Shown here piece by piece: positions 1 through 64,000 of a stretch of 64,000 bases of DNA (the first letter of the stretch is position 1; the number at the start of each line of letters is the position of its first letter). Both the position numbers and the translations under genes were made by a program. The DNA comes from a virus. Location of the stretch: positions 1-64,000 of the IMG/VR virus record IMGVR_UViG_3300009502_000042; one strand, 5' to 3'. The notes below the pieces were generated by a model. It ran no database searches and had not been told where the DNA came from. It saw only the letters and a list, made by a program, of their open reading frames with translations.

Positions 1-3000
1 GCTTTCTTTAGGGTGGTAAACTGCTCGTTGTCGATCTGCTCCTGTACCCAGTTCTTTCGATTGTTAAGATACTTAATACGTCTTTCGTTGTATTCCCGGG
101 CAGGAAGACCAAGGCGTTCAGCCTCTGCCATTCCCTGTTCTTTCATTCTTATAACATCCTCAGAGTCACCTTCTCTTACGACAAAAATACCGGACTTCCC
201 ACCTCCATTTTCAACCATGTCCCTGAAGTTCTCGAAAAGCCTTTTCTTTATCTGCAACTCCTTCTTTTCTTCGGGCGTGGGTTTATTTTTGTCCTGAAGT
301 CTCTTTATGTCATCACGAAGATCAATAATGTCCTGACTCTCCTGCTTTTGCTGTGCCGGGGTCTTTGGTCTGGTTATTCCGTTTTTAAGGTCCTCATACT
401 GCTGCATCAACCTGTCTTTCTTGCGAAGTTCGGCAGATTGTGCGGGAGTTGGCTTGTCTGCATTTTTCAGGTCCTTAATTTGATCCTTCAACTCCTTTAT
501 CTCGGGAGGATCGGCAGGGGGTTTAGGTTTCACCTTCCCGGTGTCGATACCATTTTGTGTGTCTTCAAGTTTAAGACGGAGTTCGGCCTCACGCTTATAG
601 TTCGCCATATCCGTGGCAAGTTCACTCCTTGTCTTTGGAGCATTCTCCTTTGAATATCCAGAAAGATGATCCATGATGTCTCTGGCGGTAAACTCGGGGA
701 ATACCTGCTGCACGTCACTCAGGGTTTTTTCTACAATCTCATCCAGCGACTTTGCGCCCATAACATGATGATCCTTAGCGATATCCTTGATGATCCTTGA
801 TATATCAGCACTGGACTCCGAGGAGGGTTTAGCCTCCTTGTCCGTAGGATACATGCCTTCCAGTTCCCTGTATTTGTCGACATCTTTTTTTCCTATAAGT
901 TTTGCTATATCCTTGTTTGATAATAATTCTGCCACATCAGCCTTCGACCCTCCCTTGGCATAATAAAGCGATCCGTATTTCTCAAACCCTGACGCTGTAT
1001 TTACCTCTTTTTCTATCCTGTTTTTTATCTTTGAGCCAAGGTCATCTTTTTCTGCTGCTGCACCTCCCCCTCTGGCGTTTCTTGTGGCATCCATGTCAAT
1101 CGGATGGCTTTTCGTGCTTTCCGCTCTTAGTTTTCCGTTCCATTTAGCTACAACCATGTCGTATCCAGCCTCTGCAATGAGGGGATTCATGTAGTCGATC
1201 TGCTTGTCTGGCGAGAACGACACGTCTGGACCATAATCCTTCCTAAATAAGGCAAGGGCTTGATCATAGAAATTTAATGGATCATCGTTAAACGGATAAA
1301 CCTTGTCTTTCGGAATCCTTACAGCGTGTAATCCTCCGGTAACGTTGTGTTCACGATCTCCCGGCTGAGTGTAATAATAACTAACCTTTTCGGAACGCTT
1401 ATCTGAGGTTATGCTATTCTCCCCCCAGTGTGATGGATCAACCATCCCGTTCTTGTACTTCTCCCAACCATGACCGTACCTGAAGAATATATAATTCCCA
1501 TTCCCATCGTCAACCATATTTTTAGAATACTCTTTCGGGACGATGTTTTTGACAGGACCTTCTTCTGAGGATGATGGTTTCATTCCGGCCAACATGATCT
1601 GGCGCAGTTTCTCCACATTCACTTTGATCCTGTTTTCTGGTTCCTTTGGCATATTTTTACTCCTGCCCCCGGTCCCCAGAACTTCCATGATCCTTATCTT
1701 CTCCTTATCTGCCTCATGCGCCTTTTCCAGTTCTTCGATCCTTATTTTGGCATCCCGCAGGTCCTGAAATTTTTGAGCAACATAAGCCTTTGCCTCTGGG
1801 GTCAATTCCTCAAGACTCTTGGTGGCCATGTATTCACGCTCCATCTGGCCGATATTCAACTCCGTGTTTACGTATGTCTGACGAAGACGGAAGATGTTGC
1901 TGGCCTCACGCCCGATCATCCAGCTTGCCATGTCATTATCTGACATTTTACGATAAACCTCAGACAGATCATTCTGAAGTTTCCTTCTTTGCTCTGGACT
2001 TTTCTCGGCCTTTAATTTATTCAGATACTCAATCTCGTCATTACGAAGGATGGCTCTGTGGATCAAAAGAACTGCCTCGTCAACCAGATTTCCGGTATGA
2101 TCTCTCAGAACCCTGTTTGTTACCCCGTACAGAATCTCTGGGTTTGCGTTTACCCCGGCTTTGGCAATGTCATATGCCTCGAAGACGTTCGTGCTGTGTA
2201 CGGCTCCTATGTGTCTCCTGAGAGCGTCCAGAGCCTGTAAGCCTTCCCTGCCCTCCAGTTCACTTTCTATTGTGGCATTATTTATGGCCGTAGTTTCATC
2301 CGCTGGCTTTTTCATCCTTGCTTTTTTACCGAAAATAGCCTCGTTTATCACGTCATTAGGGATCGACTCGTTGGTTTTAGCAACACTTTCCTTAAACGCA
2401 TTAACCAGCGCAGTGCCCTTTAATTCGGGATGAATGTCCCTGAACTTCCCAAACACATTAGTAATACCGTTGATCAATTTCTTGCGATCCTCGGAAGACA
2501 TCGGTTCTGACTCTGCTGAAAACAACCTTCCCTGCCCAGAACTCGTATCTTTCTCGGCCTGATCTCTTGTTTTTAACTGCTTGGTTGTCATCTCACTTTT
2601 CCATACTCCTGTATTGAGTTTGCCTTTGACGAGTGGACCCGCAACGTCTCCATAAGAAACCCCGGCAGCATTTTCCCTTCCTCCCGCTTTGATATACAGG
2701 TCTTTCTCAAAATACCACAATGCAGCCTGAACATCTGCCACAGAAAGATTATACCCTTTCTCAGCCAACTTACGTTGTGCCTCTTTAAAAGTTTCGTATT
2801 GCAATGTTCGATCTGGGGCATTATCTGGGGAATCTACTGTTCCATTCATTTTCTGGAATATCCCATTTGCCTTAGTATCAGCGTTCCCCTCTTGTATTAA
2901 TTGCTCTTTTGACTTTATCATATTCGGGACCACGCCCTTGTCACGTTGAGCCTTTTCCACGTCAAGATTTGCCAAAATCTTCTCGTACTCAATCTCCTGC

Positions 3001-6000
3001 TCTTTCTTTGTCCCCTTTTTTTGACCAACCAATATCTCGATATCGGTCCAGTATCCACCTCCTTTTTTAACCTTCGTTATGCCGTCTTTGGTCACAACGG
3101 TGTCTGGTCCTTTTCTTTTTATGTAAGCCCTCGTCCTTTTTGTTGCGTCAGCAATTGCATCGTCATCAGATATGTCTGGCTTGCCAATCAGCGTTTTATA
3201 CGCCCTAACACCGACATCTTCCGACTCAGGAGAGCCTTCCCTTCCTTTTAAAGTAGGGATGACTGATGACCTGTATCTATTGAATGATCTGGACTCCCAA
3301 CGGTCCATTGTCGGATACCCTTCGTCTCCCATAAGATTAGAGAAGTACACTCCTAACTTAGGTCCAAACACGGTAACAGCCCGTGGGAGTTTCATCTTAT
3401 CTTCCCACCCGCTATTGTATTTAATTCCAAGTTCTTTTGCCTCTTTACGAAACTTAGTTCCGGTCTTTTTTTCCATCAACCACTTGCTTAATTTTTTGAT
3501 GTCTCCATCAAATTCAGGACTCTCAAGTAGTTCGTTTATCCTATCTATATTAAGGTCGTAAGATTCTGTTTTTGTCCCACCTCCGGTAGCATAAGGTATT
3601 TTTTTAGAGCCATTGTTTTTGTAAGCCTCATATATTTCAACAGCAGCCTGAAGATTGTCATTAACCTCGGTTTGATCGCTGGTAATGGCCGTGAGCATTG
3701 TGAATAGGTCACGCTCCCCATGTTCGTTTGTTTTTAACTCTGGATACACAGTACTGAGTGTGTCGATAGCCTTTTCGTACTGCTTTGTATACCAGCCAAC
3801 TCCGCTACGGTCTGACATTCCGTATGTGTCTATCATGTGTTCAACCTCTAAGGCGATAAACTTAGATAGTCTGGGGATGATCTGGTGCCTAACACTCTTG
3901 TTGTGAGCAATTATACGGGCTAATTCGTCTCCTTTTTTATCCTTTTCCGACTTAAGCCTGTCGGTTACCCTCCATTTTTTACGCTCGTAATACTCATTTA
4001 TTTTCTCATATATTTTTCTGAGGTTATTTGTCTTATTTGGGTTTATTCCTATACTTCTGAAAGACTCTTCCCCGGTCATAAACTCATCCATGTGAGGCAT
4101 GACATTACCTCCTTGACTTGGGAAGAACGGAGACTCTCTTTCATATACAGAGGCGGTACTGGCCTTGATGATATCGGCAATTTCGTTATCTGTAAGAGCC
4201 ACGTCTTTCCCGATAAAGGATTTTATGGCATTGCGAACAAAATCGACAACCTGCTGCCATATTCCCTTCTCCATTTTATTGAGGTCCTCTTTGGTAATGA
4301 TCTTCTCGGCAATCTTGGCAAGATACTCCTCGGCCAAACCTTCTTTCCCGATCTTACCGCTGTTAAACGAATTAATATACGACCTGTCGATGGTTTGGGA
4401 TATCTTATCCATTCCCACGGAGTCATATATTTTCCCAAGCAGTTTATCTAATTCCTCTGGCTTTTCAATCAGCGATCTGAGGCCACGGTGAATCCCCTGC
4501 TCGTGAACCCATGTGGCCACGGCATCATTCTCATTCTTAAGATTGTCGGCAATGAAGTAAATCTTCCCGTTCCAAGGGTCATAAACACCCCTGATATTTA
4601 CCTTTGCCCCGGGAGATGCATTCCCTTCAATTCCAGCCCTTATGTCGGCAGGAAGGTCTTCCTGAGACTGTACCACAACCGCATCAAGTCCATTAACAGC
4701 CTTCTTTGCCAGCCCGTTAATAATAGACTGTACATTCTTCTGAGACTCTGGGGCGGGATTTTTCTTGGTGGCCTCCTGAAGGGCTTGAATTTCCTTCATT
4801 AAAGGAACTTCTGCCGGGATGACCTTTTCCTCAATAGGTACGTCCTTGTAATTAACCGGGGTTAAGCCATTCACACTCCGGTATTCCGCATCCCTTTCGG
4901 TGGCTCGTTGCCAAAGCGCACGTTGATCTTCCCCACCCTGTCCGTCTTCCACTTGAACGCCAAATTCTTTGAGTAACTGGGACCGTCTGTCTTCGGTGAC
5001 GTATCTGGAGTCGACTGGTCTGGCTGTTTGATCTTCGATGGTGATTCCATTTTCTTTTAAATTAGTTGCAAATTTATCTACCTGTGAATTAAATTCCTCA
5101 TTCTTATTATCGTAGAAATCAAGTATTTGAACTCTTCCCTTCTCGTCAAGAAGTGTGGCGTCAAGTCCAGCGTCTTTGAGTGCCTTAAGCACCCCTTCAA
5201 CATTGTCTACCTTGAATTCCAGTTCGATAATCCTGTCGGAAACCCCGTCCGAAGGGGCGTCAGGCTCAACGTATCTGGAGGCAATTGTTGCTTTCTGGGT
5301 TTCGTGAGACATCACGCCAAGGAGTGCGGCAAATTGTTCGGCCTCATCAAGGGTTTTCGCATTCACTTCCACCCTGTTTGACACCTCTGGGATGCCTTCA
5401 AAAATTCCAATAGTGTGGTCGATGTTCTTTATCTCAACCTTCATAATTCGGCCAAGTTCATGCATCCCCTTGATGTACGCCTTATACTCTGGTCTTTCCC
5501 TGACGGATGTGGCATCCTCTACGCTGGTTATCTTCAGGTCCCTGTAAGGTGCTACAAATATGGCTGAAATTGTGCCATCAGGATTGAGACTATTGATCAT
5601 ATCTGGCTTTGCCAGAGGCTCCGGTCCGTAAGGAACACGATCAAGGGCTTTTGATGCTATTTTTGTAAAGTCAAGTATTGCCTGTCTGTGTACGGAAGGA
5701 TTCTTCTGGTACGGCTTTTCAACGACATTTTGGTTGTTATTGCCTTCGATATTTGCTCCGATATTATCACTTAACTCTGTCCCGTCATAAAGGGCGAGGG
5801 AGTTCACATTGATATGTGAAATGATATCCAGATTCTTATTAAGATAATCGGCTGTTCTGGCGTAAGACTCGGGCGTTTCCGACCAGTCCGTTTCAGTGTC
5901 TCCGACCTTGTCTTTCCCCTCGAAACCAACAACGAGATTAGGAATGAAGTTTATTTTGTTCTCCCTGAGTTTTTCTGCCGCCAACTCCATCTGTTTTTCA

Positions 6001-9000
6001 AGGGCTGGCTTGTGTAATCTCCTTAAAATAGGATCGTTAAACGACTCAATTCCAAGTTCAACGTACTTAATGTGGGCGTCCTCCAGAAACTGATTGTCAA
6101 ACTTGAGCATCTGGCCAGCGGTTGTCTGGATTATAAAGCCTTCAAAATCAGGATTTACCTCCTTTATCCTCTTGTAAATCTCAGTGAGATAAGTGTGGTT
6201 CTTGGACTGACCGAAAGTTTTGTCATCCAAATATATCAGCCTTGCATCCAAGTCCTTGATGCTTTCAACCTGAGAGTCAATGATATCTTTGGGCGTTTCC
6301 GTTATAACCCGGGGAATTTCCGAGCAAAAGGCGCAGTGAAACAGGCACCCTTCGGACATACTGAGTCTGGGGATGACTCTCGTGCCCCTGAAATGACGAT
6401 AGGAATACCCATGAACATCTGGGTATCCATTTTGAACAGCAAACTCACTGACCGTCTTATACACGGTAACGTTTGGTTTTTCACTCAAGGATTTGAATTC
6501 GGTGTATCCCCCTACGGATATTTTCTGCCCGGGAATCTCCTCTGCTATCCTCGAAATATGTGGCTCATTTATCATAAGAGTACTGAATGCAACCCTGTCG
6601 TATCCAGCCTCTTTAATAAACTTAATAGCCTCATCCATATCCCTGACAACATAAACATCCGACTTGTCAACAATATGAGAGAGCCGGGACATCCATAGTG
6701 GAATTTCCCAGAAGTCGAACGTCCTGTCGAACCCGGGTCTGGTACGGTATAGTTTGTCATAATACAACTCTGTCGGGTCCCCGGTCAATCTTCCTCTGTT
6801 CAGGAGGTCCGAGTTTGAAAATTGAACAAGCAACACTCTGTCTGAATTATCTTTTCCCGGGTCCATCCTTACCCACAGGTTGTTCCCTTTGTTTTTTGGA
6901 CTGTTGCGAACAGCGTCATTTAGACTGAAACTTGGCGTGGTTGTCTCGCTTCCCTTTGCGTCCTTGGAAATTACGGGATCGGCTCCATTAATAGGCTCCT
7001 TATCAACCTTGCGGAACGCCTCGTACTCTCCGACCGCCTGATCAATGACTTCATTAAGGGATTTCCCGGCATTAGCAGGATCGGACATCATATTAAGAAC
7101 CTGCGCTGAAACAGCGGCTGTCTCGTGATCCAAAACCTCGACATTCAGCCTGTTTGTCCTGTACTTAACCTCGTCATTCAGGCTTTTATCGTTTATGTCG
7201 ACCGGATTAACTTCTGAAACTGGCCTGTCAAGAAGTGATTTTACGGGCTTTCCAGAACCTTCATCTCCAACCACAAGCACCTTGGATTTATCAACAATAT
7301 TCCCGTCCCCAAGATCAAATTTATCTCCCGATATCCCTTTTACAACAAAGGCTTTTCCATCGAGGAAGACAACGGAGCTTGGTTTAACTTCGCCAGTCTC
7401 CCCTGATACGAGTCGATTGCCTTCTTGCGTTGTTTCGCCTCCTCCAAGGATAGTGCCGGGGTTAACGGTTTGCCTTCGTCCGTCTGGACTAAGTACCCTG
7501 ATGGCGTTTTCACTATTGACGTTTTCATCTGTGTTTTTATTAATAATTTCGTTTGCAATTTTCTCTGCACCTACACGGGTTTCCGCACGGTGTATCCCAG
7601 TGGACTCTCCGAATTTATCGCCCGTAACATTAACCTCCCAATATGGACTTACCGGGACAAACTGACCGTCTTTCCCGAGCAGCCTCCCGATCCTTGACGG
7701 TTTTTGATATTGTGTTGTAACCTGCTCTATCTGAACATGATTATCGTCATCAAGTTTATATGAACCAAGGATTGGGTCCGATCCATCATCCGGTTTATCC
7801 CATTCAATCCTACTTCCGGTAGCAGGGATGATAGGAATTTCTGGTTTTATAACAGGCTCTGACTCGCCTTTCTTGGGAAGTAACCCTGTCTCGATTGGAG
7901 GAGGCTCGACAAGGTTTCTAACCCTCTGAACAGCATCATCGAGAGACAATGGATTCTCGTCTCTTAATTTTACAATATTACTTTCCTCCCGGCTTAAAGC
8001 CTCTCCATCCTCCATTTTCTTCTTAGCAGACTTGTAAAGTGCGTCTTGTCTTTTAGCCTCAATTTCCTTCTCCTTGGCAACCTCTGCATCAAATCGGTCA
8101 ACCTCCTTTTGCTCCAGTGGAGTGCGGTCCCACGGAGTTTCATATTTATCAAGCCCCATCTTTAAGGTAGCAACATCGGCCTCTCCAGCCTTAAGCCTCT
8201 GGGAGATATTCACCTTCTGCTGGACCGTCATACTGTTTGCGTCCGTCCTTTTCTGACGTTCCATGATGAGGGTAGTGAATCTCATGGCGTCCTTCTCGGC
8301 AGCGTCAGCATCTCCGTATTTACGGGCGAACACAGGCTCGTCAGCGGCATTATAGGCGATTAAAACCGACTTTCCTCCATCGCTTTTAGTATCAATCCTT
8401 GACACTACTGGAGTTCCGGTATCTGGCATAAGACCCTCAATAGCATACATCAACTTTGCCTTGGTCTCAATAGGGATACTTCCCGACCTTAAGAACCACT
8501 GTAACTGATTTGGATCGTTATTCAGGCTGTTTATGACCTCGTCAGAGGAGGGGAATGCATTCAGCTTATAATTTCCGTTTTTATCAGTCCTACCCTTCGG
8601 TCTCCCTTTGTAGTCGTACATCAGACTGATTTCGTCAGGAGTAAGTTCTACCCTGAATACGCCCTCATTCACCTTCCCCTTATCAAAGTTCTGAGCCTTG
8701 ACCCATTCCGTTCCAGATATCAGTATGTGAGGTATTTTAAGCCCTACAAGAGGGATGGCACTTAACACAAAGTCCTTGAATGTTAAGTCGCTTAACTGTT
8801 TCTTTGGGTCGAACATTGTTCCACCAACCGTAAACACCCCGACTTCAGTGGCAAATCCAGCGGCACTTACATTGGCCTTAAGAGTGGATATGGATTGTTT
8901 TGAAAGTCCGGTATCAGCCCCCCATTCACCGACTGACCCTTTCCCGATTTCAGTCCCGGCACCAATAGCACCGACCGCACCTCCAAGAAGAAAGTCCTCT

Positions 9001-10904
9001 CCTCCTCTTTTCAGCACCTGACTCCAATTAATGCTCTTAAGTGTGTTTTTGGGATCAGCTAACTGGGTAGCTGTTTCGCTCATCATCCCATAGGCACTAA
9101 GAGAACCAGCGGAAACGGCAGCGTTTTTAATCACGCTGGCGGTGGCTCCGTTTATCATCTCATCAGAAAGATACGCAACCGCTTTTCTGGCGGTCGACTC
9201 CCTCATCCCATTAGCAACAAACTGAGCAATAGTCTTTTCTGCCGCCTTTAAAGCATTCTTCTTGATCGCCCAGTCAACAGCCATTTCCGCAGGTTTTGCC
9301 CCTACTGAAAACGCCCCAAGTCCTTCCATACCGAACTCAGCAGCACCCTTCCCAACGGTTCCCCATCCAGCTACTGGCAACATCGGACCGGAGTCAATCA
9401 ACAGGCTCACAAATCCTGCCGCAACACTTTCAGTCGTGGAAGGCGTGTATCCCGCCCAAGGATCAAATGCTGGATCGGTCGATCCCGGTGGAAGGAAAGC
9501 CTGAACTCCCTTGCCGATCAATGAATTTCCAACTCCCTGTGCCACAATATAGTCCATTGAGGACCTCCTATTGTACCACTGATTTTGCTCTTCTTTTATG
9601 GCGTCACCAAGAACCGTTCTCTGGTCCGTAAGTTTGTCTACCTCATCATTCATAATCTTTGTATGCTCTGGGGTATTTGACCCCTGCTCTTCCCGGGAAA
9701 GGTTCTGCATGGCCTTTGTCTTTGCCCCCAAAGCCATATGTTCACGCTCCATCTGAGCCAGCTTATTCGGATCAGGAGGAAGGCTCATCAGTTTGTCGGC
9801 ATACAAAAGGGCGTCCTTCCAGTTTCCTGAATTTGCCGCCATCACAACCTTCTGCCCGTTAAGAGTAGGATCATCGGGATTTAGTGCAAGTGCCTTATCA
9901 AGAAACCCAGAAACTCCATATTTATCGTAAATTGACGGGTCTCTCGCCAGTATTCCCTTTACATCATCGGGTGTCGGAGAGCCATCAACGATACCAGACT
10001 GAACAATTACATTCCTTGCATCGTTTTCTGCGGCTTTCTTTGCCGCCCAGTATGGCAACTGATTGGCGTAGGGATCGGCAGGACGGGTTTTCTCCAAGTT
10101 AGAGAGCATTTGTACCACCGTGGTAAGATCACCCTTGTCAGCGGCATCTTTCATTGCAATTCTTGGCATAAGATAAGACTGATTGAGCCACATGTTTTCC
10201 CGTTCTATCTGAACGGGGTCTTTTGGCTTATCCAAACCGTCTTGGTATTCTTGTTCTGAGGTTATTGGAGCAATTTCTGCCTTGGCTCTTGCCTCGGTGA
10301 TCCCGATTTTATCAGGGTCTACCCCGACCGCTTGCTGATAATCGGATTTCCATTTTGTAGGATTATTCGGAGATTTCAGGTCTTGACCATCTGAACCAAA
10401 GTTTCCCCAGTTGAGTTCCCATTTTTTTGTACTTGGGTTTTTAGTTGCAACTGGAGTTATACCTGATTTCCACGCACCACGATAGTCGTAATCTGGATTG
10501 TCAGGAGAATCTTCTCCTCCCTTGGTCAATCTCTGGTCCTGTTTCCACGCCTGTACACGAGGGTTCTCATTCCAGAACTTCTGGAAACCCTCCTCGTCTT
10601 TGGGGGATAATTTTGTGGTATTGAATCCCGGTGTCGGTTGAGGTACTGGTTTTACCTCCTTGGGCACAACTGGTCCCGGTGCCGCCTTAGATGTACCATC
10701 TTCGGATGACGATGGCTGGATAGGGGATATAGGCGACCCGCCTCCTAAGTTTTTCCCGGCATCCATCGAAAAAGCATCGGACGGATTTACAGGCTCCTCT
10801 TTTTTTTTTAACCCAGAAAGGTCGATGGGAGGTAAAGAGGCTCCCTTGTTTGCACCAGTAAGTCCAGAAAGATCAATTGGCGGTAATTTTGTGTTTTCGT
10901 CCAT
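1..10904 (-). CDS. Giant polyvalent-type protein with radical-SAM and zincin-like domains (C-terminus outside window)
   Basis: One frame is open without a stop from the ATG at 10904 to the window edge, giving at least 3634 aa. The start overlaps the stop of the upstream gene (TAATG). By my own translation: a low-complexity Pro/Gly N-terminus; a Gly/Ala-rich, partly hydrophobic stretch near residues 490-690; a B12-binding-like fold near 1375-1480; radical-SAM cysteines C1520, C1524 and C1527 (CLFHCAFC), then LIYLDDKTF at 1556-1564 and GIES at 1618-1621; HEQGIH at 2134-2139 followed by RGLRSL; a YYTQPGD...VYPFNDDP block near 3125-3265; a Lys/Glu-rich coiled-coil-like end after 3440. The layout fits the large polyvalent proteins of phages, which are thought to be injected with DNA and act early in the host. 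The frame and motifs are seen directly; the substrate of the radical-SAM domain is unknown. It lies last in the virion operon after two cargo-like genes. Confidence 0.85.
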   Translation of the reverse strand, partial: MDENTKLPPIDLSGLTGANKGASLPPIDLSGLKKKEEPVNPSDAFSMDAGKNLGGGSPISPIQPSSSEDGTSKAAPGPVVPKEVKPVPQPTPGFNTTKLSPKDEEGFQKFWNENPRVQAWKQDQRLTKGGEDSPDNPDYDYRGAWKSGITPVATKNPSTKKWELNWGNFGSDGQDLKSPNNPTKWKSDYQQAVGVDPDKIGITEARAKAEIAPITSEQEYQDGLDKPKDPVQIERENMWLNQSYLMPRIAMKDAADKGDLTTVVQMLSNLEKTRPADPYANQLPYWAAKKAAENDARNVIVQSGIVDGSPTPDDVKGILARDPSIYDKYGVSGFLDKALALNPDDPTLNGQKVVMAANSGNWKDALLYADKLMSLPPDPNKLAQMEREHMALGAKTKAMQNLSREEQGSNTPEHTKIMNDEVDKLTDQRTVLGDAIKEEQNQWYNRRSSMDYIVAQGVGNSLIGKGVQAFLPPGSTDPAFDPWAGYTPSTTESVAAGFVSLLIDSGPMLPVAGWGTVGKGAAEFGMEGLGAFSVGAKPAEMAVDWAIKKNALKAAEKTIAQFVANGMRESTARKAVAYLSDEMINGATASVIKNAAVSAGSLSAYGMMSETATQLADPKNTLKSINWSQVLKRGGEDFLLGGAVGAIGAGTEIGKGSVGEWGADTGLSKQSISTLKANVSAAGFATEVGVFTVGGTMFDPKKQLSDLTFKDFVLSAIPLVGLKIPHILISGTEWVKAQNFDKGKVNEGVFRVELTPDEISLMYDYKGRPKGRTDKNGNYKLNAFPSSDEVINSLNNDPNQLQWFLRSGSIPIETKAKLMYAIEGLMPDTGTPVVSRIDTKSDGGKSVLIAYNAADEPVFARKYGDADAAEKDAMRFTTLIMERQKRTDANSMTVQQKVNISQRLKAGEADVATLKMGLDKYETPWDRTPLEQKEVDRFDAEVAKEKEIEAKRQDALYKSAKKKMEDGEALSREESNIVKLRDENPLSLDDAVQRVRNLVEPPPIETGLLPKKGESEPVIKPEIPIIPATGSRIEWDKPDDGSDPILGSYKLDDDNHVQIEQVTTQYQKPSRIGRLLGKDGQFVPVSPYWEVNVTGDKFGESTGIHRAETRVGAEKIANEIINKNTDENVNSENAIRVLSPDGRRQTVNPGTILGGGETTQEGNRLVSGETGEVKPSSVVFLDGKAFVVKGISGDKFDLGDGNIVDKSKVLVVGDEGSGKPVKSLLDRPVSEVNPVDINDKSLNDEVKYRTNRLNVEVLDHETAAVSAQVLNMMSDPANAGKSLNEVIDQAVGEYEAFRKVDKEPINGADPVISKDAKGSETTTPSFSLNDAVRNSPKNKGNNLWVRMDPGKDNSDRVLLVQFSNSDLLNRGRLTGDPTELYYDKLYRTRPGFDRTFDFWEIPLWMSRLSHIVDKSDVYVVRDMDEAIKFIKEAGYDRVAFSTLMINEPHISRIAEEIPGQKISVGGYTEFKSLSEKPNVTVYKTVSEFAVQNGYPDVHGYSYRHFRGTRVIPRLSMSEGCLFHCAFCSEIPRVITETPKDIIDSQVESIKDLDARLIYLDDKTFGQSKNHTYLTEIYKRIKEVNPDFEGFIIQTTAGQMLKFDNQFLEDAHIKYVELGIESFNDPILRRLHKPALEKQMELAAEKLRENKINFIPNLVVGFEGKDKVGDTETDWSETPESYARTADYLNKNLDIISHINVNSLALYDGTELSDNIGANIEGNNNQNVVEKPYQKNPSVHRQAILDFTKIASKALDRVPYGPEPLAKPDMINSLNPDGTISAIFVAPYRDLKITSVEDATSVRERPEYKAYIKGMHELGRIMKVEIKNIDHTIGIFEGIPEVSNRVEVNAKTLDEAEQFAALLGVMSHETQKATIASRYVEPDAPSDGVSDRIIELEFKVDNVEGVLKALKDAGLDATLLDEKGRVQILDFYDNKNEEFNSQVDKFATNLKENGITIEDQTARPVDSRYVTEDRRSQLLKEFGVQVEDGQGGEDQRALWQRATERDAEYRSVNGLTPVNYKDVPIEEKVIPAEVPLMKEIQALQEATKKNPAPESQKNVQSIINGLAKKAVNGLDAVVVQSQEDLPADIRAGIEGNASPGAKVNIRGVYDPWNGKIYFIADNLKNENDAVATWVHEQGIHRGLRSLIEKPEELDKLLGKIYDSVGMDKISQTIDRSYINSFNSGKIGKEGLAEEYLAKIAEKIITKEDLNKMEKGIWQQVVDFVRNAIKSFIGKDVALTDNEIADIIKASTASVYERESPFFPSQGGNVMPHMDEFMTGEESFRSIGINPNKTNNLRKIYEKINEYYERKKWRVTDRLKSEKDKKGDELARIIAHNKSVRHQIIPRLSKFIALEVEHMIDTYGMSDRSGVGWYTKQYEKAIDTLSTVYPELKTNEHGERDLFTMLTAITSDQTEVNDNLQAAVEIYEAYKNNGSKKIPYATGGGTKTESYDLNIDRINELLESPEFDGDIKKLSKWLMEKKTGTKFRKEAKELGIKYNSGWEDKMKLPRAVTVFGPKLGVYFSNLMGDEGYPTMDRWESRSFNRYRSSVIPTLKGREGSPESEDVGVRAYKTLIGKPDISDDDAIADATKRTRAYIKRKGPDTVVTKDGITKVKKGGGYWTDIEILVGQKKGTKKEQEIEYEKILANLDVEKAQRDKGVVPNMIKSKEQLIQEGNADTKANGIFQKMNGTVDSPDNAPDRTLQYETFKEAQRKLAEKGYNLSVADVQAALWYFEKDLYIKAGGRENAAGVSYGDVAGPLVKGKLNTGVWKSEMTTKQLKTRDQAEKDTSSGQGRLFSAESEPMSSEDRKKLINGITNVFGKFRDIHPELKGTALVNAFKESVAKTNESIPNDVINEAIFGKKARMKKPADETTAINNATIESELEGREGLQALDALRRHIGAVHSTNVFEAYDIAKAGVNANPEILYGVTNRVLRDHTGNLVDEAVLLIHRAILRNDEIEYLNKLKAEKSPEQRRKLQNDLSEVYRKMSDNDMASWMIGREASNIFRLRQTYVNTELNIGQMEREYMATKSLEELTPEAKAYVAQKFQDLRDAKIRIEELEKAHEADKEKIRIMEVLGTGGRSKNMPKEPENRIKVNVEKLRQIMLAGMKPSSSEEGPVKNIVPKEYSKNMVDDGNGNYIFFRYGHGWEKYKNGMVDPSHWGENSITSDKRSEKVSYYYTQPGDREHNVTGGLHAVRIPKDKVYPFNDDPLNFYDQALALFRKDYGPDVSFSPDKQIDYMNPLIAEAGYDMVVAKWNGKLRAESTKSHPIDMDATRNARGGGAAAEKDDLGSKIKNRIEKEVNTASGFEKYGSLYYAKGGSKADVAELLSNKDIAKLIGKKDVDKYRELEGMYPTDKEAKPSSESSADISRIIKDIAKDHHVMGAKSLDEIVEKTLSDVQQVFPEFTARDIMDHLSGYSKENAPKTRSELATDMANYKREAELRLKLEDTQNGIDTGKVKPKPPADPPEIKELKDQIKDLKNADKPTPAQSAELRKKDRLMQQYEDLKNGITRPKTPAQQKQESQDIIDLRDDIKRLQDKNKPTPEEKKELQIKKRLFENFRDMVENGGGKSGIFVVREGDSEDVIRMKEQGMAEAERLGLPAREYNERRIKYLNNRKNWVQEQIDNEQFTTLKK

Positions 10905-12160
10905 TACTTCAGGTCTATATTGTGTTGATCCTTGTACAGTTTAATCAAGTCAGCGTCAGAAACTCCCGGGTTCTGCGTTCTTGCGGCCTTTAATGACCCA
11001 ACGGTTGGTTCAGAAACCTTCTTTGCCTTTCCCGGGTCCTTCGGGTAATACGCTTGGAGAGAATTATAGTCATCGGTCGACAGGGTTGTTTCGTCAATCT
11101 TAACAGGCTGTTCCTCCTCTTTTGTCTCAACTTTTATGCCCGGGTATTTTTTGGGGTTATCCGCAATATACTGTTGAGTTGCGTCTTTAGGGACCTTGAC
11201 CATCCTTGTTCCATACCATATGCGTTTACCAGTTGATTTATCCTCGACAAATTTAAGCAATTGTGTGTCAGATATTGTACCATCAGCATAGGTTAATGGC
11301 CTTTTTATAAGAACCTGCGGGGTGTAGGTAGTCGTACCATCACTGTTATCAAACTGAGTCCATCCGGTGGATGGTTGAACTTTCCCAAATCCAGCCTTCT
11401 GCTTGATCAACTGCATCCCCATTGTCTCGGTCTGCTGTTTTCTGGTTATATATGTCGATCTGTCAACTCCCCTTTCCTTCCAGTAATTCTGAAGGTCCTT
11501 GTCACTGTCCCATAAATTACCTGCATCCCTCTGAACGTCCCCTTCGTCATAAACACCGTAAGTGTAATCGTATCCACTTCCGTCAGGACGTGGAGTCATT
11601 TTCCCGGTCTTCTGAGCGGCATATTGATTGTCACGGAACCACTCCTTCTCAATTTTCATCGCCTTTTCAGGTGTGTACTGGGTGTCAATAAGGGTCATTG
11701 GGTCAGCGGCCTTTGCAATAGGTGTCTTAGTCGTAACCCAGTCATTCAATGCTGCCTCCGAGGAAGGTGCTAACTCCCCTTTTTTCTTCAATTCAGCAGC
11801 ATACAACATGGCTTGTTTATACCTGTTTACCAGCAACTGACTATCGGTAACCTTGGTGAGAATGGATTTCTTATCCTGCTCAATAGCCGTAAGGTCTTTG
11901 TAGTTTGGGACTGCATTATTTTGCTCGGCCTTCACAAAAACGTCTGCCGCCTTCTGCTTGAAAGTATCGAGGTCTCCAAGTATCTCGTCCCGGTGATTGG
12001 CCTGAGTACCTTCCAGAGAAACGTCCACAAGTTTCATGTACTGGTCAATAATCCCCTGCTGTTGAGCCATCTTTCTTTGACTTATAGCAGAAAGAGACTG
12101 CCCGAGATTCTGAATGGCGGGAGTTATTGTGTCTTGAGGTAAAAACGAGATAGGAGGCAT
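10904..12160 (-). CDS. Probable internal virion (cargo) protein
   Basis: 418 aa, rich in Gln, Lys and Asp, with long helical stretches in residues 1-130 and no membrane segment. It starts MPPISFLPQDT and has no catalytic motif that I recognise. It lies between the hydrophobic 318-aa gene and the giant polyvalent gene, overlapping the latter by one base, so the two are probably translated together. In crAss-like phages the genes after the muzzle encode proteins packed in the capsid or tail; the cargo role is inferred from that position and from composition only. Confidence 0.6.
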   Translation of the reverse strand: MPPISFLPQDTITPAIQNLGQSLSAISQRKMAQQQGIIDQYMKLVDVSLEGTQANHRDEILGDLDTFKQKAADVFVKAEQNNAVPNYKDLTAIEQDKKSILTKVTDSQLLVNRYKQAMLYAAELKKKGELAPSSEAALNDWVTTKTPIAKAADPMTLIDTQYTPEKAMKIEKEWFRDNQYAAQKTGKMTPRPDGSGYDYTYGVYDEGDVQRDAGNLWDSDKDLQNYWKERGVDRSTYITRKQQTETMGMQLIKQKAGFGKVQPSTGWTQFDNSDGTTTYTPQVLIKRPLTYADGTISDTQLLKFVEDKSTGKRIWYGTRMVKVPKDATQQYIADNPKKYPGIKVETKEEEQPVKIDETTLSTDDYNSLQAYYPKDPGKAKKVSEPTVGSLKAARTQNPGVSDADLIKLYKDQHNIDLK

Positions 12161-12171
12161 GTCTTATTTTT

Positions 12172-13128
12172 TTAATAGCTGAATCCAAGTTTCTTGAACA
12201 TGATATTTATGGGGTCAGCAGGATTAGACTTCATGTAATCGAACCAGTCCCCATTTGGGTTAACACTCTTATCGACAGGAGTATTTGGATTTAAGACCGA
12301 ACCCCAAGGAGTGGTAAGTCCTTCTTTAAAAGCTGGTTCTTCTGTAAATGGAGGTGTCGAATACGGTGTCCCGGCTTTTACCGGAGGGATGATCCCGTTT
12401 ATAACCCCATCAAGGCCATAGGACTTTTCCCCGGGGCTTGAAAACATCTGGGGAATCTTCTCGTATCCCGGGGATGAGGATGGGGAATCTTCAAATGTGG
12501 GCACTGCTGGTTTGCTCGGGGTTAACGAGTCAACACTTCCCCCCTGCTGAAAGAACGTGGCTTGTTTCTTCAAAAAGTCTTCTTGGGAATTCAGGCTGCT
12601 AATCATTCCGTAGGTGCTTATTCCAGCCCCTATTCCGGTGTTTATGCTTTGGAGTAAGTCCTTGGTCCCCTGTGCGCTTTGCTCGATAGATGCTAATTTA
12701 ATTTGGTTGTTTTGACCCTGAATAGACACGTCAAGGCCAGCGTTATGTGTGAGTACATTCTCGTAGTTATTTATATTTCCCAGTCTTGCCTTGGTGTCTT
12801 CTATGGCCAATTGATTGTACGCCTCGTCCGTTGCCGACATCGCCCTTGACGCCATGTCTATCATTGATGACGGACTCTGGAGAACATCCTTCATCTGAGA
12901 TATTGTTTGTGACATCATCTGATCGACATTGTCCTTATATCTCTCATATCCCGGCATCCCCATATAAGACATTTCTCTTGCCATCCCCTCCGCTTCTATG
13001 GCCTGTTCAGGCATCGTAGTATTTAGGTCTCCGATCTTACTGGCTGTTTTATCAGACGCAACCTTGCTGAAAACTCCGCTCGCCAAGTTGATCGCCATAG
13101 GGATTAATGATGCTAATAGTCCTATCAT
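12172..13128 (-). CDS. Probable ejection/cargo protein with hydrophobic N-terminus
   Basis: 318 aa. The first 20 residues (MIGLLASLIPMAINLASGVF) form a hydrophobic, possibly membrane-inserting helix. Met- and Gln-rich helices follow to about residue 190, then a Pro/Ser/Gly-rich tail. Podovirus internal virion proteins have this type of layout. It follows the muzzle gene with one base between them and is followed by the 418-aa cargo candidate. No enzyme motif is visible. An ejection role is inferred from position and composition. Confidence 0.55.
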   Translation of the reverse strand: MIGLLASLIPMAINLASGVFSKVASDKTASKIGDLNTTMPEQAIEAEGMAREMSYMGMPGYERYKDNVDQMMSQTISQMKDVLQSPSSMIDMASRAMSATDEAYNQLAIEDTKARLGNINNYENVLTHNAGLDVSIQGQNNQIKLASIEQSAQGTKDLLQSINTGIGAGISTYGMISSLNSQEDFLKKQATFFQQGGSVDSLTPSKPAVPTFEDSPSSSPGYEKIPQMFSSPGEKSYGLDGVINGIIPPVKAGTPYSTPPFTEEPAFKEGLTTPWGSVLNPNTPVDKSVNPNGDWFDYMKSNPADPINIMFKKLGFSY

Positions 13129-13129
13129 T

Positions 13130-16100
13130 TTATTCAGATATTGTACCGTTAATATTTACTCCCATTATAGGTTTTCCATCATCGCTTATAAGCCTTACTC
13201 GTATAGTATGTCCTCTGAGTTTTCTCCCATTAAACAAATCAGACAACGACTCCTTTCCATGAGTATACATATCTCTCAAAAATGACACAACACCAACGCC
13301 TTCTCTGCGTTTAAATGCCGAACTTTTCAACCTGCTTCGCATGTGACTTCCATCCGTAATCACGTACACATCCCCGGTTTCGGGAGACTCCCAGTTTCCA
13401 TACGAAAACACTTCCATAGAATCCCACGACTTAATCTTGTCTGGATTCACGTTAGCAACAACAATAACCTCGCTTTTGTATTGAACTCCATAAAAAATAT
13501 TTGGAGCGTTGTCCATATCTGTAACGCCTATATTGTGACGATACAGCCTACCTCCCTTTGAACTCATAAACACAAGATTACAAGTCCCATATCCATCAGG
13601 AATGAAGGACAAACAAGTTGTCCAAGAATTGGTTGGCTCATGGAACATCAGGGTGGCATTATTAATAGGGTTAATATGGTCAACAAATGTAACAATTAAA
13701 TTCCCATATTCGCTCTCGAATGCTGAATATACATTCACATTGGCAACTCCAGATTTTATTAGGGACCTGCTTTTGTTTCTGAAATACGTTGACATTCCAT
13801 AGTCCCACCCAGACTCACTGTCCTTTCCAACGATCTGACGAACTCCGTTTGTGGACCATCTGCACCATATCCCGCTATACATATCCCAGAAATACGTGTA
13901 ACTTCCAGAGTCCGTTACACTTTCTGGGTTTATGGTCCCAAAGTCTTCTGGATGAATCAACTGTCCCCCAACAACTTTATCTGATAATGCAACAACCTGC
14001 TGACCTCCAATGGTTCCTTGTTTCATTGACACGGCACTCACATATAGGGAGATGGGCTTATTTTGCAACAATGTTCTTAACACTTCTCCGACCTCAATCA
14101 TTTTTGCTATTCTGCCAAATTTATGTGGTAGAATATTAGAGTCACCTGACGAGAAACTATTAAGTTGATTAACTTGAGTGTCCTGAATATACAAACCGGA
14201 ATACCTGTATGCAGTGGGGAAATTCTGGCGTTTCATGTTTCTGTTTTCCACATTTACATTCCCAAGACAAGGCAATTCGCTTTCGTAAAAGTCGGAATAG
14301 TTTGTAGATTCTATTGGGAATGGAACTGGGTTCTGTATGACCCCGGTAAGCCTGTTTCTTACCCACACATCCCCGCCCGAAACGGTAAGTATAGCATCGT
14401 TTAACGACACTCCGTTTACCGTTGTCTGATCGACATCATCCTGCGAAGAATTTGTTGATTGGTGCGCCCTGTAATCGGTATGTGGCTGTGAAATTGGAAT
14501 CCTCGGACCAATGGCATAAAATAAATTATCTTCATTCTCCTTTTTTGGACGGAATATTTCAACAAAAATCTGCTCCTCTGGGCCTATCTTCGCAAGGTCT
14601 TTAAATCCATCTATACTGCCATACTTAAATGCTGGTATGGTAATTTGAAGGGAAAATATATTTTCTACCTTATTTCCCTCTGCCGTCCATATAGTTTCCC
14701 CCTTCTGATTTTCCTCGTATATAGGGATGACCTGCCTCCCCTGCCTTGGGACTTCCTTGTATTCGGCATTAATAATGTCGAAAGAGAGGGTGTCTGGAAA
14801 ATTCTTATAGTAATATAATCCTTGTGTATTTGCCAATTGACTTGTTCTATAATACGCAAATCTTATTTTATCCCCACGCTCCCAGACATATGGTTTTACA
14901 ATACTTTTTTTAAACACCTCATTCATATCCAGAATGTCTGGATTCACCGTAATGTCAAGCGTGTTCATAGTTATTATACCAACAGCGGCAGGAGTTTCTC
15001 TTATGGAATATACCCTAAAATAATCGAAATACGACATGGATAACCTTTTTGAGATAACCACCTGATATGTATCTGCCTCCATCGGGGGAACATGCCCTAT
15101 GGCCATGCGTAACGACACTGCGTCTATTGCCCGATCCCCGGCATCTCCCGGGGGTATGTACAGTCTTGAGTTTTCCGAAAGAACAACCGCTCCCTTTCTG
15201 GAAGGTCCATCATAATATTCAACTCCTGCTTGATACCACGACCTATGCTTTAAAGACGCTTTTCTGGTCGTTCCGACACTTACAGACTCTGTTATTTTAG
15301 GACCATATAGCCCCGGCCAAGGAGTGGCATAATCATTTACGGCAATGGCTATACGATCCCCCGACAGAATCCCTTGTCCCAAAGGGTTCCCGGTAGTCCC
15401 ATTCATATCCCTTGTTGTGTAGTCATTTAACATGGGCATATTATATTTTGAAAATACCGGATACGTCCTGTATTGTAATCGTATCCCATCCACCCAATGG
15501 CTTATAATGTTTGCCGTATAGTCCCCCGGGGAAGACATGTATATCGCTGATATGGTATCTGGGATTATATTCTCGTCAAATGCTGAGAAATACCATAGGC
15601 CACGATCCCTTTGCATCAGGTCCGTTAACCTTACGACTATGCACAAAAACTCTCTGGATAAACTTTCGTCTGGATTATTTATAATTATATCTGCCAGATA
15701 AAAATCATGCGCCTCTTGATAGTCTGCAAATGACAACGCACGAGAAACTGTTGTTAGGGATATTTTTGGATTAACCCTATCAAACCCCTCCCAGTAATCA
15801 TAATAAAGAATCCTATTCTTTTCAATAAGTTCCTGTCCCCTTGCGATCTGCGGTACGTAATCGAACGGGCGAATTGCGTCCTCCTTTGCCAGATTCTGGG
15901 TGACATAATTATTGAAAAACTCGAACACGTACGGGATATCGTTTTCGATCAAAACATTGCCATTCTGGTCGTATTTTTCAATCCTGTAAAACCTCTTCCA
16001 TTCCTGAGTTTCGTTTGTCCTGAAGAACAATTCTATCGCAACTACCTCAATTGACCCAGTATCCAGCGTTATGCGAATCCCGTTTTCCTTACCATCAATG

Positions 16101-17149
16101 TAACTCCCGTCAAACATTTCACTTGTACCCCCTTCAGAAACCCCACTAAAAGCAGACAGCACGGTTGTTTCACGATCATCGTAAATGTATCTATAACAAA
16201 ACTGATAAACATGGTCCCTTAGATTACCCGTCTCTTTGGGCGATCCAGAACCCCAGTATCCGTATGACGGAGGGTATGCCGGGGGGTATTTTATAGCGTC
16301 TAAAACCTGATAATCTATACCGAAATACATTCCGGTCTGAAATATCAAGGAGTACCCGTATTTTGCAAGAGATGTGATGTCGGGACCTTCTCTCCACGGC
16401 CTGTCGGTCACAATGTATTCAAGAGAACCAACGGAGCCTTGGTCCAGTATTTTACCTATACCCGATGTGCGCTTATGCCTGTACCCATATTCACCTCCAT
16501 CCAAAGTCCAAGCAACCATGTATCTTCCGACACTAAAAAGAGACGGGAAGACTCCTATATATGCCGTTTTGCCGTAATGATCATTCTGTCCGGTTACCGA
16601 CTTAGCCTCTCTGCAATAATTATATTCCCATTGCCTGTTTGGATTCCCCATAGCCATGCTAAAAAACTCCCGAGAGAACTTTATGGCCTTGTCTATATTT
16701 ATCTTTCTGGGGGGAGTAAAGTCGTTATCTTTGAACGAAACAAAACCGCCATCCGTCCAATAAAGTAGTCCATCAACCACATCGACATCTGTAATTTTTC
16801 GATCAAGCCTAAAGTTAAGATATCGGTGCTGTAACACACGCTCCAACTTGTTTGCCGCTGGAGTGTATCGAAGTATTTTGTCAAAAGATTTATTGGCATT
16901 GTAAACAAAAAAGAATACAGTGCTTGTTGAAATGTCTTCATGCGATCCATTGTCAACATCTCCGAGGTTGTAAAACGGATTAGGAATCTCTCTCGTGCTT
17001 CCGATAGGCTCAGAGTCTTCAGAATTACTCCCCTCTGTCGTTCCACTGCGAAGATTCAGCTTGTATCGACATTCATTTGACTTCAGGGCACGTTCATCAA
17101 CGTCCTGATTCATTTTATGTGGAATAATTACCTGATTTACCTTAGTCAT
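13130..17149 (-). CDS. Tail nozzle/muzzle protein (T7 gp12-like, crAss muzzle-like)
   Basis: 1339 aa from ATG 17149, chosen because the ATG follows the TGA of the preceding gene directly; a longer frame to 17191 overlaps that gene. Near residues 80-130 it reads NKLERVLQHRYLN then LLYWTDG, followed by PRKINIDKA: the beta-propeller start typical of gp12-like tail tubular proteins of podoviruses. The length is close to that of crAss-like muzzle proteins. It probably forms the distal tail tube that gates DNA exit. No signal peptide or coiled coil is evident. The lysis-type membrane genes lie just upstream and the cargo genes downstream. Confidence 0.75.
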   Translation of the reverse strand: MTKVNQVIIPHKMNQDVDERALKSNECRYKLNLRSGTTEGSNSEDSEPIGSTREIPNPFYNLGDVDNGSHEDISTSTVFFFVYNANKSFDKILRYTPAANKLERVLQHRYLNFRLDRKITDVDVVDGLLYWTDGGFVSFKDNDFTPPRKINIDKAIKFSREFFSMAMGNPNRQWEYNYCREAKSVTGQNDHYGKTAYIGVFPSLFSVGRYMVAWTLDGGEYGYRHKRTSGIGKILDQGSVGSLEYIVTDRPWREGPDITSLAKYGYSLIFQTGMYFGIDYQVLDAIKYPPAYPPSYGYWGSGSPKETGNLRDHVYQFCYRYIYDDRETTVLSAFSGVSEGGTSEMFDGSYIDGKENGIRITLDTGSIEVVAIELFFRTNETQEWKRFYRIEKYDQNGNVLIENDIPYVFEFFNNYVTQNLAKEDAIRPFDYVPQIARGQELIEKNRILYYDYWEGFDRVNPKISLTTVSRALSFADYQEAHDFYLADIIINNPDESLSREFLCIVVRLTDLMQRDRGLWYFSAFDENIIPDTISAIYMSSPGDYTANIISHWVDGIRLQYRTYPVFSKYNMPMLNDYTTRDMNGTTGNPLGQGILSGDRIAIAVNDYATPWPGLYGPKITESVSVGTTRKASLKHRSWYQAGVEYYDGPSRKGAVVLSENSRLYIPPGDAGDRAIDAVSLRMAIGHVPPMEADTYQVVISKRLSMSYFDYFRVYSIRETPAAVGIITMNTLDITVNPDILDMNEVFKKSIVKPYVWERGDKIRFAYYRTSQLANTQGLYYYKNFPDTLSFDIINAEYKEVPRQGRQVIPIYEENQKGETIWTAEGNKVENIFSLQITIPAFKYGSIDGFKDLAKIGPEEQIFVEIFRPKKENEDNLFYAIGPRIPISQPHTDYRAHQSTNSSQDDVDQTTVNGVSLNDAILTVSGGDVWVRNRLTGVIQNPVPFPIESTNYSDFYESELPCLGNVNVENRNMKRQNFPTAYRYSGLYIQDTQVNQLNSFSSGDSNILPHKFGRIAKMIEVGEVLRTLLQNKPISLYVSAVSMKQGTIGGQQVVALSDKVVGGQLIHPEDFGTINPESVTDSGSYTYFWDMYSGIWCRWSTNGVRQIVGKDSESGWDYGMSTYFRNKSRSLIKSGVANVNVYSAFESEYGNLIVTFVDHINPINNATLMFHEPTNSWTTCLSFIPDGYGTCNLVFMSSKGGRLYRHNIGVTDMDNAPNIFYGVQYKSEVIVVANVNPDKIKSWDSMEVFSYGNWESPETGDVYVITDGSHMRSRLKSSAFKRREGVGVVSFLRDMYTHGKESLSDLFNGRKLRGHTIRVRLISDDGKPIMGVNINGTISE

Positions 17150-17150
17150 T

Positions 17151-17741
17151 TCAATGTAAAGTTGCGTAAATAACACCTGCCACACCCACAATCACCCCGG
17201 CAATACCGAGTCGCTTAAATCGTTTAACCTTCTTGGCGTCCTTCTCCGACTGCCCTTGCTGGCTTTTATTTAACAATATTGACCGATCAAACTGCCTCTG
17301 AAGAGCCATGTTCACCGTGTCTTTAAATATGCATTTCCGTTTCAGGTCATCAATAACGGAATCTTTAATACATAATTGAACCTGAAGAATAGGCATCTTC
17401 TCCAGACACTCCTCTCCGTTAAGAAACTGAATCTCCTTAACCACCGTGTCCCTCCCGGGAGGAACCTGTTGGCGAAGACGGTTGTATTTTTCCGTGATCA
17501 ACCGTATCGTTTTCTCCTTTTCAGCGACCCTGTCCTCCCTGTCCTTTACCACCCTGTCAATACTGTCCGACTTTGCCTTGTTTTCTTCGATCAGGAATGC
17601 GTTCACCTTTACAAGAGAGTCTATTGTCACCTTGGCAACAGGAGTCGTCTCAGGGGTCCTTTTACACATCTGTGTCAAAAGAATCCCGATGACAATAAAA
17701 AGACAGGCGGCTAAAATATATCCCCACGGTAGCTTTTTCAT
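17151..17741 (-). CDS. Membrane-anchored coiled-coil protein, possible spanin
   Basis: 196 aa. One N-terminal membrane helix (residues 6-24, ILAACLFIVIGILL), then a long charged coiled coil (about 40-160), then a second short hydrophobic helix at the C-terminus (GIAGVIVGVAGVIYA). One N-terminal anchor plus a periplasm-spanning coiled coil is the plan of inner-membrane spanins; the second C-terminal helix is odd for an i-spanin and would suit a one-piece spanning protein. The neighbour is a two-helix holin-like gene. The lysis role is inferred. Confidence 0.5.
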   Translation of the reverse strand: MKKLPWGYILAACLFIVIGILLTQMCKRTPETTPVAKVTIDSLVKVNAFLIEENKAKSDSIDRVVKDREDRVAEKEKTIRLITEKYNRLRQQVPPGRDTVVKEIQFLNGEECLEKMPILQVQLCIKDSVIDDLKRKCIFKDTVNMALQRQFDRSILLNKSQQGQSEKDAKKVKRFKRLGIAGVIVGVAGVIYATLH

Positions 17742-17751
17742 CTTAACTCAA

Positions 17752-18039
17752 TTAAGCTGCGTCTGTTTTCGTAACCGGAACCTCCGGTACAATAGGGGTG
17801 TCAGGACTGATGTCTTTTGACTCCACGGCTTTCTGATACATCTTTTGGCCTGTGGCAAACCCTGCGATCATTGCGATAAGGGCATAATCCATCTTTCCAT
17901 TCCAGAAGGTTACTGACAGCACCTCAAAGGTGATGAGGGCATACAAAAAAAGCCATCCACTCAGAAAGATCAGTCTGCTTGACGATTGGGTGACCTGTCC
18001 GTTCGGGAGTTGGTCTTCCCAGAATTTAAGTTTTATCAT
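17752..18039 (-). CDS. Small two-helix membrane protein, holin-like
   Basis: 95 aa with two hydrophobic segments (about 22-45 and 52-66) and a charged, Pro-rich C-terminus ending PVTKTDAA. Size and topology fit phage holins. It starts inside the last 14 bases of the preceding gene, so translation is coupled. It is followed by the spanin-like gene. I see no endolysin in the cluster, so the holin call rests on topology and position. Confidence 0.45.
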   Translation of the reverse strand: MIKLKFWEDQLPNGQVTQSSSRLIFLSGWLFLYALITFEVLSVTFWNGKMDYALIAMIAGFATGQKMYQKAVESKDISPDTPIVPEVPVTKTDAA

Positions 18040-18352
18040 GTGCGTGATTTGTTAGTTTGCATTTTTCCTCAATTCTCACCAGCCTTATTTCTATGCTGGT
18101 GACATTGTTTTTAAGTGTAGACACATCTTTGTCGATCCTACACATGGTCGCATCGGTGGTGTCGAAGTGAGTGGTGGAACTTCTGTAATTTGCCGCACAC
18201 TGCTCCCAGTGAGTAGCCGAGTTTATAGCGAGTTCGATTAACTTCTTTTCGTTGGCGTCATATTTCCAAATTGATCTTATCACAAACCATATGGCGATTG
18301 ACCATCCTGCAAGTTGAAATATGTTTAACGCTTGAGGGTTCATCGTTTCCAT
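18026..18352 (-). CDS. Membrane-anchored coiled-coil protein
   Basis: 108 aa with one N-terminal membrane helix (about 10-25, FQLAGWSIAIWFVI) and a helical, charged remainder that ends in a heptad-like stretch (DVSTLKNNVTSIEIRLVRIE). The start shares a base with the stop of the membrane protein before it. A role in lysis or in holding the lysis complex is possible; I do not recognise the family. Confidence 0.5.
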   Translation of the reverse strand: METMNPQALNIFQLAGWSIAIWFVIRSIWKYDANEKKLIELAINSATHWEQCAANYRSSTTHFDTTDATMCRIDKDVSTLKNNVTSIEIRLVRIEEKCKLTNHAHDKT

Positions 18353-18876
18353 TAAGAGCAGTGTACATGAATAATGATTTGCGAGACGAGCATTAATACA
18401 GCTATAATAAACAGATAGAGTCTTGTTGGATAATTAACGCTGAAACGAGACTGGTCAAGGTTAGTTTTCCACGATCTGGGATAATATCCCGGGATGCGCC
18501 TGTTCATCATGGTGTAAAAGGTTGCATCATGGATGAACGGATACGACAGGACGGGAGCCAGAAGAATAGTGATAAACACAATCGCTGAAATCAATGGATG
18601 ATATGAAACCTCTTCGTACTTAAGCAGCACGGTGATCTTTATTCCGATCACAAGCAGGTAAGTCATAACAAGTCGTGTGGTTAGGTAAAGCCATCTTTTC
18701 TCGGATAGTATGGAGTTCATAATACCGTCATAGATATTGTAATCAGGCTTATCCTGATGCTCCTTTGCCTTGGCTGCATAATACGCCTCTTTCCGTCCAT
18801 CCAGAAACCCTTCCATAATCCAGATACAGAAAGCAATTAACGATGCTGAAATTTGATATGCCACGACTATGGTCAT
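18352..18876 (-). CDS. Polytopic membrane protein of unknown function
   Basis: 174 aa from ATG 18876, which overlaps the preceding stop as TAATG; the longer open frame to 18987 would overlap that gene by 112 bases and is less likely. Four hydrophobic helices are visible (near residues 2-22, 63-85, 94-113 and 152-170). It sits between tail-connector genes and the holin/spanin-like genes. Four helices are more than most holins have. Function not recognised. Confidence 0.6.
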   Translation of the reverse strand: MTIVVAYQISASLIAFCIWIMEGFLDGRKEAYYAAKAKEHQDKPDYNIYDGIMNSILSEKRWLYLTTRLVMTYLLVIGIKITVLLKYEEVSYHPLISAIVFITILLAPVLSYPFIHDATFYTMMNRRIPGYYPRSWKTNLDQSRFSVNYPTRLYLFIIAVLMLVSQIIIHVHCS

Positions 18877-19121
18877 TATGAGGTTATAGTAACGAGGTCG
18901 CTCATTATCTGTATGGCCGTTGGCGTAACAGCTACCCCATTGTAAATACTGTAAGCGGAGCAATCCAAGATAGTTAATTGGTCCCACTTCACATAAACCT
19001 TTTCATTCCGTTGTTTCTTAAACCCATAAATGAGTTTTGCCGGGATATGAAGTTCGACACTGCTGGTTAATCCGGTGTGTCTGGTGATCGTTATTCCTGT
19101 TGCACTTACAGTGAGTTCCAT
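18876..19121 (-). CDS. Small beta-rich structural candidate
   Basis: 81 aa from ATG 19121 (MELTVSATGITITRHTG). The open frame to 19247 would overlap the preceding gene by more than 100 bases, so the inner ATG, five bases after that gene's end, is preferred. The sequence is mainly short beta-strand-like segments with no membrane helix. It lies among connector genes and may be a small virion component; no family recognised. Confidence 0.5.
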   Translation of the reverse strand: MELTVSATGITITRHTGLTSSVELHIPAKLIYGFKKQRNEKVYVKWDQLTILDCSAYSIYNGVAVTPTAIQIMSDLVTITS

Positions 19122-19125
19122 ACAT

Positions 19126-19839
19126 TTATGATTTGATTGTTTGTTTGTACCCTTGCCTGATAGCGTCAATAAACTCGTCTGCTGTGAAGGACATATCCAT
19201 TCGCTCATATTCCGCAAGAAGTTCGTAAAATGTTCTCTTAGCTGCAACTACCTTAACTTCAGGCATCTTCACATCGAAACTAAGAAGTGTCCAGTGAAGA
19301 AATGCCCTCATGGTTAAAAGTAGTTGCACCGGGATCAAGGTGTCTCCATCCATGCTTACTCCAGAAGAAATGTATTGAATAACCACCTCACGGCCAACTG
19401 CATCTCCTTTAAATACAATTGCTCTGGCTTTTTTGTCGTAGTTGTAATAAAGGAAGTTCCTTCCACCTGACGATGAAAAAGATGGATACCACGGCTTTTC
19501 GGTGTAAGAAGAAGAGCCGGGGTCCTTAACGTCCTCCCCACATGACATTAATGTGGGGAGGAGAATTTTGTCGTTTTTGGTCAAGGTATAGATTTCCCCA
19601 TGAACAGGAACTCCGATCCTTACATAATCAATATAGTCGCTCGGAACCGCCACGATATTGGTCCTACCAACCGTTGTCCTGAGAGTCTGAAATATCGAGG
19701 TGCTGTTAATATTCAGGTGAGTGTAATTTTCACAAACTACCTGTAATAGTCTGCGAAACATGGCATCACTATAATTACCAGTCACATTCAGATATGAATC
19801 GACAACAGCGGAGATCGGTATTAAGGCTGGACTATCCAT
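19126..19839 (-). CDS. Tail connector/adaptor protein (podovirus gp4/gp11-like)
   Basis: 237 aa. The middle has VAVPSDYIDYVRIGVPVHG followed by LTKNDKILLPT, a pattern I associate with ring or adaptor proteins between portal and nozzle in Bacteroidota podoviruses. The C-terminal third is helical and charged. It is in the run of four small genes between the repeat fibre and the membrane genes. Assignment by motif memory and gene order. Confidence 0.5.
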   Translation of the reverse strand: MDSPALIPISAVVDSYLNVTGNYSDAMFRRLLQVVCENYTHLNINSTSIFQTLRTTVGRTNIVAVPSDYIDYVRIGVPVHGEIYTLTKNDKILLPTLMSCGEDVKDPGSSSYTEKPWYPSFSSSGGRNFLYYNYDKKARAIVFKGDAVGREVVIQYISSGVSMDGDTLIPVQLLLTMRAFLHWTLLSFDVKMPEVKVVAAKRTFYELLAEYERMDMSFTADEFIDAIRQGYKQTIKS

Positions 19840-19847
19840 TTGTATGG

Positions 19848-20399
19848 TTATTCATTAACTTTATTTACTGGCGGTGTGCCATTTATTAACTGATCAACAG
19901 CCGCCCAAAATTTAGCGTCCTGCCCCTTGGGTATATGGACCTGATCCTCATAGTCGAAACGTTCAAAAGGAATAACCAGCGACATCTTAAGTTCCTTAAC
20001 CCCGGGATTCCTTTCCAGTTCGATTCTTTCTTGGGTTAATGAATACCCAATTGTCTTGTCTGTTTTACTGACTACGAGATTATTGAATGCAGGTATGGCC
20101 GATTTCTGAATAGGGACAAATTCCCTACCCTGCCCTTTCATTCGGTTTATTCTTCTCACCCCGGCTCCGTCAGGAAGGACACAGATATCTTGCGGGTATT
20201 CACAATAAAACTGATTAACAGCCTCATCGTACAAAACCGGAACATTCAGGTATTGCTTGGCATGGATATCATAATCCGATCCCATCCCGGTGTCAAATAG
20301 GAGTTGATTATAGACGGTCCCACAATGTCCTTCAATAATCTGAGGAAGGACCTGCGGGTTCTTAGAATGACATTTTTCGATGAGTTCTATCTTGATCAT
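19848..20399 (-). CDS. Probable virion connector protein
   Basis: 183 aa from ATG 20399, which overlaps the previous stop as ATGA; the longer frame to 20420 lies inside the preceding gene. Mixed alpha/beta sequence with YCEYPQDICVLPDGAGVRRI and a hydrophilic end. No membrane segment or enzyme motif. Its place between two connector-like genes suggests a tail or neck protein. Confidence 0.5.
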   Translation of the reverse strand: MIKIELIEKCHSKNPQVLPQIIEGHCGTVYNQLLFDTGMGSDYDIHAKQYLNVPVLYDEAVNQFYCEYPQDICVLPDGAGVRRINRMKGQGREFVPIQKSAIPAFNNLVVSKTDKTIGYSLTQERIELERNPGVKELKMSLVIPFERFDYEDQVHIPKGQDAKFWAAVDQLINGTPPVNKVNE

Positions 20400-21196
20400 T
20401 TTGATTTTGATTGAGTCCACTGAACAATCCCGGGTTCACGTAAGTTGATCCCCATTTTCTCAAGTACAGACATTGCTATATCTGGATGCATGGTGTCGGT
20501 CCAGTCCAATTCCACGGTTCTGGAAAGATAAGTATCAGAAGGATTTGCAATACCTTCCTTATAGACATCCAAGCAGATCACATCTCCGTTTTTATCGTAA
20601 AGAACAAAATAGTCAGTGGGACCCAGATACCTTATTTTTGAGCCAACTGGCATGAAAATCTTCAGGTCATCACTGGTGGTACAGAAATCGTAAAACGGCA
20701 CTGCTGGCTTTCTGAGATAGGTCATTGAAATCTTCTGAAGGTCGTTCGGTATAATCTCGAAACCACCTCCTCCTTCAAACGCCAGAGGATGTTCGTCAGG
20801 ATTTACATTCAACATTCCTCCCCGGTAGTTGCTGATTTCAGAATATGGCCTTATTTCCACCGGAACATTGTTTGCCATCAAGGAAAGCCAATACCTGTAA
20901 TTAGCGGGGTACGGTGCCACAACAGATACGAACGTATTGTCAATAGGAAATACATTCACGCTCGGTATGGAGACAATGGCTATGAACGTGCGAAGATCGT
21001 TCATAGAGAAGATAACCTCACTTAGAGGCACACCCTTTTCCACGGCTACTTCCTGCGCCATCTTAAAGAACCCCTGAAATAATTCAAGAGACACAAAGTT
21101 CATTGTGTTATTGAATTGATCAGGTCCGAAGGCATTCCCCTTCTGGTCTTTATTGGCGAGGTCCTCGCAATATTGATATATTTCCTTGATGGTCAT
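20396..21196 (-). CDS. Ring/connector-type structural protein
   Basis: 266 aa. It begins with a helical N-terminus (MTIKEIYQYCEDLANKDQ) followed by beta-rich sequence and ends with an acidic-aromatic segment (SRTVELDWTDTMHPDIAMSV) then LEKMGINLREP. The 236-aa product of 23424-24134 has the same plan, with ELAWNDTNIIDIMGILLGEI then GVNI near its C-terminus, so the two look like paralogues. Ring proteins of crAss-like tails are a plausible identity. Confidence 0.55.
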   Translation of the reverse strand: MTIKEIYQYCEDLANKDQKGNAFGPDQFNNTMNFVSLELFQGFFKMAQEVAVEKGVPLSEVIFSMNDLRTFIAIVSIPSVNVFPIDNTFVSVVAPYPANYRYWLSLMANNVPVEIRPYSEISNYRGGMLNVNPDEHPLAFEGGGGFEIIPNDLQKISMTYLRKPAVPFYDFCTTSDDLKIFMPVGSKIRYLGPTDYFVLYDKNGDVICLDVYKEGIANPSDTYLSRTVELDWTDTMHPDIAMSVLEKMGINLREPGIVQWTQSKSK

Positions 21197-21222
21197 TTGA
21201 CATGGCGTTAAGTTGATTAAGA

Positions 21223-21238
21223 ATTCTGAAAACAGAAT
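21223..21238 (-). terminator. Weak hairpin after connector/fibre boundary
   Basis: ATTCTG and CAGAAT pair across a four-base loop in the 45-base gap after the fibre gene. On the minus strand only a short T-containing stretch follows, so this is at most a weak terminator or an RNA end-protecting hairpin. Confidence 0.3.
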
Positions 21239-21241
21239 ATC

Positions 21242-23398
21242 TCAATACAGTCTTAACAGCTTGCCAGCCGTGCCACTTGTAAAATACAATCGGAAACCGC
21301 CCACAGCATTTGCCACAGACACCGTCAGTGTTGCGCCCCCTGTGATAGGAGAGGTTATAGCTGGCATACTTCCGTCAGGAACAACTGTTATAGTCTGGGC
21401 ACCAGCCGAATTATCTATAATAAAATCCACGTAGGTTCCTCTTCCGCAACTCGGGATTAAGGCAGCAAGAGTGGTGGCCGTAGGCATGGTTATGTTTTGA
21501 AGACTCCCAGAAGTAGAGGTAATTACCCCCCTTAATAGTTGAGCGGCTGTAATCGTTCCAGTGGAGTCAAACGCCTTTGGCACAAGGGTTCGTTTTATGA
21601 TATTACCATTGACAAATACGGTTGTTCCATACACTGTGTCGGTTACAGCGAGAGAGTGACTTGCAGTTGCACAGTTACCGTTTCCGGTTGTTTTTGTGAT
21701 CGTGGTTGTGCCGGGAAGGGTAAGAGTGGTTGTGGCAGCAACGATAGGAGAAGAACAGGATTTGAACGCTGTTACTGCTGAATTAAGCTGTAATGTTGCC
21801 GTAGCCTTATCCCCAGTCATATCTCCGTATATGAAAGCAGTATCCGCTCCCCCGGGTGCGCCTGAAATGTATAGCTTGTTTGTGGATGAAGACGTTGTTC
21901 CGCTCGGACCTGCATTTTTTCCGATAGTAATATTATTAGAACCAGTCTTAATCCCCATTCCAGACTCCCACCCAATAGCGGTATTATACCCTCCCGATGT
22001 AGATAAGTTTGTAAGGGCATACATCCCAAGTGCAGAATTTCCAATACCCGTAGTTACTGAACTTAACGCAGACATCCCAACCCCTGAATTAGAGCCTCCA
22101 GATGTAATGTTTTGACCAGATAAACTTCCCAAAAAAGAGTTTTGAAGTCCGGTAGTAGCGGATGTAAGGGCACTCGCCCCAACTGCGGTATTATGATCTA
22201 AAGTTGAGTTGTATAAGGCCATTCTTCCGATAGCAGTATTGTATATACCAGTTATATTAGTCAATAAAGCCTGATCACCGACAGCGGTATTATTTGTCCC
22301 GGTCGTATTTGCATACATAGCATGGTATCCGACTGCCGTACTTCCATCTCCTGTGCTGCTTTTTAAAGCCTGTTCGCCTACCGCAACATTGGTTGTCCCG
22401 GTTATATTTCCGTACATAGCATGATATCCGATTGCGGTGTTGCTGCTTGCGGTCGTATTTGAGGTAAGAGCATTTTCCCCGACTGCCGTATTGTAGTTAC
22501 CGGAGATATTCCCCTGCAATGCCGCCATACCAGTGGCTGTGTTAGATGCACCTCCCTGATTTGCGCTTAATGCAGACGATCCAAAAGCAGAATTGCTTGC
22601 TCCCGCTAAATTTCCCGCCAGTGCAGATGCCCCAAAAGCACTGTTATTTGCTCCTGTGGTATTTGCGGTAAGAGCGTGAAACCCTGCGGCTGAATTATAA
22701 GATGCGGTTGTGTTTGCCTTTAAAGCCTCTTTCCCAACAGCGATATTATTGGACCCCGTGGTATTCCAATACATGGAATTTGTTCCATATGCCGAATTGT
22801 CTGTTCCGGTGGTATTGGTTAACATAGAATTTAACCCAAAGGCGCAGTTCATACCCCCAGTCAAGTTATTAAACAGAGAGGATGCTCCAAAGGCAGAATT
22901 CCCGGCACCTGTGGTATTGTAATATAAAGCACTTGAGCCAAACGCACTATTCTGTTGCGGAGTAGTCATGTTCTTTAACGCCTGATACCCAAATGCAGTG
23001 GTAGACACGGCTCCAGAGGAGATGGCGTTAAGTGTCCCGGTCCCATACCCAACATTTGACGTTGCTCCAGCAAGGTTCGAGCAAGGAGGTTTATAAAACG
23101 TCAGATACCCATGAACATTCTTATTGTTCGTGGTATCCAGATAGGCCGATCCGGTAGCGTAGTACAATGCCGCAATTCTGGCGGTCCCGGCAATTGAAGT
23201 GGTAATGTTATCAGCCGTGCCAACGGTTTTCCCGGCAAGTACAATATACATTGCCTTTGTGCCTGTTTCAACAATAATATCCCCTGCCGTGCCTATTTTT
23301 TTGAACTTAGCACTTACAGAGGGCGTTTCAATAATTTTCTGGGCGAAAACACTCATACTAAAAACAGCCATGAGTAAAAATAAAGCGAACTTTTTCAT
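21242..23398 (-). CDS. Secreted-type repeat fibre/adhesin (YadA-head-like repeats)
   Basis: 718 aa. Residues 1-19 are a typical signal peptide (MKKFALFLLMAVFSMSVFA, cleavage before Q20). Residues about 110-510 are some 25 repeats of roughly 14 residues with the core N-[TS]-A-[IVF]-G, as in trimeric YadA-like heads and in Bacteroidota tail-fibre-domain proteins. The C-terminal 200 residues are beta-rich and not recognised. The gene sits between two connector-type genes, so a virion fibre is likely. The signal peptide is unusual for a phage structural protein made in the cytoplasm. A related but longer fibre lies at 33732-37154. Confidence 0.75.
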   Translation of the reverse strand: MKKFALFLLMAVFSMSVFAQKIIETPSVSAKFKKIGTAGDIIVETGTKAMYIVLAGKTVGTADNITTSIAGTARIAALYYATGSAYLDTTNNKNVHGYLTFYKPPCSNLAGATSNVGYGTGTLNAISSGAVSTTAFGYQALKNMTTPQQNSAFGSSALYYNTTGAGNSAFGASSLFNNLTGGMNCAFGLNSMLTNTTGTDNSAYGTNSMYWNTTGSNNIAVGKEALKANTTASYNSAAGFHALTANTTGANNSAFGASALAGNLAGASNSAFGSSALSANQGGASNTATGMAALQGNISGNYNTAVGENALTSNTTASSNTAIGYHAMYGNITGTTNVAVGEQALKSSTGDGSTAVGYHAMYANTTGTNNTAVGDQALLTNITGIYNTAIGRMALYNSTLDHNTAVGASALTSATTGLQNSFLGSLSGQNITSGGSNSGVGMSALSSVTTGIGNSALGMYALTNLSTSGGYNTAIGWESGMGIKTGSNNITIGKNAGPSGTTSSSTNKLYISGAPGGADTAFIYGDMTGDKATATLQLNSAVTAFKSCSSPIVAATTTLTLPGTTTITKTTGNGNCATASHSLAVTDTVYGTTVFVNGNIIKRTLVPKAFDSTGTITAAQLLRGVITSTSGSLQNITMPTATTLAALIPSCGRGTYVDFIIDNSAGAQTITVVPDGSMPAITSPITGGATLTVSVANAVGGFRLYFTSGTAGKLLRLY

Positions 23399-23423
23399 TT
23401 GATTTTGGTTTTGTGGTTAATAA

Positions 23424-24134
23424 TTACGTTCCTGTTACTTCTGCCTTATCGGAGATATTTATCAGGTCCGAGTTCGGGATATTTACCCCAATCTCTCCAA
23501 GAAGAATCCCCATAATATCAATTATATTTGTATCGTTCCACGCCAGTTCAGTGGATGTTGATGGGACGTATTCAGCAAACCCTCTCCCATAGGTGACTCC
23601 GTACACTGGCTTTACCGGAGTTGATATATAAACAAAGTCTGCCGACCTTAAGTCCTTTGGGTAAAAACGAATAAATTTATTCTGAAAGTTCGCAACCGGG
23701 AAATACCGATTTGGTTCTGCGCTAAAAGAACCGAGACGGTCAGCCCATTCTTTGTCAGTTACAATACTGATCTTGCGATACCTTAACTTTCCTGTTTTCG
23801 AGTTAATCAACTTAAGCTGGAGGGTGGAAGGGTAATAAAAATCTTTGGGGACATTGGTGTATCCAGCCATGTCAATAGCAAGAGCCATCTCATCTCCCCC
23901 CATAACTCTCTTAAACGGAGACAGATCGTCCATAATGACGTTTGATATCTCGTAAACCTGTTTCGGCAAGGGTGCCCCGGGCTGATATTCTTCAGGGAGT
24001 CCTATCTTCCTTTTCAAATGTTTCAACTGGGAAAGATGCAGAAGACGCTCGAACTCAGGCTTGGTAAGCGTGAATCCCGGCTTTTTCTTTCCGAGCCAAA
24101 ACGAAACAACAGAATTTACGTCCTTAAGGTTCAT
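23424..24134 (-). CDS. Ring/connector-type structural protein, paralogue of 20396-21196
   Basis: 236 aa. Helical N-terminus (VNSVVSFWLGKKKPGFTLTK) followed by a beta-rich body with FYPKDLRSADFVYIS, and the C-terminal signature ELAWNDTNIIDIMGILLGEI then GVNIPNSD shared with the 266-aa gene. The start ATG lies only five bases after the -7 element of a clear promoter, so the mRNA would be leaderless or nearly so. The repeat fibre follows 25 bases downstream. Confidence 0.6.
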   Translation of the reverse strand: MNLKDVNSVVSFWLGKKKPGFTLTKPEFERLLHLSQLKHLKRKIGLPEEYQPGAPLPKQVYEISNVIMDDLSPFKRVMGGDEMALAIDMAGYTNVPKDFYYPSTLQLKLINSKTGKLRYRKISIVTDKEWADRLGSFSAEPNRYFPVANFQNKFIRFYPKDLRSADFVYISTPVKPVYGVTYGRGFAEYVPSTSTELAWNDTNIIDIMGILLGEIGVNIPNSDLINISDKAEVTGT

Positions 24135-24138
24135 ATGG

Positions 24139-24170
24139 CAAATCTACAACAATTAAGTCAGGCTTGTCAA
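24139..24170 (-). promoter_or_regulatory. Bacteroidota-type promoter before 23424-24134
   Basis: On the minus strand: TTGAC (ending at 24170) then TAGATTTG (24146-24139), with 21 bases between TTG and the -7 element. It lies in the gap after the glycosyltransferase gene. The expected transcript start falls on or next to the ATG at 24134. Confidence 0.75.
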
Positions 24171-24172
24171 CC

Positions 24173-25558
24173 TCATATTTGTTTTTTTATAAATTCTTTT
24201 CCTATCGCCCCAACATAATGGAATATTAATGCATTACTATTATCTCCCATTACCCTCGTCCAGTTATAAACAGGACTCAGTTCGACATAATTGTACCTTA
24301 CAAGATCAAGACATTCCTGATCTCCCCTGTACATGGTATGGTTTTTTATAACACTACTTCCCCACTTGTCAATTATACTGTCGGCATGGTTAAAAATTAT
24401 CACCCCTGAGTTTACGGGGTCTTTGCCGGGAGACTGTTTTGTGAAAAGGTCTTTTGATATCACAAATCCTTTTGGGTATTTTTTGTACAAATGGAATATT
24501 GATCCTCGTACCTCGCAATCAACATCCATGTAAACCGTTCTCTTGAACTGAGATAACTTCAAGGCAAATGGTTTCTTAAACCAATTCTTTAAAGGAACAT
24601 CCTTCATCTTAACATAACTTCCCCGAGCCTTACAGAACCTGACCCCTCCCTCCGTCATTCCGATGTCAACGAATTGTATAGGAAGATGATTATGCCTGAT
24701 GTAGTTATCGAACCACCAGCCGAGCATCCATTCCTGATTTTTGTCGCACATAACCAAGACCCCACGCTCCCTGATCGGCTCTTTCCACTTTATAGAGTCA
24801 GTTATTTCCTCTAATTCGTTTTCTTCTACCTCCAGAGCGTGTTTAACATCCCGAGTGGGACCAACTACCGCCTTACTGTCAGATATTGCCTCATGGACCT
24901 TCCTGTACGGCATGAAATCATTTATAGGGGATTCCGGTGTACATGAAATACACTCCACCCCATATTTTTCTCCAATAGAGGTGAATTCTTTCAAGAACGT
25001 TGCCTGTTGATCGTACAGCAGCCTATTGTACACCCTTTGCTCATCGGAAAGAACCCTGTCATCGTGATAGTCTTTTTTTCCTCCCAGATCACATCCGACA
25101 AAATGTATTTTCTTTCCCCCCATCCAGAGTATGGTATGGAGAACCACGGCAAGGGTATGCTTAAACCAAACAAATGTAACATCGTCTCCATTCAAAAGAA
25201 ACATGTCTTCAATTCCCTTCTGGGGTTTAGCCAAGTCTGCAAAGTATGTTTGTGGGTATTCCTTGATGGACTTGCCACGATATACCTGCCTGAAATACGA
25301 TCCTCTGAAAATCTTCGGGAATCCCTCGTACATTAACCTTGGGTCATAACACTCTGGTTTATCCATTCCGACCCAGATATGTGGTTTCACCCGGGGGTAG
25401 GCGGTATTTATGGCGAACGCCATTGTGCCCTCAGTCCTTACATCGAAATCAACAACAGAAAGAGATGGACCCGGGAGGTAAAGATACACATCCAGCCCCA
25501 TCTCTTTTCTCGCAAAGGTTATTTTAAGTGGCTTTTCGTTTTCGCACCATAGAGCCAT
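24173..25558 (-). CDS. Two-domain glycosyltransferase (MptE/DUF115-like plus GT8-like)
   Basis: 461 aa. Residues 1-230 resemble the DUF115/MptE-like fold of bacterial glycan transferases (LPGPSLSVVDFD at 28-39, FAINTAYP, HIWVGMDKPECYD at 60-72, FVGCDLGGKKDYHDDR at 153-168). Residues 265-461 look like a GT-A enzyme of family 8: DVD at 345-347 (metal and nucleotide-sugar site), NSGVIIFNH at 383-391, GDQECL at 412-417 and a late FHYVG at 446-450. Such enzymes move sugar from a nucleotide donor to an acceptor. It is immediately downstream of the collagen-like fibre gene, with 11 bases between, so that fibre is the obvious candidate acceptor. The fold calls come from motifs; the acceptor is inferred. 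Confidence 0.7.
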   Translation of the reverse strand: MALWCENEKPLKITFARKEMGLDVYLYLPGPSLSVVDFDVRTEGTMAFAINTAYPRVKPHIWVGMDKPECYDPRLMYEGFPKIFRGSYFRQVYRGKSIKEYPQTYFADLAKPQKGIEDMFLLNGDDVTFVWFKHTLAVVLHTILWMGGKKIHFVGCDLGGKKDYHDDRVLSDEQRVYNRLLYDQQATFLKEFTSIGEKYGVECISCTPESPINDFMPYRKVHEAISDSKAVVGPTRDVKHALEVEENELEEITDSIKWKEPIRERGVLVMCDKNQEWMLGWWFDNYIRHNHLPIQFVDIGMTEGGVRFCKARGSYVKMKDVPLKNWFKKPFALKLSQFKRTVYMDVDCEVRGSIFHLYKKYPKGFVISKDLFTKQSPGKDPVNSGVIIFNHADSIIDKWGSSVIKNHTMYRGDQECLDLVRYNYVELSPVYNWTRVMGDNSNALIFHYVGAIGKEFIKKQI

Positions 25559-25569
25559 TTTGATTTATT

Positions 25570-27267
25570 TTAATAGTTTTTCACAAGTTTGTAATCTGAA
25601 TATCCAGAGGTGTCGATTGCAACATAGATATTTCTATTAGCCGTGTCTATCCACATGGCTCCGAAACACGGAGGAGTGTCTCCGAATATCGGGGCACGGG
25701 TCGATCTTGTAACGGCAACTGCTCCTGTGGTCCCTCTTCCTCCGGTTGGTCCGGTCTTAGTTCTTCCAGTTGGTCCACGAAGTCCGGTCGGTCCCCTTGG
25801 TCCAGTTACAGAAGGTCCAGTGGCACCTCTTAACCCTACTCCAGTAGGACCTGCCGCTCCTATTCCAGCAGGTCCGGTTACGGTCCTTCCAGTAGGTCCG
25901 GTTGGTCCAACCAGTGTTGTTGTAAGTTGCCACACGCCACCAGCCTTGTAGTAGATACTGCGAACATCCTTCCTGATGTAATAATCCTTATTTCTGCCAA
26001 CCAGATCAGAAGGAACTCCGTTCCCGTTAAATATCTCCACTCCAGTTACACCCGGGGGTCCTGTCGGTCCTTCTATGGGATCGGGACGTGGTCCGGTTGG
26101 TCCGGTCTTGGTTCTTCCGGTTGGTCCACGAGGTCCTGTTGGTCCCCTTGGACCTGTTATAGAGTTCCCCGTGGGTCCAGCGACTCCGGTAAGTCCAGTC
26201 GGTCCAGTCGGTCCGGTTGGTCCCTGTGAGGGTCCTGTCGGACCTGTGGCACCCCTGTTTGAACTTCCTCCATGAGGCTGAACCGGGGTAGGAATAGAAT
26301 CATCGTCTTCCAGACACTGACAGGCTTCGCCCTGAACAACCTTGGAAATTATTTCACAGAACTTGGAAGGATCGTTTCCACAGGAAATAGCATCCTGATA
26401 GTCGATCCATGCGTTCAGAACCATAGTTACCTTATTGTGCAACACATGTTCACGAACCGGATCAACACCAATAGATTCCTCCCATAGTCTTTGAAGGTTT
26501 TGTATGCACTTGATCATCACACAACCACAGTCCTTGCAGGTCACTTCCAGATGCTCATACCCCTGAAGAATGCAGGTAATCACAATCCAGTTGTAGGAAT
26601 CCCACTTTTCCATGTTGTAGGTAAGTTGATTGGCGATAGTGGTCTGGTATTCCCCTCTCCAGATTTGCTTAGCGGGATCAAAGAGATCGCCTCCGATATA
26701 GCGGATAGTGTCATCCGTTGTACCGGGATCAACACAGACCGCCCCATCAGGGGGGACAACCTTGTGTGAAAGAATGGATATCGGAATAACCCCTCCAACA
26801 ACAAGAACCGTAGCGTACTCACTTACCAGAACGGCTGACTCGCAATTCACATCCATGTTAATAGACATGACTGGCTGAACAAACTGGTAATTATACTCCT
26901 TGGATGACGTGTTTACGTACACTCCGGTCTGGACCTTGTATTCAACAAGAATGGTCCCGTGCAGTGGTTTTCCATCCGTTCCAAGAGGCATACGGATATG
27001 ATCTATACCGTTGGCAAACGTCCAGTTAGGGTTCGATCCGTCAATGTCAGGAAAGGTGTAATCATCGGCATTCCACCCTGAATTCTTGTACATGGTAGTA
27101 CCGGAAGACGGATGGGAAATCTTGATAAGCCCCTTCACATCCGAGATGGCAACGCCATAGACAGACAGGTATTTTGTCTTAAGCATGTCCTCGAAGGTGA
27201 TGGCCTTGGTATCAAGGTTAATGATCAGCCCATATCTCAATGGGATAAATTGTGCTGGAACCGACAT
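25570..27267 (-). CDS. Collagen-like virion fibre with GPT repeats
   Basis: 565 aa. Residues 1-320 are a globular, beta-rich head with a Cys cluster (CKDCGCVMIKC) in a long helical stretch. Residues about 330-400 and 455-525 are collagen-like Gly-X-Y blocks dominated by GPT, GPR and GAT, separated by a small domain with DYYIRKDVRSIYYKAGGVWQ. The end is a small globular cap (APIFGDTPPCFGAMWIDTAN). Phages use such Gly-X-Y stalks in trimeric head or tail fibres. Thr in the third position is a known O-glycosylation site in bacterial collagens such as BclA. A glycosyltransferase gene follows. Confidence 0.75.
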   Translation of the reverse strand: MSVPAQFIPLRYGLIINLDTKAITFEDMLKTKYLSVYGVAISDVKGLIKISHPSSGTTMYKNSGWNADDYTFPDIDGSNPNWTFANGIDHIRMPLGTDGKPLHGTILVEYKVQTGVYVNTSSKEYNYQFVQPVMSINMDVNCESAVLVSEYATVLVVGGVIPISILSHKVVPPDGAVCVDPGTTDDTIRYIGGDLFDPAKQIWRGEYQTTIANQLTYNMEKWDSYNWIVITCILQGYEHLEVTCKDCGCVMIKCIQNLQRLWEESIGVDPVREHVLHNKVTMVLNAWIDYQDAISCGNDPSKFCEIISKVVQGEACQCLEDDDSIPTPVQPHGGSSNRGATGPTGPSQGPTGPTGPTGLTGVAGPTGNSITGPRGPTGPRGPTGRTKTGPTGPRPDPIEGPTGPPGVTGVEIFNGNGVPSDLVGRNKDYYIRKDVRSIYYKAGGVWQLTTTLVGPTGPTGRTVTGPAGIGAAGPTGVGLRGATGPSVTGPRGPTGLRGPTGRTKTGPTGGRGTTGAVAVTRSTRAPIFGDTPPCFGAMWIDTANRNIYVAIDTSGYSDYKLVKNY

Positions 27268-27277
27268 TTTATTTCTT

Positions 27278-28234
27278 TTAGATGGTTAATTCCACGACTT
27301 TTTGTTCAAGCATTTCTCTCTCTTCAGGATTTAACGTAAGGTAGTCAACGAGGGCGTCCTCCTTCTTCTTTGATGGAGAATGGACCACCAGTTGCTGGTC
27401 ACCTAAGAACCATGCCGCCTTATTCCCGGCAATCTTTTTGTTCACAAGGATATTGTGCGCCTCAAGATCGGAAACCAAGGCAACGATCTTTGCGGTATCG
27501 CTTATTTTTTTCTCCCCTTTTGCCGGGAGCAGGTCGAGGAATGCCTCAATTTTCTTAAGGTCATACCTTCCGTTGGCGTTTGTGGCAAGCACGTTTTCAG
27601 CAAGGGCATCCCTTAACTGATTTGGGTCAAGCCTGTCAACACTCCCGATCTGGAAGTTCTTGGCAATGACACGAAGTACGTCCATTGAAAGGCCGTTTTC
27701 TTCGTAAATGGCGTTTTCAACGGCCAGAAGTTTACGTTTGAAATCAACCTTAACACGAGATTCGGCCTTTTTATTCTGGACTCTCCAGTAGATATTCCGG
27801 TTGTCCCTCTTCAGCTTATTCTGGAAAGCCTCCAGTTCTGGCATGATTTCACAGTGCCGGGAAACGAAGATCAGGAAAAATACCTTGTCTGGGTCCTGAT
27901 CGACAAGCAGCGGATCAATGGCTCCGTTAAAGCTGTATCGTCTTGGCCTGAATGTTTCTGCCCCTGTTTTGGCGTCAGGGAACGATGTTTCGTAATATTG
28001 AATGTCATGCTCTTCTTTTCCGAAGATCAATTTCTCCCGGTATAAAGCCCATCCACCTGCGGAATTCTCACGTTTTCCCTCCTGATTAATGGTTACTTTT
28101 CTGGCAGGTGCCTCAAAGATGATTTTATTGTCATCCCTGACTGTCTTTAATGCCTCCATGCAGTCGTTGTAGAACTTAACAACTGAATTCGATTTGTCGG
28201 CTTTGTCTAATTTTTTTCCGTCTGATACTAACAT
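27278..28234 (-). CDS. Unknown protein next to the major capsid gene
   Basis: 318 aa, charged and mostly helical in the C-terminal half, with FKRKLLAVENAIYEENGLS and a final KKKEDALVDYLTLNPEERE. No signal peptide or membrane helix. It lies after the capsid-gene terminator hairpin and before the collagen-like fibre, a place where capsid auxiliary proteins are often found. I do not recognise the family. Confidence 0.5.
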   Translation of the reverse strand: MLVSDGKKLDKADKSNSVVKFYNDCMEALKTVRDDNKIIFEAPARKVTINQEGKRENSAGGWALYREKLIFGKEEHDIQYYETSFPDAKTGAETFRPRRYSFNGAIDPLLVDQDPDKVFFLIFVSRHCEIMPELEAFQNKLKRDNRNIYWRVQNKKAESRVKVDFKRKLLAVENAIYEENGLSMDVLRVIAKNFQIGSVDRLDPNQLRDALAENVLATNANGRYDLKKIEAFLDLLPAKGEKKISDTAKIVALVSDLEAHNILVNKKIAGNKAAWFLGDQQLVVHSPSKKKEDALVDYLTLNPEEREMLEQKVVELTI

Positions 28235-28267
28235 ATGTTCGTTCTTTAAAGTTGTTCTTCTCCAGTT

Positions 28268-28303
28268 AATTAAAAGAAAGGGAACCGCCCGAAGGCAGTT
28301 CCC
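28268..28303 (-). terminator. Intrinsic terminator after the major capsid gene
   Basis: On the minus strand: a 10-bp stem (one G-T pair) closed by a TTCG loop, read as GGGAACTGCC-TTCG-GGCGGTTCCC, followed by a T-rich run (TTTCTTTTAATTAA). It lies 16 bases after the capsid stop and before the next gene of the same direction, so it probably lowers rather than ends transcription of the downstream genes. This would keep capsid protein in excess. Confidence 0.8.
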
Positions 28304-28318
28304 GTTTCAGCAATCTTA

Positions 28319-29722
28319 TCACGGCCTCATAATGACCGCACGATTCATCTTCAACGCCTGTAAGCCAACGTGGGCACGGAGGAATAGCATCTTCTCGTCA
28401 ACATCACCGATGTATCCTGAAGGATTTCCACCTGCCGCACCGTCCTGCCATACTTCCATCCTGCGGCTGTAACTGCCAAGGGCACGGTAGCGTGATCCGA
28501 TGTTAGGCATCAATTCACTGGTCTCAGGGTCCTTATAGGTTTCCAAGGCCATTACAATAGCGTATTTCGGCATGCCGAATCCGGTTTCCGCATAAGCAGT
28601 AGGATCACTCCATGCCGGGACCTCCTTGCGGATGTACACCATGTCTCCCAGACCAATAGTCTTGAAGTTGATGCTCATGGCACGTTGTACGTCACCCTGA
28701 AAATACTGGTTGACGATGGTAGTGTAATCCGTTCCGTTTCCATCAACATAGTCTTTGGTGGCGTTACGGATATCAATGGCGATTTCAGGACCTTCAAAGA
28801 TGATCCCAACATTCGAGGTAACACCCTGCTGTTTCTGATAAAGGGTGATTTCGTCAAGGTCAGCGATGTTAAAGGCACCCGGGGTGACAGTCATCTCCTT
28901 GCCAAGTTCGGTGATCCAAGGAACAACACCTTTGGTTGTCTTAACCAAGTTAACAGAACCACGGGAAGTGGTCTGAGTGATGTTATTCGTGTTTTCCTTA
29001 CCCCATGTGAAGGCTCCGTCAATCTTGCGATTAAGACGATATTCAGCCATCATCAGGCCGGGGTTGTACCAGCCGTTAAAATCACGACCGTCATCAATTG
29101 CCTGAACCCATTCGGTGTTAACAAACTGAGTTCCTTCCTGACCGATTGACTCGGGCAGAATCTGAGCAACAAATTTACGCCTTGTCTTTCCGACATAGGT
29201 TCCGTCAGGCTGACCAGTACCAGCGGCTTTTGCACCGGAGAATATAATCAACTTCTGTGAATGCAGGTCACCGAGATCATCACTTGAATCGAAGGGTTTA
29301 ATCGTGATTCGGTGTGCGTTATCACGGCCAACGGTTTCTTTAAGAATAATCCAGCAGGGGATTTCGGTAGCGGTCAAGACCATTTCTCCCTGACGGGGGA
29401 AGGATACTTTGCCGTTGTTTTCGTGATCGTCAGCGTGTAAGGTGACAATAACAGTTCCACCTGCGCCCGGGGCAGCGGTGTCAACATCGCCAACAGTGAT
29501 TGAACGCTGGTAGCGGTTTTCCTCGTATGCATACCACTCATCAGCGGCAACAGGGGTTTCCCGGCCAAGGGCACGGAGGATTTGATAGATTCCGTCAAAC
29601 TGATACCCATAACGGGCACCAACCTGATTCCAATATTGAGGCTCCAAGTAATCCATGAAGGATACTACCTCTTCAGTTTTAATCCCGGCTCCCGGGTAAC
29701 TGTTCGCATCGGTTTTAGCCAT
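28319..29722 (-). CDS. Major capsid protein (HK97-fold candidate)
   Basis: 467 aa, starting MAKTDANSYPGAG. No membrane segment or long coiled coil; evenly mixed alpha/beta sequence with FMDYLEPQYWNQVGARYGYQ near the start and MEVWQDGAAGGNPSGYIGD near the end. Length and position (after portal and scaffold-like genes, followed by a strong terminator) are those of the capsid gene in crAss-like and related phages. The assignment rests on order, size and general look. Confidence 0.7.
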   Translation of the reverse strand: MAKTDANSYPGAGIKTEEVVSFMDYLEPQYWNQVGARYGYQFDGIYQILRALGRETPVAADEWYAYEENRYQRSITVGDVDTAAPGAGGTVIVTLHADDHENNGKVSFPRQGEMVLTATEIPCWIILKETVGRDNAHRITIKPFDSSDDLGDLHSQKLIIFSGAKAAGTGQPDGTYVGKTRRKFVAQILPESIGQEGTQFVNTEWVQAIDDGRDFNGWYNPGLMMAEYRLNRKIDGAFTWGKENTNNITQTTSRGSVNLVKTTKGVVPWITELGKEMTVTPGAFNIADLDEITLYQKQQGVTSNVGIIFEGPEIAIDIRNATKDYVDGNGTDYTTIVNQYFQGDVQRAMSINFKTIGLGDMVYIRKEVPAWSDPTAYAETGFGMPKYAIVMALETYKDPETSELMPNIGSRYRALGSYSRRMEVWQDGAAGGNPSGYIGDVDEKMLFLRAHVGLQALKMNRAVIMRP

Positions 29723-29727
29723 TTGCT

Positions 29728-30825
29728 TTAAGATTTAGTAACTTTTTTAATAAATGCCTCCATCGGATTGCTGTCCCCGTCATTCGATCCAGCAGGGGTT
29801 TTAATCCGATTCGGGTTGGTTGTTTTGTCCAACATCAACTTCTCCATTTTGGCAGCAGACTGTTTCATTGCCTTTTGCATGAGTTCGATGTGATGGTCAG
29901 CAATGTATTGTTTCTGAATGTACTTCTGTACCCGTTCAAGGCTTTCAGCCCCGGCAGGTAATTTTTCACTCAGAACCATCAATGCGCCAGCACGAAGATA
30001 CTTCTGCTGATCTTCAACAGGAATCTCAACCTCAACCAACTCAACCTCCTTGTCTGTGGTAGGTACGCTGATTGAAAGTTTTTCAAATCCAGTCTTGATC
30101 TTAGCAAACTCAGGTTGCCATGCCGTAGCAAGTGCGTTCGTTTCCTGTGCGCTATCCTCCTTGGCATAACTTGCCTCGGGGAGCTTGATTTCGTCAAAGC
30201 GATTCTGGAGTGATTGCCTCACTCTGTCTGCCTCTAAGTCGAAATCCATTTTTGCGAACTGGTACTCCTTGGTGGATGTATCAACGTCATCCCCAAATAA
30301 CAGTGGGTGTTTACGCTCAAGATACATCTGGACGTCCTCCGGTTTTTCCTTATACTGCGGATGATCACGGAGAAAACCTGCTTTCCACAACTCTTCGGAC
30401 GTTGCCGTACCGTAGGCAATTTTGTGAAATAGCGGTGCCTCTTCAGGAGTCTGGGATTCGATAACCTGCAACTTGTACAACTTTGGATTGGTGATCTGGG
30501 GGTTTGCTGGACCCTTTTCGTTTAATGCTTTTAACTGCTCTTCAAGAGAGAGTGCCTTTGCTTTCCAGTCCGGTTCCCCGACCTTTCCAAGCATAAGGTC
30601 TTCAGGTGTCTTTGGTCCGGTTGCCCCGGCAGGTCCGGTAGGTTCCGGTTTTTTCTGGTCGGCAGGTGCCGTTGCTCCCGCAGGTCCCCCGGGAGGTTCA
30701 TCTGTCTTTTGCTGAGAGGGGTGTTTCCCCTTGAAATACTGATCCTTCTCCAGAGAAGAATGAGTTTCAAACCTTATGGTAGCGTTCTTCTTTCCATCAG
30801 GTCCGGTTGCTCCTTCGTTTGCCAT
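29728..30825 (-). CDS. Probable scaffolding protein with collagen-like N-terminus
   Basis: 365 aa between portal and capsid genes. Residues 90-350 are helical and highly charged, as in capsid scaffolds (EELWKAGFLRDHPQYKEKPE, ELMQKAMKQSAAKMEKLML). The N-terminal 75 residues contain short Gly-X-Y pieces (GATGPDG, GPAGATGPK) like those of the collagen-like fibre, which is unusual for a scaffold. The capsid gene starts six bases after its end. A promoter 36 bases upstream of the start drives it. Confidence 0.6.
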   Translation of the reverse strand: MANEGATGPDGKKNATIRFETHSSLEKDQYFKGKHPSQQKTDEPPGGPAGATAPADQKKPEPTGPAGATGPKTPEDLMLGKVGEPDWKAKALSLEEQLKALNEKGPANPQITNPKLYKLQVIESQTPEEAPLFHKIAYGTATSEELWKAGFLRDHPQYKEKPEDVQMYLERKHPLLFGDDVDTSTKEYQFAKMDFDLEADRVRQSLQNRFDEIKLPEASYAKEDSAQETNALATAWQPEFAKIKTGFEKLSISVPTTDKEVELVEVEIPVEDQQKYLRAGALMVLSEKLPAGAESLERVQKYIQKQYIADHHIELMQKAMKQSAAKMEKLMLDKTTNPNRIKTPAGSNDGDSNPMEAFIKKVTKS

Positions 30826-30860
30826 TTGTTAATTAATTTAAGTTAAAAATTACTCGGGTT

Positions 30861-30892
30861 CAAATTTACGTTTATTATTACACCAATGTCAA
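30861..30892 (-). promoter_or_regulatory. Bacteroidota-type promoter for scaffold-capsid unit
   Basis: Minus strand: TTGACATTGG with TTG at 30892-30890, then TAAATTTG at 30868-30861, spacing 21. It shares the first ten bases with the promoter at 33464-33495. It lies between the portal stop and the scaffold start. Confidence 0.8.
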
Positions 30893-30919
30893 GTACTTAT
30901 ATTATTTTACTTAAAGTTT

Positions 30920-33415
30920 TTATTGAACTGGTTGGGCCATCGGTCGAGACGCCTGTGGTGAGGGCGGTACAATTGGTCCAGATACAGGAGCGTTAGCCCC
31001 CGGGGGCATACCTCCCGGCATTGCTGGAGGCTGTCCTTCGGTATTCACCGGACCATTCGTATTTGGCTGACCACTTGGAAGTTGCCCGTTGTCTACATCT
31101 GCCTGAGTCCTGATTTGATTGGTCTGCAACCTCTCCTTAAGTGCATATTCAAGGGCGAGCAACTTGGCCTGAATAATAGCCTCTGCCTCTTTTTCTTTTA
31201 TCCTTAAAGAAGACAAAGTTGTTTCAAGCTGAATCTGGGCATCACTTTTTGCCTTGTCATTTGCGGCCTGACCCTGTTGAAGTTGAGCCTGTGACGCCTG
31301 TGCCCTCTGTGCCCCCAGTTCGTTTGCTTTCTGTTCTTTGTAGGCGATGAATGCCCTGATATCCGCAACATTTGCGCCTTCCTGAAGTTTATCAACAATA
31401 AACAGATATTCAGAGTAGGTAAGAATTGGAATCCCGTCCTTCCCAACAGAAAGAGCGGCCTGTGCTGACTCAAGAACTTTTTGCTTTGTAAGAGTGTCGA
31501 TCTTGGCCTGAATATCAATCCCCCAATAAACAGGAGGATATTTCCCGGCACCCTTGATGGCATTATATTTTGCTGGTCCGAGCATCTCAAAATAAGGAGA
31601 GTCTATCCCGGTGGCACCAGATATTTTTGAGTGGATTTTTATAGCACAATACATTCCCATGTTTTCCTTCATGGTCACCCATCCAGTGTATATCGGAGAC
31701 AAGGTGTTATTTGTTGTTTCGAGCGCAATCTGACTAACGCCAAGTCCCTGATCGTTAGTAGGGCTTTTCCCGGTGGAAAGGTCTGCGATTCCGGTAACCC
31801 GCTCAAGTTCCTGATAAAACATTTCAAGAGCCTTGACCGCACTGATAATCGCTGGTTCATAACCTCCAAGAAGTTCCTCAATAGGATTTTGAATCCCAAT
31901 CGGATTTCCCATCTGTGGAGGAGCCAGTCGATAAAGCATGTGACCTGTCTGGGTTCGTATCTTGATTACATCCAGCGGATGCAGGGTCTTTTTCCCGACC
32001 TTCAGGTTTTCAATAGAACTCAGTTCAATCTTTAGCCCACTGGGAGCGGCCTTCGCCCGGGCGTTCTGAAGTTCAAGGTATGTTAATTGAATCTGGTCGG
32101 CAATAGGAATCATCAGTTCAACCAGCGGGATGCCGGGGATGCGGTAGATAACGAAGGGAAGACGGACGTCCTTGGCGTGAAAGTCAAAAGGAATATCAGT
32201 TACTTTTCCATTGTCAAAAACAATATCCGAACCGATGATCCATTTTGTGCTATAAAGAACCCTTCTCTTATGAACACTGGTTACACGATGTTCCGTGTTA
32301 TACATTCTGGGAGGATAAATCTTGGCTGTTTTACCGTCTTTCGACTTGGAGTATTTCCAAGGCTCATTATATGACCTTCCGTCAGTGTGATTGGTTACAT
32401 AATCAGAATCAACACTCTTCCAGTAAGATACAAGTACCGGGATTTTAACATCGTCATAATAGTAAGTTCCATCCTTCCGCTCTGTACTCCAGTTTATTCC
32501 AGCCATTTTCTTCGTCTGGGCACGGGCAAGTTCGGCAAGTTTTTTCTCAGGGACGTCAAGTCTGCATCTTAGGTCTGCGATGGTCCAGTTTTCAACAATT
32601 CCACCCCAGTTAGACAGAGAGTAATCCTCGTCATCAGCGGGTTCCATAATCAACTCACTGAAGTCAATATATTTGTATTTTATTACCCCGCCAACGTCTT
32701 CATAACAGAAGGTAGCGGCTTTCCCATTTTCAAATAAGTCACGGATAACTCTTCGCTTTACCTTCTTGTTCTTGGAGATATTTGCAGTGGCGGTCAAGGC
32801 ATCTTTAATACCAATCTCGTATGCTAATTTAAAAGAGCCGATCTTCTCCATTAACTCCATTTCCTCAACGGATTGCGGGAGAGACTTATCGTCCTGCCCG
32901 GGAAGACCGAGCGTGGACCTGACCCAGTCAAACATAGGCTTGTTCTGCCCCTCAACATAAGACTCCCATTTCAGTTGCGACTTCAGGGATGTAGACTTTT
33001 CGTCAATTGCGGCAACCTTGATCTCATGTTCTGTTTTTTCAATTACCCCCTGAATATTAAGGAGGATTTTAGGGATAGGGGAAAATATTCTGGAAAAATC
33101 AACGGACATCATTGTTTCATTGTGGTTAAGTAAGGAGTCGTACTCCTTATCTCCAATGAATCTGGGACCATCCTGACGCTGTTCCAGCATGTCACGGTAT
33201 ATTTCCGTGTCTTGTCTTCCAGCGGCATAGTCCCGGTTTGTCTGGATCGACTCCTGCTCGTCAGGCGTGACGAATGCCTTTCCCGCAATATACTGACCGT
33301 AAATATACGAACTCCAATCAAAACCATATTCAGGAGTCTCTTTATATAGAGGGTCCACTTCGTCTGATGGCCGGGGGAAATTAGAGGACTTGAAATTCGC
33401 TATATTTACAATCAT
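30920..33415 (-). CDS. Portal protein
   Basis: 831 aa. Long N-terminal helical wing, a central region with IPFDFHAKDVRLPFVIYRIP, a helical stem region (QIQLTYLELQNARAKAAPSG), then ELERVTGIADLSTGKSPTND. This is the order I know from portal proteins of crAss-like phages, and the length matches. The C-terminal 150 residues are Gln-rich helix followed by a Pro/Gly/Asn-rich tail, probably the barrel and a flexible end. It forms the dodecameric DNA channel at one capsid vertex and partners TerL. The gene is transcribed from its own promoter at 33464-33495. Confidence 0.8.
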   Translation of the reverse strand: MIVNIANFKSSNFPRPSDEVDPLYKETPEYGFDWSSYIYGQYIAGKAFVTPDEQESIQTNRDYAAGRQDTEIYRDMLEQRQDGPRFIGDKEYDSLLNHNETMMSVDFSRIFSPIPKILLNIQGVIEKTEHEIKVAAIDEKSTSLKSQLKWESYVEGQNKPMFDWVRSTLGLPGQDDKSLPQSVEEMELMEKIGSFKLAYEIGIKDALTATANISKNKKVKRRVIRDLFENGKAATFCYEDVGGVIKYKYIDFSELIMEPADDEDYSLSNWGGIVENWTIADLRCRLDVPEKKLAELARAQTKKMAGINWSTERKDGTYYYDDVKIPVLVSYWKSVDSDYVTNHTDGRSYNEPWKYSKSKDGKTAKIYPPRMYNTEHRVTSVHKRRVLYSTKWIIGSDIVFDNGKVTDIPFDFHAKDVRLPFVIYRIPGIPLVELMIPIADQIQLTYLELQNARAKAAPSGLKIELSSIENLKVGKKTLHPLDVIKIRTQTGHMLYRLAPPQMGNPIGIQNPIEELLGGYEPAIISAVKALEMFYQELERVTGIADLSTGKSPTNDQGLGVSQIALETTNNTLSPIYTGWVTMKENMGMYCAIKIHSKISGATGIDSPYFEMLGPAKYNAIKGAGKYPPVYWGIDIQAKIDTLTKQKVLESAQAALSVGKDGIPILTYSEYLFIVDKLQEGANVADIRAFIAYKEQKANELGAQRAQASQAQLQQGQAANDKAKSDAQIQLETTLSSLRIKEKEAEAIIQAKLLALEYALKERLQTNQIRTQADVDNGQLPSGQPNTNGPVNTEGQPPAMPGGMPPGANAPVSGPIVPPSPQASRPMAQPVQ

Positions 33416-33463
33416 CTGTTTATCTGCTTAGATTGTTTTTCACTTAAAGTAAAACTTTAACTG

Positions 33464-33495
33464 CAAATCTACAAATAAAAAACTACCAATGTCAA
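33464..33495 (-). promoter_or_regulatory. Bacteroidota-type promoter for portal gene
   Basis: Minus strand: TTGACATTGG (TTG at 33495-33493) and TAGATTTG (33471-33464), spacing 21. The portal ATG is about 45 bases further on. Confidence 0.8.
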
Positions 33496-33521
33496 GTATG
33501 TTAATTAATTTAACAAAAGAA

Positions 33522-33548
33522 GGGTGGTAGATTTTTGGTCCACCACCC
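33522..33548 (-). terminator. Hairpin terminator between fibre and portal units
   Basis: GGGTGGT pairs with ACCACCC across a 13-base loop; on the minus strand the stem is followed by TTCTTTTGTTAAATT. It separates the fibre transcript, and the short transcript expected from the promoter at 33579-33610, from the portal promoter. Confidence 0.65.
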
Positions 33549-33578
33549 CCTGAAGGAGAAAAACTAAGAAGAACGATA

Positions 33579-33610
33579 CAAAGTAACGTAATTCAAAATA
33601 GGCTTGTCAA
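33579..33610 (-). promoter_or_regulatory. Promoter-like site with no gene before the next terminator
   Basis: Minus strand: TTGACAAGCC (TTG at 33610-33608) and TTACTTTG (33586-33579), spacing 21; the -7 element has one mismatch to TAnnTTTG. Transcription would reach the terminator at 33548-33522 after about 50-60 bases with no open frame, so this may make a small RNA. Confidence 0.5.
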
Positions 33611-33618
33611 GATAAATT

Positions 33619-33693
33619 TTAATTATTTTCATCGCTGCTGAATACCGGGAGTATAAGCATCACCAGCATAATTGTTGCAATTATTGTTTTCAT
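33619..33693 (-). CDS. 24-aa hydrophobic peptide with signal-like sequence
   Basis: A short frame on the minus strand, ATG at 33693, encoding a Lys followed by a hydrophobic stretch and a short SSDENN end (MKTIIATIMLVMLILPVFSS at the N-terminus). It lies 38 bases after the end of the signal-peptide-bearing fibre and resembles that fibre's N-terminus. It may be a real small membrane peptide or a leftover of a duplicated fibre start. Confidence 0.4.
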   Translation of the reverse strand: MKTIIATIMLVMLILPVFSSDENN

Positions 33694-33731
33694 CTTGATT
33701 GTTTTGGTTATTTGATTAGGATTTGTTTCTG

Positions 33732-36700
33732 TTATGGAGCCACCGTATTGTAGGTCCATGTTGCGTTCGTACTGGTCAAATCCATATACCTGTACTTCAT
33801 AGTTCCTCCGTCATTATAAGCAACAACGTAATAATTTCCCTTGGTGTATACTGCTGTTTCCCCAGACGCAATCGTGGGATGAGCGGCCACTTTTATAATT
33901 TTCTGATACCCAGATATTCTTTGATTTCCGTTTACATCAAGTATCTCGGTTGTTGACGGGGCGGTAGTTCCAATGGCTACGGTCCCTCCTCCGGTAACTC
34001 TCATTTTTTCCGTTCTGCTGCCACTTCCAGCCCCTGTTGTCTCTATCGTAAAGTATGCGCCAAGATTTGTAGAGCCAACATAATCCTCTTCTGCCTTTGC
34101 GAAAAGACCTGCCTGTGCCCCAGAAGGCCAAGTAAAGGTCCCTGACGCATCATATCCCCCGATGAAGGTAAAGGCTCCAAGCTGGTCCCCTGAACTCACT
34201 CTGGAGGGGGATGCGGGAGTTCCACGAGCCTTCCGCATAACAACATTTGACTTTACGGTTGCGGTGCTGCTATACATATCGAAGTTTATGGCATTTGCAG
34301 AACTTGAGACTCCGTTAATCAATCCCGTTGGGGAGGTTGTTCCTATTCCGACCGATCCAGATGTTGCAAATGAAGTACAGGATACAATCGCCCCAAGTGT
34401 TGTAACACTTGATGTTCCTGCCCATGTACTCAAGGCCGTGTTCTCAACAGAACCGAGTCCAACCTGTGCCTTTGTAACAGAGTGGGGATTTGAGGTGTTT
34501 GAAACATGCGAGGACGGAGCGGCTCCGACCTCGGTATAAGTGTATGCTGGTTTTGTTGCGGCTTTAGCCCAAGCGTAAACACTCGGGTCAGACTCTGTGG
34601 TAAGGTATCCCATACTTAACCAAGGAGGGGAAACCCATGATGGAACATAGTAGTCAACTTCCGGGAGTGTTGCCGTGTGCTTTTTTGTAACAAGAATGTT
34701 ATTATCATTTCCGTGAGGAAGTGCAACATCAACCCCGCTGTTGCTCCGAAATATAATATCTCCGGTTGCGGTCATTGGATCAACCAAGTACCCAAACGTA
34801 GAATGGTCTCCCCATCCGAAACTGGTATTCCAGTTAGCGGAATTATCGGTAATAGATGACGCCCACGCTGATCCTGTTGAAACAGGTATTCCAACACCGG
34901 GATACACCATTGAACTTGCCGGGGGAATACTACAATCGGCAGTGACGGAAACATTATACGGACCAACCATTAACGATCCGGTACGTACCTTTCCAGATAA
35001 ATAAGTATCTGTTATAGAAGAGTTTCCGATGGTAACAGTGTTTGATCCGTGACCATATAATATATTCCCTATAACAGTCTCGTTTGTACAATTTGCCGCA
35101 TACGACCCTGTCAAATACCCAATAAAAATAGATTGACTTCCATGTTGTCTCGATGCCGATCCTGTATATATTGACCCTGCACCATATCCGATGGCAATAT
35201 CTTGTCCCCCGTCTAACTTGCAACTCAGCGCATTTGTCCCAACAGCAACACCTCCGTCTCCAGTGTAATTCCCGGCACCAATTGATATGGGATTAAAACA
35301 TCCAGCACCAAGAGAAACATTATACGCCCCTGTCGTATTTGAACTTTGCCCATAGTACCCGACAGCGGTATTCATATTGGCACCCCCGGCTAATTGTCCT
35401 GAAAACGCACCAATAAAGGTATTGCTGGCTCCCAAAGATGACGATCCAGCAGATGAATATCCGACACAGGTATTATTCTCTCCAGAACCTGCGTTCACCC
35501 CAGAATACCCTCCAATAAATGTATTATACTGTCCGGTAGCAGAATATCCTGCCGAATATCCAACAGCCGTAATTCCCGATGCAAAAGTGTTTGTATATAC
35601 AGACTTGTACCCAACAGCTACGTTATTTGAGGCGTAATTATAAAAAAGGGCACTATCGCCAATAGCCACTATACTGTGACCCGCAGTATTGTTATGTAAC
35701 GCAGCCGACCCGACAGCCGTATTGCTATATCCAGTTTCGTTTGCGTATGACGAATGAAACCCATATGCCGTATTCCCACTTCCTCTTATATTTGCAGTTA
35801 ATGAATACATCCCCATAGCAGTGTTAAAGTTTCCGACAGAGTTTACGTCTAACGCCTGTACTCCGACAGCGGTGTTATACGACCCAATACTATTTGCATA
35901 CAAACTCTTCTGGCCAACAGCAGTGTTATAAATTCCAGAAGTATTATACTCCAAAGACTTACTCCCAATTGCCGTATTATAATACCCACTTGTGTTTGAT
36001 CGCAAAGAACTATCTCCAACGGCAACAAGATTGCAAGTGCTTAGATTAGATTTTAGAGAGCAAGCACCAATTGCGACATTAGACATTCCGGTTGTAACAG
36101 AAGACAAAGACGATGCCCCGACAGAAGTGTTAGCGTCTCCAATTCCTCCTCCCCCAGACGCCATTCCAACAGCCACATTATTTTTCCCAGATGTAAGATA
36201 GTACAAGGCTATTTCTCCGAGTGCTGTATTCTGATATCCAGTGGTAACATTATACATAGCCTGATGCCCTATTGCCGTGTTGTAACACCCAGTCGTGTTC
36301 CCCCAAGCCGACTTACTTCCAACAGCCGTATTCCCTCCTCCAGTACTATGAAAAAGCGAACTATCTCCTATTGACACAAGATTACTTGCTGTTGTATTAC
36401 TAAAAAGGGAAGAGGCTCCAATCGCAACATTAGAATGCCCAGAGCCATTATTATTCATGGCTACTGATCCAACGGCTGTATTACAATACCCTGTTGTTGT
36501 GTTCATTCCAGCCCTCATGCCAAAGAAGGAGTTATTGTCTGCCGTAACCCAAAACCCCGCATCTTTGCCCATAATTGTATTTTGCCCCCCAGACACATTT
36601 TCGGTTCCTGCGGCATATCCGATAATCGTGTTTTGGCTGGCGGTTGTAATCTTATCCCCGGCAAAAGACCCGATTATAACATTTGACTGTGCCCCCACTA

Positions 36701-37154
36701 TTGACTTCCCTGCATTATACCCAATTAATACTTGGTCTCCTGCGCCAGAAAATGGAGGGGATGTGTTCCCGAAGACTGTGTTTCTTAGTGATAAAAACCC
36801 TCCCCCAGTTCCAGCGACTAACCCGTTAATTAAAGCGTCTCCATTAACATCAAGTAGCGCAGTAGGATTTGTCTTCCCGATTCCAACATTACCGGAGCGA
36901 TTATAATAAGCGTTATTCGTTGCCCCTGCCTGTTCGGTCCAGAAATTAGTAGGCGCAACACCAGAAGATACACTGTCAATCCTCGCCCCGCTCCAATAAA
37001 GATGGCCTCCATAGGCATATAACAAATTTGTCTTAATTGTTGGCGGCACAGCGTTCGGGACCTTCACAATGGTTACTGTCAGCTTTTCAAGTGATTCTAT
37101 CTGGGAGTAAACCAAGATCGGGATCATTAATATGATTAACATCAGCTTTTTCAT
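33732..37154 (-). CDS. Large secreted-type repeat fibre/adhesin
   Basis: 1140 aa. Residues 1-17 form a signal peptide (MKKLMLIILMIPILVYS). Then NVGIGKTNPTALLDVNGD (about 90-107), the usual start of this fibre class; about 45 short N-[TV]-A-[IV]-G repeats to about residue 720; a mixed region; and a second SVGIGTTSPTGL / VAIGTTAPSTTEILDVNG block near 965 and 1080. The end is a small beta-rich tip (YYVVAYNDGGTMKYRYMDLT). Such heads form trimeric beta-helices. It lies between TerL and portal genes in a virion operon, so it is likely a tail or head fibre that contacts the host. The signal peptide is seen directly; its use in phage assembly is unknown. Confidence 0.75.
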   Translation of the reverse strand: MKKLMLIILMIPILVYSQIESLEKLTVTIVKVPNAVPPTIKTNLLYAYGGHLYWSGARIDSVSSGVAPTNFWTEQAGATNNAYYNRSGNVGIGKTNPTALLDVNGDALINGLVAGTGGGFLSLRNTVFGNTSPPFSGAGDQVLIGYNAGKSIVGAQSNVIIGSFAGDKITTASQNTIIGYAAGTENVSGGQNTIMGKDAGFWVTADNNSFFGMRAGMNTTTGYCNTAVGSVAMNNNGSGHSNVAIGASSLFSNTTASNLVSIGDSSLFHSTGGGNTAVGSKSAWGNTTGCYNTAIGHQAMYNVTTGYQNTALGEIALYYLTSGKNNVAVGMASGGGGIGDANTSVGASSLSSVTTGMSNVAIGACSLKSNLSTCNLVAVGDSSLRSNTSGYYNTAIGSKSLEYNTSGIYNTAVGQKSLYANSIGSYNTAVGVQALDVNSVGNFNTAMGMYSLTANIRGSGNTAYGFHSSYANETGYSNTAVGSAALHNNTAGHSIVAIGDSALFYNYASNNVAVGYKSVYTNTFASGITAVGYSAGYSATGQYNTFIGGYSGVNAGSGENNTCVGYSSAGSSSLGASNTFIGAFSGQLAGGANMNTAVGYYGQSSNTTGAYNVSLGAGCFNPISIGAGNYTGDGGVAVGTNALSCKLDGGQDIAIGYGAGSIYTGSASRQHGSQSIFIGYLTGSYAANCTNETVIGNILYGHGSNTVTIGNSSITDTYLSGKVRTGSLMVGPYNVSVTADCSIPPASSMVYPGVGIPVSTGSAWASSITDNSANWNTSFGWGDHSTFGYLVDPMTATGDIIFRSNSGVDVALPHGNDNNILVTKKHTATLPEVDYYVPSWVSPPWLSMGYLTTESDPSVYAWAKAATKPAYTYTEVGAAPSSHVSNTSNPHSVTKAQVGLGSVENTALSTWAGTSSVTTLGAIVSCTSFATSGSVGIGTTSPTGLINGVSSSANAINFDMYSSTATVKSNVVMRKARGTPASPSRVSSGDQLGAFTFIGGYDASGTFTWPSGAQAGLFAKAEEDYVGSTNLGAYFTIETTGAGSGSRTEKMRVTGGGTVAIGTTAPSTTEILDVNGNQRISGYQKIIKVAAHPTIASGETAVYTKGNYYVVAYNDGGTMKYRYMDLTSTNATWTYNTVAP

Positions 37155-37753
37155 GTCGTTTGTTCTTTATTAGTTTCAACTATCAGGGTTAACCCAACAA
37201 ACACAACGTCTGGGGTGGAAAAATAAACGGAGGTATTTGATGTGAGCGAATACAACTTACCACAACGAACGGTAGTTCTTGCCCCGGCAGCAACAGTTTC
37301 TACATCAAGAAGGTCGGTCCCGCCAAGTGTCGTGCCGAGTGACACGGAAACATCATGTAACTCATTATTCACAACAATCACCTTGACAAGACTCCATCCA
37401 GCGGGAACAGCGTTAAACGATGCAGGTGATGCCGTAACCTGATAACCAATTGTAGACACCCCATCTCCCATTCCATAAAGAGCCTCCTTCACATCATCAA
37501 GGGCGTCCAGTTTCTTTGCCTTGTATATCATGTCGTGAAGTATCGGGACGAGTTCCTGAAAAGATGGAATAACAGAATCTCCATTATACTGCTCTATGGT
37601 AGAATAATCAAATTTTATCATAAGGGCTGCAAACCTGAAGATAAACATCGTCCCGTCCGTAGTAAACTCCTTTATGTCATCTGTCGGAATATTGTCATAG
37701 TGACTACGTTGAATCTCAAAAACAAAATGTTCTACTCCCGCTCGTAGTTTCAT
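37151..37753 (-). CDS. Probable virion protein of unknown function
   Basis: 200 aa from ATG 37753; the open frame to 37765 runs into the -7 element of the promoter, so the inner ATG is the real start. The N-terminal half is mixed, the C-terminal half beta-rich (WSLVKVIVVNNELHDVSVSL, VYFSTPDVVFVGLTLIVET). It overlaps the start of the large fibre by four bases (ATGA), so the two are co-translated; it might be a fibre base or adaptor. Confidence 0.6.
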   Translation of the reverse strand: MKLRAGVEHFVFEIQRSHYDNIPTDDIKEFTTDGTMFIFRFAALMIKFDYSTIEQYNGDSVIPSFQELVPILHDMIYKAKKLDALDDVKEALYGMGDGVSTIGYQVTASPASFNAVPAGWSLVKVIVVNNELHDVSVSLGTTLGGTDLLDVETVAAGARTTVRCGKLYSLTSNTSVYFSTPDVVFVGLTLIVETNKEQTT

Positions 37754-37762
37754 GTTTTTTTG

Positions 37763-37794
37763 CAAATATATGATTTTTGAACCCCCATTGTCAA
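37763..37794 (-). promoter_or_regulatory. Bacteroidota-type promoter for fibre unit
   Basis: Minus strand: TTGACAATGG (TTG at 37794-37792) and TATATTTG (37770-37763), spacing 21. The -33 element overlaps the TerL stop codon. The ATG at 37753 is only about ten bases from the -7 element. Confidence 0.8.
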
Positions 37795-40007
37795 CCCCTC
37801 CTTTTTTTTACCCAAGGACTCAGGTCCCACTGATCCTCCTCTTCGTCTGCAACTTCCTCAACCCGATAATCCTCCTGAATAGCGTGGGTAGCCCCTCCGA
37901 AAACAGCAACAAGGTCTTTGTTTGTAATGTCCTTCCTTCCCCTTAAATTCTTACACTGGTCAAGTAGTTCCAGATGATTACAACGATGACCATGACGTTC
38001 AATAAAGTCAACTGAACTTCCGAGGATTTTTGTTTGCATATCTGTATTAAGGGAATATCCAGCGGTTTTATTAAACTTACCATCCTCGTCTTTATAGTAA
38101 TAAAGGAATCCATTGCACTTATGTTTCTTGAAGTACTTCCTGACCATCTCGTTATTCGACTCAGGATTATGTCTCCCCCCGTAATAAAGGGTCTGCATCA
38201 ACATATCCTCGCAGAACAGAGTGGTATCAGCATGTCGGAATGAATAAGTGCAAACAACGTCCGGTGTGAGCCACTTCTGTATAGGCACACTATCTCCCTG
38301 AATATGCTTTCTCCGTTCTATACAAATTCCTCCTCCCATACTCTGCCGACTACCTTCAGTCTCGTCAAAGTTGAAGGGGTCGGAACAGTGCATGTGAGAG
38401 CCGGGATTGACAGGCATCCAACTTCCACGAGCCTCATCCCAGAATCTTAAATTCGTTTTATCGTCTGGTAGTAGCTTGGAGACGGTCCACCTTCCGTTCG
38501 GATCATCATTCCAGATCACCTTACCAAGAAACACTCCATCTTCCCAGTCAAAATTTCCACGTCTGGTAGCAGTCTGGTCGAATCGAAGTTCACCCATCCG
38601 CTTATCAAGGATTATTTCATTGAACCCAATTCCACCTCCAGAGGTAGCAAAACAGTCTTTTATTGATAGAGGATAAAGCCTACAATGCTCCAGATATTTT
38701 TCGTTGCCCTCTGGTGTCATTCTCTGGAGATAATGCAACCTGCCGCCCAGAATGTGTTCCCTTGCCCCGATTTTACGCTTGATGAATGCCGCCTGTTCCT
38801 CAGTTGGAGTGTCAGTAACAGACATTCCATATTCATCAATATAACCCTCCAGCCCCTCATCTCCCGGGATGAAGATAAGAACCATGCCAGTTTTAGTACT
38901 CCCAGAAGGAACCCGCTCGTAGTAATTGGAGTCCCGGCACATATAGAAATAATTCTCCCCGCCATCTTTCTCCATCTCCCCGGCAGTTGATGGATACAAG
39001 GCAAATCCAACGATCTCAGCACCGTCCCCTTGAGCCAGCGTATTCTTTATCTTATCCCACGAGAAGTAAATGTTGTCAAGTTTTGTCTTCCCGGGTTCCT
39101 CCCGAAGGTAGTCAAGAAGTTTCTCTTGGTCGTAATGAAGGCCATTGTTCGTGGTTGCAAAAGTCAACTGGGTCTCAAGTCCAAGAGTGGCATTAAAGTC
39201 CCCGGTGGTTTTGTTAATGAAGTTAAGTTTTACTTCAGGGTCATTGTCTCCGGTGAACTTCGGTTGGAAGAAGAATGGTAATTTCCTCCAAGCAAATACC
39301 AGTTTCTTGAACGCCCGATATCCGTGGGTCTTATCCGGTCCCTGAATACCAGAGTGCGCCCGTTCGGTCATGGTGATCCGGTTAAGCATCCAAGCCAAAG
39401 ACTCGTAGGACGCACCCGCTCTTCTCATTTTTGGATAGACAAGACCAAACATTGTGCGGTGTCCGGTGTCTTCCAGTTCGTCACCAAATTTATTAGGAAG
39501 GCGATTGCCTTTTACATCGTAAATTTTCTCCTTAAAGTCATAGGTGTAGTTATGAAGGAAGTCCATGCACAGAAAGTGCTTTCTGGACCGATCCCTGTAC
39601 TTCGGGGAACCAACGTCAATCTTAAACCACTGAAGATAGAAGTGGTGAGTGCCAGTTATATAGGTTGGTTTTCCGTTGTTAAAAAACCAATATCCGTGTC
39701 TGCGATAATACCATTGCTTTTTTATCCAGTCTATCTCAGACTTCATCTCCCGTTGTCTGGCATACAACTTCGTCCAGATGTCGTCAACGGAATCGCAGTA
39801 CTTAACGATCTTCGCCAGATTTATCGGCATCTGTTCACGCTTGAACTTCTGCTCCTTTGCAGGTAGTCCATATCCGTCAATAAGATGAAGTGGTGGGCAT
39901 TTCGGAAGTGGTATGTCTATCGGGACAAGGTTTGGGTCCCTGTCGTTTACCCGAAGAAATTTATCTGCCGGGAGATACTGCTTTAATACATCTTTAACTA
40001 CTTGCAT
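37791..40007 (-). CDS. Terminase large subunit (TerL)
   Basis: 738 aa from ATG 40007 (MQVVKDVLKQY), overlapping the preceding gene by 14 bases; a longer frame to 40034 exists. Residues 193-200 read KMRRAGAS, a deviant Walker A in which the Lys stands at the front, as in lambda gpA. LREEPGK follows as Walker-B-like element, then FALYPSTAGE as coupling motif. The C-terminal nuclease part has HCSDPFNFDE and NKDLVAVFGGATHA, which can supply the metal-binding Asp residues. TerL cuts concatemers and pumps DNA through the portal using ATP. The length fits crAss-like TerL. Confidence 0.85.
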   Translation of the reverse strand: MQVVKDVLKQYLPADKFLRVNDRDPNLVPIDIPLPKCPPLHLIDGYGLPAKEQKFKREQMPINLAKIVKYCDSVDDIWTKLYARQREMKSEIDWIKKQWYYRRHGYWFFNNGKPTYITGTHHFYLQWFKIDVGSPKYRDRSRKHFLCMDFLHNYTYDFKEKIYDVKGNRLPNKFGDELEDTGHRTMFGLVYPKMRRAGASYESLAWMLNRITMTERAHSGIQGPDKTHGYRAFKKLVFAWRKLPFFFQPKFTGDNDPEVKLNFINKTTGDFNATLGLETQLTFATTNNGLHYDQEKLLDYLREEPGKTKLDNIYFSWDKIKNTLAQGDGAEIVGFALYPSTAGEMEKDGGENYFYMCRDSNYYERVPSGSTKTGMVLIFIPGDEGLEGYIDEYGMSVTDTPTEEQAAFIKRKIGAREHILGGRLHYLQRMTPEGNEKYLEHCRLYPLSIKDCFATSGGGIGFNEIILDKRMGELRFDQTATRRGNFDWEDGVFLGKVIWNDDPNGRWTVSKLLPDDKTNLRFWDEARGSWMPVNPGSHMHCSDPFNFDETEGSRQSMGGGICIERRKHIQGDSVPIQKWLTPDVVCTYSFRHADTTLFCEDMLMQTLYYGGRHNPESNNEMVRKYFKKHKCNGFLYYYKDEDGKFNKTAGYSLNTDMQTKILGSSVDFIERHGHRCNHLELLDQCKNLRGRKDITNKDLVAVFGGATHAIQEDYRVEEVADEEEDQWDLSPWVKKRRG

Positions 40008-40629
40008 ATGGAGACCATTCCCGGGTGGGATCATCCCCCTCCGATATGAGTGACGCTATTGTTTCTGGGAGCAACTCATTATGCTGGTCCTCCACGGCCT
40101 GAGTCACAGCGTCCCTTAACTTCGGAGAGTTATCGAAGTTAACAAACTCATTGGTCATAAACTCAATGTCTGCCTCCAGATCGTTTATATTGGCCTTTAA
40201 CTCCTTGGTTCGTTCTCCCGGCTCAATAAGTCCAGCCTGAAGTTTAGCACACTGATTATAATAGGCATCGGTAAACACGCATAATTTAGCCCATCGGTGA
40301 GACTTCATTAACCTGAGATACCCCATGATGATCATGTTGTACAATGGATTCCTACAAGAAACAAGGTCGATATTCTTGGCACCATCAATATCGGACATCT
40401 GGAGAGCCACAGCCTTCCGCTTATTGTGGTCCGTGATGTTCATCAGGGGGGTGTTCGGGGTGTAAAGAAGAACCACATACCGAAACAGGTTGTTGAAGGG
40501 AATCATCAGCCCTCCAAGAATCTCATCGTTGAAAGCCTTATAGTTCTTTAACGAAGGGTACTCTGCGAAGTAGTCAATGTCACCGATAACCTTAAACGGC
40601 AGTCTCGACAGTTCTTTTTCTGTGAATTC
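39994..40629 (-). CDS. Helical protein before TerL, possible small terminase
   Basis: 211 aa if the GTG at 40629 is the start. The choice is supported by AAAGGAGAG six bases upstream and by a strong promoter ending at 40649; a TTG at 40680 would lie upstream of the transcript start. No membrane segment. The C-terminal half is a long charged helix (KELKANINDLEADIEFMTNE). The small terminase subunit usually precedes TerL, but no DNA-binding motif is clear, so this identity is tentative. Confidence 0.5.
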   Translation of the reverse strand, partial: EFTEKELSRLPFKVIGDIDYFAEYPSLKNYKAFNDEILGGLMIPFNNLFRYVVLLYTPNTPLMNITDHNKRKAVALQMSDIDGAKNIDLVSCRNPLYNMIIMGYLRLMKSHRWAKLCVFTDAYYNQCAKLQAGLIEPGERTKELKANINDLEADIEFMTNEFVNFDNSPKLRDAVTQAVEDQHNELLPETIASLISEGDDPTREWSPYASS

Positions 40630-40804
40630 CACTTGCTCTCCTTTGAGGCAAATATACAATCTTTTTTCTGTCTTCGACAATCAGACTATGTCTGGTAGCT
40701 AAAAGGCCAAAGCATTTATCCCAGTTGCCACTCTTGGTAGCCCTGTTCAATGCCTTATTAACCCTAACCAACTCCCTGTTCATATATGTCTGTTGTAGAA
40801 TCAT
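40592..40804 (-). CDS. Small basic protein at the start of the late operon
   Basis: 70 aa from ATG 40804 or 63 aa from ATG 40783. The first ATG is only five bases past the -7 element of the promoter, so an mRNA starting there would be leaderless. Arg/Lys-rich (NKALNRATKSGN, QRRASGIHRKRT), helical, no known motif. It overlaps the next gene's start region by 38 bases. Could be a nucleic-acid-binding or terminase-associated protein. Confidence 0.5.
   Translation of the reverse strand: MILQQTYMNRELVRVNKALNRATKSGNWDKCFGLLATRHSLIVEDRKKIVYLPQRRASGIHRKRTVETAV
40649..40680 (-). promoter_or_regulatory. Bacteroidota-type promoter for TerL unit
   Basis: Minus strand: TTG at 40680-40678 and TATATTTG at 40656-40649, spacing 21. 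It lies within the small gene 40592-40804 and is followed by a ribosome site and the GTG start at 40629. Confidence 0.7.
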
Positions 40805-40808
40805 AGCG

Positions 40809-40840
40809 CAAAAGTATCACTAATTTATATCGTTGTCAAA
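40809..40840 (-). promoter_or_regulatory. Leftward promoter of the divergent pair
   Basis: Minus strand: TTTGAC (TTTG at 40840-40837) and TACTTTTG (40816-40809), spacing 20, a full match to the Bacteroidota consensus. It opens the leftward virion operon. Confidence 0.85.
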
Positions 40841-40867
40841 TAAAATATTATTTTTTTATCAACAAAC

Positions 40868-40898
40868 TTGCATTATGTTATTTTATGATATATATTTG
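40868..40898 (+). promoter_or_regulatory. Rightward promoter of the divergent pair
   Basis: TTG at 40868-40870 and TATATTTG at 40891-40898, spacing 20. It drives the RHH regulator and GroES-like operon. The 27 bases to the leftward promoter would let one repressor cover both. Confidence 0.8.
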
Positions 40899-40916
40899 CA
40901 GACCAATAACTATACT

Positions 40917-41054
40917 ATGAAAGTGAATATAACAGCCACGGTAGACCCAAAACTTCGTGACAGGGTAAAGAAACAGGCAGACAAAGAAAGGCGATCTTTC
41001 TCAAGTATGCTGGAGGTTATCATGGATTCATTCTTTAAAAAACAGAAAGCATGA
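40917..41054 (+). CDS. Ribbon-helix-helix (CopG/Arc-like) regulator
   Basis: 45 aa: a beta-strand (KVNITATVD), then KLRDRVKKQADKERRSFSSM and LEVIMDSFF, the strand-helix-helix plan of small DNA-binding dimers. The ATG at 40917 is 19 bases after the -7 element; the upstream frame contains the promoter. Directly downstream of a divergent promoter pair, it is the natural candidate to control both directions. It overlaps the next gene as ATGA. Confidence 0.75.
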   Translation: MKVNITATVDPKLRDRVKKQADKERRSFSSMLEVIMDSFFKKQKA

Positions 41055-42241
41055 AGTCGGACAGGATGTTAATTAAGTTAATGACCAAGTCCACTGCTTA
41101 CGGAATTGGCCTCAAGAAGACCGACAGCCTGTTTCGTGCTGAGACAAAAAGCGGAATCCTGCTCCCCAACCAATCATCCCTCCATCCCGCTGACTGGGTT
41201 CCCACAAAAGGAACCGTGGTACATTCCTGCATGCCCGGGGTGAACAAAGGAGACATCGTTCATATGGAGTATTTCGGAGTTGTTATTAATCTCGGAAAGT
41301 GGTTTAATGAGGCATCTGAGTCCGATGACCGGAATTTTATTCTCGGTGTAACAAAGTCGGGAGAGAAGGTGTGTTCGGTGTTTATAAAACCGAAGTTCAT
41401 TTACTTTAAGGAAGATAAGAAGGGTGTTATAACAATGTTGAACGACTATAATCAGGTTGAACCTCTTCGTAAACTCCCAAAGTGTCTGGTGTCTACCGCT
41501 CTTGAGATGACAAACATCGCCTACTGCACGGCAGGAGAGTTCGCTGGAAAGAACATTATCTTCCATAAGAATGCGTCCATGACCCGTCTGGAGCGCAACA
41601 GGATAGTCGTTCAAAGCAGATGGGTTCAGGCGGTTGTTGAGAACAAGCATATTAAGCCAGTTGGCGATATGATTATGATCAAGCCTGATCCAGCCAAGCA
41701 ATTTGCTGCTGACGGAATCCTGATCCCTGTCGAACACCGGGAAGTTCCCACAACCGGAACCGTGGTTGCTATAAGCGAAAATTCGTTTGTGAAGGTTGGG
41801 GAACGTGTTAAATACAATCCAAAAGGATTTACCATAGTCAATTCCGTAAAGGATGGACTTTGTTTATTATTCGATTCATCATTTATCTCACTAACAATTA
41901 CAGGTATGCCCGAAGTATTAAATCCAAAACAGGACCGCATTCTGGTCCTCCCAGACAAGGCCGAGAGAGTCACAAAAGGAGGGATCATCATCCCCGATCA
42001 GGCGCAGGAAAAACCGCAACGTGGAACCGTTGTTTCAGTAGGTCCCGGCAGGGATACCGGAACTTCTTTCATCAGTATGTGGGTGAACCCCGGGGAAAGA
42101 ATCCTGTACGGGAAGTACGCTGGATTTGAGGTCGAACTGGACCTTCCGAAAGAAGGAGGAGTCGATGGCGAGACCGAGAAGGTGAAACATCTGGTAATGC
42201 AGATGGGGGATGTTGTTGCCACAATCACGGAGGGAGAATGA
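41051..42241 (+). CDS. Three-unit GroES-like co-chaperonin fusion
   Basis: 396 aa with three tandem Cpn10-type units. Unit 3 (residues 286-396) is the clearest: NPKQDRILVLPDKAERVTKG, GGIIIPDQAQEKPQRGTVVS, VNPGERILYGKYAGFEVELD and a final MQMGDVVATI. Unit 2 (about 195-284) keeps GDMIMIKPDP, DGILIPVEHREVPTTGTVVA and VKVGERVKY; unit 1 (about 5-110) keeps SGILLPN, TKGTVVHSCM and VNKGDIVHMEYFG. GroES caps GroEL; T4 gp31 and similar phage proteins replace it for capsid folding. A fused three-unit form is unusual. An ATG at 41906 begins unit 3 and could give a free 111-aa GroES. Confidence 0.8.
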   Translation: MKSDRMLIKLMTKSTAYGIGLKKTDSLFRAETKSGILLPNQSSLHPADWVPTKGTVVHSCMPGVNKGDIVHMEYFGVVINLGKWFNEASESDDRNFILGVTKSGEKVCSVFIKPKFIYFKEDKKGVITMLNDYNQVEPLRKLPKCLVSTALEMTNIAYCTAGEFAGKNIIFHKNASMTRLERNRIVVQSRWVQAVVENKHIKPVGDMIMIKPDPAKQFAADGILIPVEHREVPTTGTVVAISENSFVKVGERVKYNPKGFTIVNSVKDGLCLLFDSSFISLTITGMPEVLNPKQDRILVLPDKAERVTKGGIIIPDQAQEKPQRGTVVSVGPGRDTGTSFISMWVNPGERILYGKYAGFEVELDLPKEGGVDGETEKVKHLVMQMGDVVATITEGE

Positions 42242-42615
42242 AAAAGCCAGTTGCTGAAATAGACCCGTCTATTAAGGTTGCCGATGACTTCCCTATTGAA
42301 AGACCGGAGGGGATGGATATGGAGATGTGGAGAGCCCTAAGAACCCTCCACAACAAAAGGATCAAAATGCATCTCCGTGGTGTCGTGGATGAAGATCGCT
42401 CCAAGGCACCTATCCATGCTCAGAAGGAAAAGAAAACACTTTCCGGTAGGCCAATTAAGCAATCAAAGATAAAGTCCTTGTGTCCCCCATCCTATTCAGT
42501 TGACGAGTACGCTAAAGGGGAACAGGATACCGAAAAGTACAAAGAAGTATTTACGCCTACTCCTTGGCTTAAAAGAATCACACAATGGCTGCGAGACCGA
42601 TTAAATTCAAGGTAG
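42238..42615 (+). CDS. Small charged protein of unknown function
   Basis: 125 aa, ATGA overlap with the GroES-like gene. Highly charged, Lys/Pro-rich middle (QKEKKTLSGRPIKQSKIKS), with an amphipathic end (WLKRITQWLRDRLNSR). No motif recognised. Its last 31 bases overlap the YopX gene. Confidence 0.55.
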   Translation: MKKPVAEIDPSIKVADDFPIERPEGMDMEMWRALRTLHNKRIKMHLRGVVDEDRSKAPIHAQKEKKTLSGRPIKQSKIKSLCPPSYSVDEYAKGEQDTEKYKEVFTPTPWLKRITQWLRDRLNSR

Positions 42616-42992
42616 TTGAACGTGAGTCCCGCACCCTTATCGGGTACGAATGGACCACCTCAGAAAAAGGATGGCAACATCAGGCTCATACCGGAGTATC
42701 CGAGATGGACGCAGAGGTATTTGAAGGAACCTTCGATGACTATATTAAAGCCCCCGGCACATACGATAGGTATCAGTTCACGGGAGTGTTTACCCCGGGA
42801 AAGGCCGAGGTTTACGAAGGAGATATCGTCAGACACCTCGAAAGCATAGGCGTGGTTGAATACCATTACGGATCGTTTATCGTTCGGTGGCTCAAGGACC
42901 CAAATGGATTTAATCCGGTCTTAATCTCCCATTGTCAGGAAATAATTGGCAATGTTTATTCGGATACTTTTAATACCTTTGAACTCAATTAA
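42585..42992 (+). CDS. YopX-family protein
   Basis: 135 aa. It matches the YopX pattern: basic IKFKVVE start, RYQFTGVF, then KAEVYEGDIVRHLESIGVVE, YHYGSFIVRW and the closing HCQEIIGNVYSD. YopX proteins are common in phages and prophages; their biochemical role is not established. Translation is coupled to the preceding gene by overlap. Confidence 0.8.
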   Translation: MAARPIKFKVVERESRTLIGYEWTTSEKGWQHQAHTGVSEMDAEVFEGTFDDYIKAPGTYDRYQFTGVFTPGKAEVYEGDIVRHLESIGVVEYHYGSFIVRWLKDPNGFNPVLISHCQEIIGNVYSDTFNTFELN

Positions 42993-42993
42993 C

Positions 42994-43215
42994 ATGGCAC
43001 CAGTATCAGCAAAATACGAGACAGGGAAAACCAGAATAACACGGAAGTTTATCTGGGGATTTAAACGTCTGGAAGGTTACGCAGTGTGGGGATTTCGTTT
43101 TAAGAACGTCCAGCAAAAACTGGTAATCACCTATAAAAAAAGAAGTGCCGGGGACTTCGGAGAGGTCGCTCCAACCCCGTTAAAGATATGGCAGGATATT
43201 CGGTTCTGTCTTTAA
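42994..43215 (+). CDS. Small basic protein
   Basis: 73 aa starting two bases after YopX. Basic and aromatic (TRKFIWGFKRLEGYAVWGFR), beta-rich. No recognised family. Confidence 0.5.
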   Translation: MAPVSAKYETGKTRITRKFIWGFKRLEGYAVWGFRFKNVQQKLVITYKKRSAGDFGEVAPTPLKIWQDIRFCL

Positions 43216-43231
43216 TCTCAAATACAAATAT

Positions 43232-43750
43232 ATGAAAACACAATCAAAATTAAAGGCCATGAACATCCTCCTTATTGGAGCGTTCTTTGTGAATAAGGCG
43301 TTATTCATTCTTGACCGTGACGCAACCGAAAAGGCCAACGAGGAGAGGAAAATAGATATCAAGGGGGAGACCATCATCTTGGTTGGTGACAGCCCTGATG
43401 GGACCTCGAAATATCAGGACCTATCAACCTATGTCGAGGAAGTCCCCGAAGGATTTGAACTCCCAAACACTGCGAAGGCAGGGGATGGCGAGCCACTCCC
43501 CCCGTCAGTGATGGACGCCCCAACGGGACCCACAGACCAGTCGATGATCCCGGGACCCGAAGAGTCTTCATCCTCGGAAAATCCTAATGCCGAAGAGTTT
43601 GTGGAGGCTGTTAAAGAAATATCTCCGGTAAGCAAGGCCAGTGCCTCCATAAAACCGAAAGGCGAAACCACTAAAAAAAGGGAAAGAAAACCCCCGGTGA
43701 AAGACCCGAAACCGATGTCGAACGGAACCTCAATGAAACAAGCAAAATGA
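43232..43750 (+). CDS. Protein with hydrophobic N-terminus and disordered tail
   Basis: 172 aa. A short hydrophobic segment (MNILLIGAFFVNKALFIL, residues 10-27), a small folded part to about residue 75, then a Pro/Ser/Glu- and Lys-rich tail (KKRERKPPVKDPKPMSNG). The tail is probably disordered. Function not recognised. Confidence 0.55.
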   Translation: MKTQSKLKAMNILLIGAFFVNKALFILDRDATEKANEERKIDIKGETIILVGDSPDGTSKYQDLSTYVEEVPEGFELPNTAKAGDGEPLPPSVMDAPTGPTDQSMIPGPEESSSSENPNAEEFVEAVKEISPVSKASASIKPKGETTKKRERKPPVKDPKPMSNGTSMKQAK

Positions 43751-44079
43751 ACCTGCCTTTAACTTTGAAAGCAAAGTGGTTCGAGATGATCGAGTCAGGG
43801 GTCAAGACGGAAGAATACCGGGAGATCAAATCGTACTGGTATGATCGACTTATTCTGCGTTTTGACGATGCCCGTGGATGTGTGTTTAAGCCGTTCGCCA
43901 CGATCACTTTCCGTAATGGATACCAACGAGACGCCCCCTCCATGAAAGTCGAGGTCCTCGATATTGCCATTAATCAAGGCAATCAAAGTTGGGGCGCAGT
44001 AGAAGGAACGGACTACTTTGTTTTCAAGTTAGGTAAAATAATCGAACGCTCTGGCAAGCAATTAAAAACTCACAAATAA
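43747..44079 (+). CDS. ASCH-domain protein
   Basis: 110 aa: LTLKAKWFEMIESGVKTEEY then REIKSYWYDRL, followed by ATITFRNGYQRDAPSM and FKLGKI. This is the phage/bacterial ASCH (PUA-like) pattern. ASCH domains bind RNA or modified nucleotides; some members hydrolyse N4-acetylcytidine. ATGA overlap with the preceding gene. Confidence 0.75.
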   Translation: MNLPLTLKAKWFEMIESGVKTEEYREIKSYWYDRLILRFDDARGCVFKPFATITFRNGYQRDAPSMKVEVLDIAINQGNQSWGAVEGTDYFVFKLGKIIERSGKQLKTHK

Positions 44080-44087
44080 CATAAAAA

Positions 44088-44612
44088 ATGGAAGAACAAA
44101 TTAGAACACTCAGGCTTGAAATCGACAAGCTAATCAACTCAACATATCGGTTAAACAATTCAGCGGAGATTACGCTGTGCATGAGGCAACTCCAGAGAGC
44201 CAAGGCGTGGCTCGGGATGGTACTTGGAGGACTCGGAACCCCAACCCCTTACGGAAGTTCAACCGACCCATCAAGTCCTGTAATTGAGGAACAGGCTGAA
44301 CATAAATTTGAAACCATATGGGATGGAATTGACGTGTCCAGCGCAACCCAAACCTCCTGCGTAAAATTGTTTCGCAAGGAGATTGAAGAGTTTTTATCAC
44401 GGTTTGACAGGGTTTTCCCGGCAAGCGAAATGTATGACATTCCCGGGGTGTGGACTGAAAACCATCTGATCTTCTCAAGATGCTCCATGATTGAGGCAAA
44501 GCACTGGCTCGGATGGGAGTTAAATCGAATCAAGAATGTTAAGGAATATGAAAAATCAGTGGAAGGCGGTACGGTAGTGAGTTCCCCGGGATTCCAGCCT
44601 ATGCCCCTTTAA
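44088..44612 (+). CDS. Duplicated helical-hairpin protein, possible Acb2/Tad1-like
   Basis: 174 aa made of two similar halves. First: LRLEIDKLINS then LCMRQLQRAKAWLGMVLGGL. Second: FRKEIEEFLSR then FSRCSMIEAKHWLGWELNRI. Each is a helix, a short loop and a helix with AKxWLG. The stretch after the first hairpin (GTPTPYGSSTDPSSPVIE) and the helix pattern remind me of the Acb2/Tad1 hairpin family, phage sponges that bind cyclic nucleotide signals of CBASS and Thoeris. That link is tentative. It is the last gene of its operon, followed by a terminator. Confidence 0.45.
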   Translation: MEEQIRTLRLEIDKLINSTYRLNNSAEITLCMRQLQRAKAWLGMVLGGLGTPTPYGSSTDPSSPVIEEQAEHKFETIWDGIDVSSATQTSCVKLFRKEIEEFLSRFDRVFPASEMYDIPGVWTENHLIFSRCSMIEAKHWLGWELNRIKNVKEYEKSVEGGTVVSSPGFQPMPL

Positions 44613-44668
44613 GATAACTCCGAGGCAGATGAGCCACATGGATGCGTGACCTGTTTGTGAACAGGGAG

Positions 44669-44694
44669 ACCCGGGAAAATTCCCGGGTTTTTTA
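44669..44694 (+). terminator. Intrinsic terminator of the GroES-like operon
   Basis: ACCCGGGA pairs with TCCCGGGT across four bases, followed by six T. It lies 57 bases after the last stop. The -33 element of the next promoter starts one base after it. Confidence 0.9.
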
Positions 44695-44725
44695 TTGACA
44701 TCCATCAATTCATTTTGTATATTTG
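44695..44725 (+). promoter_or_regulatory. Promoter of the 27-aa peptide gene
   Basis: TTGAC (TTG 44695-44697) and TATATTTG (44718-44725), spacing 20. The transcript would start near 44731, about 30 bases before the ATG. Confidence 0.85.
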
Positions 44726-44759
44726 TGCGCTTTTTCATTAATGTTAAAATCAGAATCAA

Positions 44760-44843
44760 ATGGCTGGATCGAAAGGTAAACCTTCAGGAAAACCCACCAA
44801 AGGTGGCAAGGGAGGAAAAGGTGGAAAATGTGGTTGTAAATAA
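44760..44843 (+). CDS. 27-aa Lys/Gly-rich peptide with CGCK end
   Basis: A very short frame from ATG 44760: eight Lys, nine Gly, no acidic residue, ending GGKCGCK. It has a strong promoter 35 bases upstream and a terminator 22 bases downstream, so it is a transcription unit on its own. The composition suggests nucleic-acid binding; the Cys pair could bind metal or form a disulfide. The same transcript could also act as an RNA. No family known to me. Confidence 0.65.
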   Translation: MAGSKGKPSGKPTKGGKGGKGGKCGCK

Positions 44844-44864
44844 TCGCTGAACACCAAAGGTAAG

Positions 44865-44888
44865 AACCCGGGTCTCCCCGGGTTTTTT
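44865..44888 (+). terminator. Terminator after the peptide gene
   Basis: AACCCGGG pairs with CCCGGGTT across TCTC, followed by T4. It lies between convergent genes; the stop of the next leftward gene overlaps its T run. Confidence 0.9.
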
Positions 44889-45309
44889 ATTCTCCTTCAT
44901 CCGAGGGGATGGAAAATCCTTTCTTTCCTTTTTCAGGACCTCCAAATAAATCATCCCCCTTGTAATCTTCTTTATCTCCCGGGTACGGCTTGGTTGATCC
45001 CGGGGAGGTGTATCCGAGTTCAGTCCGCCAGTCCGGTTCGGTATCAGCACGTTTTTCAGTTATTGGCCTTAAGCGTGGGAACATCTCCTGAACCTTTTGC
45101 CGTGATCTCCTGATAGACTCAGGGTTTGTTATAACGTACTTTCCTTGGTCATCACGAAGAACGAACAACTGGGAGAACGGTAATTCCTCTCTTCCGAAAA
45201 TATCTTCCTTCCATATAGCCACCTGAAGTTTACGATCATCGTCACGAAGTTCAGGATGTTCAGACAAAAGCCTTTCAACCCTATTGTTTATTAATTTGTA
45301 ATTACTCAT
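44887..45309 (-). CDS. Phage protein with NPESIRRSRQKVQE motif
   Basis: 140 aa. N-terminus HPELRDDDRKLQVAIW, a middle NPESIRRSRQKVQEMFPRLR, and a disordered Gly/Asp/Lys-rich end. I have the impression that the helical motif recurs in phage proteins of unknown function. The basic helix could bind DNA. Three CCATATGG palindromes lie 33-64 bases upstream of the ATG. Confidence 0.5.
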   Translation of the reverse strand: MSNYKLINNRVERLLSEHPELRDDDRKLQVAIWKEDIFGREELPFSQLFVLRDDQGKYVITNPESIRRSRQKVQEMFPRLRPITEKRADTEPDWRTELGYTSPGSTKPYPGDKEDYKGDDLFGGPEKGKKGFSIPSDEGE

Positions 45310-45321
45310 TTCTTTTAATAT

Positions 45322-45576
45322 TTATATTTCTGTTTCTGTTTCCATATGGGAAGTCATATGGGAGTCCATATGGGGATTATTTTTAACAGGAGGAGCCAAC
45401 TCATTCATAACCCGTATTATCTGATCTGTCGTTAGCCTTATCATTTGTTTCTTGGTGAATAACCTGCTAATGGTTATTGCTCCATAACAGTCAATAAACA
45501 ACCTACCGTTCTTTGTCCGAAATACCAGTGTTATCTGAATTCTTGGGACTATTTTTTTTCGTGACATACTGTTCAA
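45322..45576 (-). CDS. Small protein with His-Met repeat tail
   Basis: Up to 84 aa. The first 24 codons overlap the preceding gene, so the true start may be the TTG near 45501 or a later ATG. The C-terminus PHMDSHMTSHMETETEI is encoded by three CCATATGG-type repeats, so the repeat may be regulatory DNA read through rather than a selected protein end. No motif recognised. Confidence 0.4.
   Translation of the reverse strand: MNSMSRKKIVPRIQITLVFRTKNGRLFIDCYGAITISRLFTKKQMIRLTTDQIIRVMNELAPPVKNNPHMDSHMTSHMETETEI
45342..45373. repeat. Three CCATATGG-type palindromes at 12-bp spacing (copy 1)
   Basis: CCATATGG at 45342, TCATATGG at 45354 and CCATATGG at 45366, exactly 12 bp apart. On the minus strand they are followed by AACAGAAACAGAAATAT and the start of gene 44887-45309. 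The same set with a similar flank occurs at 50822-50853 in the other orientation. Confidence 0.85.
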
Positions 45577-45892
45577 TAAGGGCAGCGGTTTTTATCAACA
45601 TACCCGGGTCGATTCCCGGCACAGCAGATGCCTTGTCTATAAAAACCATCCGCTGTTCAAACTCTTTTGCGACCTCCTCTCTTGAAATTTCAATAGCACC
45701 AATAAGGAATTGCCTTAATGGATTTCGCAAGATATCATACATGGAATTCCTTGAGATAATTACCCTTGGAAGAGAGGGTGATCCAAAGTTAGCCTCTTCA
45801 GTCCTGATGTAAGGTATAGGATATTGAGTGTCCTTACTATTATCCTTCAGGTGACCAATTATTCTGTCGATCAATTTAAGTGTATCATCCAT
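45503..45892 (-). CDS. Unknown accessory protein
   Basis: 129 aa, mixed helix and strand (RNPLRQFLIGAIEISREEVA, KEFEQRMVFIDKA), hydrophilic end. It overlaps the DUF551-like gene by eight bases. Function not recognised. Confidence 0.55.
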   Translation of the reverse strand: MDDTLKLIDRIIGHLKDNSKDTQYPIPYIRTEEANFGSPSLPRVIISRNSMYDILRNPLRQFLIGAIEISREEVAKEFEQRMVFIDKASAVPGIDPGMLIKTAALIEQYVTKKNSPKNSDNTGISDKER

Positions 45893-46220
45893 TTGAGCCT
45901 CCGATCTTATCTGGAAGATTTATCCAATGTGTTGGAAAATGATGTTCAGGAATAAACCATGCTGGAGGAGAGGAACATTGCCATCTCGTCTTTCCAAACT
46001 CATCTATATACCACTCAGCTACATACATGATAGTGCAATCCCCGCTCGTAACAATAACGGGTTTGTTCGGTGGAGGAAGTCCTTTCTTCTTCACGCAATT
46101 CCACTGATTCCGTTTCTTTTCACGGACATGGTTGTACCAGTAAAAATAACCGACAACCGAATAAAGAAGTATATTTAATACGATGAAAGTTGTCATCGTT
46201 AAGGTGTTCATTGTAGTCAT
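45885..46220 (-). CDS. DUF551-like protein with membrane anchor
   Basis: 111 aa. One membrane helix (residues 8-28), then WNCVKKKGLPPPNKPVIVTS, AEWYIDEFGKTRW and FPTHWINLP. The last three match the DUF551 pattern (W-LP-P-VLV, then THW-PLP), which is common in phages and has no known function. The added membrane anchor is not usual. Confidence 0.6.
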   Translation of the reverse strand: MTTMNTLTMTTFIVLNILLYSVVGYFYWYNHVREKKRNQWNCVKKKGLPPPNKPVIVTSGDCTIMYVAEWYIDEFGKTRWQCSSPPAWFIPEHHFPTHWINLPDKIGGSNG

Positions 46221-46240
46221 ATTATGTGTGGTTAATTAAA

Positions 46241-46597
46241 TTAATTGTGTAACTTGATCGTGAGTTCTATTTCGTCAATCTCCAGAAGGTTTGACCTGAT
46301 CAGCCAGCTATGTTCATGCTCGATCCGTAGAAGTATCCTCCTGAAGTAATTTGTGTTTGCCTCCTCGGATGATCCAAACTTCCAGTGATCAATAGCCCTA
46401 ATAGATTCCCCGGCAAACAGCCTCTGAATTGCGTCATCGACTTGGCGGGTGGTGTTCCCGGCCTGTCTGCGAAGTTCAACCACCGTTTCTGACGGTGAGA
46501 GAGATAATGTTCTCATAAAGAATTCCACGGTATCTTCCGAGGGGTTGGAGTAATGACGCTTTGCATATTCAAAAAATTTAGTCAGCAATTTTCTCAT
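46241..46597 (-). CDS. Helical accessory protein
   Basis: 118 aa from ATG 46597, chosen for GGAGGG five bases upstream; the frame to 46645 is inside the preceding gene. Helical with RRQAGNTTRQVDDAIQRLFA and HSWLIRSNLLEIDEIELTIK. No motif recognised. Confidence 0.5.
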   Translation of the reverse strand: MRKLLTKFFEYAKRHYSNPSEDTVEFFMRTLSLSPSETVVELRRQAGNTTRQVDDAIQRLFAGESIRAIDHWKFGSSEEANTNYFRRILLRIEHEHSWLIRSNLLEIDEIELTIKLHN

Positions 46598-47204
46598 TTT
46601 TCCCTCCATTCTTTTTAATTTTCTTTTTGTTCTTAACCTCTTCAATTATCGCAAGTCCCCTTGCTATTTTCATTTTCTTCTCGGAGTTCAATAACTCCAT
46701 ATCGTCAATCACAATCTTGTCAGAAAACTTAACGTGATTGGGCGTAGTGATGTGAGAAACCGCTGGATGGATAATTCCTTGGTTTGCCATAGAAACGACC
46801 TCCTGTGCCAGATTTATGTCCTCATCCGTTAATTTCCTGCCGTTAGGCATCCGGTGATTTGGGGTTTCTTCCATTAACTGGGAAACATAACCAAGAAGAG
46901 GAGCGGTCTTTCCGACTTCATCATTTATCTTTTCCTCGATATCCCAATCCTTTGAATCCCACCCCGGGATAGACCTAACCTTATATGTCATGTCTTCATG
47001 TATCCAAGTGGTGTAATTACCGGGACTCGGAATTTCTATGCGTCCATCGGAACGTGTGATGTAACTTCCGTTTCCCACGAAATAAAGAATCCTCTCACAA
47101 AAATCCTTTAAACTACGTCCTTCCCGGGAGGCCATCTCGGAAAGTTTATCAAGCGTCTCCGATTCAAGCCAGAGTTCCTTGCGTTTCCATTTATTCTTTA
47201 TCAT
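46578..47204 (-). CDS. Unknown protein with RHH-like N-terminus
   Basis: 208 aa. The first 42 residues (ELWLESETLDKLSEMASREG, RSLKDFCERIL) resemble a ribbon-helix-helix motif. The middle has IHEDMTYKVRSIPGWDSKDW, and the last 30 residues are Lys-rich. A DNA-binding role is possible. It overlaps the upstream gene by 14 bases. Confidence 0.5.
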   Translation of the reverse strand: MIKNKWKRKELWLESETLDKLSEMASREGRSLKDFCERILYFVGNGSYITRSDGRIEIPSPGNYTTWIHEDMTYKVRSIPGWDSKDWDIEEKINDEVGKTAPLLGYVSQLMEETPNHRMPNGRKLTDEDINLAQEVVSMANQGIIHPAVSHITTPNHVKFSDKIVIDDMELLNSEKKMKIARGLAIIEEVKNKKKIKKNGGKNEKIAD

Positions 47205-47448
47205 CGCTAATTTCTTTTAATTCCTCCAACGCTGCCTTTATTCCAATATTAAAACCATCTATAAACGACTTGGTTCTTCCTGCCCCAAACACTTCCATAA
47301 TAGAATCTTTCTCCAAACTCTTTATCTTCTCAATCTTTAGTTTAATGGACTCTCTTGAGATATAAGGAAGGACTCCCTTGCAGTCATTGCAGAAGGTTCC
47401 TACCCTTACTTTCGTCATTAACTTAATACACTCATCACACTTTCCCAT
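47191..47448 (-). CDS. Small zinc-finger-like protein
   Basis: 85 aa. CDEC and CNDC (residues 4-7 and 20-23) form a likely four-Cys zinc site, followed by a charged helix. No family name. Confidence 0.55.
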   Translation of the reverse strand: MGKCDECIKLMTKVRVGTFCNDCKGVLPYISRESIKLKIEKIKSLEKDSIMEVFGAGRTKSFIDGFNIGIKAALEELKEISDDKE

Positions 47449-47456
47449 GTCGGTTT

Positions 47457-47795
47457 TTATATGAAATACGACTTAATCATGTTAACATTATGGAGTACCG
47501 GGATGTTTAACTTCTCGGCATAATCCTCCTCCTCGTCTGCCCCAAGGCTTTGCCCGGGTATTCTCATAACCATATCACAACAGTCGATCCACGCCTTGCC
47601 CTGTTCCATCCAGAAACTGTGTTCATGTCTGTGTACAGCCTGATGGTAACGATCCAGAAGGGGATTGAATACCACGAATCCAGCGACCATAAGTTCCTCC
47701 GCTATGTCAATACTTCTACGTAGATTCGCCTCCCGGTCCCCGTGTGAATATGGGGCGGCTAAATATACCTTAATGGTTCTTGTTGGCTTTGCCAT
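47457..47795 (-). CDS. Nucleoside 2-deoxyribosyltransferase-like (DUF4406-type) protein
   Basis: 112 aa from ATG 47795; the open frame to 47813 overlaps the preceding gene more. VYLAAPYSHGDREANLRRSI, VVFNPLLDRYHQ, CCDMVMRIPGQSLGADEEED and AEKLNIPVLH give the Rossmann-like deoxyribosyltransferase pattern (start strand, Asp and the S-x-GAD-E segment). Such phage proteins may cleave or exchange nucleobases or nucleotides. Confidence 0.65.
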   Translation of the reverse strand: MAKPTRTIKVYLAAPYSHGDREANLRRSIDIAEELMVAGFVVFNPLLDRYHQAVHRHEHSFWMEQGKAWIDCCDMVMRIPGQSLGADEEEDYAEKLNIPVLHNVNMIKSYFI

Positions 47796-47940
47796 TTTTC
47801 TTGTTTTTACCACGCAGTCGGTGGGGTTTCATACAACTTGTTTCACCTGTTTTGTAAAACATCTTTTCGTATCGAAAGACACACCGGGACTGATGGCAAT
47901 CGTCCGTGCATGGTGTGTCTTTCTTGTACTTGCAGTTCAT
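47770..47940 (-). CDS. Small Cys-rich protein
   Basis: 56 aa from ATG 47940, which overlaps the preceding stop. CKYKKDTPCTDDCHQSRC near the N-terminus and a further Cys suggest a zinc site; the end is Lys/Asn-rich (RGKNKKNGKANKNH). Not recognised. Confidence 0.5.
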   Translation of the reverse strand: MNCKYKKDTPCTDDCHQSRCVFRYEKMFYKTGETSCMKPHRLRGKNKKNGKANKNH

Positions 47941-47941
47941 T

Positions 47942-49009
47942 CTATTTAAGTAATCGAACTTCCTCTTCTTCCTGACAGGGGTCAACCTCATAGACATTAA
48001 GGCCGACCTTAATCCATTCTGTGTGGATCATTTTCTGCATGAAATAAGCATCACGAATTAACTTGTATATAACATCGTTGTCATCCGGTTTACAGGCATC
48101 GCAACAATTGTATATCGCCCCTTCTGCTGTGTGTCTTATGACATACCACGTTCCATTACATTTAACCCTGATGTATGTGCTGTATTCGACTACGGCCTTC
48201 ATCCCGATCTTATATAAGGTGTGTCCTCTGACAATCGGGAAGTATGGTGTTTCAGGATGTGAGAGTGGTCCGATGGCTGATGTTTTGTTCTCCTCAAAAA
48301 GAACCCCGGCCATCGGCATCCAACTACTCTGACAAACATTGTTGGTCCCTCCAGAGTAGTCTCCTTCGAGTTCGACCAGATTTGGTCTGAGTCCAACGAT
48401 CTTCATATGTTCCTTACCGTTATAAATATCTTTGTGCCAGACAATCCTTCCAAGGTAGTAATGCAGGTAGATATCCCTTGGCAGTTTTTCTCTTCCAAGG
48501 TTCCATTTAGCACCAGCGGGACCCGGGTAGTCATCACGTTCGATCACCTGCTGGAAGATCGGATTATTCTCCACCTCATAGGGAGAAAGTCGCATAACAA
48601 AACCGTCCCCGAAGGAACTCACTTTCTCGTGTTCGTAATACACATCGGTTTTCCCGGGGTGATTTGTTTCCTTTTCTTTTCTGGTGAAGACCATGCCTCT
48701 GTCGAGTTTTATCCCTCTGGTCTCGTGGTCTTTAACTAAGATGTATCTCATGGTTTTTGGTTTAAGTGCCTGATTTATATTCATCCAGTAAAGTTGGATA
48801 TCGTCCATTGCCTTTTGAAGTCCTGAAAGTGCCTGTTTGATGGCCGGGGAAAGTTCAAGATCAATCGGCTCTATCTGTGGTTCATCCTCAAATACGTGAT
48901 CAAATTTTTTTCTTATAATGTCGTAGAATTTGGGTTTTAGATAGTTACCAAGATTTATATAGTCTTTTAGCAATGGCTGTCCGTCTTTATTCATTCCCTT
49001 TATTTTCAT
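47942..49009 (-). CDS. Largest protein of the accessory cluster, unknown
   Basis: 355 aa. Soluble, mixed alpha/beta. Landmarks are RYILVKDHETRGIKLDRGMV, LHYYLGRIVWHKDIYNGKEH and CNGTWYVIRHTAEGAIYNCC. Two Cys pairs (CC near residue 300, CKP) could bind metal. No family recognised; it could be an early host-takeover protein, as its neighbours are small accessory genes. Confidence 0.55.
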   Translation of the reverse strand: MKIKGMNKDGQPLLKDYINLGNYLKPKFYDIIRKKFDHVFEDEPQIEPIDLELSPAIKQALSGLQKAMDDIQLYWMNINQALKPKTMRYILVKDHETRGIKLDRGMVFTRKEKETNHPGKTDVYYEHEKVSSFGDGFVMRLSPYEVENNPIFQQVIERDDYPGPAGAKWNLGREKLPRDIYLHYYLGRIVWHKDIYNGKEHMKIVGLRPNLVELEGDYSGGTNNVCQSSWMPMAGVLFEENKTSAIGPLSHPETPYFPIVRGHTLYKIGMKAVVEYSTYIRVKCNGTWYVIRHTAEGAIYNCCDACKPDDNDVIYKLIRDAYFMQKMIHTEWIKVGLNVYEVDPCQEEEEVRLLK

Positions 49010-49022
49010 CGTCTATCCTTTT

Positions 49023-49319
49023 TCATTTGGCGAACATTGGATTATCTACTCCTCTGAACTGGGCGAGCGTATTTGGCTTACTGAAGTCCACCTGCCAGAT
49101 AACCTCATGGCATTTTTCGCAGATCACCGAAAGGTCATGGTACTGATGTAATATGTTTTTCGGATGATCACAAGGAGATTCTTCCTTCACCTCCTTATAT
49201 TTCGTAAAGATCATAACCAACTCCATGATCTCATCTACCATAGCCGTGCTGTCGATTTTTGAGCCATACTGCCGTTCGGCAATAAGTTTTATTCTGGTTC
49301 TTAAATTGGTGTGTGCCAT
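49023..49319 (-). CDS. Small protein with zinc-ribbon-like C-terminus
   Basis: 98 aa. The N-terminal half is helical, then CDHPKNILHQYHDLSVICEK and CHEV give two Cys-containing knuckles (C-D-H, C-x2-C). Start overlaps the preceding stop as TGATG. Unknown. Confidence 0.5.
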   Translation of the reverse strand: MAHTNLRTRIKLIAERQYGSKIDSTAMVDEIMELVMIFTKYKEVKEESPCDHPKNILHQYHDLSVICEKCHEVIWQVDFSKPNTLAQFRGVDNPMFAK

Positions 49320-49627
49320 CAGAATTTTATTACAAATTGACTGAACTGAATTCCCAAATAATCTCCATCCCAGTCAAGGTCGACAACGATTGGTTGATCC
49401 TCCAGTGTTCCCAGAAATTTACGGACGGACTCCCATTGAATTTCATTAAACGGACAACTACCAAGAGTCTCGTGTATGTGTTCTTTTGTGGTTTCAAAAT
49501 TAAAACACATATTGGTAAACCCTACAAATGTAAGTTTCCCGTATTGGGAGAATACCGACACTGTATTATTTAACATGGCTTTTGATACTGCCGTGCGAAA
49601 TCTGCTTGTGGATACGATAAATTTCAT
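49319..49627 (-). CDS. Unknown alpha/beta protein
   Basis: 102 aa: MKFIVSTSRFRTAVSKAMLN, then SQYGKLTFVGFTN and IVVDLDWDGDYLGIQFSQFV. The helix-strand alternation is slightly clamp-like, as in the 63228-63773 protein, but too short for a call. Translation is coupled with its downstream neighbour. Confidence 0.5.
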   Translation of the reverse strand: MKFIVSTSRFRTAVSKAMLNNTVSVFSQYGKLTFVGFTNMCFNFETTKEHIHETLGSCPFNEIQWESVRKFLGTLEDQPIVVDLDWDGDYLGIQFSQFVIKF

Positions 49628-49628
49628 A

Positions 49629-49871
49629 TTAGAAAATTAAGTCATTTACCAAAACAGAGGTAAGCCCTATTAAGGTAATTACTACTATAAATACTACTAT
49701 TGCGGAAACAGCAAACATTACACCATTCTTATAAAAAACATCTTGGATAAAAGGCTCCCTGCGCCTATCTTTGTTTTTGATCCAAATGATTGACAGCACA
49801 ATAATTACTATAAGGTAAATACTTAAAATAGTAATTATTACGGAGATAATTTGCTGATGGGGATGCGTCAT
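49629..49871 (-). CDS. Two-helix membrane protein
   Basis: 80 aa with two long hydrophobic helices (about 9-31 and 51-76) separated by a charged loop (KNKDRRREPFIQ). It overlaps the first gene of the operon as ATGA. A holin-like or superinfection-exclusion role is possible. Confidence 0.5.
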   Translation of the reverse strand: MTHPHQQIISVIITILSIYLIVIIVLSIIWIKNKDRRREPFIQDVFYKNGVMFAVSAIVVFIVVITLIGLTSVLVNDLIF

Positions 49872-50110
49872 TTTGTTTCCTCCTCTGTGGGTTTTATATT
49901 AGTTATCATAAAATCATACCCCTGATCTGTTTCTTCTGCCGAACACTCCCTTTCCCATCCAAATTCACATTGAGAATGATCTTCGCCACATGGTACAAGG
50001 TCATGTATTGAGCATCCGCAGTTTTCATCCGAAAATAATAACCCTGTATAACCGTGTTTCTTCATGTAAGACCTTAGCCCTTCAGTTGTTTTTCTTATGC
50101 CAGCTTTCAT
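49868..50110 (-). CDS. Small phage protein with CGCSIHDLVPCGE motif
   Basis: 80 aa. HGYTGLLFSDENCGCSIHDL and VPCGEDHSQCEFGW hold four Cys in a pattern that I know from many phage proteins of unknown function; a zinc site is likely. GGAGGAG lies six bases before the ATG. It is the first gene of the leftward accessory operon; the nearest promoter-like site is about 415 bases upstream. Confidence 0.6.
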   Translation of the reverse strand: MKAGIRKTTEGLRSYMKKHGYTGLLFSDENCGCSIHDLVPCGEDHSQCEFGWERECSAEETDQGYDFMITNIKPTEEETK

Positions 50111-50526
50111 TTCGGCTCCTCCCTATTCTTCAGATATTGTGATATGTGCGAGTTTCCTTCTAAACGTAAGTTTCTCTCCTTTTTTCCATGACTTCATTGG
50201 ACCCCACCGTTCCGCTCTCCCGGCTTTTCGCCCCTACTACTTTCAACTCCCGGGATGGACCGGATCGGGAGATAGATTGGGAACCTTGCCGGGAGACGAA
50301 GAACGATTTCGTATGTCCTTTGTCACCCCCGTGCCGTGCCAAGGCCACCGCCCCTCAATCATTCCCGCCACAAACCTTTGGCGAGGCTCATGGATCGGTT
50401 TCGGGGGTCGGTCCTTTTCGATCAATCCACGAAATCAGTCGGTCTTGATCAATCAGACGGGGGTTTCAAAGAACGTGAGGTTCGACATGTCTCGCCCGAT
50501 AACAGCAACGGTCCAGAACCTGAATG

Positions 50527-50556
50527 CAAATATACGTACAATATATGTACATCCGA
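50527..50556 (-). promoter_or_regulatory. Leftward promoter with operator-like inverted repeat
   Basis: Minus strand: TATATTTG at 50534-50527 with a weak -33 (TCG at 50556-50554, spacing 19). GTACA (50536-50540) and TGTAC (50546-50550) form an inverted repeat inside the spacer, as expected for a repressor site. It would drive the accessory operon through a leader of about 410 bases. Confidence 0.5.
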
Positions 50557-50574
50557 CACGAGATCGAAAATAAA

Positions 50575-50583
50575 TTATCCACA
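50575..50583 (+). other. DnaA-box-like site
   Basis: TTATCCACA, an exact match to the common bacterial DnaA box. I see only one in this intergenic region, so chance cannot be excluded. Confidence 0.4.
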
Positions 50584-50821
50584 CGGTGGAGAGATGGCAT
50601 TTTACAGTTATAGATCAAGCACTTACACTCGTTATCATTTTCCTGATCCCGGGAAAATGATCATGTTCACGCAATGGATTTCGTTGACATCCCGGCTATC
50701 TGTTTCACTACCAGCACCTTCTGGGTTGTCTGGTTGTTTGAAACAGCTAAACAACTTTTCTCCATGCGGTGAAGGGTTGGCACTTTACCATTGATTATCA
50801 ATACAATAGAAAATACATTCC

Positions 50822-50853
50822 CCATATGGAGAGCCATATGGTCCCCCATATGG
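50822..50853. repeat. Three CCATATGG palindromes at 12-bp spacing (copy 2)
   Basis: Perfect CCATATGG at 50822, 50834 and 50846. The following AAATAGAAACAGTAATAG and GAAATATATAAAAAGG resemble the flank of copy 1 (45342-45373), so a segment of at least 55 bp is shared between the two places. Confidence 0.85.
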
Positions 50854-51391
50854 AAATAGAAACAGTAATAGAAATATATAAAAAGGTGTCGCTGATATTG
50901 GTGGGGTGTTTGGATATGTTTGGGGAGTCACTGTGACGTTGCCCGGGGGGTGCCATCCCAAACCGAAACTCGATTTCCCGACCCCCACCCACCTCTGGTC
51001 CAGTAAGTTACAGAGATCATATGAAGGGTTTCTTCAACTCAGTTTCTTCCTGCTCTGGATGACAAGATCAAGCACATAAACATCACCATTTTCCTCCCAG
51101 ATGCTGTTTATTGCCTTGACATCGGTAGGGTAGGGGAGGGGCTGTAACCCTTACAGAATGTGGCATTCCAAATACTATTTAACATAATATTAATTATCAG
51201 ACGACATAAGATGGCTGTATATTGACATATATCAATTGAAGTGTTATGTTATACCTGTAAATCAAGGTGTAAGAAGGGTAAAACAGGGGTAAAAGATGCT
51301 CATTAGCCGCTGATTTCCAGTGTTTTCTGAGATTTACACAGAAAAGTTCACCTGCTCTTCCCCGGTTATGTCTCTCAATCAATGAAATGAG

Positions 51392-51399
51392 TATCTTTG
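51392..51399 (+). promoter_or_regulatory. Possible -7 element before the winged-helix gene
   Basis: TATCTTTG fits TAnnTTTG and lies 40 bases before the ATG at 51439, but no good TTG is found at the usual distance upstream. Confidence 0.35.
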
Positions 51400-51438
51400 C
51401 CTCAACAAATACATGAGTGGCATTTAAGCGATTGAGTC

Positions 51439-51885
51439 ATGGGATATATCTCACAACAGGATGCATTGTGGTACACGTTTGTAGGATATGAACTATACCT
51501 GCTGAATACTGAGCAATGGAAGGGGAAGACTGGAATGAATCCCGAGGTTCTTAAGGTAGGAGTTGTTTTGAAGTGGTTAGGGACCGGATCAGGTGCCCGG
51601 GCGTTTCGTCCCTACTACCTTGATTACTCAACCTTCTTTTGTAGGGCAGTCCTCCAGCGTGGATTAAAGGACCTGAAGGAGCGGGGATATCTGGAAACCT
51701 ATACAAAGAGCAATGATCTGGACAAAGGTCAATATAGATGGACTCACGAGGGTAACAACTGGATGAACGCCTTCTGGACCGCCTTCGATCGGAGAATGGA
51801 TCGTATACGGGGAAGAATGCAAGGGTATGAGATGTTACCTTATAAACGACAGCGTAAACTCAAGAAACCTGCTCAACAGGTATGA
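51439..51885 (+). CDS. Probable winged-helix DNA-binding protein
   Basis: 148 aa. The middle FFCRAVLQRGLKDLKERGYL, ETYTKSND and YRWTHEGNNW read as the recognition helix and wing of a winged-helix fold. An isolated gene between two candidate control regions, it may be a regulator or an initiator-type protein binding the flanking repeats; that role is inferred. Confidence 0.55.
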   Translation: MGYISQQDALWYTFVGYELYLLNTEQWKGKTGMNPEVLKVGVVLKWLGTGSGARAFRPYYLDYSTFFCRAVLQRGLKDLKERGYLETYTKSNDLDKGQYRWTHEGNNWMNAFWTAFDRRMDRIRGRMQGYEMLPYKRQRKLKKPAQQV

Positions 51886-51910
51886 ATCGCTTAACTATCA
51901 CCAATAGCCA

Positions 51911-52120
51911 TCAACCCCTACTCCTGTAAGCTACTCCACTGCTTTCCATGATGTTTCTTGCCTCCTGTACGTCCCTTGCATTGTCCCAGTCAATCCAGCG
52001 TAGTTGATCAGCCTTGTAAATCAGTGATCTAATCTTAAGCACTGGTTCTGGCTCATCCTCGAAACGCACGATACCAGCGGATTTCAGCCATTCTATATCA
52101 ATCAGTCCTTCAATGAACAT
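51911..52120 (-). CDS. Small acidic protein
   Basis: 69 aa (MFIEGLIDIEWLKSAGIVRF, then a helical ADQLRWIDWDNARDVQEARN). It converges with the winged-helix gene with 25 bases between. A promoter-like site lies 91-121 bases upstream. Not recognised. Confidence 0.5.
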   Translation of the reverse strand: MFIEGLIDIEWLKSAGIVRFEDEPEPVLKIRSLIYKADQLRWIDWDNARDVQEARNIMESSGVAYRSRG

Positions 52121-52210
52121 AAAACACTCAATTTGTTAGGTTTTCGCCCTTACAACGGACAGGGGTCGAAAAGGGTCTATTTGACCGTAGACTGTGTCCA
52201 TATAAGACTG

Positions 52211-52241
52211 TAAATATACAACATTATACCAGTATTGTCAA
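52211..52241 (-). promoter_or_regulatory. Leftward promoter of second divergent pair
   Basis: Minus strand: TTGACAATAC (TTG at 52241-52239) and TATATTTA (52218-52211), spacing 20. The last base of the -7 element deviates (A for G). Confidence 0.6.
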
Positions 52242-52330
52242 GGGTTTCCAGAGATATTTTTCATCTATTTCACACACCTACACAACTACTGTGCCACAAT
52301 AATTGTTTTTGTCGTGTATGAAATTTATTA

Positions 52331-52516
52331 TCATTCTAAATTAGATGACATATCGTAGTATTTACTGACAGTTCCTGACATGGTATTTCCTTATTTAGAA
52401 TCAGAATAAAAGATAATGCTTGACAAGCGTCTCTATTCATATTATTTTTGCCGCATCGTTCTTTATTTACTGCGTCACCATTTGACCCCCGGGATTCGTC
52501 CCGTGATTTAGAATGA
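52331..52516. repeat. 11-bp inverted repeat flanking the rightward promoter
   Basis: TCATTCTAAAT at 52331-52341 and its exact complement ATTTAGAATGA at 52506-52516, with a third partial copy ATTTAGAAT at 52393-52401. The promoter at 52420-52450 lies between them. Likely regulator sites. Confidence 0.6.
52420..52450 (+). promoter_or_regulatory. Rightward promoter of the structured leader and small-gene array
   Basis: TTGACAAGCG (TTG at 52420-52422) and TATTTTTG (52443-52450), spacing 20. The first gene starts 580 bases downstream, so the transcript has a very long leader. Confidence 0.8.
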
Positions 52517-53031
52517 TCCCACTTTAAGTTCTTTGACTTCCTGAAATCCTCCTTCCCACGGTGAAAGATTGACACCCCAGTAACAACGGTCACAACGGTA
52601 CACTGGGATCAAGAAAACCCAGATCAAGCCCCCTGATGTGAATCAGCAGGTGTCCAGACGTGAGTCAGTGCAATGATCCAGAAACAGTAACCATGAGTGA
52701 AGTCGGGGACTCACACCAGAGAATAAAGGGTAGCAGGTTCACTTGATCATATTAAGTGACACTATAATCGGAAGTCAGCATTACTCCTGACATTCGCCTC
52801 CAGCCCACCGCAGATGATGCAGAGGGCACAAGCGTTTCCGCTTAAATTAACCGTTCCACGTTGGTCCGGTGGTTGTCTTACTGATTAGGATCACCCGTAT
52901 GTTGGGTGCCCGTTTCAATGATCCTGCGAAGACCTTCTTAGTATAACGGTATTACACCGGGGTTTGCCCCGGGGATGCTGGTTCGATTCCAGCAGATAGG
53001 TACAAGTATTAACCCTTAAAACCCACACACA
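52457..53031 (+). ncRNA. Long structured leader or large non-coding RNA
   Basis: About 575 bases without a gene after a strong promoter. Hairpins seen by eye: CCCAGT/ACTGGG (52576-52607) enclosing a repeated ACAACGGT; CTGAT/ATCAG (52633-52646); GTGAGTC/GACTCAC (52660-52714); TCACTT/AAGTGA (52739-52759); GTCAG/CTGAC (52774-52791); AAGCG/CGCTT (52830-52843); GGATCA/TGATCC enclosing CACCC/GGGTG (52888-52924); then the tRNA-like fold 52932-53001. This could be one large RNA or a leader that is cut. Known large phage RNAs such as GOLLD and ROOL are often near tRNA genes, but I cannot match this to either. Confidence 0.55.
52932..53001 (+). ncRNA. tRNA-like fold (tRNA-Gly-like, non-standard anticodon arm)
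   Basis: Order of a tRNA: ACCTTCT, D-arm GTATAACGGTATTAC, CCGGG-GTTTGC-CCCGG, GGAT, T-arm GCTGG-TTCGATT-CCAGC, AGATAGGT. Two faults: the anticodon loop has six bases, giving no normal anticodon, and the 3' acceptor strand has one extra T. No encoded CCA follows. The D- and T-arms look like tRNA-Gly. It is either a decayed tRNA or a tRNA mimic used for RNA processing. Confidence 0.6.
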
Positions 53032-53343
53032 ATGAAGAAAGCGATTCAATACAACTGGTTTGTCGGGATGACAACCAAAGAAGGCGATGCAATAGCTAAA
53101 GATGCCGCCAAGGTAACAATTGCGAAGATGCTTGCAGAATACGAAATACACGCATTCTCAGTGTCAGAACAGATCGGATACTGGAAACAAGTTCAGGAAG
53201 TATCACTGGTTGTTTCCTTTATCAACATGGATAAGGCCATCACTGGCCTGACCGCCAAGGAAATAGCAGAAAGGTTTCGGGACACCTTCAATCAGGAATG
53301 TGTACTGGTATCAACAGTTGAAACATGGTATCAATTCATTTAA
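53032..53343 (+). CDS. First small gene of the array
   Basis: 103 aa, mixed alpha/beta (DAAKVTIAKMLAEYEIHAFS, LTAKEIAERFRDTFNQECVL). No ribosome site; the leader AACCCTTAAAACCCACACAC is A/C-rich. Unknown function. Confidence 0.6.
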   Translation: MKKAIQYNWFVGMTTKEGDAIAKDAAKVTIAKMLAEYEIHAFSVSEQIGYWKQVQEVSLVVSFINMDKAITGLTAKEIAERFRDTFNQECVLVSTVETWYQFI

Positions 53344-53357
53344 AAGGAGGATAAACA

Positions 53358-53555
53358 ATGAAACTGTACAACACGATGATGCATGTAGGCCGCTCCAAAT
53401 ACGTGGTTAACTCCCATGATGGCGTAGCAACACACCGGGACGGATCGCCCTTTTTTGGTATTGCGATCTTTAAAAGCAAGAAGGCGAATGATAAATTTAT
53501 CACTTCGCTGCATAACAATGACTACAAGTATGGCACTGGGTATCCTAAAGGATAG
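53358..53555 (+). CDS. Small basic protein
   Basis: 65 aa with AAAAGGAGG before the ATG. HVGRSKYVVNSHDGVATHRD then SPFFGIAIFKSKK: a short beta-rich fold with basic end. Unknown. Stop TAG. Confidence 0.55.
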   Translation: MKLYNTMMHVGRSKYVVNSHDGVATHRDGSPFFGIAIFKSKKANDKFITSLHNNDYKYGTGYPKG

Positions 53556-53566
53556 CCAATCACCCC

Positions 53567-53609
53567 GGGCGAACGGGAATGCAAGTGGAGAGTCCCCGAT
53601 CCACCGCCC
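53567..53609 (+). ncRNA. Pseudoknot RNA element, copy 1
   Basis: GGGCG (53567-53571) pairs with CGCCC (53605-53609). Inside, GTGGA (53585-53589) pairs with TCCAC (53600-53604), and GGGA (53575-53578) can pair with TCCC in the loop, giving a pseudoknot. A diverged copy at 55532-55573 keeps all three pairings by paired changes. It is followed by a gene without a ribosome site. Confidence 0.65.
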
Positions 53610-53652
53610 ACCACGTTAATCAACTTAATACAAACCTCAAAAACCCAAAACC

Positions 53653-53889
53653 ATGCCAAATTTCAACATTATCAAGGTCAGAACCGTTGGAGCAACGGAA
53701 CACCTGCCAGCAAGAGTAATTATCACCTCTGAGCGTTTCAAACAATCAGTAAGGATCGCCCGTGACGGTGAAACCGGACTGGAAGATGCCGAAAACTACC
53801 TGTTCCACCTCGGGTTCAATCTCGTAGGAAGAGCGGAAGGGACCGGACACATGTACATCATCACCGACACTTTTAAGCCGATCAAATAA
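53653..53889 (+). CDS. Small unknown protein
   Basis: 78 aa: VRTVGATEHLPARVIITSER and AENYLFHLGFNLVGRAEGTG. Alpha/beta, basic. No ribosome site; leader AAACCTCAAAAACCC. Its stop overlaps the next start (TAATG). Confidence 0.6.
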   Translation: MPNFNIIKVRTVGATEHLPARVIITSERFKQSVRIARDGETGLEDAENYLFHLGFNLVGRAEGTGHMYIITDTFKPIK

Positions 53890-53972
53890 TGAGAGGCAAA
53901 CACACTGAGGGAATCCTTATGCTTATCGCTGGAACCCTCCTGACAATCATCGTACTGGTATTCAATAATTAA
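53889..53972 (+). CDS. 27-aa single-helix membrane peptide
   Basis: Start ATG overlaps the previous stop. A short charged N-terminus (MRGKHTEG) then one hydrophobic helix to the end (ILMLIAGTLLTIIVLVFNN). Translation coupling supports it as real. Role unknown; small toxin-like or lysis-regulating peptides look like this. Confidence 0.55.
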   Translation: MRGKHTEGILMLIAGTLLTIIVLVFNN

Positions 53973-53983
53973 TAACGAAGACA

Positions 53984-54454
53984 ATGGAAAAGAAACACGT
54001 TTTCACCTGTAAAGAGGTCCCGGGAGCAAAAAGGACTTCCCCTAAAATGTATACCCACGCCATTATCGGGGAGTGGGACTATCTGAAAAGCATAAGGATG
54101 ACTCAGTCTCCTGACAGTATCAAGAGACTTGGGTCAGACTGGGATTATTACAACAAATGTGCGAATGCCTCTGTGGTGGATATTCAATTCCAGTGGACCA
54201 AATCCCATTGTTGCTACGATCAAGAAACGATTGACAAGGGCAATGAGTTTATCGCCAAAAACCCGTACAGGGTAGCGTATATTGAAGAAACAATAAATAA
54301 GCACGTTGACGAGTACGAGAAGGCGGCTAAGAACATAAAACGATCCGTTCTGGGATGGTCCCAGAGTGCTGTTAATGCTGAAAAGGCGGCTGGTGGTTTT
54401 CGCAGCCGTGGATATGTTAATGTAAGTGTTGTGCCTGCAATACAGGTAAAATGA
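53984..54454 (+). CDS. Unknown protein
   Basis: 156 aa. HAIIGEWDYLKSIRMTQSPD, FQWTKSHCCYDQETIDKGNE and YIEETINKHVDEYEKAAKNI. A CC pair and long helices; no motif recognised. Confidence 0.55.
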   Translation: MEKKHVFTCKEVPGAKRTSPKMYTHAIIGEWDYLKSIRMTQSPDSIKRLGSDWDYYNKCANASVVDIQFQWTKSHCCYDQETIDKGNEFIAKNPYRVAYIEETINKHVDEYEKAAKNIKRSVLGWSQSAVNAEKAAGGFRSRGYVNVSVVPAIQVK

Positions 54455-54481
54455 TCACCCCCTCGCTGATCTGGTCTATTG

Positions 54482-54508
54482 CCCGGGTTCGATACCCGGG
54501 GCGGGACA
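54482..54508 (+). ncRNA. T-arm-like hairpin
   Basis: CCCGGG-TTCGATA-CCCGGG, a perfect T-arm with the tRNA loop bases TTCGA in place, followed by GCGGGAC. Upstream D-arm-like bases (GATCTGGTC) are present but no anticodon arm, so this is a partial tRNA-like element. It precedes a gene without a ribosome site. Confidence 0.5.
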
Positions 54509-54526
54509 AACCTTAATACTGATAAA

Positions 54527-54799
54527 ATGACGAAAAACAGAATCAAGAAGGATGTGAAGGCCATCGCAGATGCCCACATCCAAGCAAGGGTCACCGGGGT
54601 ATGGAATCCAGCCCCCATTAAATCAAGACTGGACCTTCTTTGCGCTCTTAAAAAAGGGCACACCTTTGAAGGATTATTGACAGAAATCGAGGCACGGAAC
54701 TGCTCTATTACCTCGATCCTCACCGCCTCAGTGCTGGACCATGCATCGAATGCTTACAGACAGAATGTGTACACTGGTTTCAAATCTTTACTGCAATGA
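54527..54799 (+). CDS. Small helical protein
   Basis: 90 aa from ATG 54527 (MTKNRIKKDVKAIADAHIQA); an upstream start at 54479 would lie inside the T-arm hairpin. Helical and basic. Unknown. ATGA overlap with the next gene. Confidence 0.55.
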   Translation: MTKNRIKKDVKAIADAHIQARVTGVWNPAPIKSRLDLLCALKKGHTFEGLLTEIEARNCSITSILTASVLDHASNAYRQNVYTGFKSLLQ

Positions 54800-55041
54800 A
54801 AAATCCTCCAAGGACATCAAAGCAATTGGCAGAATACATCACCAAAAGACTGTCTCAGAATGATTGGTTGAAGATCGGAGCCACAACGGTATTCTTTGGC
54901 ACCAGATACATCGACATTGTGCCCTATGAGCCAGAAAATCCCACCATCGGGATATCCCTTCAGAACGACAAGAAAATTGTCGCAAACATCTATTATTCAT
55001 TAGCCACCAAGAATTTATCGTATCACGTATTTTTATTTTAA
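54796..55041 (+). CDS. Small alpha/beta protein
   Basis: 81 aa: SKQLAEYITKRLSQNDWLKI, FFGTRYIDIVPYEPENPTIG. Coupled to the preceding gene. Unknown. Confidence 0.55.
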   Translation: MKNPPRTSKQLAEYITKRLSQNDWLKIGATTVFFGTRYIDIVPYEPENPTIGISLQNDKKIVANIYYSLATKNLSYHVFLF

Positions 55042-55059
55042 CCCCCTAAAAGAGTAGTT

Positions 55060-55251
55060 ATGAAGATCAAGAAAGAAGTCAGAATCGTCCCCAGTAAGGC
55101 GCAGAGCGTATGTGCTGAGACCGGAAGGATCATCAGGGTTGGTGAGTCCTGTTTGTTTGATCCCTCAACAAGGAGCGTGTTTCACACGTCCTCCAAGAGG
55201 TTCAAGGATTACACGCCACCAGTCGATGTGCTGGACCAGCAGGAAGAATAA
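55060..55251 (+). CDS. Small basic protein
   Basis: 63 aa: VPSKAQSVCAETGRIIRVGE, SVFHTSSKRFKDYTPP. Similar in look to small single-stranded-nucleic-acid binders, not recognised. No ribosome site. Confidence 0.5.
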   Translation: MKIKKEVRIVPSKAQSVCAETGRIIRVGESCLFDPSTRSVFHTSSKRFKDYTPPVDVLDQQEE

Positions 55252-55262
55252 ACTAAAACAAT

Positions 55263-55276
55263 TGGCAATATTGCCA
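55263..55276 (+). repeat. 14-bp palindrome before gene 55297-55524
   Basis: TGGCAATATTGCCA is a perfect palindrome 20 bases before the start of the next gene, which has no ribosome site. It may be an operator or a short RNA hairpin. Confidence 0.5.
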
Positions 55277-55296
55277 CATAACCTAATCTTTGTACC

Positions 55297-55524
55297 ATGA
55301 AGAGGTATTGGTTATTCTGCATGTTCGAGTATTACCCCGCAGGAGGGGTAAGGGATTTTCATGCTGCATTTACAGGACTGGATGATGCTTGCAGTGCAGG
55401 TTCTAACCTGACCAGTTGGAACGGGGAGGTATCCCCAGAGTTTTACGACTATCAGGTTTTGGATATCCAGACTGGTAAGGTTTATTATTCAAACGGAACC
55501 GCAGGACAGTTGAGGGTTTCGTAA
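55297..55524 (+). CDS. Small unknown protein
   Basis: 75 aa: YWLFCMFEYYPAGGVRDFHA, then DYQVLDIQTGKVYYSNG. Aromatic, beta-rich. Leader ACCTAATCTTTGTACC, no ribosome site. Unknown. Confidence 0.5.
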   Translation: MKRYWLFCMFEYYPAGGVRDFHAAFTGLDDACSAGSNLTSWNGEVSPEFYDYQVLDIQTGKVYYSNGTAGQLRVS

Positions 55525-55531
55525 TTACCCC

Positions 55532-55660
55532 GGGTGAATGGGAATACAGCGGAGAGTCCCCGAGCCGCCACCCACTATTGCCGTGGAGATTTTCCACGCC
55601 TGAGAAGTGTCAGAAGAATCCGACAGGATAACAGATAACGGGATCAAGGACCCACGGCAA
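55532..55660 (+). ncRNA. Pseudoknot RNA element copy 2 with a second, switch-like domain
   Basis: GGGTG (55532-55536) pairs with CACCC (55569-55573) and GCGG (55549-55552) with CCGC (55565-55568); GGGA and the loop TCCC can form the pseudoknot. Compared with copy 1, one pair in each stem has changed on both sides. A further domain follows: TTGCCGTGG (55578-55586) can pair with CCACGGCAA (55652-55660), or its CGTGGA can instead pair with TCCACG (55593-55598). The two pairings exclude each other. Confidence 0.65.
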
Positions 55661-55701
55661 ATGGCATAGTTAACGTAATTAATAACCTAATACACAAAGC
55701 A

Positions 55702-56052
55702 ATGAAAACAGAAACACACAACGGCAGAACGTACAAGGTATCATCGTCTGACACATATTACAACGAGGAGACGTCGGATGAAATGATTCACATTCTTGAA
55801 AACATCAAAAACAACCGCACCCGGGTCCGGTTTCACTGGGGTAATGTAGAGACCGGGGAAGACTGGGGAGACATTTACGATGTAGCCGGGACCATCGGCA
55901 GGAGTTGTGGTACGGTAAAAATACCTCTCCTGATCCACAATGCAAGATCAATGGGCGGTGGCGGTATCCTCACTCACTGTATTGTTAAGATAACACAGTC
56001 CAGAGATAAAAGTAACGTTATTTATCAGCACCAAAATTATCACACAAAATAA
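55702..56052 (+). CDS. Unknown protein
   Basis: 116 aa: TRVRFHWGNVETGEDWGDIY, DVAGTIGRSCGTVKIPLLIH. Beta-rich; residues 40-95 look like a small barrel. Leader is A/C-rich, no ribosome site. Unknown. Confidence 0.6.
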   Translation: MKTETHNGRTYKVSSSDTYYNEETSDEMIHILENIKNNRTRVRFHWGNVETGEDWGDIYDVAGTIGRSCGTVKIPLLIHNARSMGGGGILTHCIVKITQSRDKSNVIYQHQNYHTK

Positions 56053-56064
56053 GGAGACAAAAAA

Positions 56065-56349
56065 ATGGCAACAAAAACATGGAAGATCGGTGAATACTGC
56101 AAAGGCGGCATCATCACAGTTGAAACAACAGCCAAGACCGTAAAGGTTATCGGCAAACAATGGGACTACAAAGTAGGATCAAGACGGTCCAGCAACCAGA
56201 GCAATGCGAAAGAATGGACACGTCTCGAGGTTGCGTCCCGGGATGGCGGTGCTTTCCGTAAACTGGATGACTTCCTGAATGATCTTACTTCCAGCTATTA
56301 CGCTGGACAGGTAATGAGCTGGATCAAAACAAAAGTATTCTTAAACTAA
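56065..56349 (+). CDS. Unknown small protein
   Basis: 94 aa with AAGGAG before the ATG: ATKTWKIGEYCKGGIITVET, a beta-rich front, then a helix (FRKLDDFLNDLTSSYYAGQV). Unknown. Confidence 0.6.
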   Translation: MATKTWKIGEYCKGGIITVETTAKTVKVIGKQWDYKVGSRRSSNQSNAKEWTRLEVASRDGGAFRKLDDFLNDLTSSYYAGQVMSWIKTKVFLN

Positions 56350-56362
56350 AGGAGGATAAGCA

Positions 56363-56713
56363 ATGTCTACACAGCACAACGTATTTATCAGAAAATTCGG
56401 GCACCTCGCCATCGTTATCACGGTCACTGACTGGGATGACTTTAAGGCTCTTGAAAAGTACTCTGTTCACGAATCCCCAGACTTTTTATTGTCTGGGGTA
56501 ACGGACGCAAACATTTACACCAACATGAACCCATCTATGCTTATTGCTACCCGGGGAGAGATTAAGGATATAACCGAAGAGACAAAAGGAATCGGGATAT
56601 CTGGAATCCTTACCGGAGGGTCAAAGGCTGGACCTATCTGGTCGTATCGTAAAATAGACGGACTTTGTGCTATATCTGAAATTATTCACCCTAAAATGGA
56701 GGACGTTAAATGA
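56363..56713 (+). CDS. Unknown protein
   Basis: 116 aa with AAAGGAGG before the ATG. HLAIVITVTDWDDFKALEKY, IKDITEETKGIGISGILTGG. Unknown. ATGA overlap with the next gene. Confidence 0.55.
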   Translation: MSTQHNVFIRKFGHLAIVITVTDWDDFKALEKYSVHESPDFLLSGVTDANIYTNMNPSMLIATRGEIKDITEETKGIGISGILTGGSKAGPIWSYRKIDGLCAISEIIHPKMEDVK

Positions 56714-56853
56714 AGGCACAGAAATGCAGGTTGATTTTTCACGCCATGTACAAAGAGATTGACTTTGGCATGTTTGAAAGTAAGGCGAAGGCCAAACAGT
56801 ACGCCAAACAATGTTTTAACAAGTCATACAGCATTCGACCAGTCAAGCAGTAA
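56710..56853 (+). CDS. 47-aa basic protein
   Basis: Start overlaps the preceding stop. MKAQKCRLIFHAMYKEIDFG, SKAKAKQYAKQCFNKSYSI: basic, alpha/beta. The coupling supports a real gene. Unknown. Confidence 0.55.
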   Translation: MKAQKCRLIFHAMYKEIDFGMFESKAKAKQYAKQCFNKSYSIRPVKQ

Positions 56854-56861
56854 TGCAATGC

Positions 56862-56900
56862 CCCCGAATCCGCTTATCCTGCTACCGGAGCGGGACGGGG
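56862..56900 (+). ncRNA. Nested hairpin before the GHKL-like gene
   Basis: CCCCG (56862-56866) pairs with CGGGG (56896-56900) and CCGCT (56870-56874) with AGCGG (56889-56893), loop of 14 bases. The next gene starts at 56934 without a ribosome site. Confidence 0.5.
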
Positions 56901-56933
56901 ACTAAATTAATTTATCCACCAAAAACCCACAAA

Positions 56934-58256
56934 ATGAAAAAGTTCATCCGTATCAAATCCGCTGGCCTTATTGACGTGCTGGCCTTTTCGCTCATAGGAG
57001 CATCAGTAAAACAGGACGATGATCGCCCTAAAATTGGCAAATATGGCTCTGGTAACAAATACGCCATCGCCAGCCTGATCCGCAATAACGTGTCCTTCCG
57101 TGTATTTTCAGGGAAGGAAGAGATTAAGTTTACCACCACCCCCACCGTATTCAAGGGGGAAACCTTTGAAGTTATCTGTATCAACGGCAAAGAAACATCC
57201 ATGACCACAAACATGGGAGGAGCCGACTGGGATAACATGTTTGCCCCAATCAGGGAGATTTACAGCAATGCCCTTGATGAAGATGCTGGTGCCACGCTTG
57301 ACAACATTGATCTGGCACGTCCCACCCCGGGATGCACCTCGTTCTTCATTGAGTGCAATGAGCAGACATCTGACTTTTACACCAATCTGGGAAACTACTT
57401 TACCATGAACCGGAAGGACGCCCTTGAGTCGAATGAGGAAATCACTATTTACCCTGCGACAATGGATGGCCTGAGACTTTTCAGAAAAGGCATTCTTTGC
57501 TTTTTCGACCCCAAGCAGAAAAGTCTTTTCAACTATGACGCCCCTGAATTCCCAATCAACGAAAGCCGTGTTTTGGTCGGGGACTGGCGTATGAGATGGA
57601 TCATCTCCAAGGGATGGGCACAGTGCAAGGACCCAGACATGATCAAGCTATTGATGGCCGGGATGAAGAATCCCGCCTATCTGGAACATCGCTTGGATTT
57701 TGAGTTCGCCACGTTCTCCGAGGCATGGAAAACAGCAGTGGAAGATGTCAAGGTAATGCCCGAGGAACACGCTGGCATATTTTCACCGGAAGATCAAGCA
57801 TCGTCCTTGATGGTCCCTTTCAACCTACTTAAGGCAATAAAGGTCACCCATAAAAGTGTGAAGATAATGGGAATGGACGGAGGGGAAGAGCCTTTTAATC
57901 CTAATGTTCACACCGATGACACCATCAAGGAAAAAGTGTGCGAGGCTTTGAACCTTCTCAGGGGAACTCCTTATTTAAAAAGACTGGGCGAACCGGATAT
58001 CAAGTTCGTTACCTTTGCCAAGCCCGACACATGGGCGCAAGCGGTGAAGGGGAAGATACTGATATCAACCAAAATTGATGTGAAGTCAGTAGAGGAAATC
58101 GCCAAGATCATTATCGAAGAGCAGGAACATCTCATTACTGAATACAATGATTGCACCCGTCTGTTTCAGGATCATCTGTTTGACCTGTACTTTGAGTCCT
58201 TGAAGGAGATAAGTAAACTCAAGGCGAAGATGAAGGCGCAGATAGATGCCCTTTAA
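56934..58256 (+). CDS. GHKL/Bergerat-fold ATPase-like protein
   Basis: 440 aa from ATG 56934; a start at 56853 would run through the hairpin. IGKYGSGNKYAIA (34-46) looks like a GHKL glycine box and REIYSNALDED (107-117) like the N-box with its Asn and Asp. Here the glycine box comes first, so the ATP-binding fold seems permuted compared with Hsp90, MutL or gyrase B. The C-terminal part has IIIEEQEHLITEYND then FQDHLFDLYF, an E-E-x-x-H motif that may bind metal. Related ATPases open or clamp DNA or protein. The leader is A/C-rich. Confidence 0.6.
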   Translation: MKKFIRIKSAGLIDVLAFSLIGASVKQDDDRPKIGKYGSGNKYAIASLIRNNVSFRVFSGKEEIKFTTTPTVFKGETFEVICINGKETSMTTNMGGADWDNMFAPIREIYSNALDEDAGATLDNIDLARPTPGCTSFFIECNEQTSDFYTNLGNYFTMNRKDALESNEEITIYPATMDGLRLFRKGILCFFDPKQKSLFNYDAPEFPINESRVLVGDWRMRWIISKGWAQCKDPDMIKLLMAGMKNPAYLEHRLDFEFATFSEAWKTAVEDVKVMPEEHAGIFSPEDQASSLMVPFNLLKAIKVTHKSVKIMGMDGGEEPFNPNVHTDDTIKEKVCEALNLLRGTPYLKRLGEPDIKFVTFAKPDTWAQAVKGKILISTKIDVKSVEEIAKIIIEEQEHLITEYNDCTRLFQDHLFDLYFESLKEISKLKAKMKAQIDAL

Positions 58257-58323
58257 AACGCATTCTCCTGCGATATGGGGAGGGAAGGTTCAGATTGAGC
58301 CTGTCACCCCACTCCCGGGGGAT

Positions 58324-58343
58324 ATGTCAGGACATGTCAGGAA
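58324..58343. repeat. Tandem ATGTCAGGA motif
   Basis: ATGTCAGGAC followed directly by ATGTCAGGAA in the gap before gene 58382. The same 9-mer, inverted, occurs at 52373-52381 and 52785-52793 in the other non-coding region. Confidence 0.5.
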
Positions 58344-58381
58344 ATAATAGTCTATTGAAATAATTCAAGAAAGGAGACACC

Positions 58382-58879
58382 GTGGAAATAATTATGATCA
58401 CCAGCCCCGATGACGGGGATGGAAATGAAACAATAAACACCGTGCTTGTTATCCGCACTGAAAGGGGATGTTACAGCACACTCCATCCAGATGCAGTTCT
58501 GGAACTCATTAACCGTGCTAAGAAGGTAGGGGGAAGAGTGTTGTCGGACTCAGTGGAAATCAATTCAAACATTCAGTCCAGCAGCAGTATCAAGCCTGTT
58601 AATCTGATTAAGTTTATTGCGCTTGTCAATGCACTGGGGATGGGGTTTTACCCTTATAAACTGGTACGGTATCAGTTTGATTACCGTTATGGAGGACCCG
58701 AAGAAGGCGGCTGGTACTATTCAGTCCTTTCAAGCGGGACCGAGATCGACCAGAAGGAATACGATGAAATAACGAATCACAACTGGGACCTGTATGACCA
58801 CCAGAAGGATTTTGTGGTACGTCAGGATTTCTATGTAGGAGAGTCGGACACTAATCATATTAATCACCATTATTGCTGA
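58382..58879 (+). CDS. Unknown protein with GTG start
   Basis: 165 aa from GTG 58382, with AAAGGAG at the right distance; an ATG five codons later is possible. VLVIRTERGCYSTLHPDAVL, FYPYKLVRYQFDYRYGGPEE, WYYSVLSSGTEIDQKEYDEI. Unknown. Confidence 0.55.
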   Translation: MEIIMITSPDDGDGNETINTVLVIRTERGCYSTLHPDAVLELINRAKKVGGRVLSDSVEINSNIQSSSSIKPVNLIKFIALVNALGMGFYPYKLVRYQFDYRYGGPEEGGWYYSVLSSGTEIDQKEYDEITNHNWDLYDHQKDFVVRQDFYVGESDTNHINHHYC

Positions 58880-58887
58880 AAGGAGGA

Positions 58888-59166
58888 ATGATGCCGACAA
58901 TAATAACCGAGCAGGAAATCAAGATCGAGGTTGACTTTGAGGTGTATTGCAATACCTGTGGGTGTGGACTGTGTAACGAAACAACGGTGAAGGGTCACCA
59001 GTCCCCGCAGCTAAAGGTAAATGCATGTCCTGACTGCATGAAAGAAAAGCAGGAAGAGATTGATGACCTTAATGATGACATCCGTAAGCTGAATGCCAAG
59101 ATCGAGTCGCTGCTGGACGAACTAAGTAATTTAAACACAATCATTAAAGAACAGGAGGAAAAATGA
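58888..59166 (+). CDS. Zinc-ribbon and coiled-coil protein
   Basis: 92 aa, start ATG 58888 or 58891 after AAAGGAGGA. CNTCGCGLC then CPDC make a zinc site; residues 50-92 are a coiled coil (EEIDDLNDDIRKLNAKIESL). Such a fold suggests a dimeric DNA- or protein-binding adaptor. ATGA overlap with the next gene. Confidence 0.6.
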   Translation: MMPTIITEQEIKIEVDFEVYCNTCGCGLCNETTVKGHQSPQLKVNACPDCMKEKQEEIDDLNDDIRKLNAKIESLLDELSNLNTIIKEQEEK

Positions 59167-59822
59167 TAACAATAGAAACAAAAGTCGAGGGTAAGCGTGG
59201 CTGTGGCTACCGCAAGCCCGGGGGTATATACCTCATTTGTGATGCCGCAGGTTTCGCCTGTGACAAACTTCCAATCCCACTTACTGTGTGCCCTTGCTGC
59301 AATGCAGGGATCAAACAAAGTCGTGGGTTTGAGTGGATCGGGCGGCAGTTGCTGGACGGGAAGGATTGCTCAAAGACTGAAGGATGGGCGGCAAAACTGG
59401 CGATGCAGGAACATGCATTCTCTGAACTTCTTTGTCTCGGGTGTCCGTTCTATAATATCAACATCGAACGGTACGGCCTCATGTGGGTAGGTGAAAAGTT
59501 TTACCCTACGGCCAAGGCGTTCTCCTTGGAGTCTGTTACAATGGGGATATCCAAGCGGATCGCACAAATACCCCGGGAATTCAAGGTAGGCGAAACGTGG
59601 GTGTTGCTGGCTCATCCCAAGGCGATCATGCACCCGGGGAAAGAGAATACCCCCGGCATATTCTCGGCCTTCAAGCCCAGTCGCATCGAGTATGTGGTTA
59701 CCGGGAAGGAAAGCGAAGAGGAGTTGGAACGCCTCGTGGATCGTGGTTTTAATCTGGTCAGGGTTGTCCCAGACAAGGCGGCAGACCTCCATAAAATGTT
59801 TGAGGAGGGGGAAGATGATTAA
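59163..59822 (+). CDS. Conserved-type phage protein with CPCC zinc motif
   Basis: 219 aa. GKRGCGYRKPGGIYLICD, LPIPLTVCPCCNAGIKQSRG, FEWIGRQLL, then CLGCPFY: the cysteine set of a phage protein family I have seen often, without known function. VGETWVLLAHPKAI and a Glu-rich helix follow. It probably binds zinc. The next gene starts inside its last codons. Confidence 0.65.
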   Translation: MITIETKVEGKRGCGYRKPGGIYLICDAAGFACDKLPIPLTVCPCCNAGIKQSRGFEWIGRQLLDGKDCSKTEGWAAKLAMQEHAFSELLCLGCPFYNINIERYGLMWVGEKFYPTAKAFSLESVTMGISKRIAQIPREFKVGETWVLLAHPKAIMHPGKENTPGIFSAFKPSRIEYVVTGKESEEELERLVDRGFNLVRVVPDKAADLHKMFEEGEDD

Positions 59823-59952
59823 GCCGCTTTATTATAAGTACCTTGGGATGGCCGTACCCCATCCCACCATACCTTCCACGGTATATCTGTTTTATCTTAG
59901 TGTAAACGGAAGAAGAGTACAGTACACGCCATTTGTTTGTTGCTTAAACTGA
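59815..59952 (+). CDS. 45-aa small protein
   Basis: Starts inside the last eight bases of the preceding gene after GAGGAGGGG. MIKPLYYKYLGMAVPHPTIP, STVYLFYLSVNGRRVQYTP. Aromatic, beta-rich. Coupling supports it. Confidence 0.5.
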   Translation: MIKPLYYKYLGMAVPHPTIPSTVYLFYLSVNGRRVQYTPFVCCLN

Positions 59953-59963
59953 AAGGAGAGACA

Positions 59964-60134
59964 ATGACATCATTTATCGTAAAAGGAAACAAAGGGACCG
60001 AGGTCACTATTGAGAGGGTGCCGCCAGATAAGGTTCGCATCGCCCCATCAGGGGGAAGAAAGATCGTAAGAAAGTTCAGGCACGATTGCTTTATCTTCAA
60101 GGACGAACTTTTTTACCTCCCGGCAGGATTCTGA
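59964..60134 (+). CDS. 56-aa basic protein
   Basis: ATG 59964 after GAAAGGAG. GNKGTEVTIERVPPDKVRIA, GGRKIVRKF: a small beta-barrel-like, basic protein. Unknown. Confidence 0.55.
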   Translation: MTSFIVKGNKGTEVTIERVPPDKVRIAPSGGRKIVRKFRHDCFIFKDELFYLPAGF

Positions 60135-60257
60135 TTAGAACGGATAAATATTAAAGCAGTTTCGTGTCAATCTCAATCATTTCCCGGGAATATCTCAATG
60201 GTATTCCAGAGCCAAATAAAGTATTAACCATTAATTTTGACGCCTCAATATGATCCA

Positions 60258-60470
60258 ATGACAATTTACATCACCACCCAGAAAGGAACGGAGCCTTGGA
60301 TATTCAATCGCAGGAATCATCGGTTTGAGCCATTACTGGTCCCGGTGTCTTCCCTGAGAAGATTTCCATTCCCGGCCTTTCGCCTTGGGTTTCGCCCACA
60401 ATTGGACGATCTTAAGGATATCGCAAAGGAACAAGAATTATCCACCGAATTAAAATTGATCGAAGTATGA
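60258..60470 (+). CDS. 70-aa unknown protein
   Basis: ATG 60258 chosen; an in-frame TTG at 60237 is also open. TQKGTEPWIFNRRNHRFEPL, RFPFPAFRLGFRPQ then an acidic helix. Overlaps the next gene as ATGA. A TAATTTTG site at 60232-60239 may be a weak promoter element. Confidence 0.5.
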   Translation: MTIYITTQKGTEPWIFNRRNHRFEPLLVPVSSLRRFPFPAFRLGFRPQLDDLKDIAKEQELSTELKLIEV

Positions 60471-60670
60471 GTAATCCACTGCTCAAAATAATCGAGATAA
60501 AGCACGGGGATCGTATTGTGTTTGGCAGACACACCGATCCTTCTCCCATAAAATGTCGTTCATGTGGATGGCAGGGAAGAAGGATGGACGCCTATCATAC
60601 GTATAAACCGGATAGCGATCAAGATGTTGAGCCTGTTGACAAGTGTCCTAAATGCAATGAAGAAATTTAA
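60467..60670 (+). CDS. Zinc-ribbon protein
   Basis: 67 aa: CRSCGW and CPKC form a four-Cys zinc ribbon around a basic loop. GDRIVFGRHTDPSP precedes it. Possibly a DNA-binding or RNA polymerase-binding small protein. Confidence 0.6.
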   Translation: MSNPLLKIIEIKHGDRIVFGRHTDPSPIKCRSCGWQGRRMDAYHTYKPDSDQDVEPVDKCPKCNEEI

Positions 60671-60692
60671 TCCAGCTATTAACCCAAGAAAA

Positions 60693-61586
60693 ATGAAAGC
60701 AATGAGTAACCTGAATGACGAAAGATTCCGCACGGAACTCTTCAAGACAACAAAAAGAGACCTGTTCATGGTCGATCCCCGACAAATCGTAATTGAGGAA
60801 GGGGCAAATACCCGCATAGATTATAATATCGAAGACATTATCGACTCCATCAGGGAGAACGGGGTGAAGGTTCCTCTGCTCTGTTACAAAAAAGGAGAAC
60901 AGTATTTTGTTATTGCTGGCCATCGCAGGATCACCGCTGTTAACCAGTTGCTGGAAGAGGGCGTTGAAATTGCCCGTGTCCCGGTAATGAAGATGGATAA
61001 GCCATCTGAGATTGACCGCCTGTTGTTGATGGTTATCGAGAATGACGGAAAGCCGTTCACACCATACGAACTGGCCGTAACCTACACCCGCCTGATCAAC
61101 TTTGGATTCTCGGCCACCGAGATCGCCAAGAAGGTAGGCAAAACCCTGAGTCATGTCAGTCAGACACTTGACATTCTGGACCTCCCGCAGGACGTTCAGG
61201 AGCATATCAAGGAGGGCAATGTATCTGCGTCCAAGGCCATCAAGATCAAGAAGGCAGTGAAGGCCGACAAGGTTTCTGAGGTTATCAACAAGGCCGTGAA
61301 GGACGGGAAGAAAACCAAGAAGGACAAACTGAAAATCAAACTCGATGACATCGAGCAGGAAGTCCGGTCAGAACAATCTAAATCAAAGGTTAAGATGAAC
61401 GTCACATGTTGCTCAGACTGTGGACTTTGCCTTAATACAACTGCGTTTATTTCTAATGCCTCGAAGGTAAAGCCGATGGATATCTGCGGTATTACCGGGG
61501 ACGATGTAACTAAGGAGCGGAAGGACGATAAACGCCCGACCGACTGCCCGTTGAACACCAAGATTTTCACCATAAAATTGATCTGA
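60693..61586 (+). CDS. ParB-like DNA-binding protein
   Basis: 297 aa from ATG 60693; ATGs at 60657 and 60702 are also in frame. ParB/Srx fold: DPRQIVIEEGANTRIDYNIE, IRENGVKVPLLCYKKGEQYF, then VIAGHRRITAVNQL (the ParB G-x-R-R box at 76-79). The helix-turn-helix follows: FSATEIAKKVGKTLSHVSQT. The last 100 residues are Lys-rich with a Cys cluster (CCSDCGLC, then CGIT and DCPLN), possibly a zinc site that ParB proteins normally lack. A role in genome partition, replication or gene control is possible. Confidence 0.75.
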   Translation: MKAMSNLNDERFRTELFKTTKRDLFMVDPRQIVIEEGANTRIDYNIEDIIDSIRENGVKVPLLCYKKGEQYFVIAGHRRITAVNQLLEEGVEIARVPVMKMDKPSEIDRLLLMVIENDGKPFTPYELAVTYTRLINFGFSATEIAKKVGKTLSHVSQTLDILDLPQDVQEHIKEGNVSASKAIKIKKAVKADKVSEVINKAVKDGKKTKKDKLKIKLDDIEQEVRSEQSKSKVKMNVTCCSDCGLCLNTTAFISNASKVKPMDICGITGDDVTKERKDDKRPTDCPLNTKIFTIKLI

Positions 61587-61587
61587 C

Positions 61588-62685
61588 ATGGCAAGCGAAA
61601 AGTTTGAAAACCGTAAACTTACAGGCAAGGTTAATGTTGCCTGTAAGTACGATGACGGGACTACCCGTTTCTGGAACACCCTCAAGGAGGATGTTGTTGA
61701 CCAGATCACGAAGATTGTTCGTGACTACCGCCAGCAGGGATATGTGCTGACACTTCGCCAGTTGCATTATCAGATGGTCACCCGTTTCCCCGATGCGTAT
61801 GTCAATCACGACACGGCATACAAGAAACTGGGGACTATCTTGGATGACTGCCGATATGCCGGGATCATTGACTGGGAGGCAATCGAAGACCGTGGGCGTG
61901 TGCCGTATATCCCGTTTTATGCGGATGGAGTGGATGATGCCCTGAAAATTATAGCAAATCAATACAGGTTGGATCGTCAGAAGACACAAACCAATGTTGT
62001 TGAACTCTGGACCGAGAAAGACGCTTTGTCTGGTATCCTCAAAAAGACCACCCAGAAGTATCATGTAAGGCTGGTTGTGAATAAAGGATACACATCTTCA
62101 TCTGCCGCCTACAATGCATATCAGCGTGTTCTCAATGCAATCAGGGAAGGTAAAACCTTTTCCATCCTGTATTTCGGGGACCATGATCCCAGTGGGCTGG
62201 ATATGGTAAGGGATATCCGTGAGCGTATTGAACTCATGCTTACCAGTGGAAACTTCAGGCGTGAATTGGCTGAAAAGGCCAGTGAGTGGGACGAGGAAAA
62301 ACTGAGGGATATCAACTTCAAGCATCAGGATATCGAGCGTGGGTACACGGGGGATGGATATGAAGATGAAGAACTGCACATGGCCAGCCTTGCCGCCAAG
62401 GAACTTTTCCAGATCATTCCAATCGGCCTTACAATGTCCCAGATTAAGCAGTTTAATCTTCCCCCCAACCCAACCAAACTGACCGACACCCGGGCAGATA
62501 AGTATATCGCTAAGTTCGGGAAAACCTGTTGGGAAGTGGACGCCCTATCCCCGAGTACCCTCACCTCTCTTGTGGAGAAAAACATTAAGGACAACATTGA
62601 CATGGGGGCCTTCGAGGACATGATTGACGAGGAGGCTGCTGGCAAGAAAACATTGCTTTCATTTATTGAAACAAGAAAGAAATGA
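61588..62685 (+). CDS. Spo11/TopoVI-A-like toprim protein
   Basis: 365 aa. Residues 40-105 look like a winged helix with LRQLHYQMV at 56-64, matching LRDIFYSNV around the catalytic Tyr of yeast Spo11 (here Y61). The toprim part has VELWTEKDAL with E143 and FGDHDPSGLDM with D198 and D200. In TopoVI-A and Spo11 the Tyr breaks DNA and the Glu/Asp set binds Mg. Distance Tyr to Glu is 82 residues. It might be one of the small A-subunit homologues reported in mobile elements. A GHKL-like protein lies 3.3 kb upstream. Cleavage activity is not shown. Confidence 0.6.
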   Translation: MASEKFENRKLTGKVNVACKYDDGTTRFWNTLKEDVVDQITKIVRDYRQQGYVLTLRQLHYQMVTRFPDAYVNHDTAYKKLGTILDDCRYAGIIDWEAIEDRGRVPYIPFYADGVDDALKIIANQYRLDRQKTQTNVVELWTEKDALSGILKKTTQKYHVRLVVNKGYTSSSAAYNAYQRVLNAIREGKTFSILYFGDHDPSGLDMVRDIRERIELMLTSGNFRRELAEKASEWDEEKLRDINFKHQDIERGYTGDGYEDEELHMASLAAKELFQIIPIGLTMSQIKQFNLPPNPTKLTDTRADKYIAKFGKTCWEVDALSPSTLTSLVEKNIKDNIDMGAFEDMIDEEAAGKKTLLSFIETRKK

Positions 62686-62840
62686 GAAAGCTATGGTGGC
62701 AAATAATGTGGTGGAGGTATCACCGTTCGTGGCACCTCTACCTTTTTAGAAGGGCGATGTATTCACTTTTGTTCGTCCTTGAAGTGGTATTTTTAATAAG
62801 CATTGTTTATTTTATCTATAAGATCAAAACAGGGCAATGA
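62682..62840 (+). CDS. 52-aa membrane protein
   Basis: ATGA overlap with the toprim gene. Trp/Arg-rich N-terminus (MRKLWWQIMWWRYHRSWH) and one long hydrophobic helix (YSLLFVLEVVFLISIVYFIY). Unknown. Confidence 0.6.
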   Translation: MRKLWWQIMWWRYHRSWHLYLFRRAMYSLLFVLEVVFLISIVYFIYKIKTGQ

Positions 62841-62950
62841 AAATACTGCTAAATCTTATCGCCTACACTGGCGAACGCTTAATTCACTATACGATGACCC
62901 TCTGGGTTCGTTTATTTTATACACCAAATTTGAAGGAGAAAACCAGATGA
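62837..62950 (+). CDS. 37-aa peptide
   Basis: ATGA overlaps at both ends with the neighbouring genes support translation. MKILLNLIAYTGERLIHYTM, WVRLFYTPNLKEKTR: amphipathic, probably membrane-associated. Unknown. Confidence 0.5.
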   Translation: MKILLNLIAYTGERLIHYTMTLWVRLFYTPNLKEKTR

Positions 62951-63225
62951 AAAAAGAGAAAGTAAAAGTCGAATTAACGCCCGAGCAGCAGGAAAAGAAG
63001 TCCCGGGAAAGTGCCTTCCGTAAGAAGGTGAAGAAACAGATAGCCGATGAGGGTATCCGTAAGGGAGAACTGATTATCGAGGGGATTAACAGTATCCCCA
63101 AGGAGTCAGACCTCAGAACAGGGGTCGAAAGGGCTGACATGATAAGGATCATCCGCTCTGAGATTGCGGCCAGAAAAGAGGACCTTGAATTCAGGAAGAG
63201 TTCTATTGCATCAAGCAGGGGGTAG
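62947..63225 (+). CDS. Charged helical protein
   Basis: 92 aa from ATG 62947, with GAAGGAG upstream; longer frames overlap two genes. Very charged helices: LTPEQQEKKSRESAFRKKVK, RADMIRIIRSEIAARKEDLE. Unknown. Stop TAG. Confidence 0.6.
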   Translation: MKKEKVKVELTPEQQEKKSRESAFRKKVKKQIADEGIRKGELIIEGINSIPKESDLRTGVERADMIRIIRSEIAARKEDLEFRKSSIASSRG

Positions 63226-63227
63226 CT

Positions 63228-63773
63228 ATGGCAGGACACAGGATAATAAACCAGCTACATCTTGCCTGTTCAGTTAATGACGTTCGGGAGTGGATGGGGA
63301 ATGTGTATTTCCAGAATGGATACGCCTATGCAACTGACTCGTATATTGCGATCAGAACCCCGCTGTCGGAACTATTCTTTGGATCAGACCTGCCCCAAGA
63401 TGGGACCATGCTTACTGCCAGCCAGTTTAGGCTTTGTTGCAACGAAGACATGATTGTAACCCCAGAGGGAGTATATTTGTTTGACTACAAGTGCGTTGTC
63501 CCTTTTCAGAAATCGAACGATATTCTTAAAAGAAACGCTGCCGGGAAAACAATCATTGACAATCTTGACGATCTTTTTGATGCTAATAATGAGCGTGTTC
63601 CAATTACCGAGATCGGGATGAGCGTTAAGTTGATTAATAAGATTTACAAGATTCTGAAAGATGACAATATGAGACTTCATTTTAATGGACCTCAAAAGTC
63701 GATTACGCTCACCGACAAATATGGCAGAACTGTCGGATTGATAATGCCAGTAGTAGTATATGACAATGATTAA
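63228..63773 (+). CDS. Sliding-clamp-like protein
   Basis: 181 aa. NDVREWMGNVYFQNGYAYAT, DSYIAIRTPLS resemble the ATDS...R strand of beta-clamp domains; the end TLTDKYGRTVGLIMPVVV resembles the clamp C-terminus with its MP. About half the length of a bacterial beta clamp, so it would need to form a higher oligomer or work as an inhibitor or mimic. Next to a RecB-like nuclease gene, a replication or recombination role fits. Confidence 0.45.
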   Translation: MAGHRIINQLHLACSVNDVREWMGNVYFQNGYAYATDSYIAIRTPLSELFFGSDLPQDGTMLTASQFRLCCNEDMIVTPEGVYLFDYKCVVPFQKSNDILKRNAAGKTIIDNLDDLFDANNERVPITEIGMSVKLINKIYKILKDDNMRLHFNGPQKSITLTDKYGRTVGLIMPVVVYDND

Positions 63774-63784
63774 CTTAATTAACA

Positions 63785-64000
63785 ATGGTAAACGAACAGT
63801 TAGTCCCGCTGTACTTTAACAGTGACGCAATTGTGGCACAGCCGCAACCTATTTATCGCCTCCAGATCGGAGGAGCAAGGCTCTATTACACGTTTGACAA
63901 GGAGGGAAACCCCTCGTTCTATGTCAGCGTAACCACCTTGATCCGTGACACTCTCCCCACCCCGTTCGCCCTTATCAAATGGATCGCCTCCAAGGGAGTT
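63785..64000 (+). CDS. RecB/Cas4-like PD-(D/E)XK nuclease, N-terminal part
   Basis: 72 codons, cut by the window end. YRLQIGGARLYYTFDKEGNP then SFYVSVTTLIRDTLPTPFAL, IKWIASKG: the N-terminal signature (SVTT, LxKWxA) of phage RecB-family exonucleases. The catalytic part lies outside the window. Confidence 0.65.
   Translation, partial: MVNEQLVPLYFNSDAIVAQPQPIYRLQIGGARLYYTFDKEGNPSFYVSVTTLIRDTLPTPFALIKWIASKGV

Follow-up and report, generated by a model that had tools for sequence, protein, structure and literature searches.

A radical-SAM module within large polyvalent-type phage proteins and its link to a DNA-glycosylase-like domain

The polyvalent proteins of phages surveyed by Iyer et al. 2017 (PMC5512222) are giant multidomain proteins with ART-PolyVal, LPD23, LPD38 and GNAT domains, and the full text of that survey contains no word starting with "radical". 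Radical-SAM proteins, some of them with B12-like domains, have been annotated in phages, for example gp36 of Streptomyces phage SF3 and uncultured Caudovirales entries of BFVD; these belong to other families than the one described here (12-25% identity) and were not seen within polyvalent proteins. Among characterized enzymes, AprD4 likewise combines an N-terminal Rossmann-like domain with a barrel, but it is only 17% identical and is a stand-alone 1,2-diol dehydratase of antibiotic biosynthesis acting on paromamine. The cobalamin radical-SAM enzymes CysS, TsrM, TokK, OxsB, MgmA and PhpK share domain order and fold with our module, whereas their B12-binding sequence signature is absent from it. 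Bacterial radical-SAM proteins encoded next to arginases are homologous in both domains and have WE-PLW, DKTFGQ, QT and ExGxE in common with the module, but they are stand-alone proteins of about 25% identity with arginase or LanB neighbours that are lacking at the viral loci.

The window, i.e. the whole stretch of 64,000 nucleotides analysed here, begins at base 1 of a viral metagenome record and contains the following features of one very long open reading frame:

3..10904, minus strand: giant polyvalent-type protein, 3634 aa within the window, cut by the record end
5535..6872, minus strand: radical-SAM module, residues 1345-1790 (446 aa), 38-47% identical to modules of unrelated giants
6390..6836, minus strand: N-terminal Rossmann-like domain, residues 1357-1505, with LLVQF, DFWEIPLWM, FSTLMINE and SVGGY and without Cys
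6324..6347, minus strand: CxxxCxxC [4Fe-4S]/SAM motif CLFHCAFC (C1520, C1524, C1527)
6207..6239, minus strand: family signature LIYLDDKTFGQ, residues 1556-1566
5655..6389, minus strand: radical-SAM barrel, residues 1506-1750, from Pfam, model and fold matches
2679..3809, minus strand: DUF7178-like domain, residues 2366-2742, leave-one-out profile E 1.3e-14, in the same polypeptide as the module

Pfam Radical_SAM (PF04055) matched the giant above its cut-off (E 8.9e-8, 32.9 bits, cut-off 29.5). Together with the barrel in the structural model and the cluster motif, this match assigns the module to the radical-SAM superfamily. It holds exactly three Cys, all of them CxxxCxxC cluster ligands; VELGIESF occupies residues 1615-1622 and PNLVVGFEG residues 1655-1663. 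Membership in the SPASM/twitch group was rejected, as residues 1528-1790 contain no Cys and hence none for an auxiliary cluster. The MiaB/RimO methylthiotransferases were likewise rejected, since their second cluster needs three N-terminal Cys and residues 1345-1515 have none. AlphaFold reached a pLDDT of only 42 from the single sequence, and 22 homologues were needed for a good model (pLDDT 87, pTM 0.85). The best Foldseek match of this model in the PDB was AprD4 (6fd2; E 1.6e-14, TM 0.60) over the whole module, and AprD4 was also at the top of a sequence-profile search of the PDB. A radical-SAM barrel with an intact cluster motif, as proposed in the first-pass annotation, is thus supported, and the profile hit whose absence would have refuted it is present. 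Retranslation reproduced the ORF, residue numbers and motifs of that annotation, and only the limits of the domain moved, from 5300-6900 (residues about 1375-1750) to 5535-6872 (about 1345-1790).

The giant ORF runs past base 1 of the record, which is 73,632 bases long and has identical 123 bases at both ends. A minus-strand ORF at 73631-71739 is in frame and repeats the last 40 aa of the giant protein. The shared ends and the repeated residues mean that the record map is circular or circularly permuted and that the full-length protein has about 4224 aa and spans the 123-base terminal repeat. Its C-terminal 630 aa, encoded at the other record end, had no PDB match and gave no alignment with the LPD38 end of L167. 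An assembly artefact, by which a bacterial gene would have been joined into the frame, was ruled out by the flat GC content along the whole ORF and because more than 40 contigs carry such a fusion.

Searches with the module sequence of the window alone returned no viral or genomic relatives, and the viral family surfaced only after the module had been aligned with a Mesorhizobium homologue. It comprises 62 distinct viral copies including this one, all from uncultured phages. Most of them (42/62) lie inside mostly unrelated giant proteins of 713-4989 aa, so that the fusion exists in at least 41 other viral contigs; the remaining 20 are stand-alone genes of about 385 aa. CxxxCxxC is kept in 62/62 viral rows of the alignment, and the three Cys, DKTFGQ, QTT, ExGxE and NxxxG are invariant or nearly so. 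Because the other 61 copies share these motifs, the radical-SAM match is more than chance. Close pairs of copies are under strong purifying selection, with omega values of 0.036-0.158. Since this giant has only the radical-SAM module in common with other, otherwise unrelated giants, sequence comparison identifies the module as mobile. A tblastn search of 50,697 phage records with three family members found no relative, and none of 47 terminase-related records had a radical-SAM match, which means that the module does not characterize that phage group. Phages related by terminase have Flavobacterium and Cellulophaga as hosts.

Among 12 homologous giants scanned with Pfam, all matched Radical_SAM (best E 4.7e-18), and ART-PolyVal (6/12), LPD38, LPD23, DUF7178, GNAT and RadC were found. 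A scan of 3634 aa of the present giant gave only Radical_SAM above cut-off and no LPD, ART-PolyVal or MPTase-PolyVal. This giant is nevertheless very long and joins disparate enzymatic domains, radical SAM and DUF7178/Ogg-like, in one ORF. By domain content the radical-SAM giants are large polyvalent proteins, as the carrier had been described at first reading, and the radical-SAM domain is a new component of such proteins. The gene is the last in a structural block with terminase, portal, tail-fibre and virion-protein genes, and in this position too it resembles known polyvalent proteins. Directly upstream lie:

10904..12160, minus strand: gene directly upstream of the giant, 418 aa, in position and size class as before other radical-SAM giants
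12172..13128, minus strand: second gene upstream, 318 aa, likewise in position and size class
13130..17191, minus strand: virion structural protein, PHROG 14478

Despite similar size and order, the first two genes have no detectable homology to those before other giants, among which are genes for tail and head proteins. Gene position and the literature on polyvalent proteins suggest that the giant protein is probably carried in the virus particle and is most likely packaged and injected together with the DNA.

About one in two radical-SAM giants contained DUF7178. It also exceeded the cut-off in 7/20 stand-alone records, never farther than about 3.4 kb from the radical-SAM gene. A DUF7178 profile matched MjaOgg (E 3e-4) with IDRH aligned, over the hairpin and the catalytic Asp region, and the domain resembles a distant relative of the Ogg-type HhH DNA glycosylases (N-glycosylase/DNA lyase), which supplies DUF7178 with a function-bearing relative. 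Cyanophages, roseophages and mycobacteriophages commonly have DUF7178 among their early genes. As it occurs in 60 INPHARED records of phages without the module, its linkage may merely reflect shared timing or a shared polyvalent habit.

Where informative, the stand-alone copies lie among early DNA-metabolism genes, and some have RecA, DNA polymerase A, 5'-3' exonuclease and RNA ligase in their vicinity. A D12 adenine-DNA methyltransferase gene is directly upstream of the module in two contigs (L116 and L117). Several stand-alone copies adjoin genes of a small protein family (family A), a relative of which is encoded in the window:

53032..53343, plus strand: small SAM-lyase-like protein of family A, 103 aa

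Phage SAM lyases bind SAM through Gly, Glu and Gln, all three strictly conserved (PMC7877911); family A, a putative SAM-lyase relative, has invariant G, E and Q in the corresponding order. The best PDB match of the 53032-53343 product was Svi3-3, at a weak E of 0.19; PHROG 2226 matched with E 0.0018 and the comparison with T3 was weak. Conservation within family A was too low for its profile to serve in a scan of viral sequences. Pfam counts around the stand-alone copies revealed no recurring family besides DUF7178 and family A.

Concerning activity, packaging and substrate, we infer the following. The module would be a catalytically intact enzyme of the early phase of infection. As a domain of a polyvalent giant, in this phage and in at least 41 further viral contigs, it would be made late, together with virion proteins, and enter with the DNA; about 20 other phages have a separate gene for it. 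A [4Fe-4S] cluster bound by the three Cys would cleave SAM reductively, and the 5'-deoxyadenosyl radical would modify a macromolecule as infection starts. If this is a nucleic acid, the modification might protect incoming phage DNA from host restriction, or might be directed at host DNA. Nucleic acid appears slightly more likely than protein as target because fusion and gene order link the module to the DNA-glycosylase-like DUF7178. Taken as a whole, we put this explanation forward tentatively, as the best of several and still short of an even chance. Its more specific form, in which an enzyme packaged in the virion works with the glycosylase-like domain to remodel DNA bases during the first minutes of infection, we regard as unlikely. 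The favoured reading does not account for a SAM-lyase-like gene next to an enzyme that consumes SAM, and survival of an oxygen-sensitive cluster in the virion is a difficulty, although assembly after entry is possible.

The module may instead modify a protein or peptide, e.g. host RNA polymerase, a ribosomal or defence protein or the giant itself, in the manner of RiPP radical-SAM enzymes; we consider this possible, if somewhat doubtful. Bacterial homologues are rare, and of six examined (Mesorhizobium WP_258580589.1, Streptomyces L089 and L090, and L199-L201) every one directly adjoins a peptide-type arginase-family gene and two adjoin LanB-type dehydratases. Such arginases act on peptides alongside radical-SAM enzymes in RiPP pathways (PMC12257519), and these peptide-modification-like clusters point to a peptide substrate, against the DNA reading. 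Moreover, the ART-PolyVal domains mentioned above lie in the same polypeptide as the module, and ADP-ribosyltransferases of phage polyvalent proteins modify host proteins. However, the bacterial proteins are merely about 25% identical and sit on a long branch, no arginase or LanB relative was found near viral copies, no obvious precursor peptide was noticed, and the module lacks auxiliary-cluster Cys.

On any of these targets, the module might act as a cobalamin-dependent methyltransferase, which seems rather unlikely. The first-pass annotation had read a B12-binding fold in the N-terminal domain; model and Foldseek agree on a Rossmann-like fold as in B12-type radical-SAM enzymes, with whole-length matches to CysS, TsrM, TokK, MgmA and OxsB, but no B12-binding sequence family matches. 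PF02310 was unmatched in this giant and in 12 homologous giants, and the best NCBIfam matches, the B12-type subfamilies PhpK and BchE, were hundreds of bits under their cut-offs. A GEGE-type element is usual in B12-binding radical-SAM N-domains, whereas here the domain is short and GGY and the following segments lack it. The top fold match, AprD4, is a dehydratase and is not known to be a cobalamin enzyme; the AprD4 equivalog NF033070 was unmatched by this protein. Cobalamin use is thus not supported by sequence.

Modification of tRNA or rRNA is more improbable still: MiaB and RimO were among the full-length Foldseek matches and RimO also appeared in the sequence-profile search, but the Cys-free N-domain leaves no second methylthiotransferase cluster and no tRNA-related neighbour recurs at stand-alone loci. 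A passenger that has decayed or has no catalytic activity, as the variable sequence around the module could suggest, is hardly credible given the motif in every viral copy and the low omega values.

The idea of a new phage capability was too broad in view of the unrelated phage radical-SAM proteins already annotated; what is new is the present family and its occurrence within polyvalent proteins. A radical-SAM enzyme thereby joins the known arsenal of these proteins. The family so defined has at least 62 viral members, which isolate collections have missed; it is connected with a DNA-glycosylase-like domain and, less tightly, with a SAM-lyase-like protein. Altogether, radical-SAM chemistry that phages bring along or produce may modify DNA or proteins as infection begins, a testable claim; if true, an injected radical-SAM enzyme would be radical chemistry brought by a virion.

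The radical-SAM domain that the first-pass annotation had read, from sequence alone, inside a giant phage protein is nearly certainly real and under selection. Every motif was recovered at its position, and Pfam PF04055 matched residues 1515-1661 of the giant above the curated cut-off. The 446-residue module contains exactly three Cys, all of them ligands of CxxxCxxC; as further Cys are absent, the methylthiotransferase and SPASM types were excluded. The viral contig is 73,632 bases long; the giant gene lies at its start and continues at its far end:

3-10904 of the window, minus strand: giant ORF, 3634 aa, extending past the first base of the record
5535-6872 of the window, minus strand: radical-SAM module, residues 1345-1790 of the giant
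71739-73631 of the record, minus strand: in-frame ORF at the far end, beginning with the giant's last 40 aa

An exact 123-base repeat forms both record ends (1-123, also 1-123 of the window, and 73510-73632), which points to a probably complete phage genome. Because of these identical ends and the in-frame far-end ORF repeating the giant's last 40 aa, the map is probably circular or circularly permuted, though the contig splits the giant gene; the full protein would be about 4,224 aa long. At 4488-4505 (minus strand, residues 2134-2139) the giant also carries HEQGIH, in a stretch resembling phage proteins annotated as DarB-like or DNA methylase; it differs from standard HExxH and may be a divergent zincin-like part.

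AlphaFold modelling with 22 homologues (pLDDT 87.2, pTM 0.85) produced an N-terminal alternating alpha/beta domain followed by the barrel. Foldseek placed AprD4 first (E 1.6e-14, TM 0.60), then CysS, TsrM, TokK, MgmA, MiaB, RimO and OxsB, and by this ranking the N-domain has the fold of B12-type enzymes. The earlier proposal of a B12-binding-like domain thus holds for the fold but not for sequence, as no B12-binding family matched the window giant or 12 homologous giants. NCBIfam B12 subfamily models matched weakly, far under cut-off, and the balance tilts against cobalamin use by the module.

Used alone, the window sequence retrieved no relatives from viral, phage and genome collections. A plasmid-borne Mesorhizobium radical-SAM protein matched N-domain and barrel; its alignment with the window sequence detected 26 viral loci, and an alignment of 22 sequences 69, leaving 62 rows after duplicate removal, window included. 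Three single family queries found no relatives in 50,697 phage records. The fusion recurs in other phages, with 42 of the 62 copies, the window's among them, lying in ORFs >600 aa (largest 4989 aa); the other 20 stand alone (one of 562 aa, the others 369-439 aa). The module is the sole region common to the window giant and all other giants compared (38-47% identity, blastp), which are mostly unrelated otherwise. CxxxCxxC and nearly all of DKTFGQ, QTT, ExGxE, KP and NxxxG are invariant, and omega was 0.036-0.158 for close pairs. Since the tree requires three changes of the fused state, the module has probably alternated between stand-alone and fused forms; a single fused clade was not rejected (AU p 0.31).

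Among 12 homologous giants scanned, ART-PolyVal occurred in six, DUF7178 in four, LPD38 in three, LPD23 and GNAT in two each, and RadC and His_Phos in one each. Because of ART-PolyVal, LPD38, LPD23 and other domains, these giants fit the definition of large polyvalent proteins given by Iyer et al. (PMC5512222), a paper whose full text contains no word starting with 'radical'.

By its terminase (26-30% identity), the window phage is a distant relative of Flavobacterium and Cellulophaga phages. Its giant gene is the final member of a block running from terminase and portal to tail fibres and virion proteins, and two genes, of 318 and 418 aa, come before it. Other radical-SAM giants follow genes on their own strand, many of them about as long. 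The ejection proteins of T7 and P22 occupy the same position, which supports, without proving, packaging and injection of the giant, a reading we moderately favour. Three further window genes were observed:

21242-23398 and 33732-37154, minus strand: two large proteins sharing PHROG 23837, 6002 and 4636 (tail spike, virion structural), possibly duplicated or alternative receptor-binding proteins
41051-42241, plus strand: 396 aa, GroES-like domain near the C-terminal end only (residues 290-363), the ~290 preceding residues matchless

Two families accompany the module:

Residues 2366-2742 of the giant, downstream of the module: DUF7178 domain (leave-one-out E 1.3e-14)
L186:11754-12377 and L174:1466-2113, phage contigs: examples of DUF7178, a widespread early family found in many phages
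53032-53343 of the window, plus strand: SAM-lyase-like family A (PHROG 16022, E 2e-7; PHROG 2226, E 0.0018)

DUF7178, which about half of the radical-SAM giants contain, is a neighbour family of stand-alone copies; it exceeded cut-off in 7/20 such records (contigs of 45-102 kb), each time within ~3.4 kb of the radical-SAM gene, a linkage to be read knowing that the family was picked out for recurring beside the module and is also a common early gene in phages lacking it. In the PDB, the DUF7178 profile hits N-glycosylase/DNA lyases of the archaeal Ogg type (E 3e-4), with an IDRH segment aligned.

In five stand-alone records a family A protein (~95 aa) is encoded downstream of the radical-SAM gene, at most 2 kb away; the family is also present elsewhere in the window phage and in about nine other radical-SAM records. 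It occurred in ~15/60 radical-SAM records vs 0/32 controls (Fisher p ~0.002 on near-equal counts), with seed sequences drawn from six of the ~15 records and controls being mostly shorter contigs. G, E and Q, invariant in family A, correspond to the three residues that bind SAM and are strictly conserved in phage SAM lyases (PMC7877911); the Svi3-3 profile match is weak (E 0.19). The pairing of a SAM-degrading relative with a SAM-using enzyme is a puzzle. Two phage contigs (L116, L117) have a D12 adenine-DNA methyltransferase gene immediately upstream of the module, and on a 291-kb phage contig a full-length Hsp70 (L180:6812-8791; PF00012, E 1e-244) lies three genes ahead of a stand-alone radical-SAM gene.

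Full-length cellular homologues are rare (4/295 genomes, one order). An arginase-family gene directly adjoins all six examined:

L085:4866-7279, L089, L090 and L199-L201, bacterial loci: radical-SAM/arginase pairs, two adjoined by a LanB-type dehydratase

These neighbours resemble RiPP clusters whose peptide arginase and radical-SAM enzyme work on one peptide (PMC12257519), and the pairs are probably uncharacterised RiPP-type clusters. This likeness is the strongest reason to consider a peptide or protein as the substrate. The competing readings overlap, as cobalamin use fits any target.

Radical-SAM enzymes, polyvalent proteins and phage radical-SAM genes (Streptomyces phage SF3; uncultured phages) are each already known; the literature searched held no account of the module family, of its mobility between giants and single genes or of its link to an Ogg-like domain. 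Beyond fold, motifs, conservation, fusion and linkage, the steps are ones that we infer. The module is predicted, with high confidence, to be an active SAM-cleaving enzyme; a nucleic acid is only slightly more likely than protein as its target, and the explanation as a whole, with that target, is put forward tentatively.
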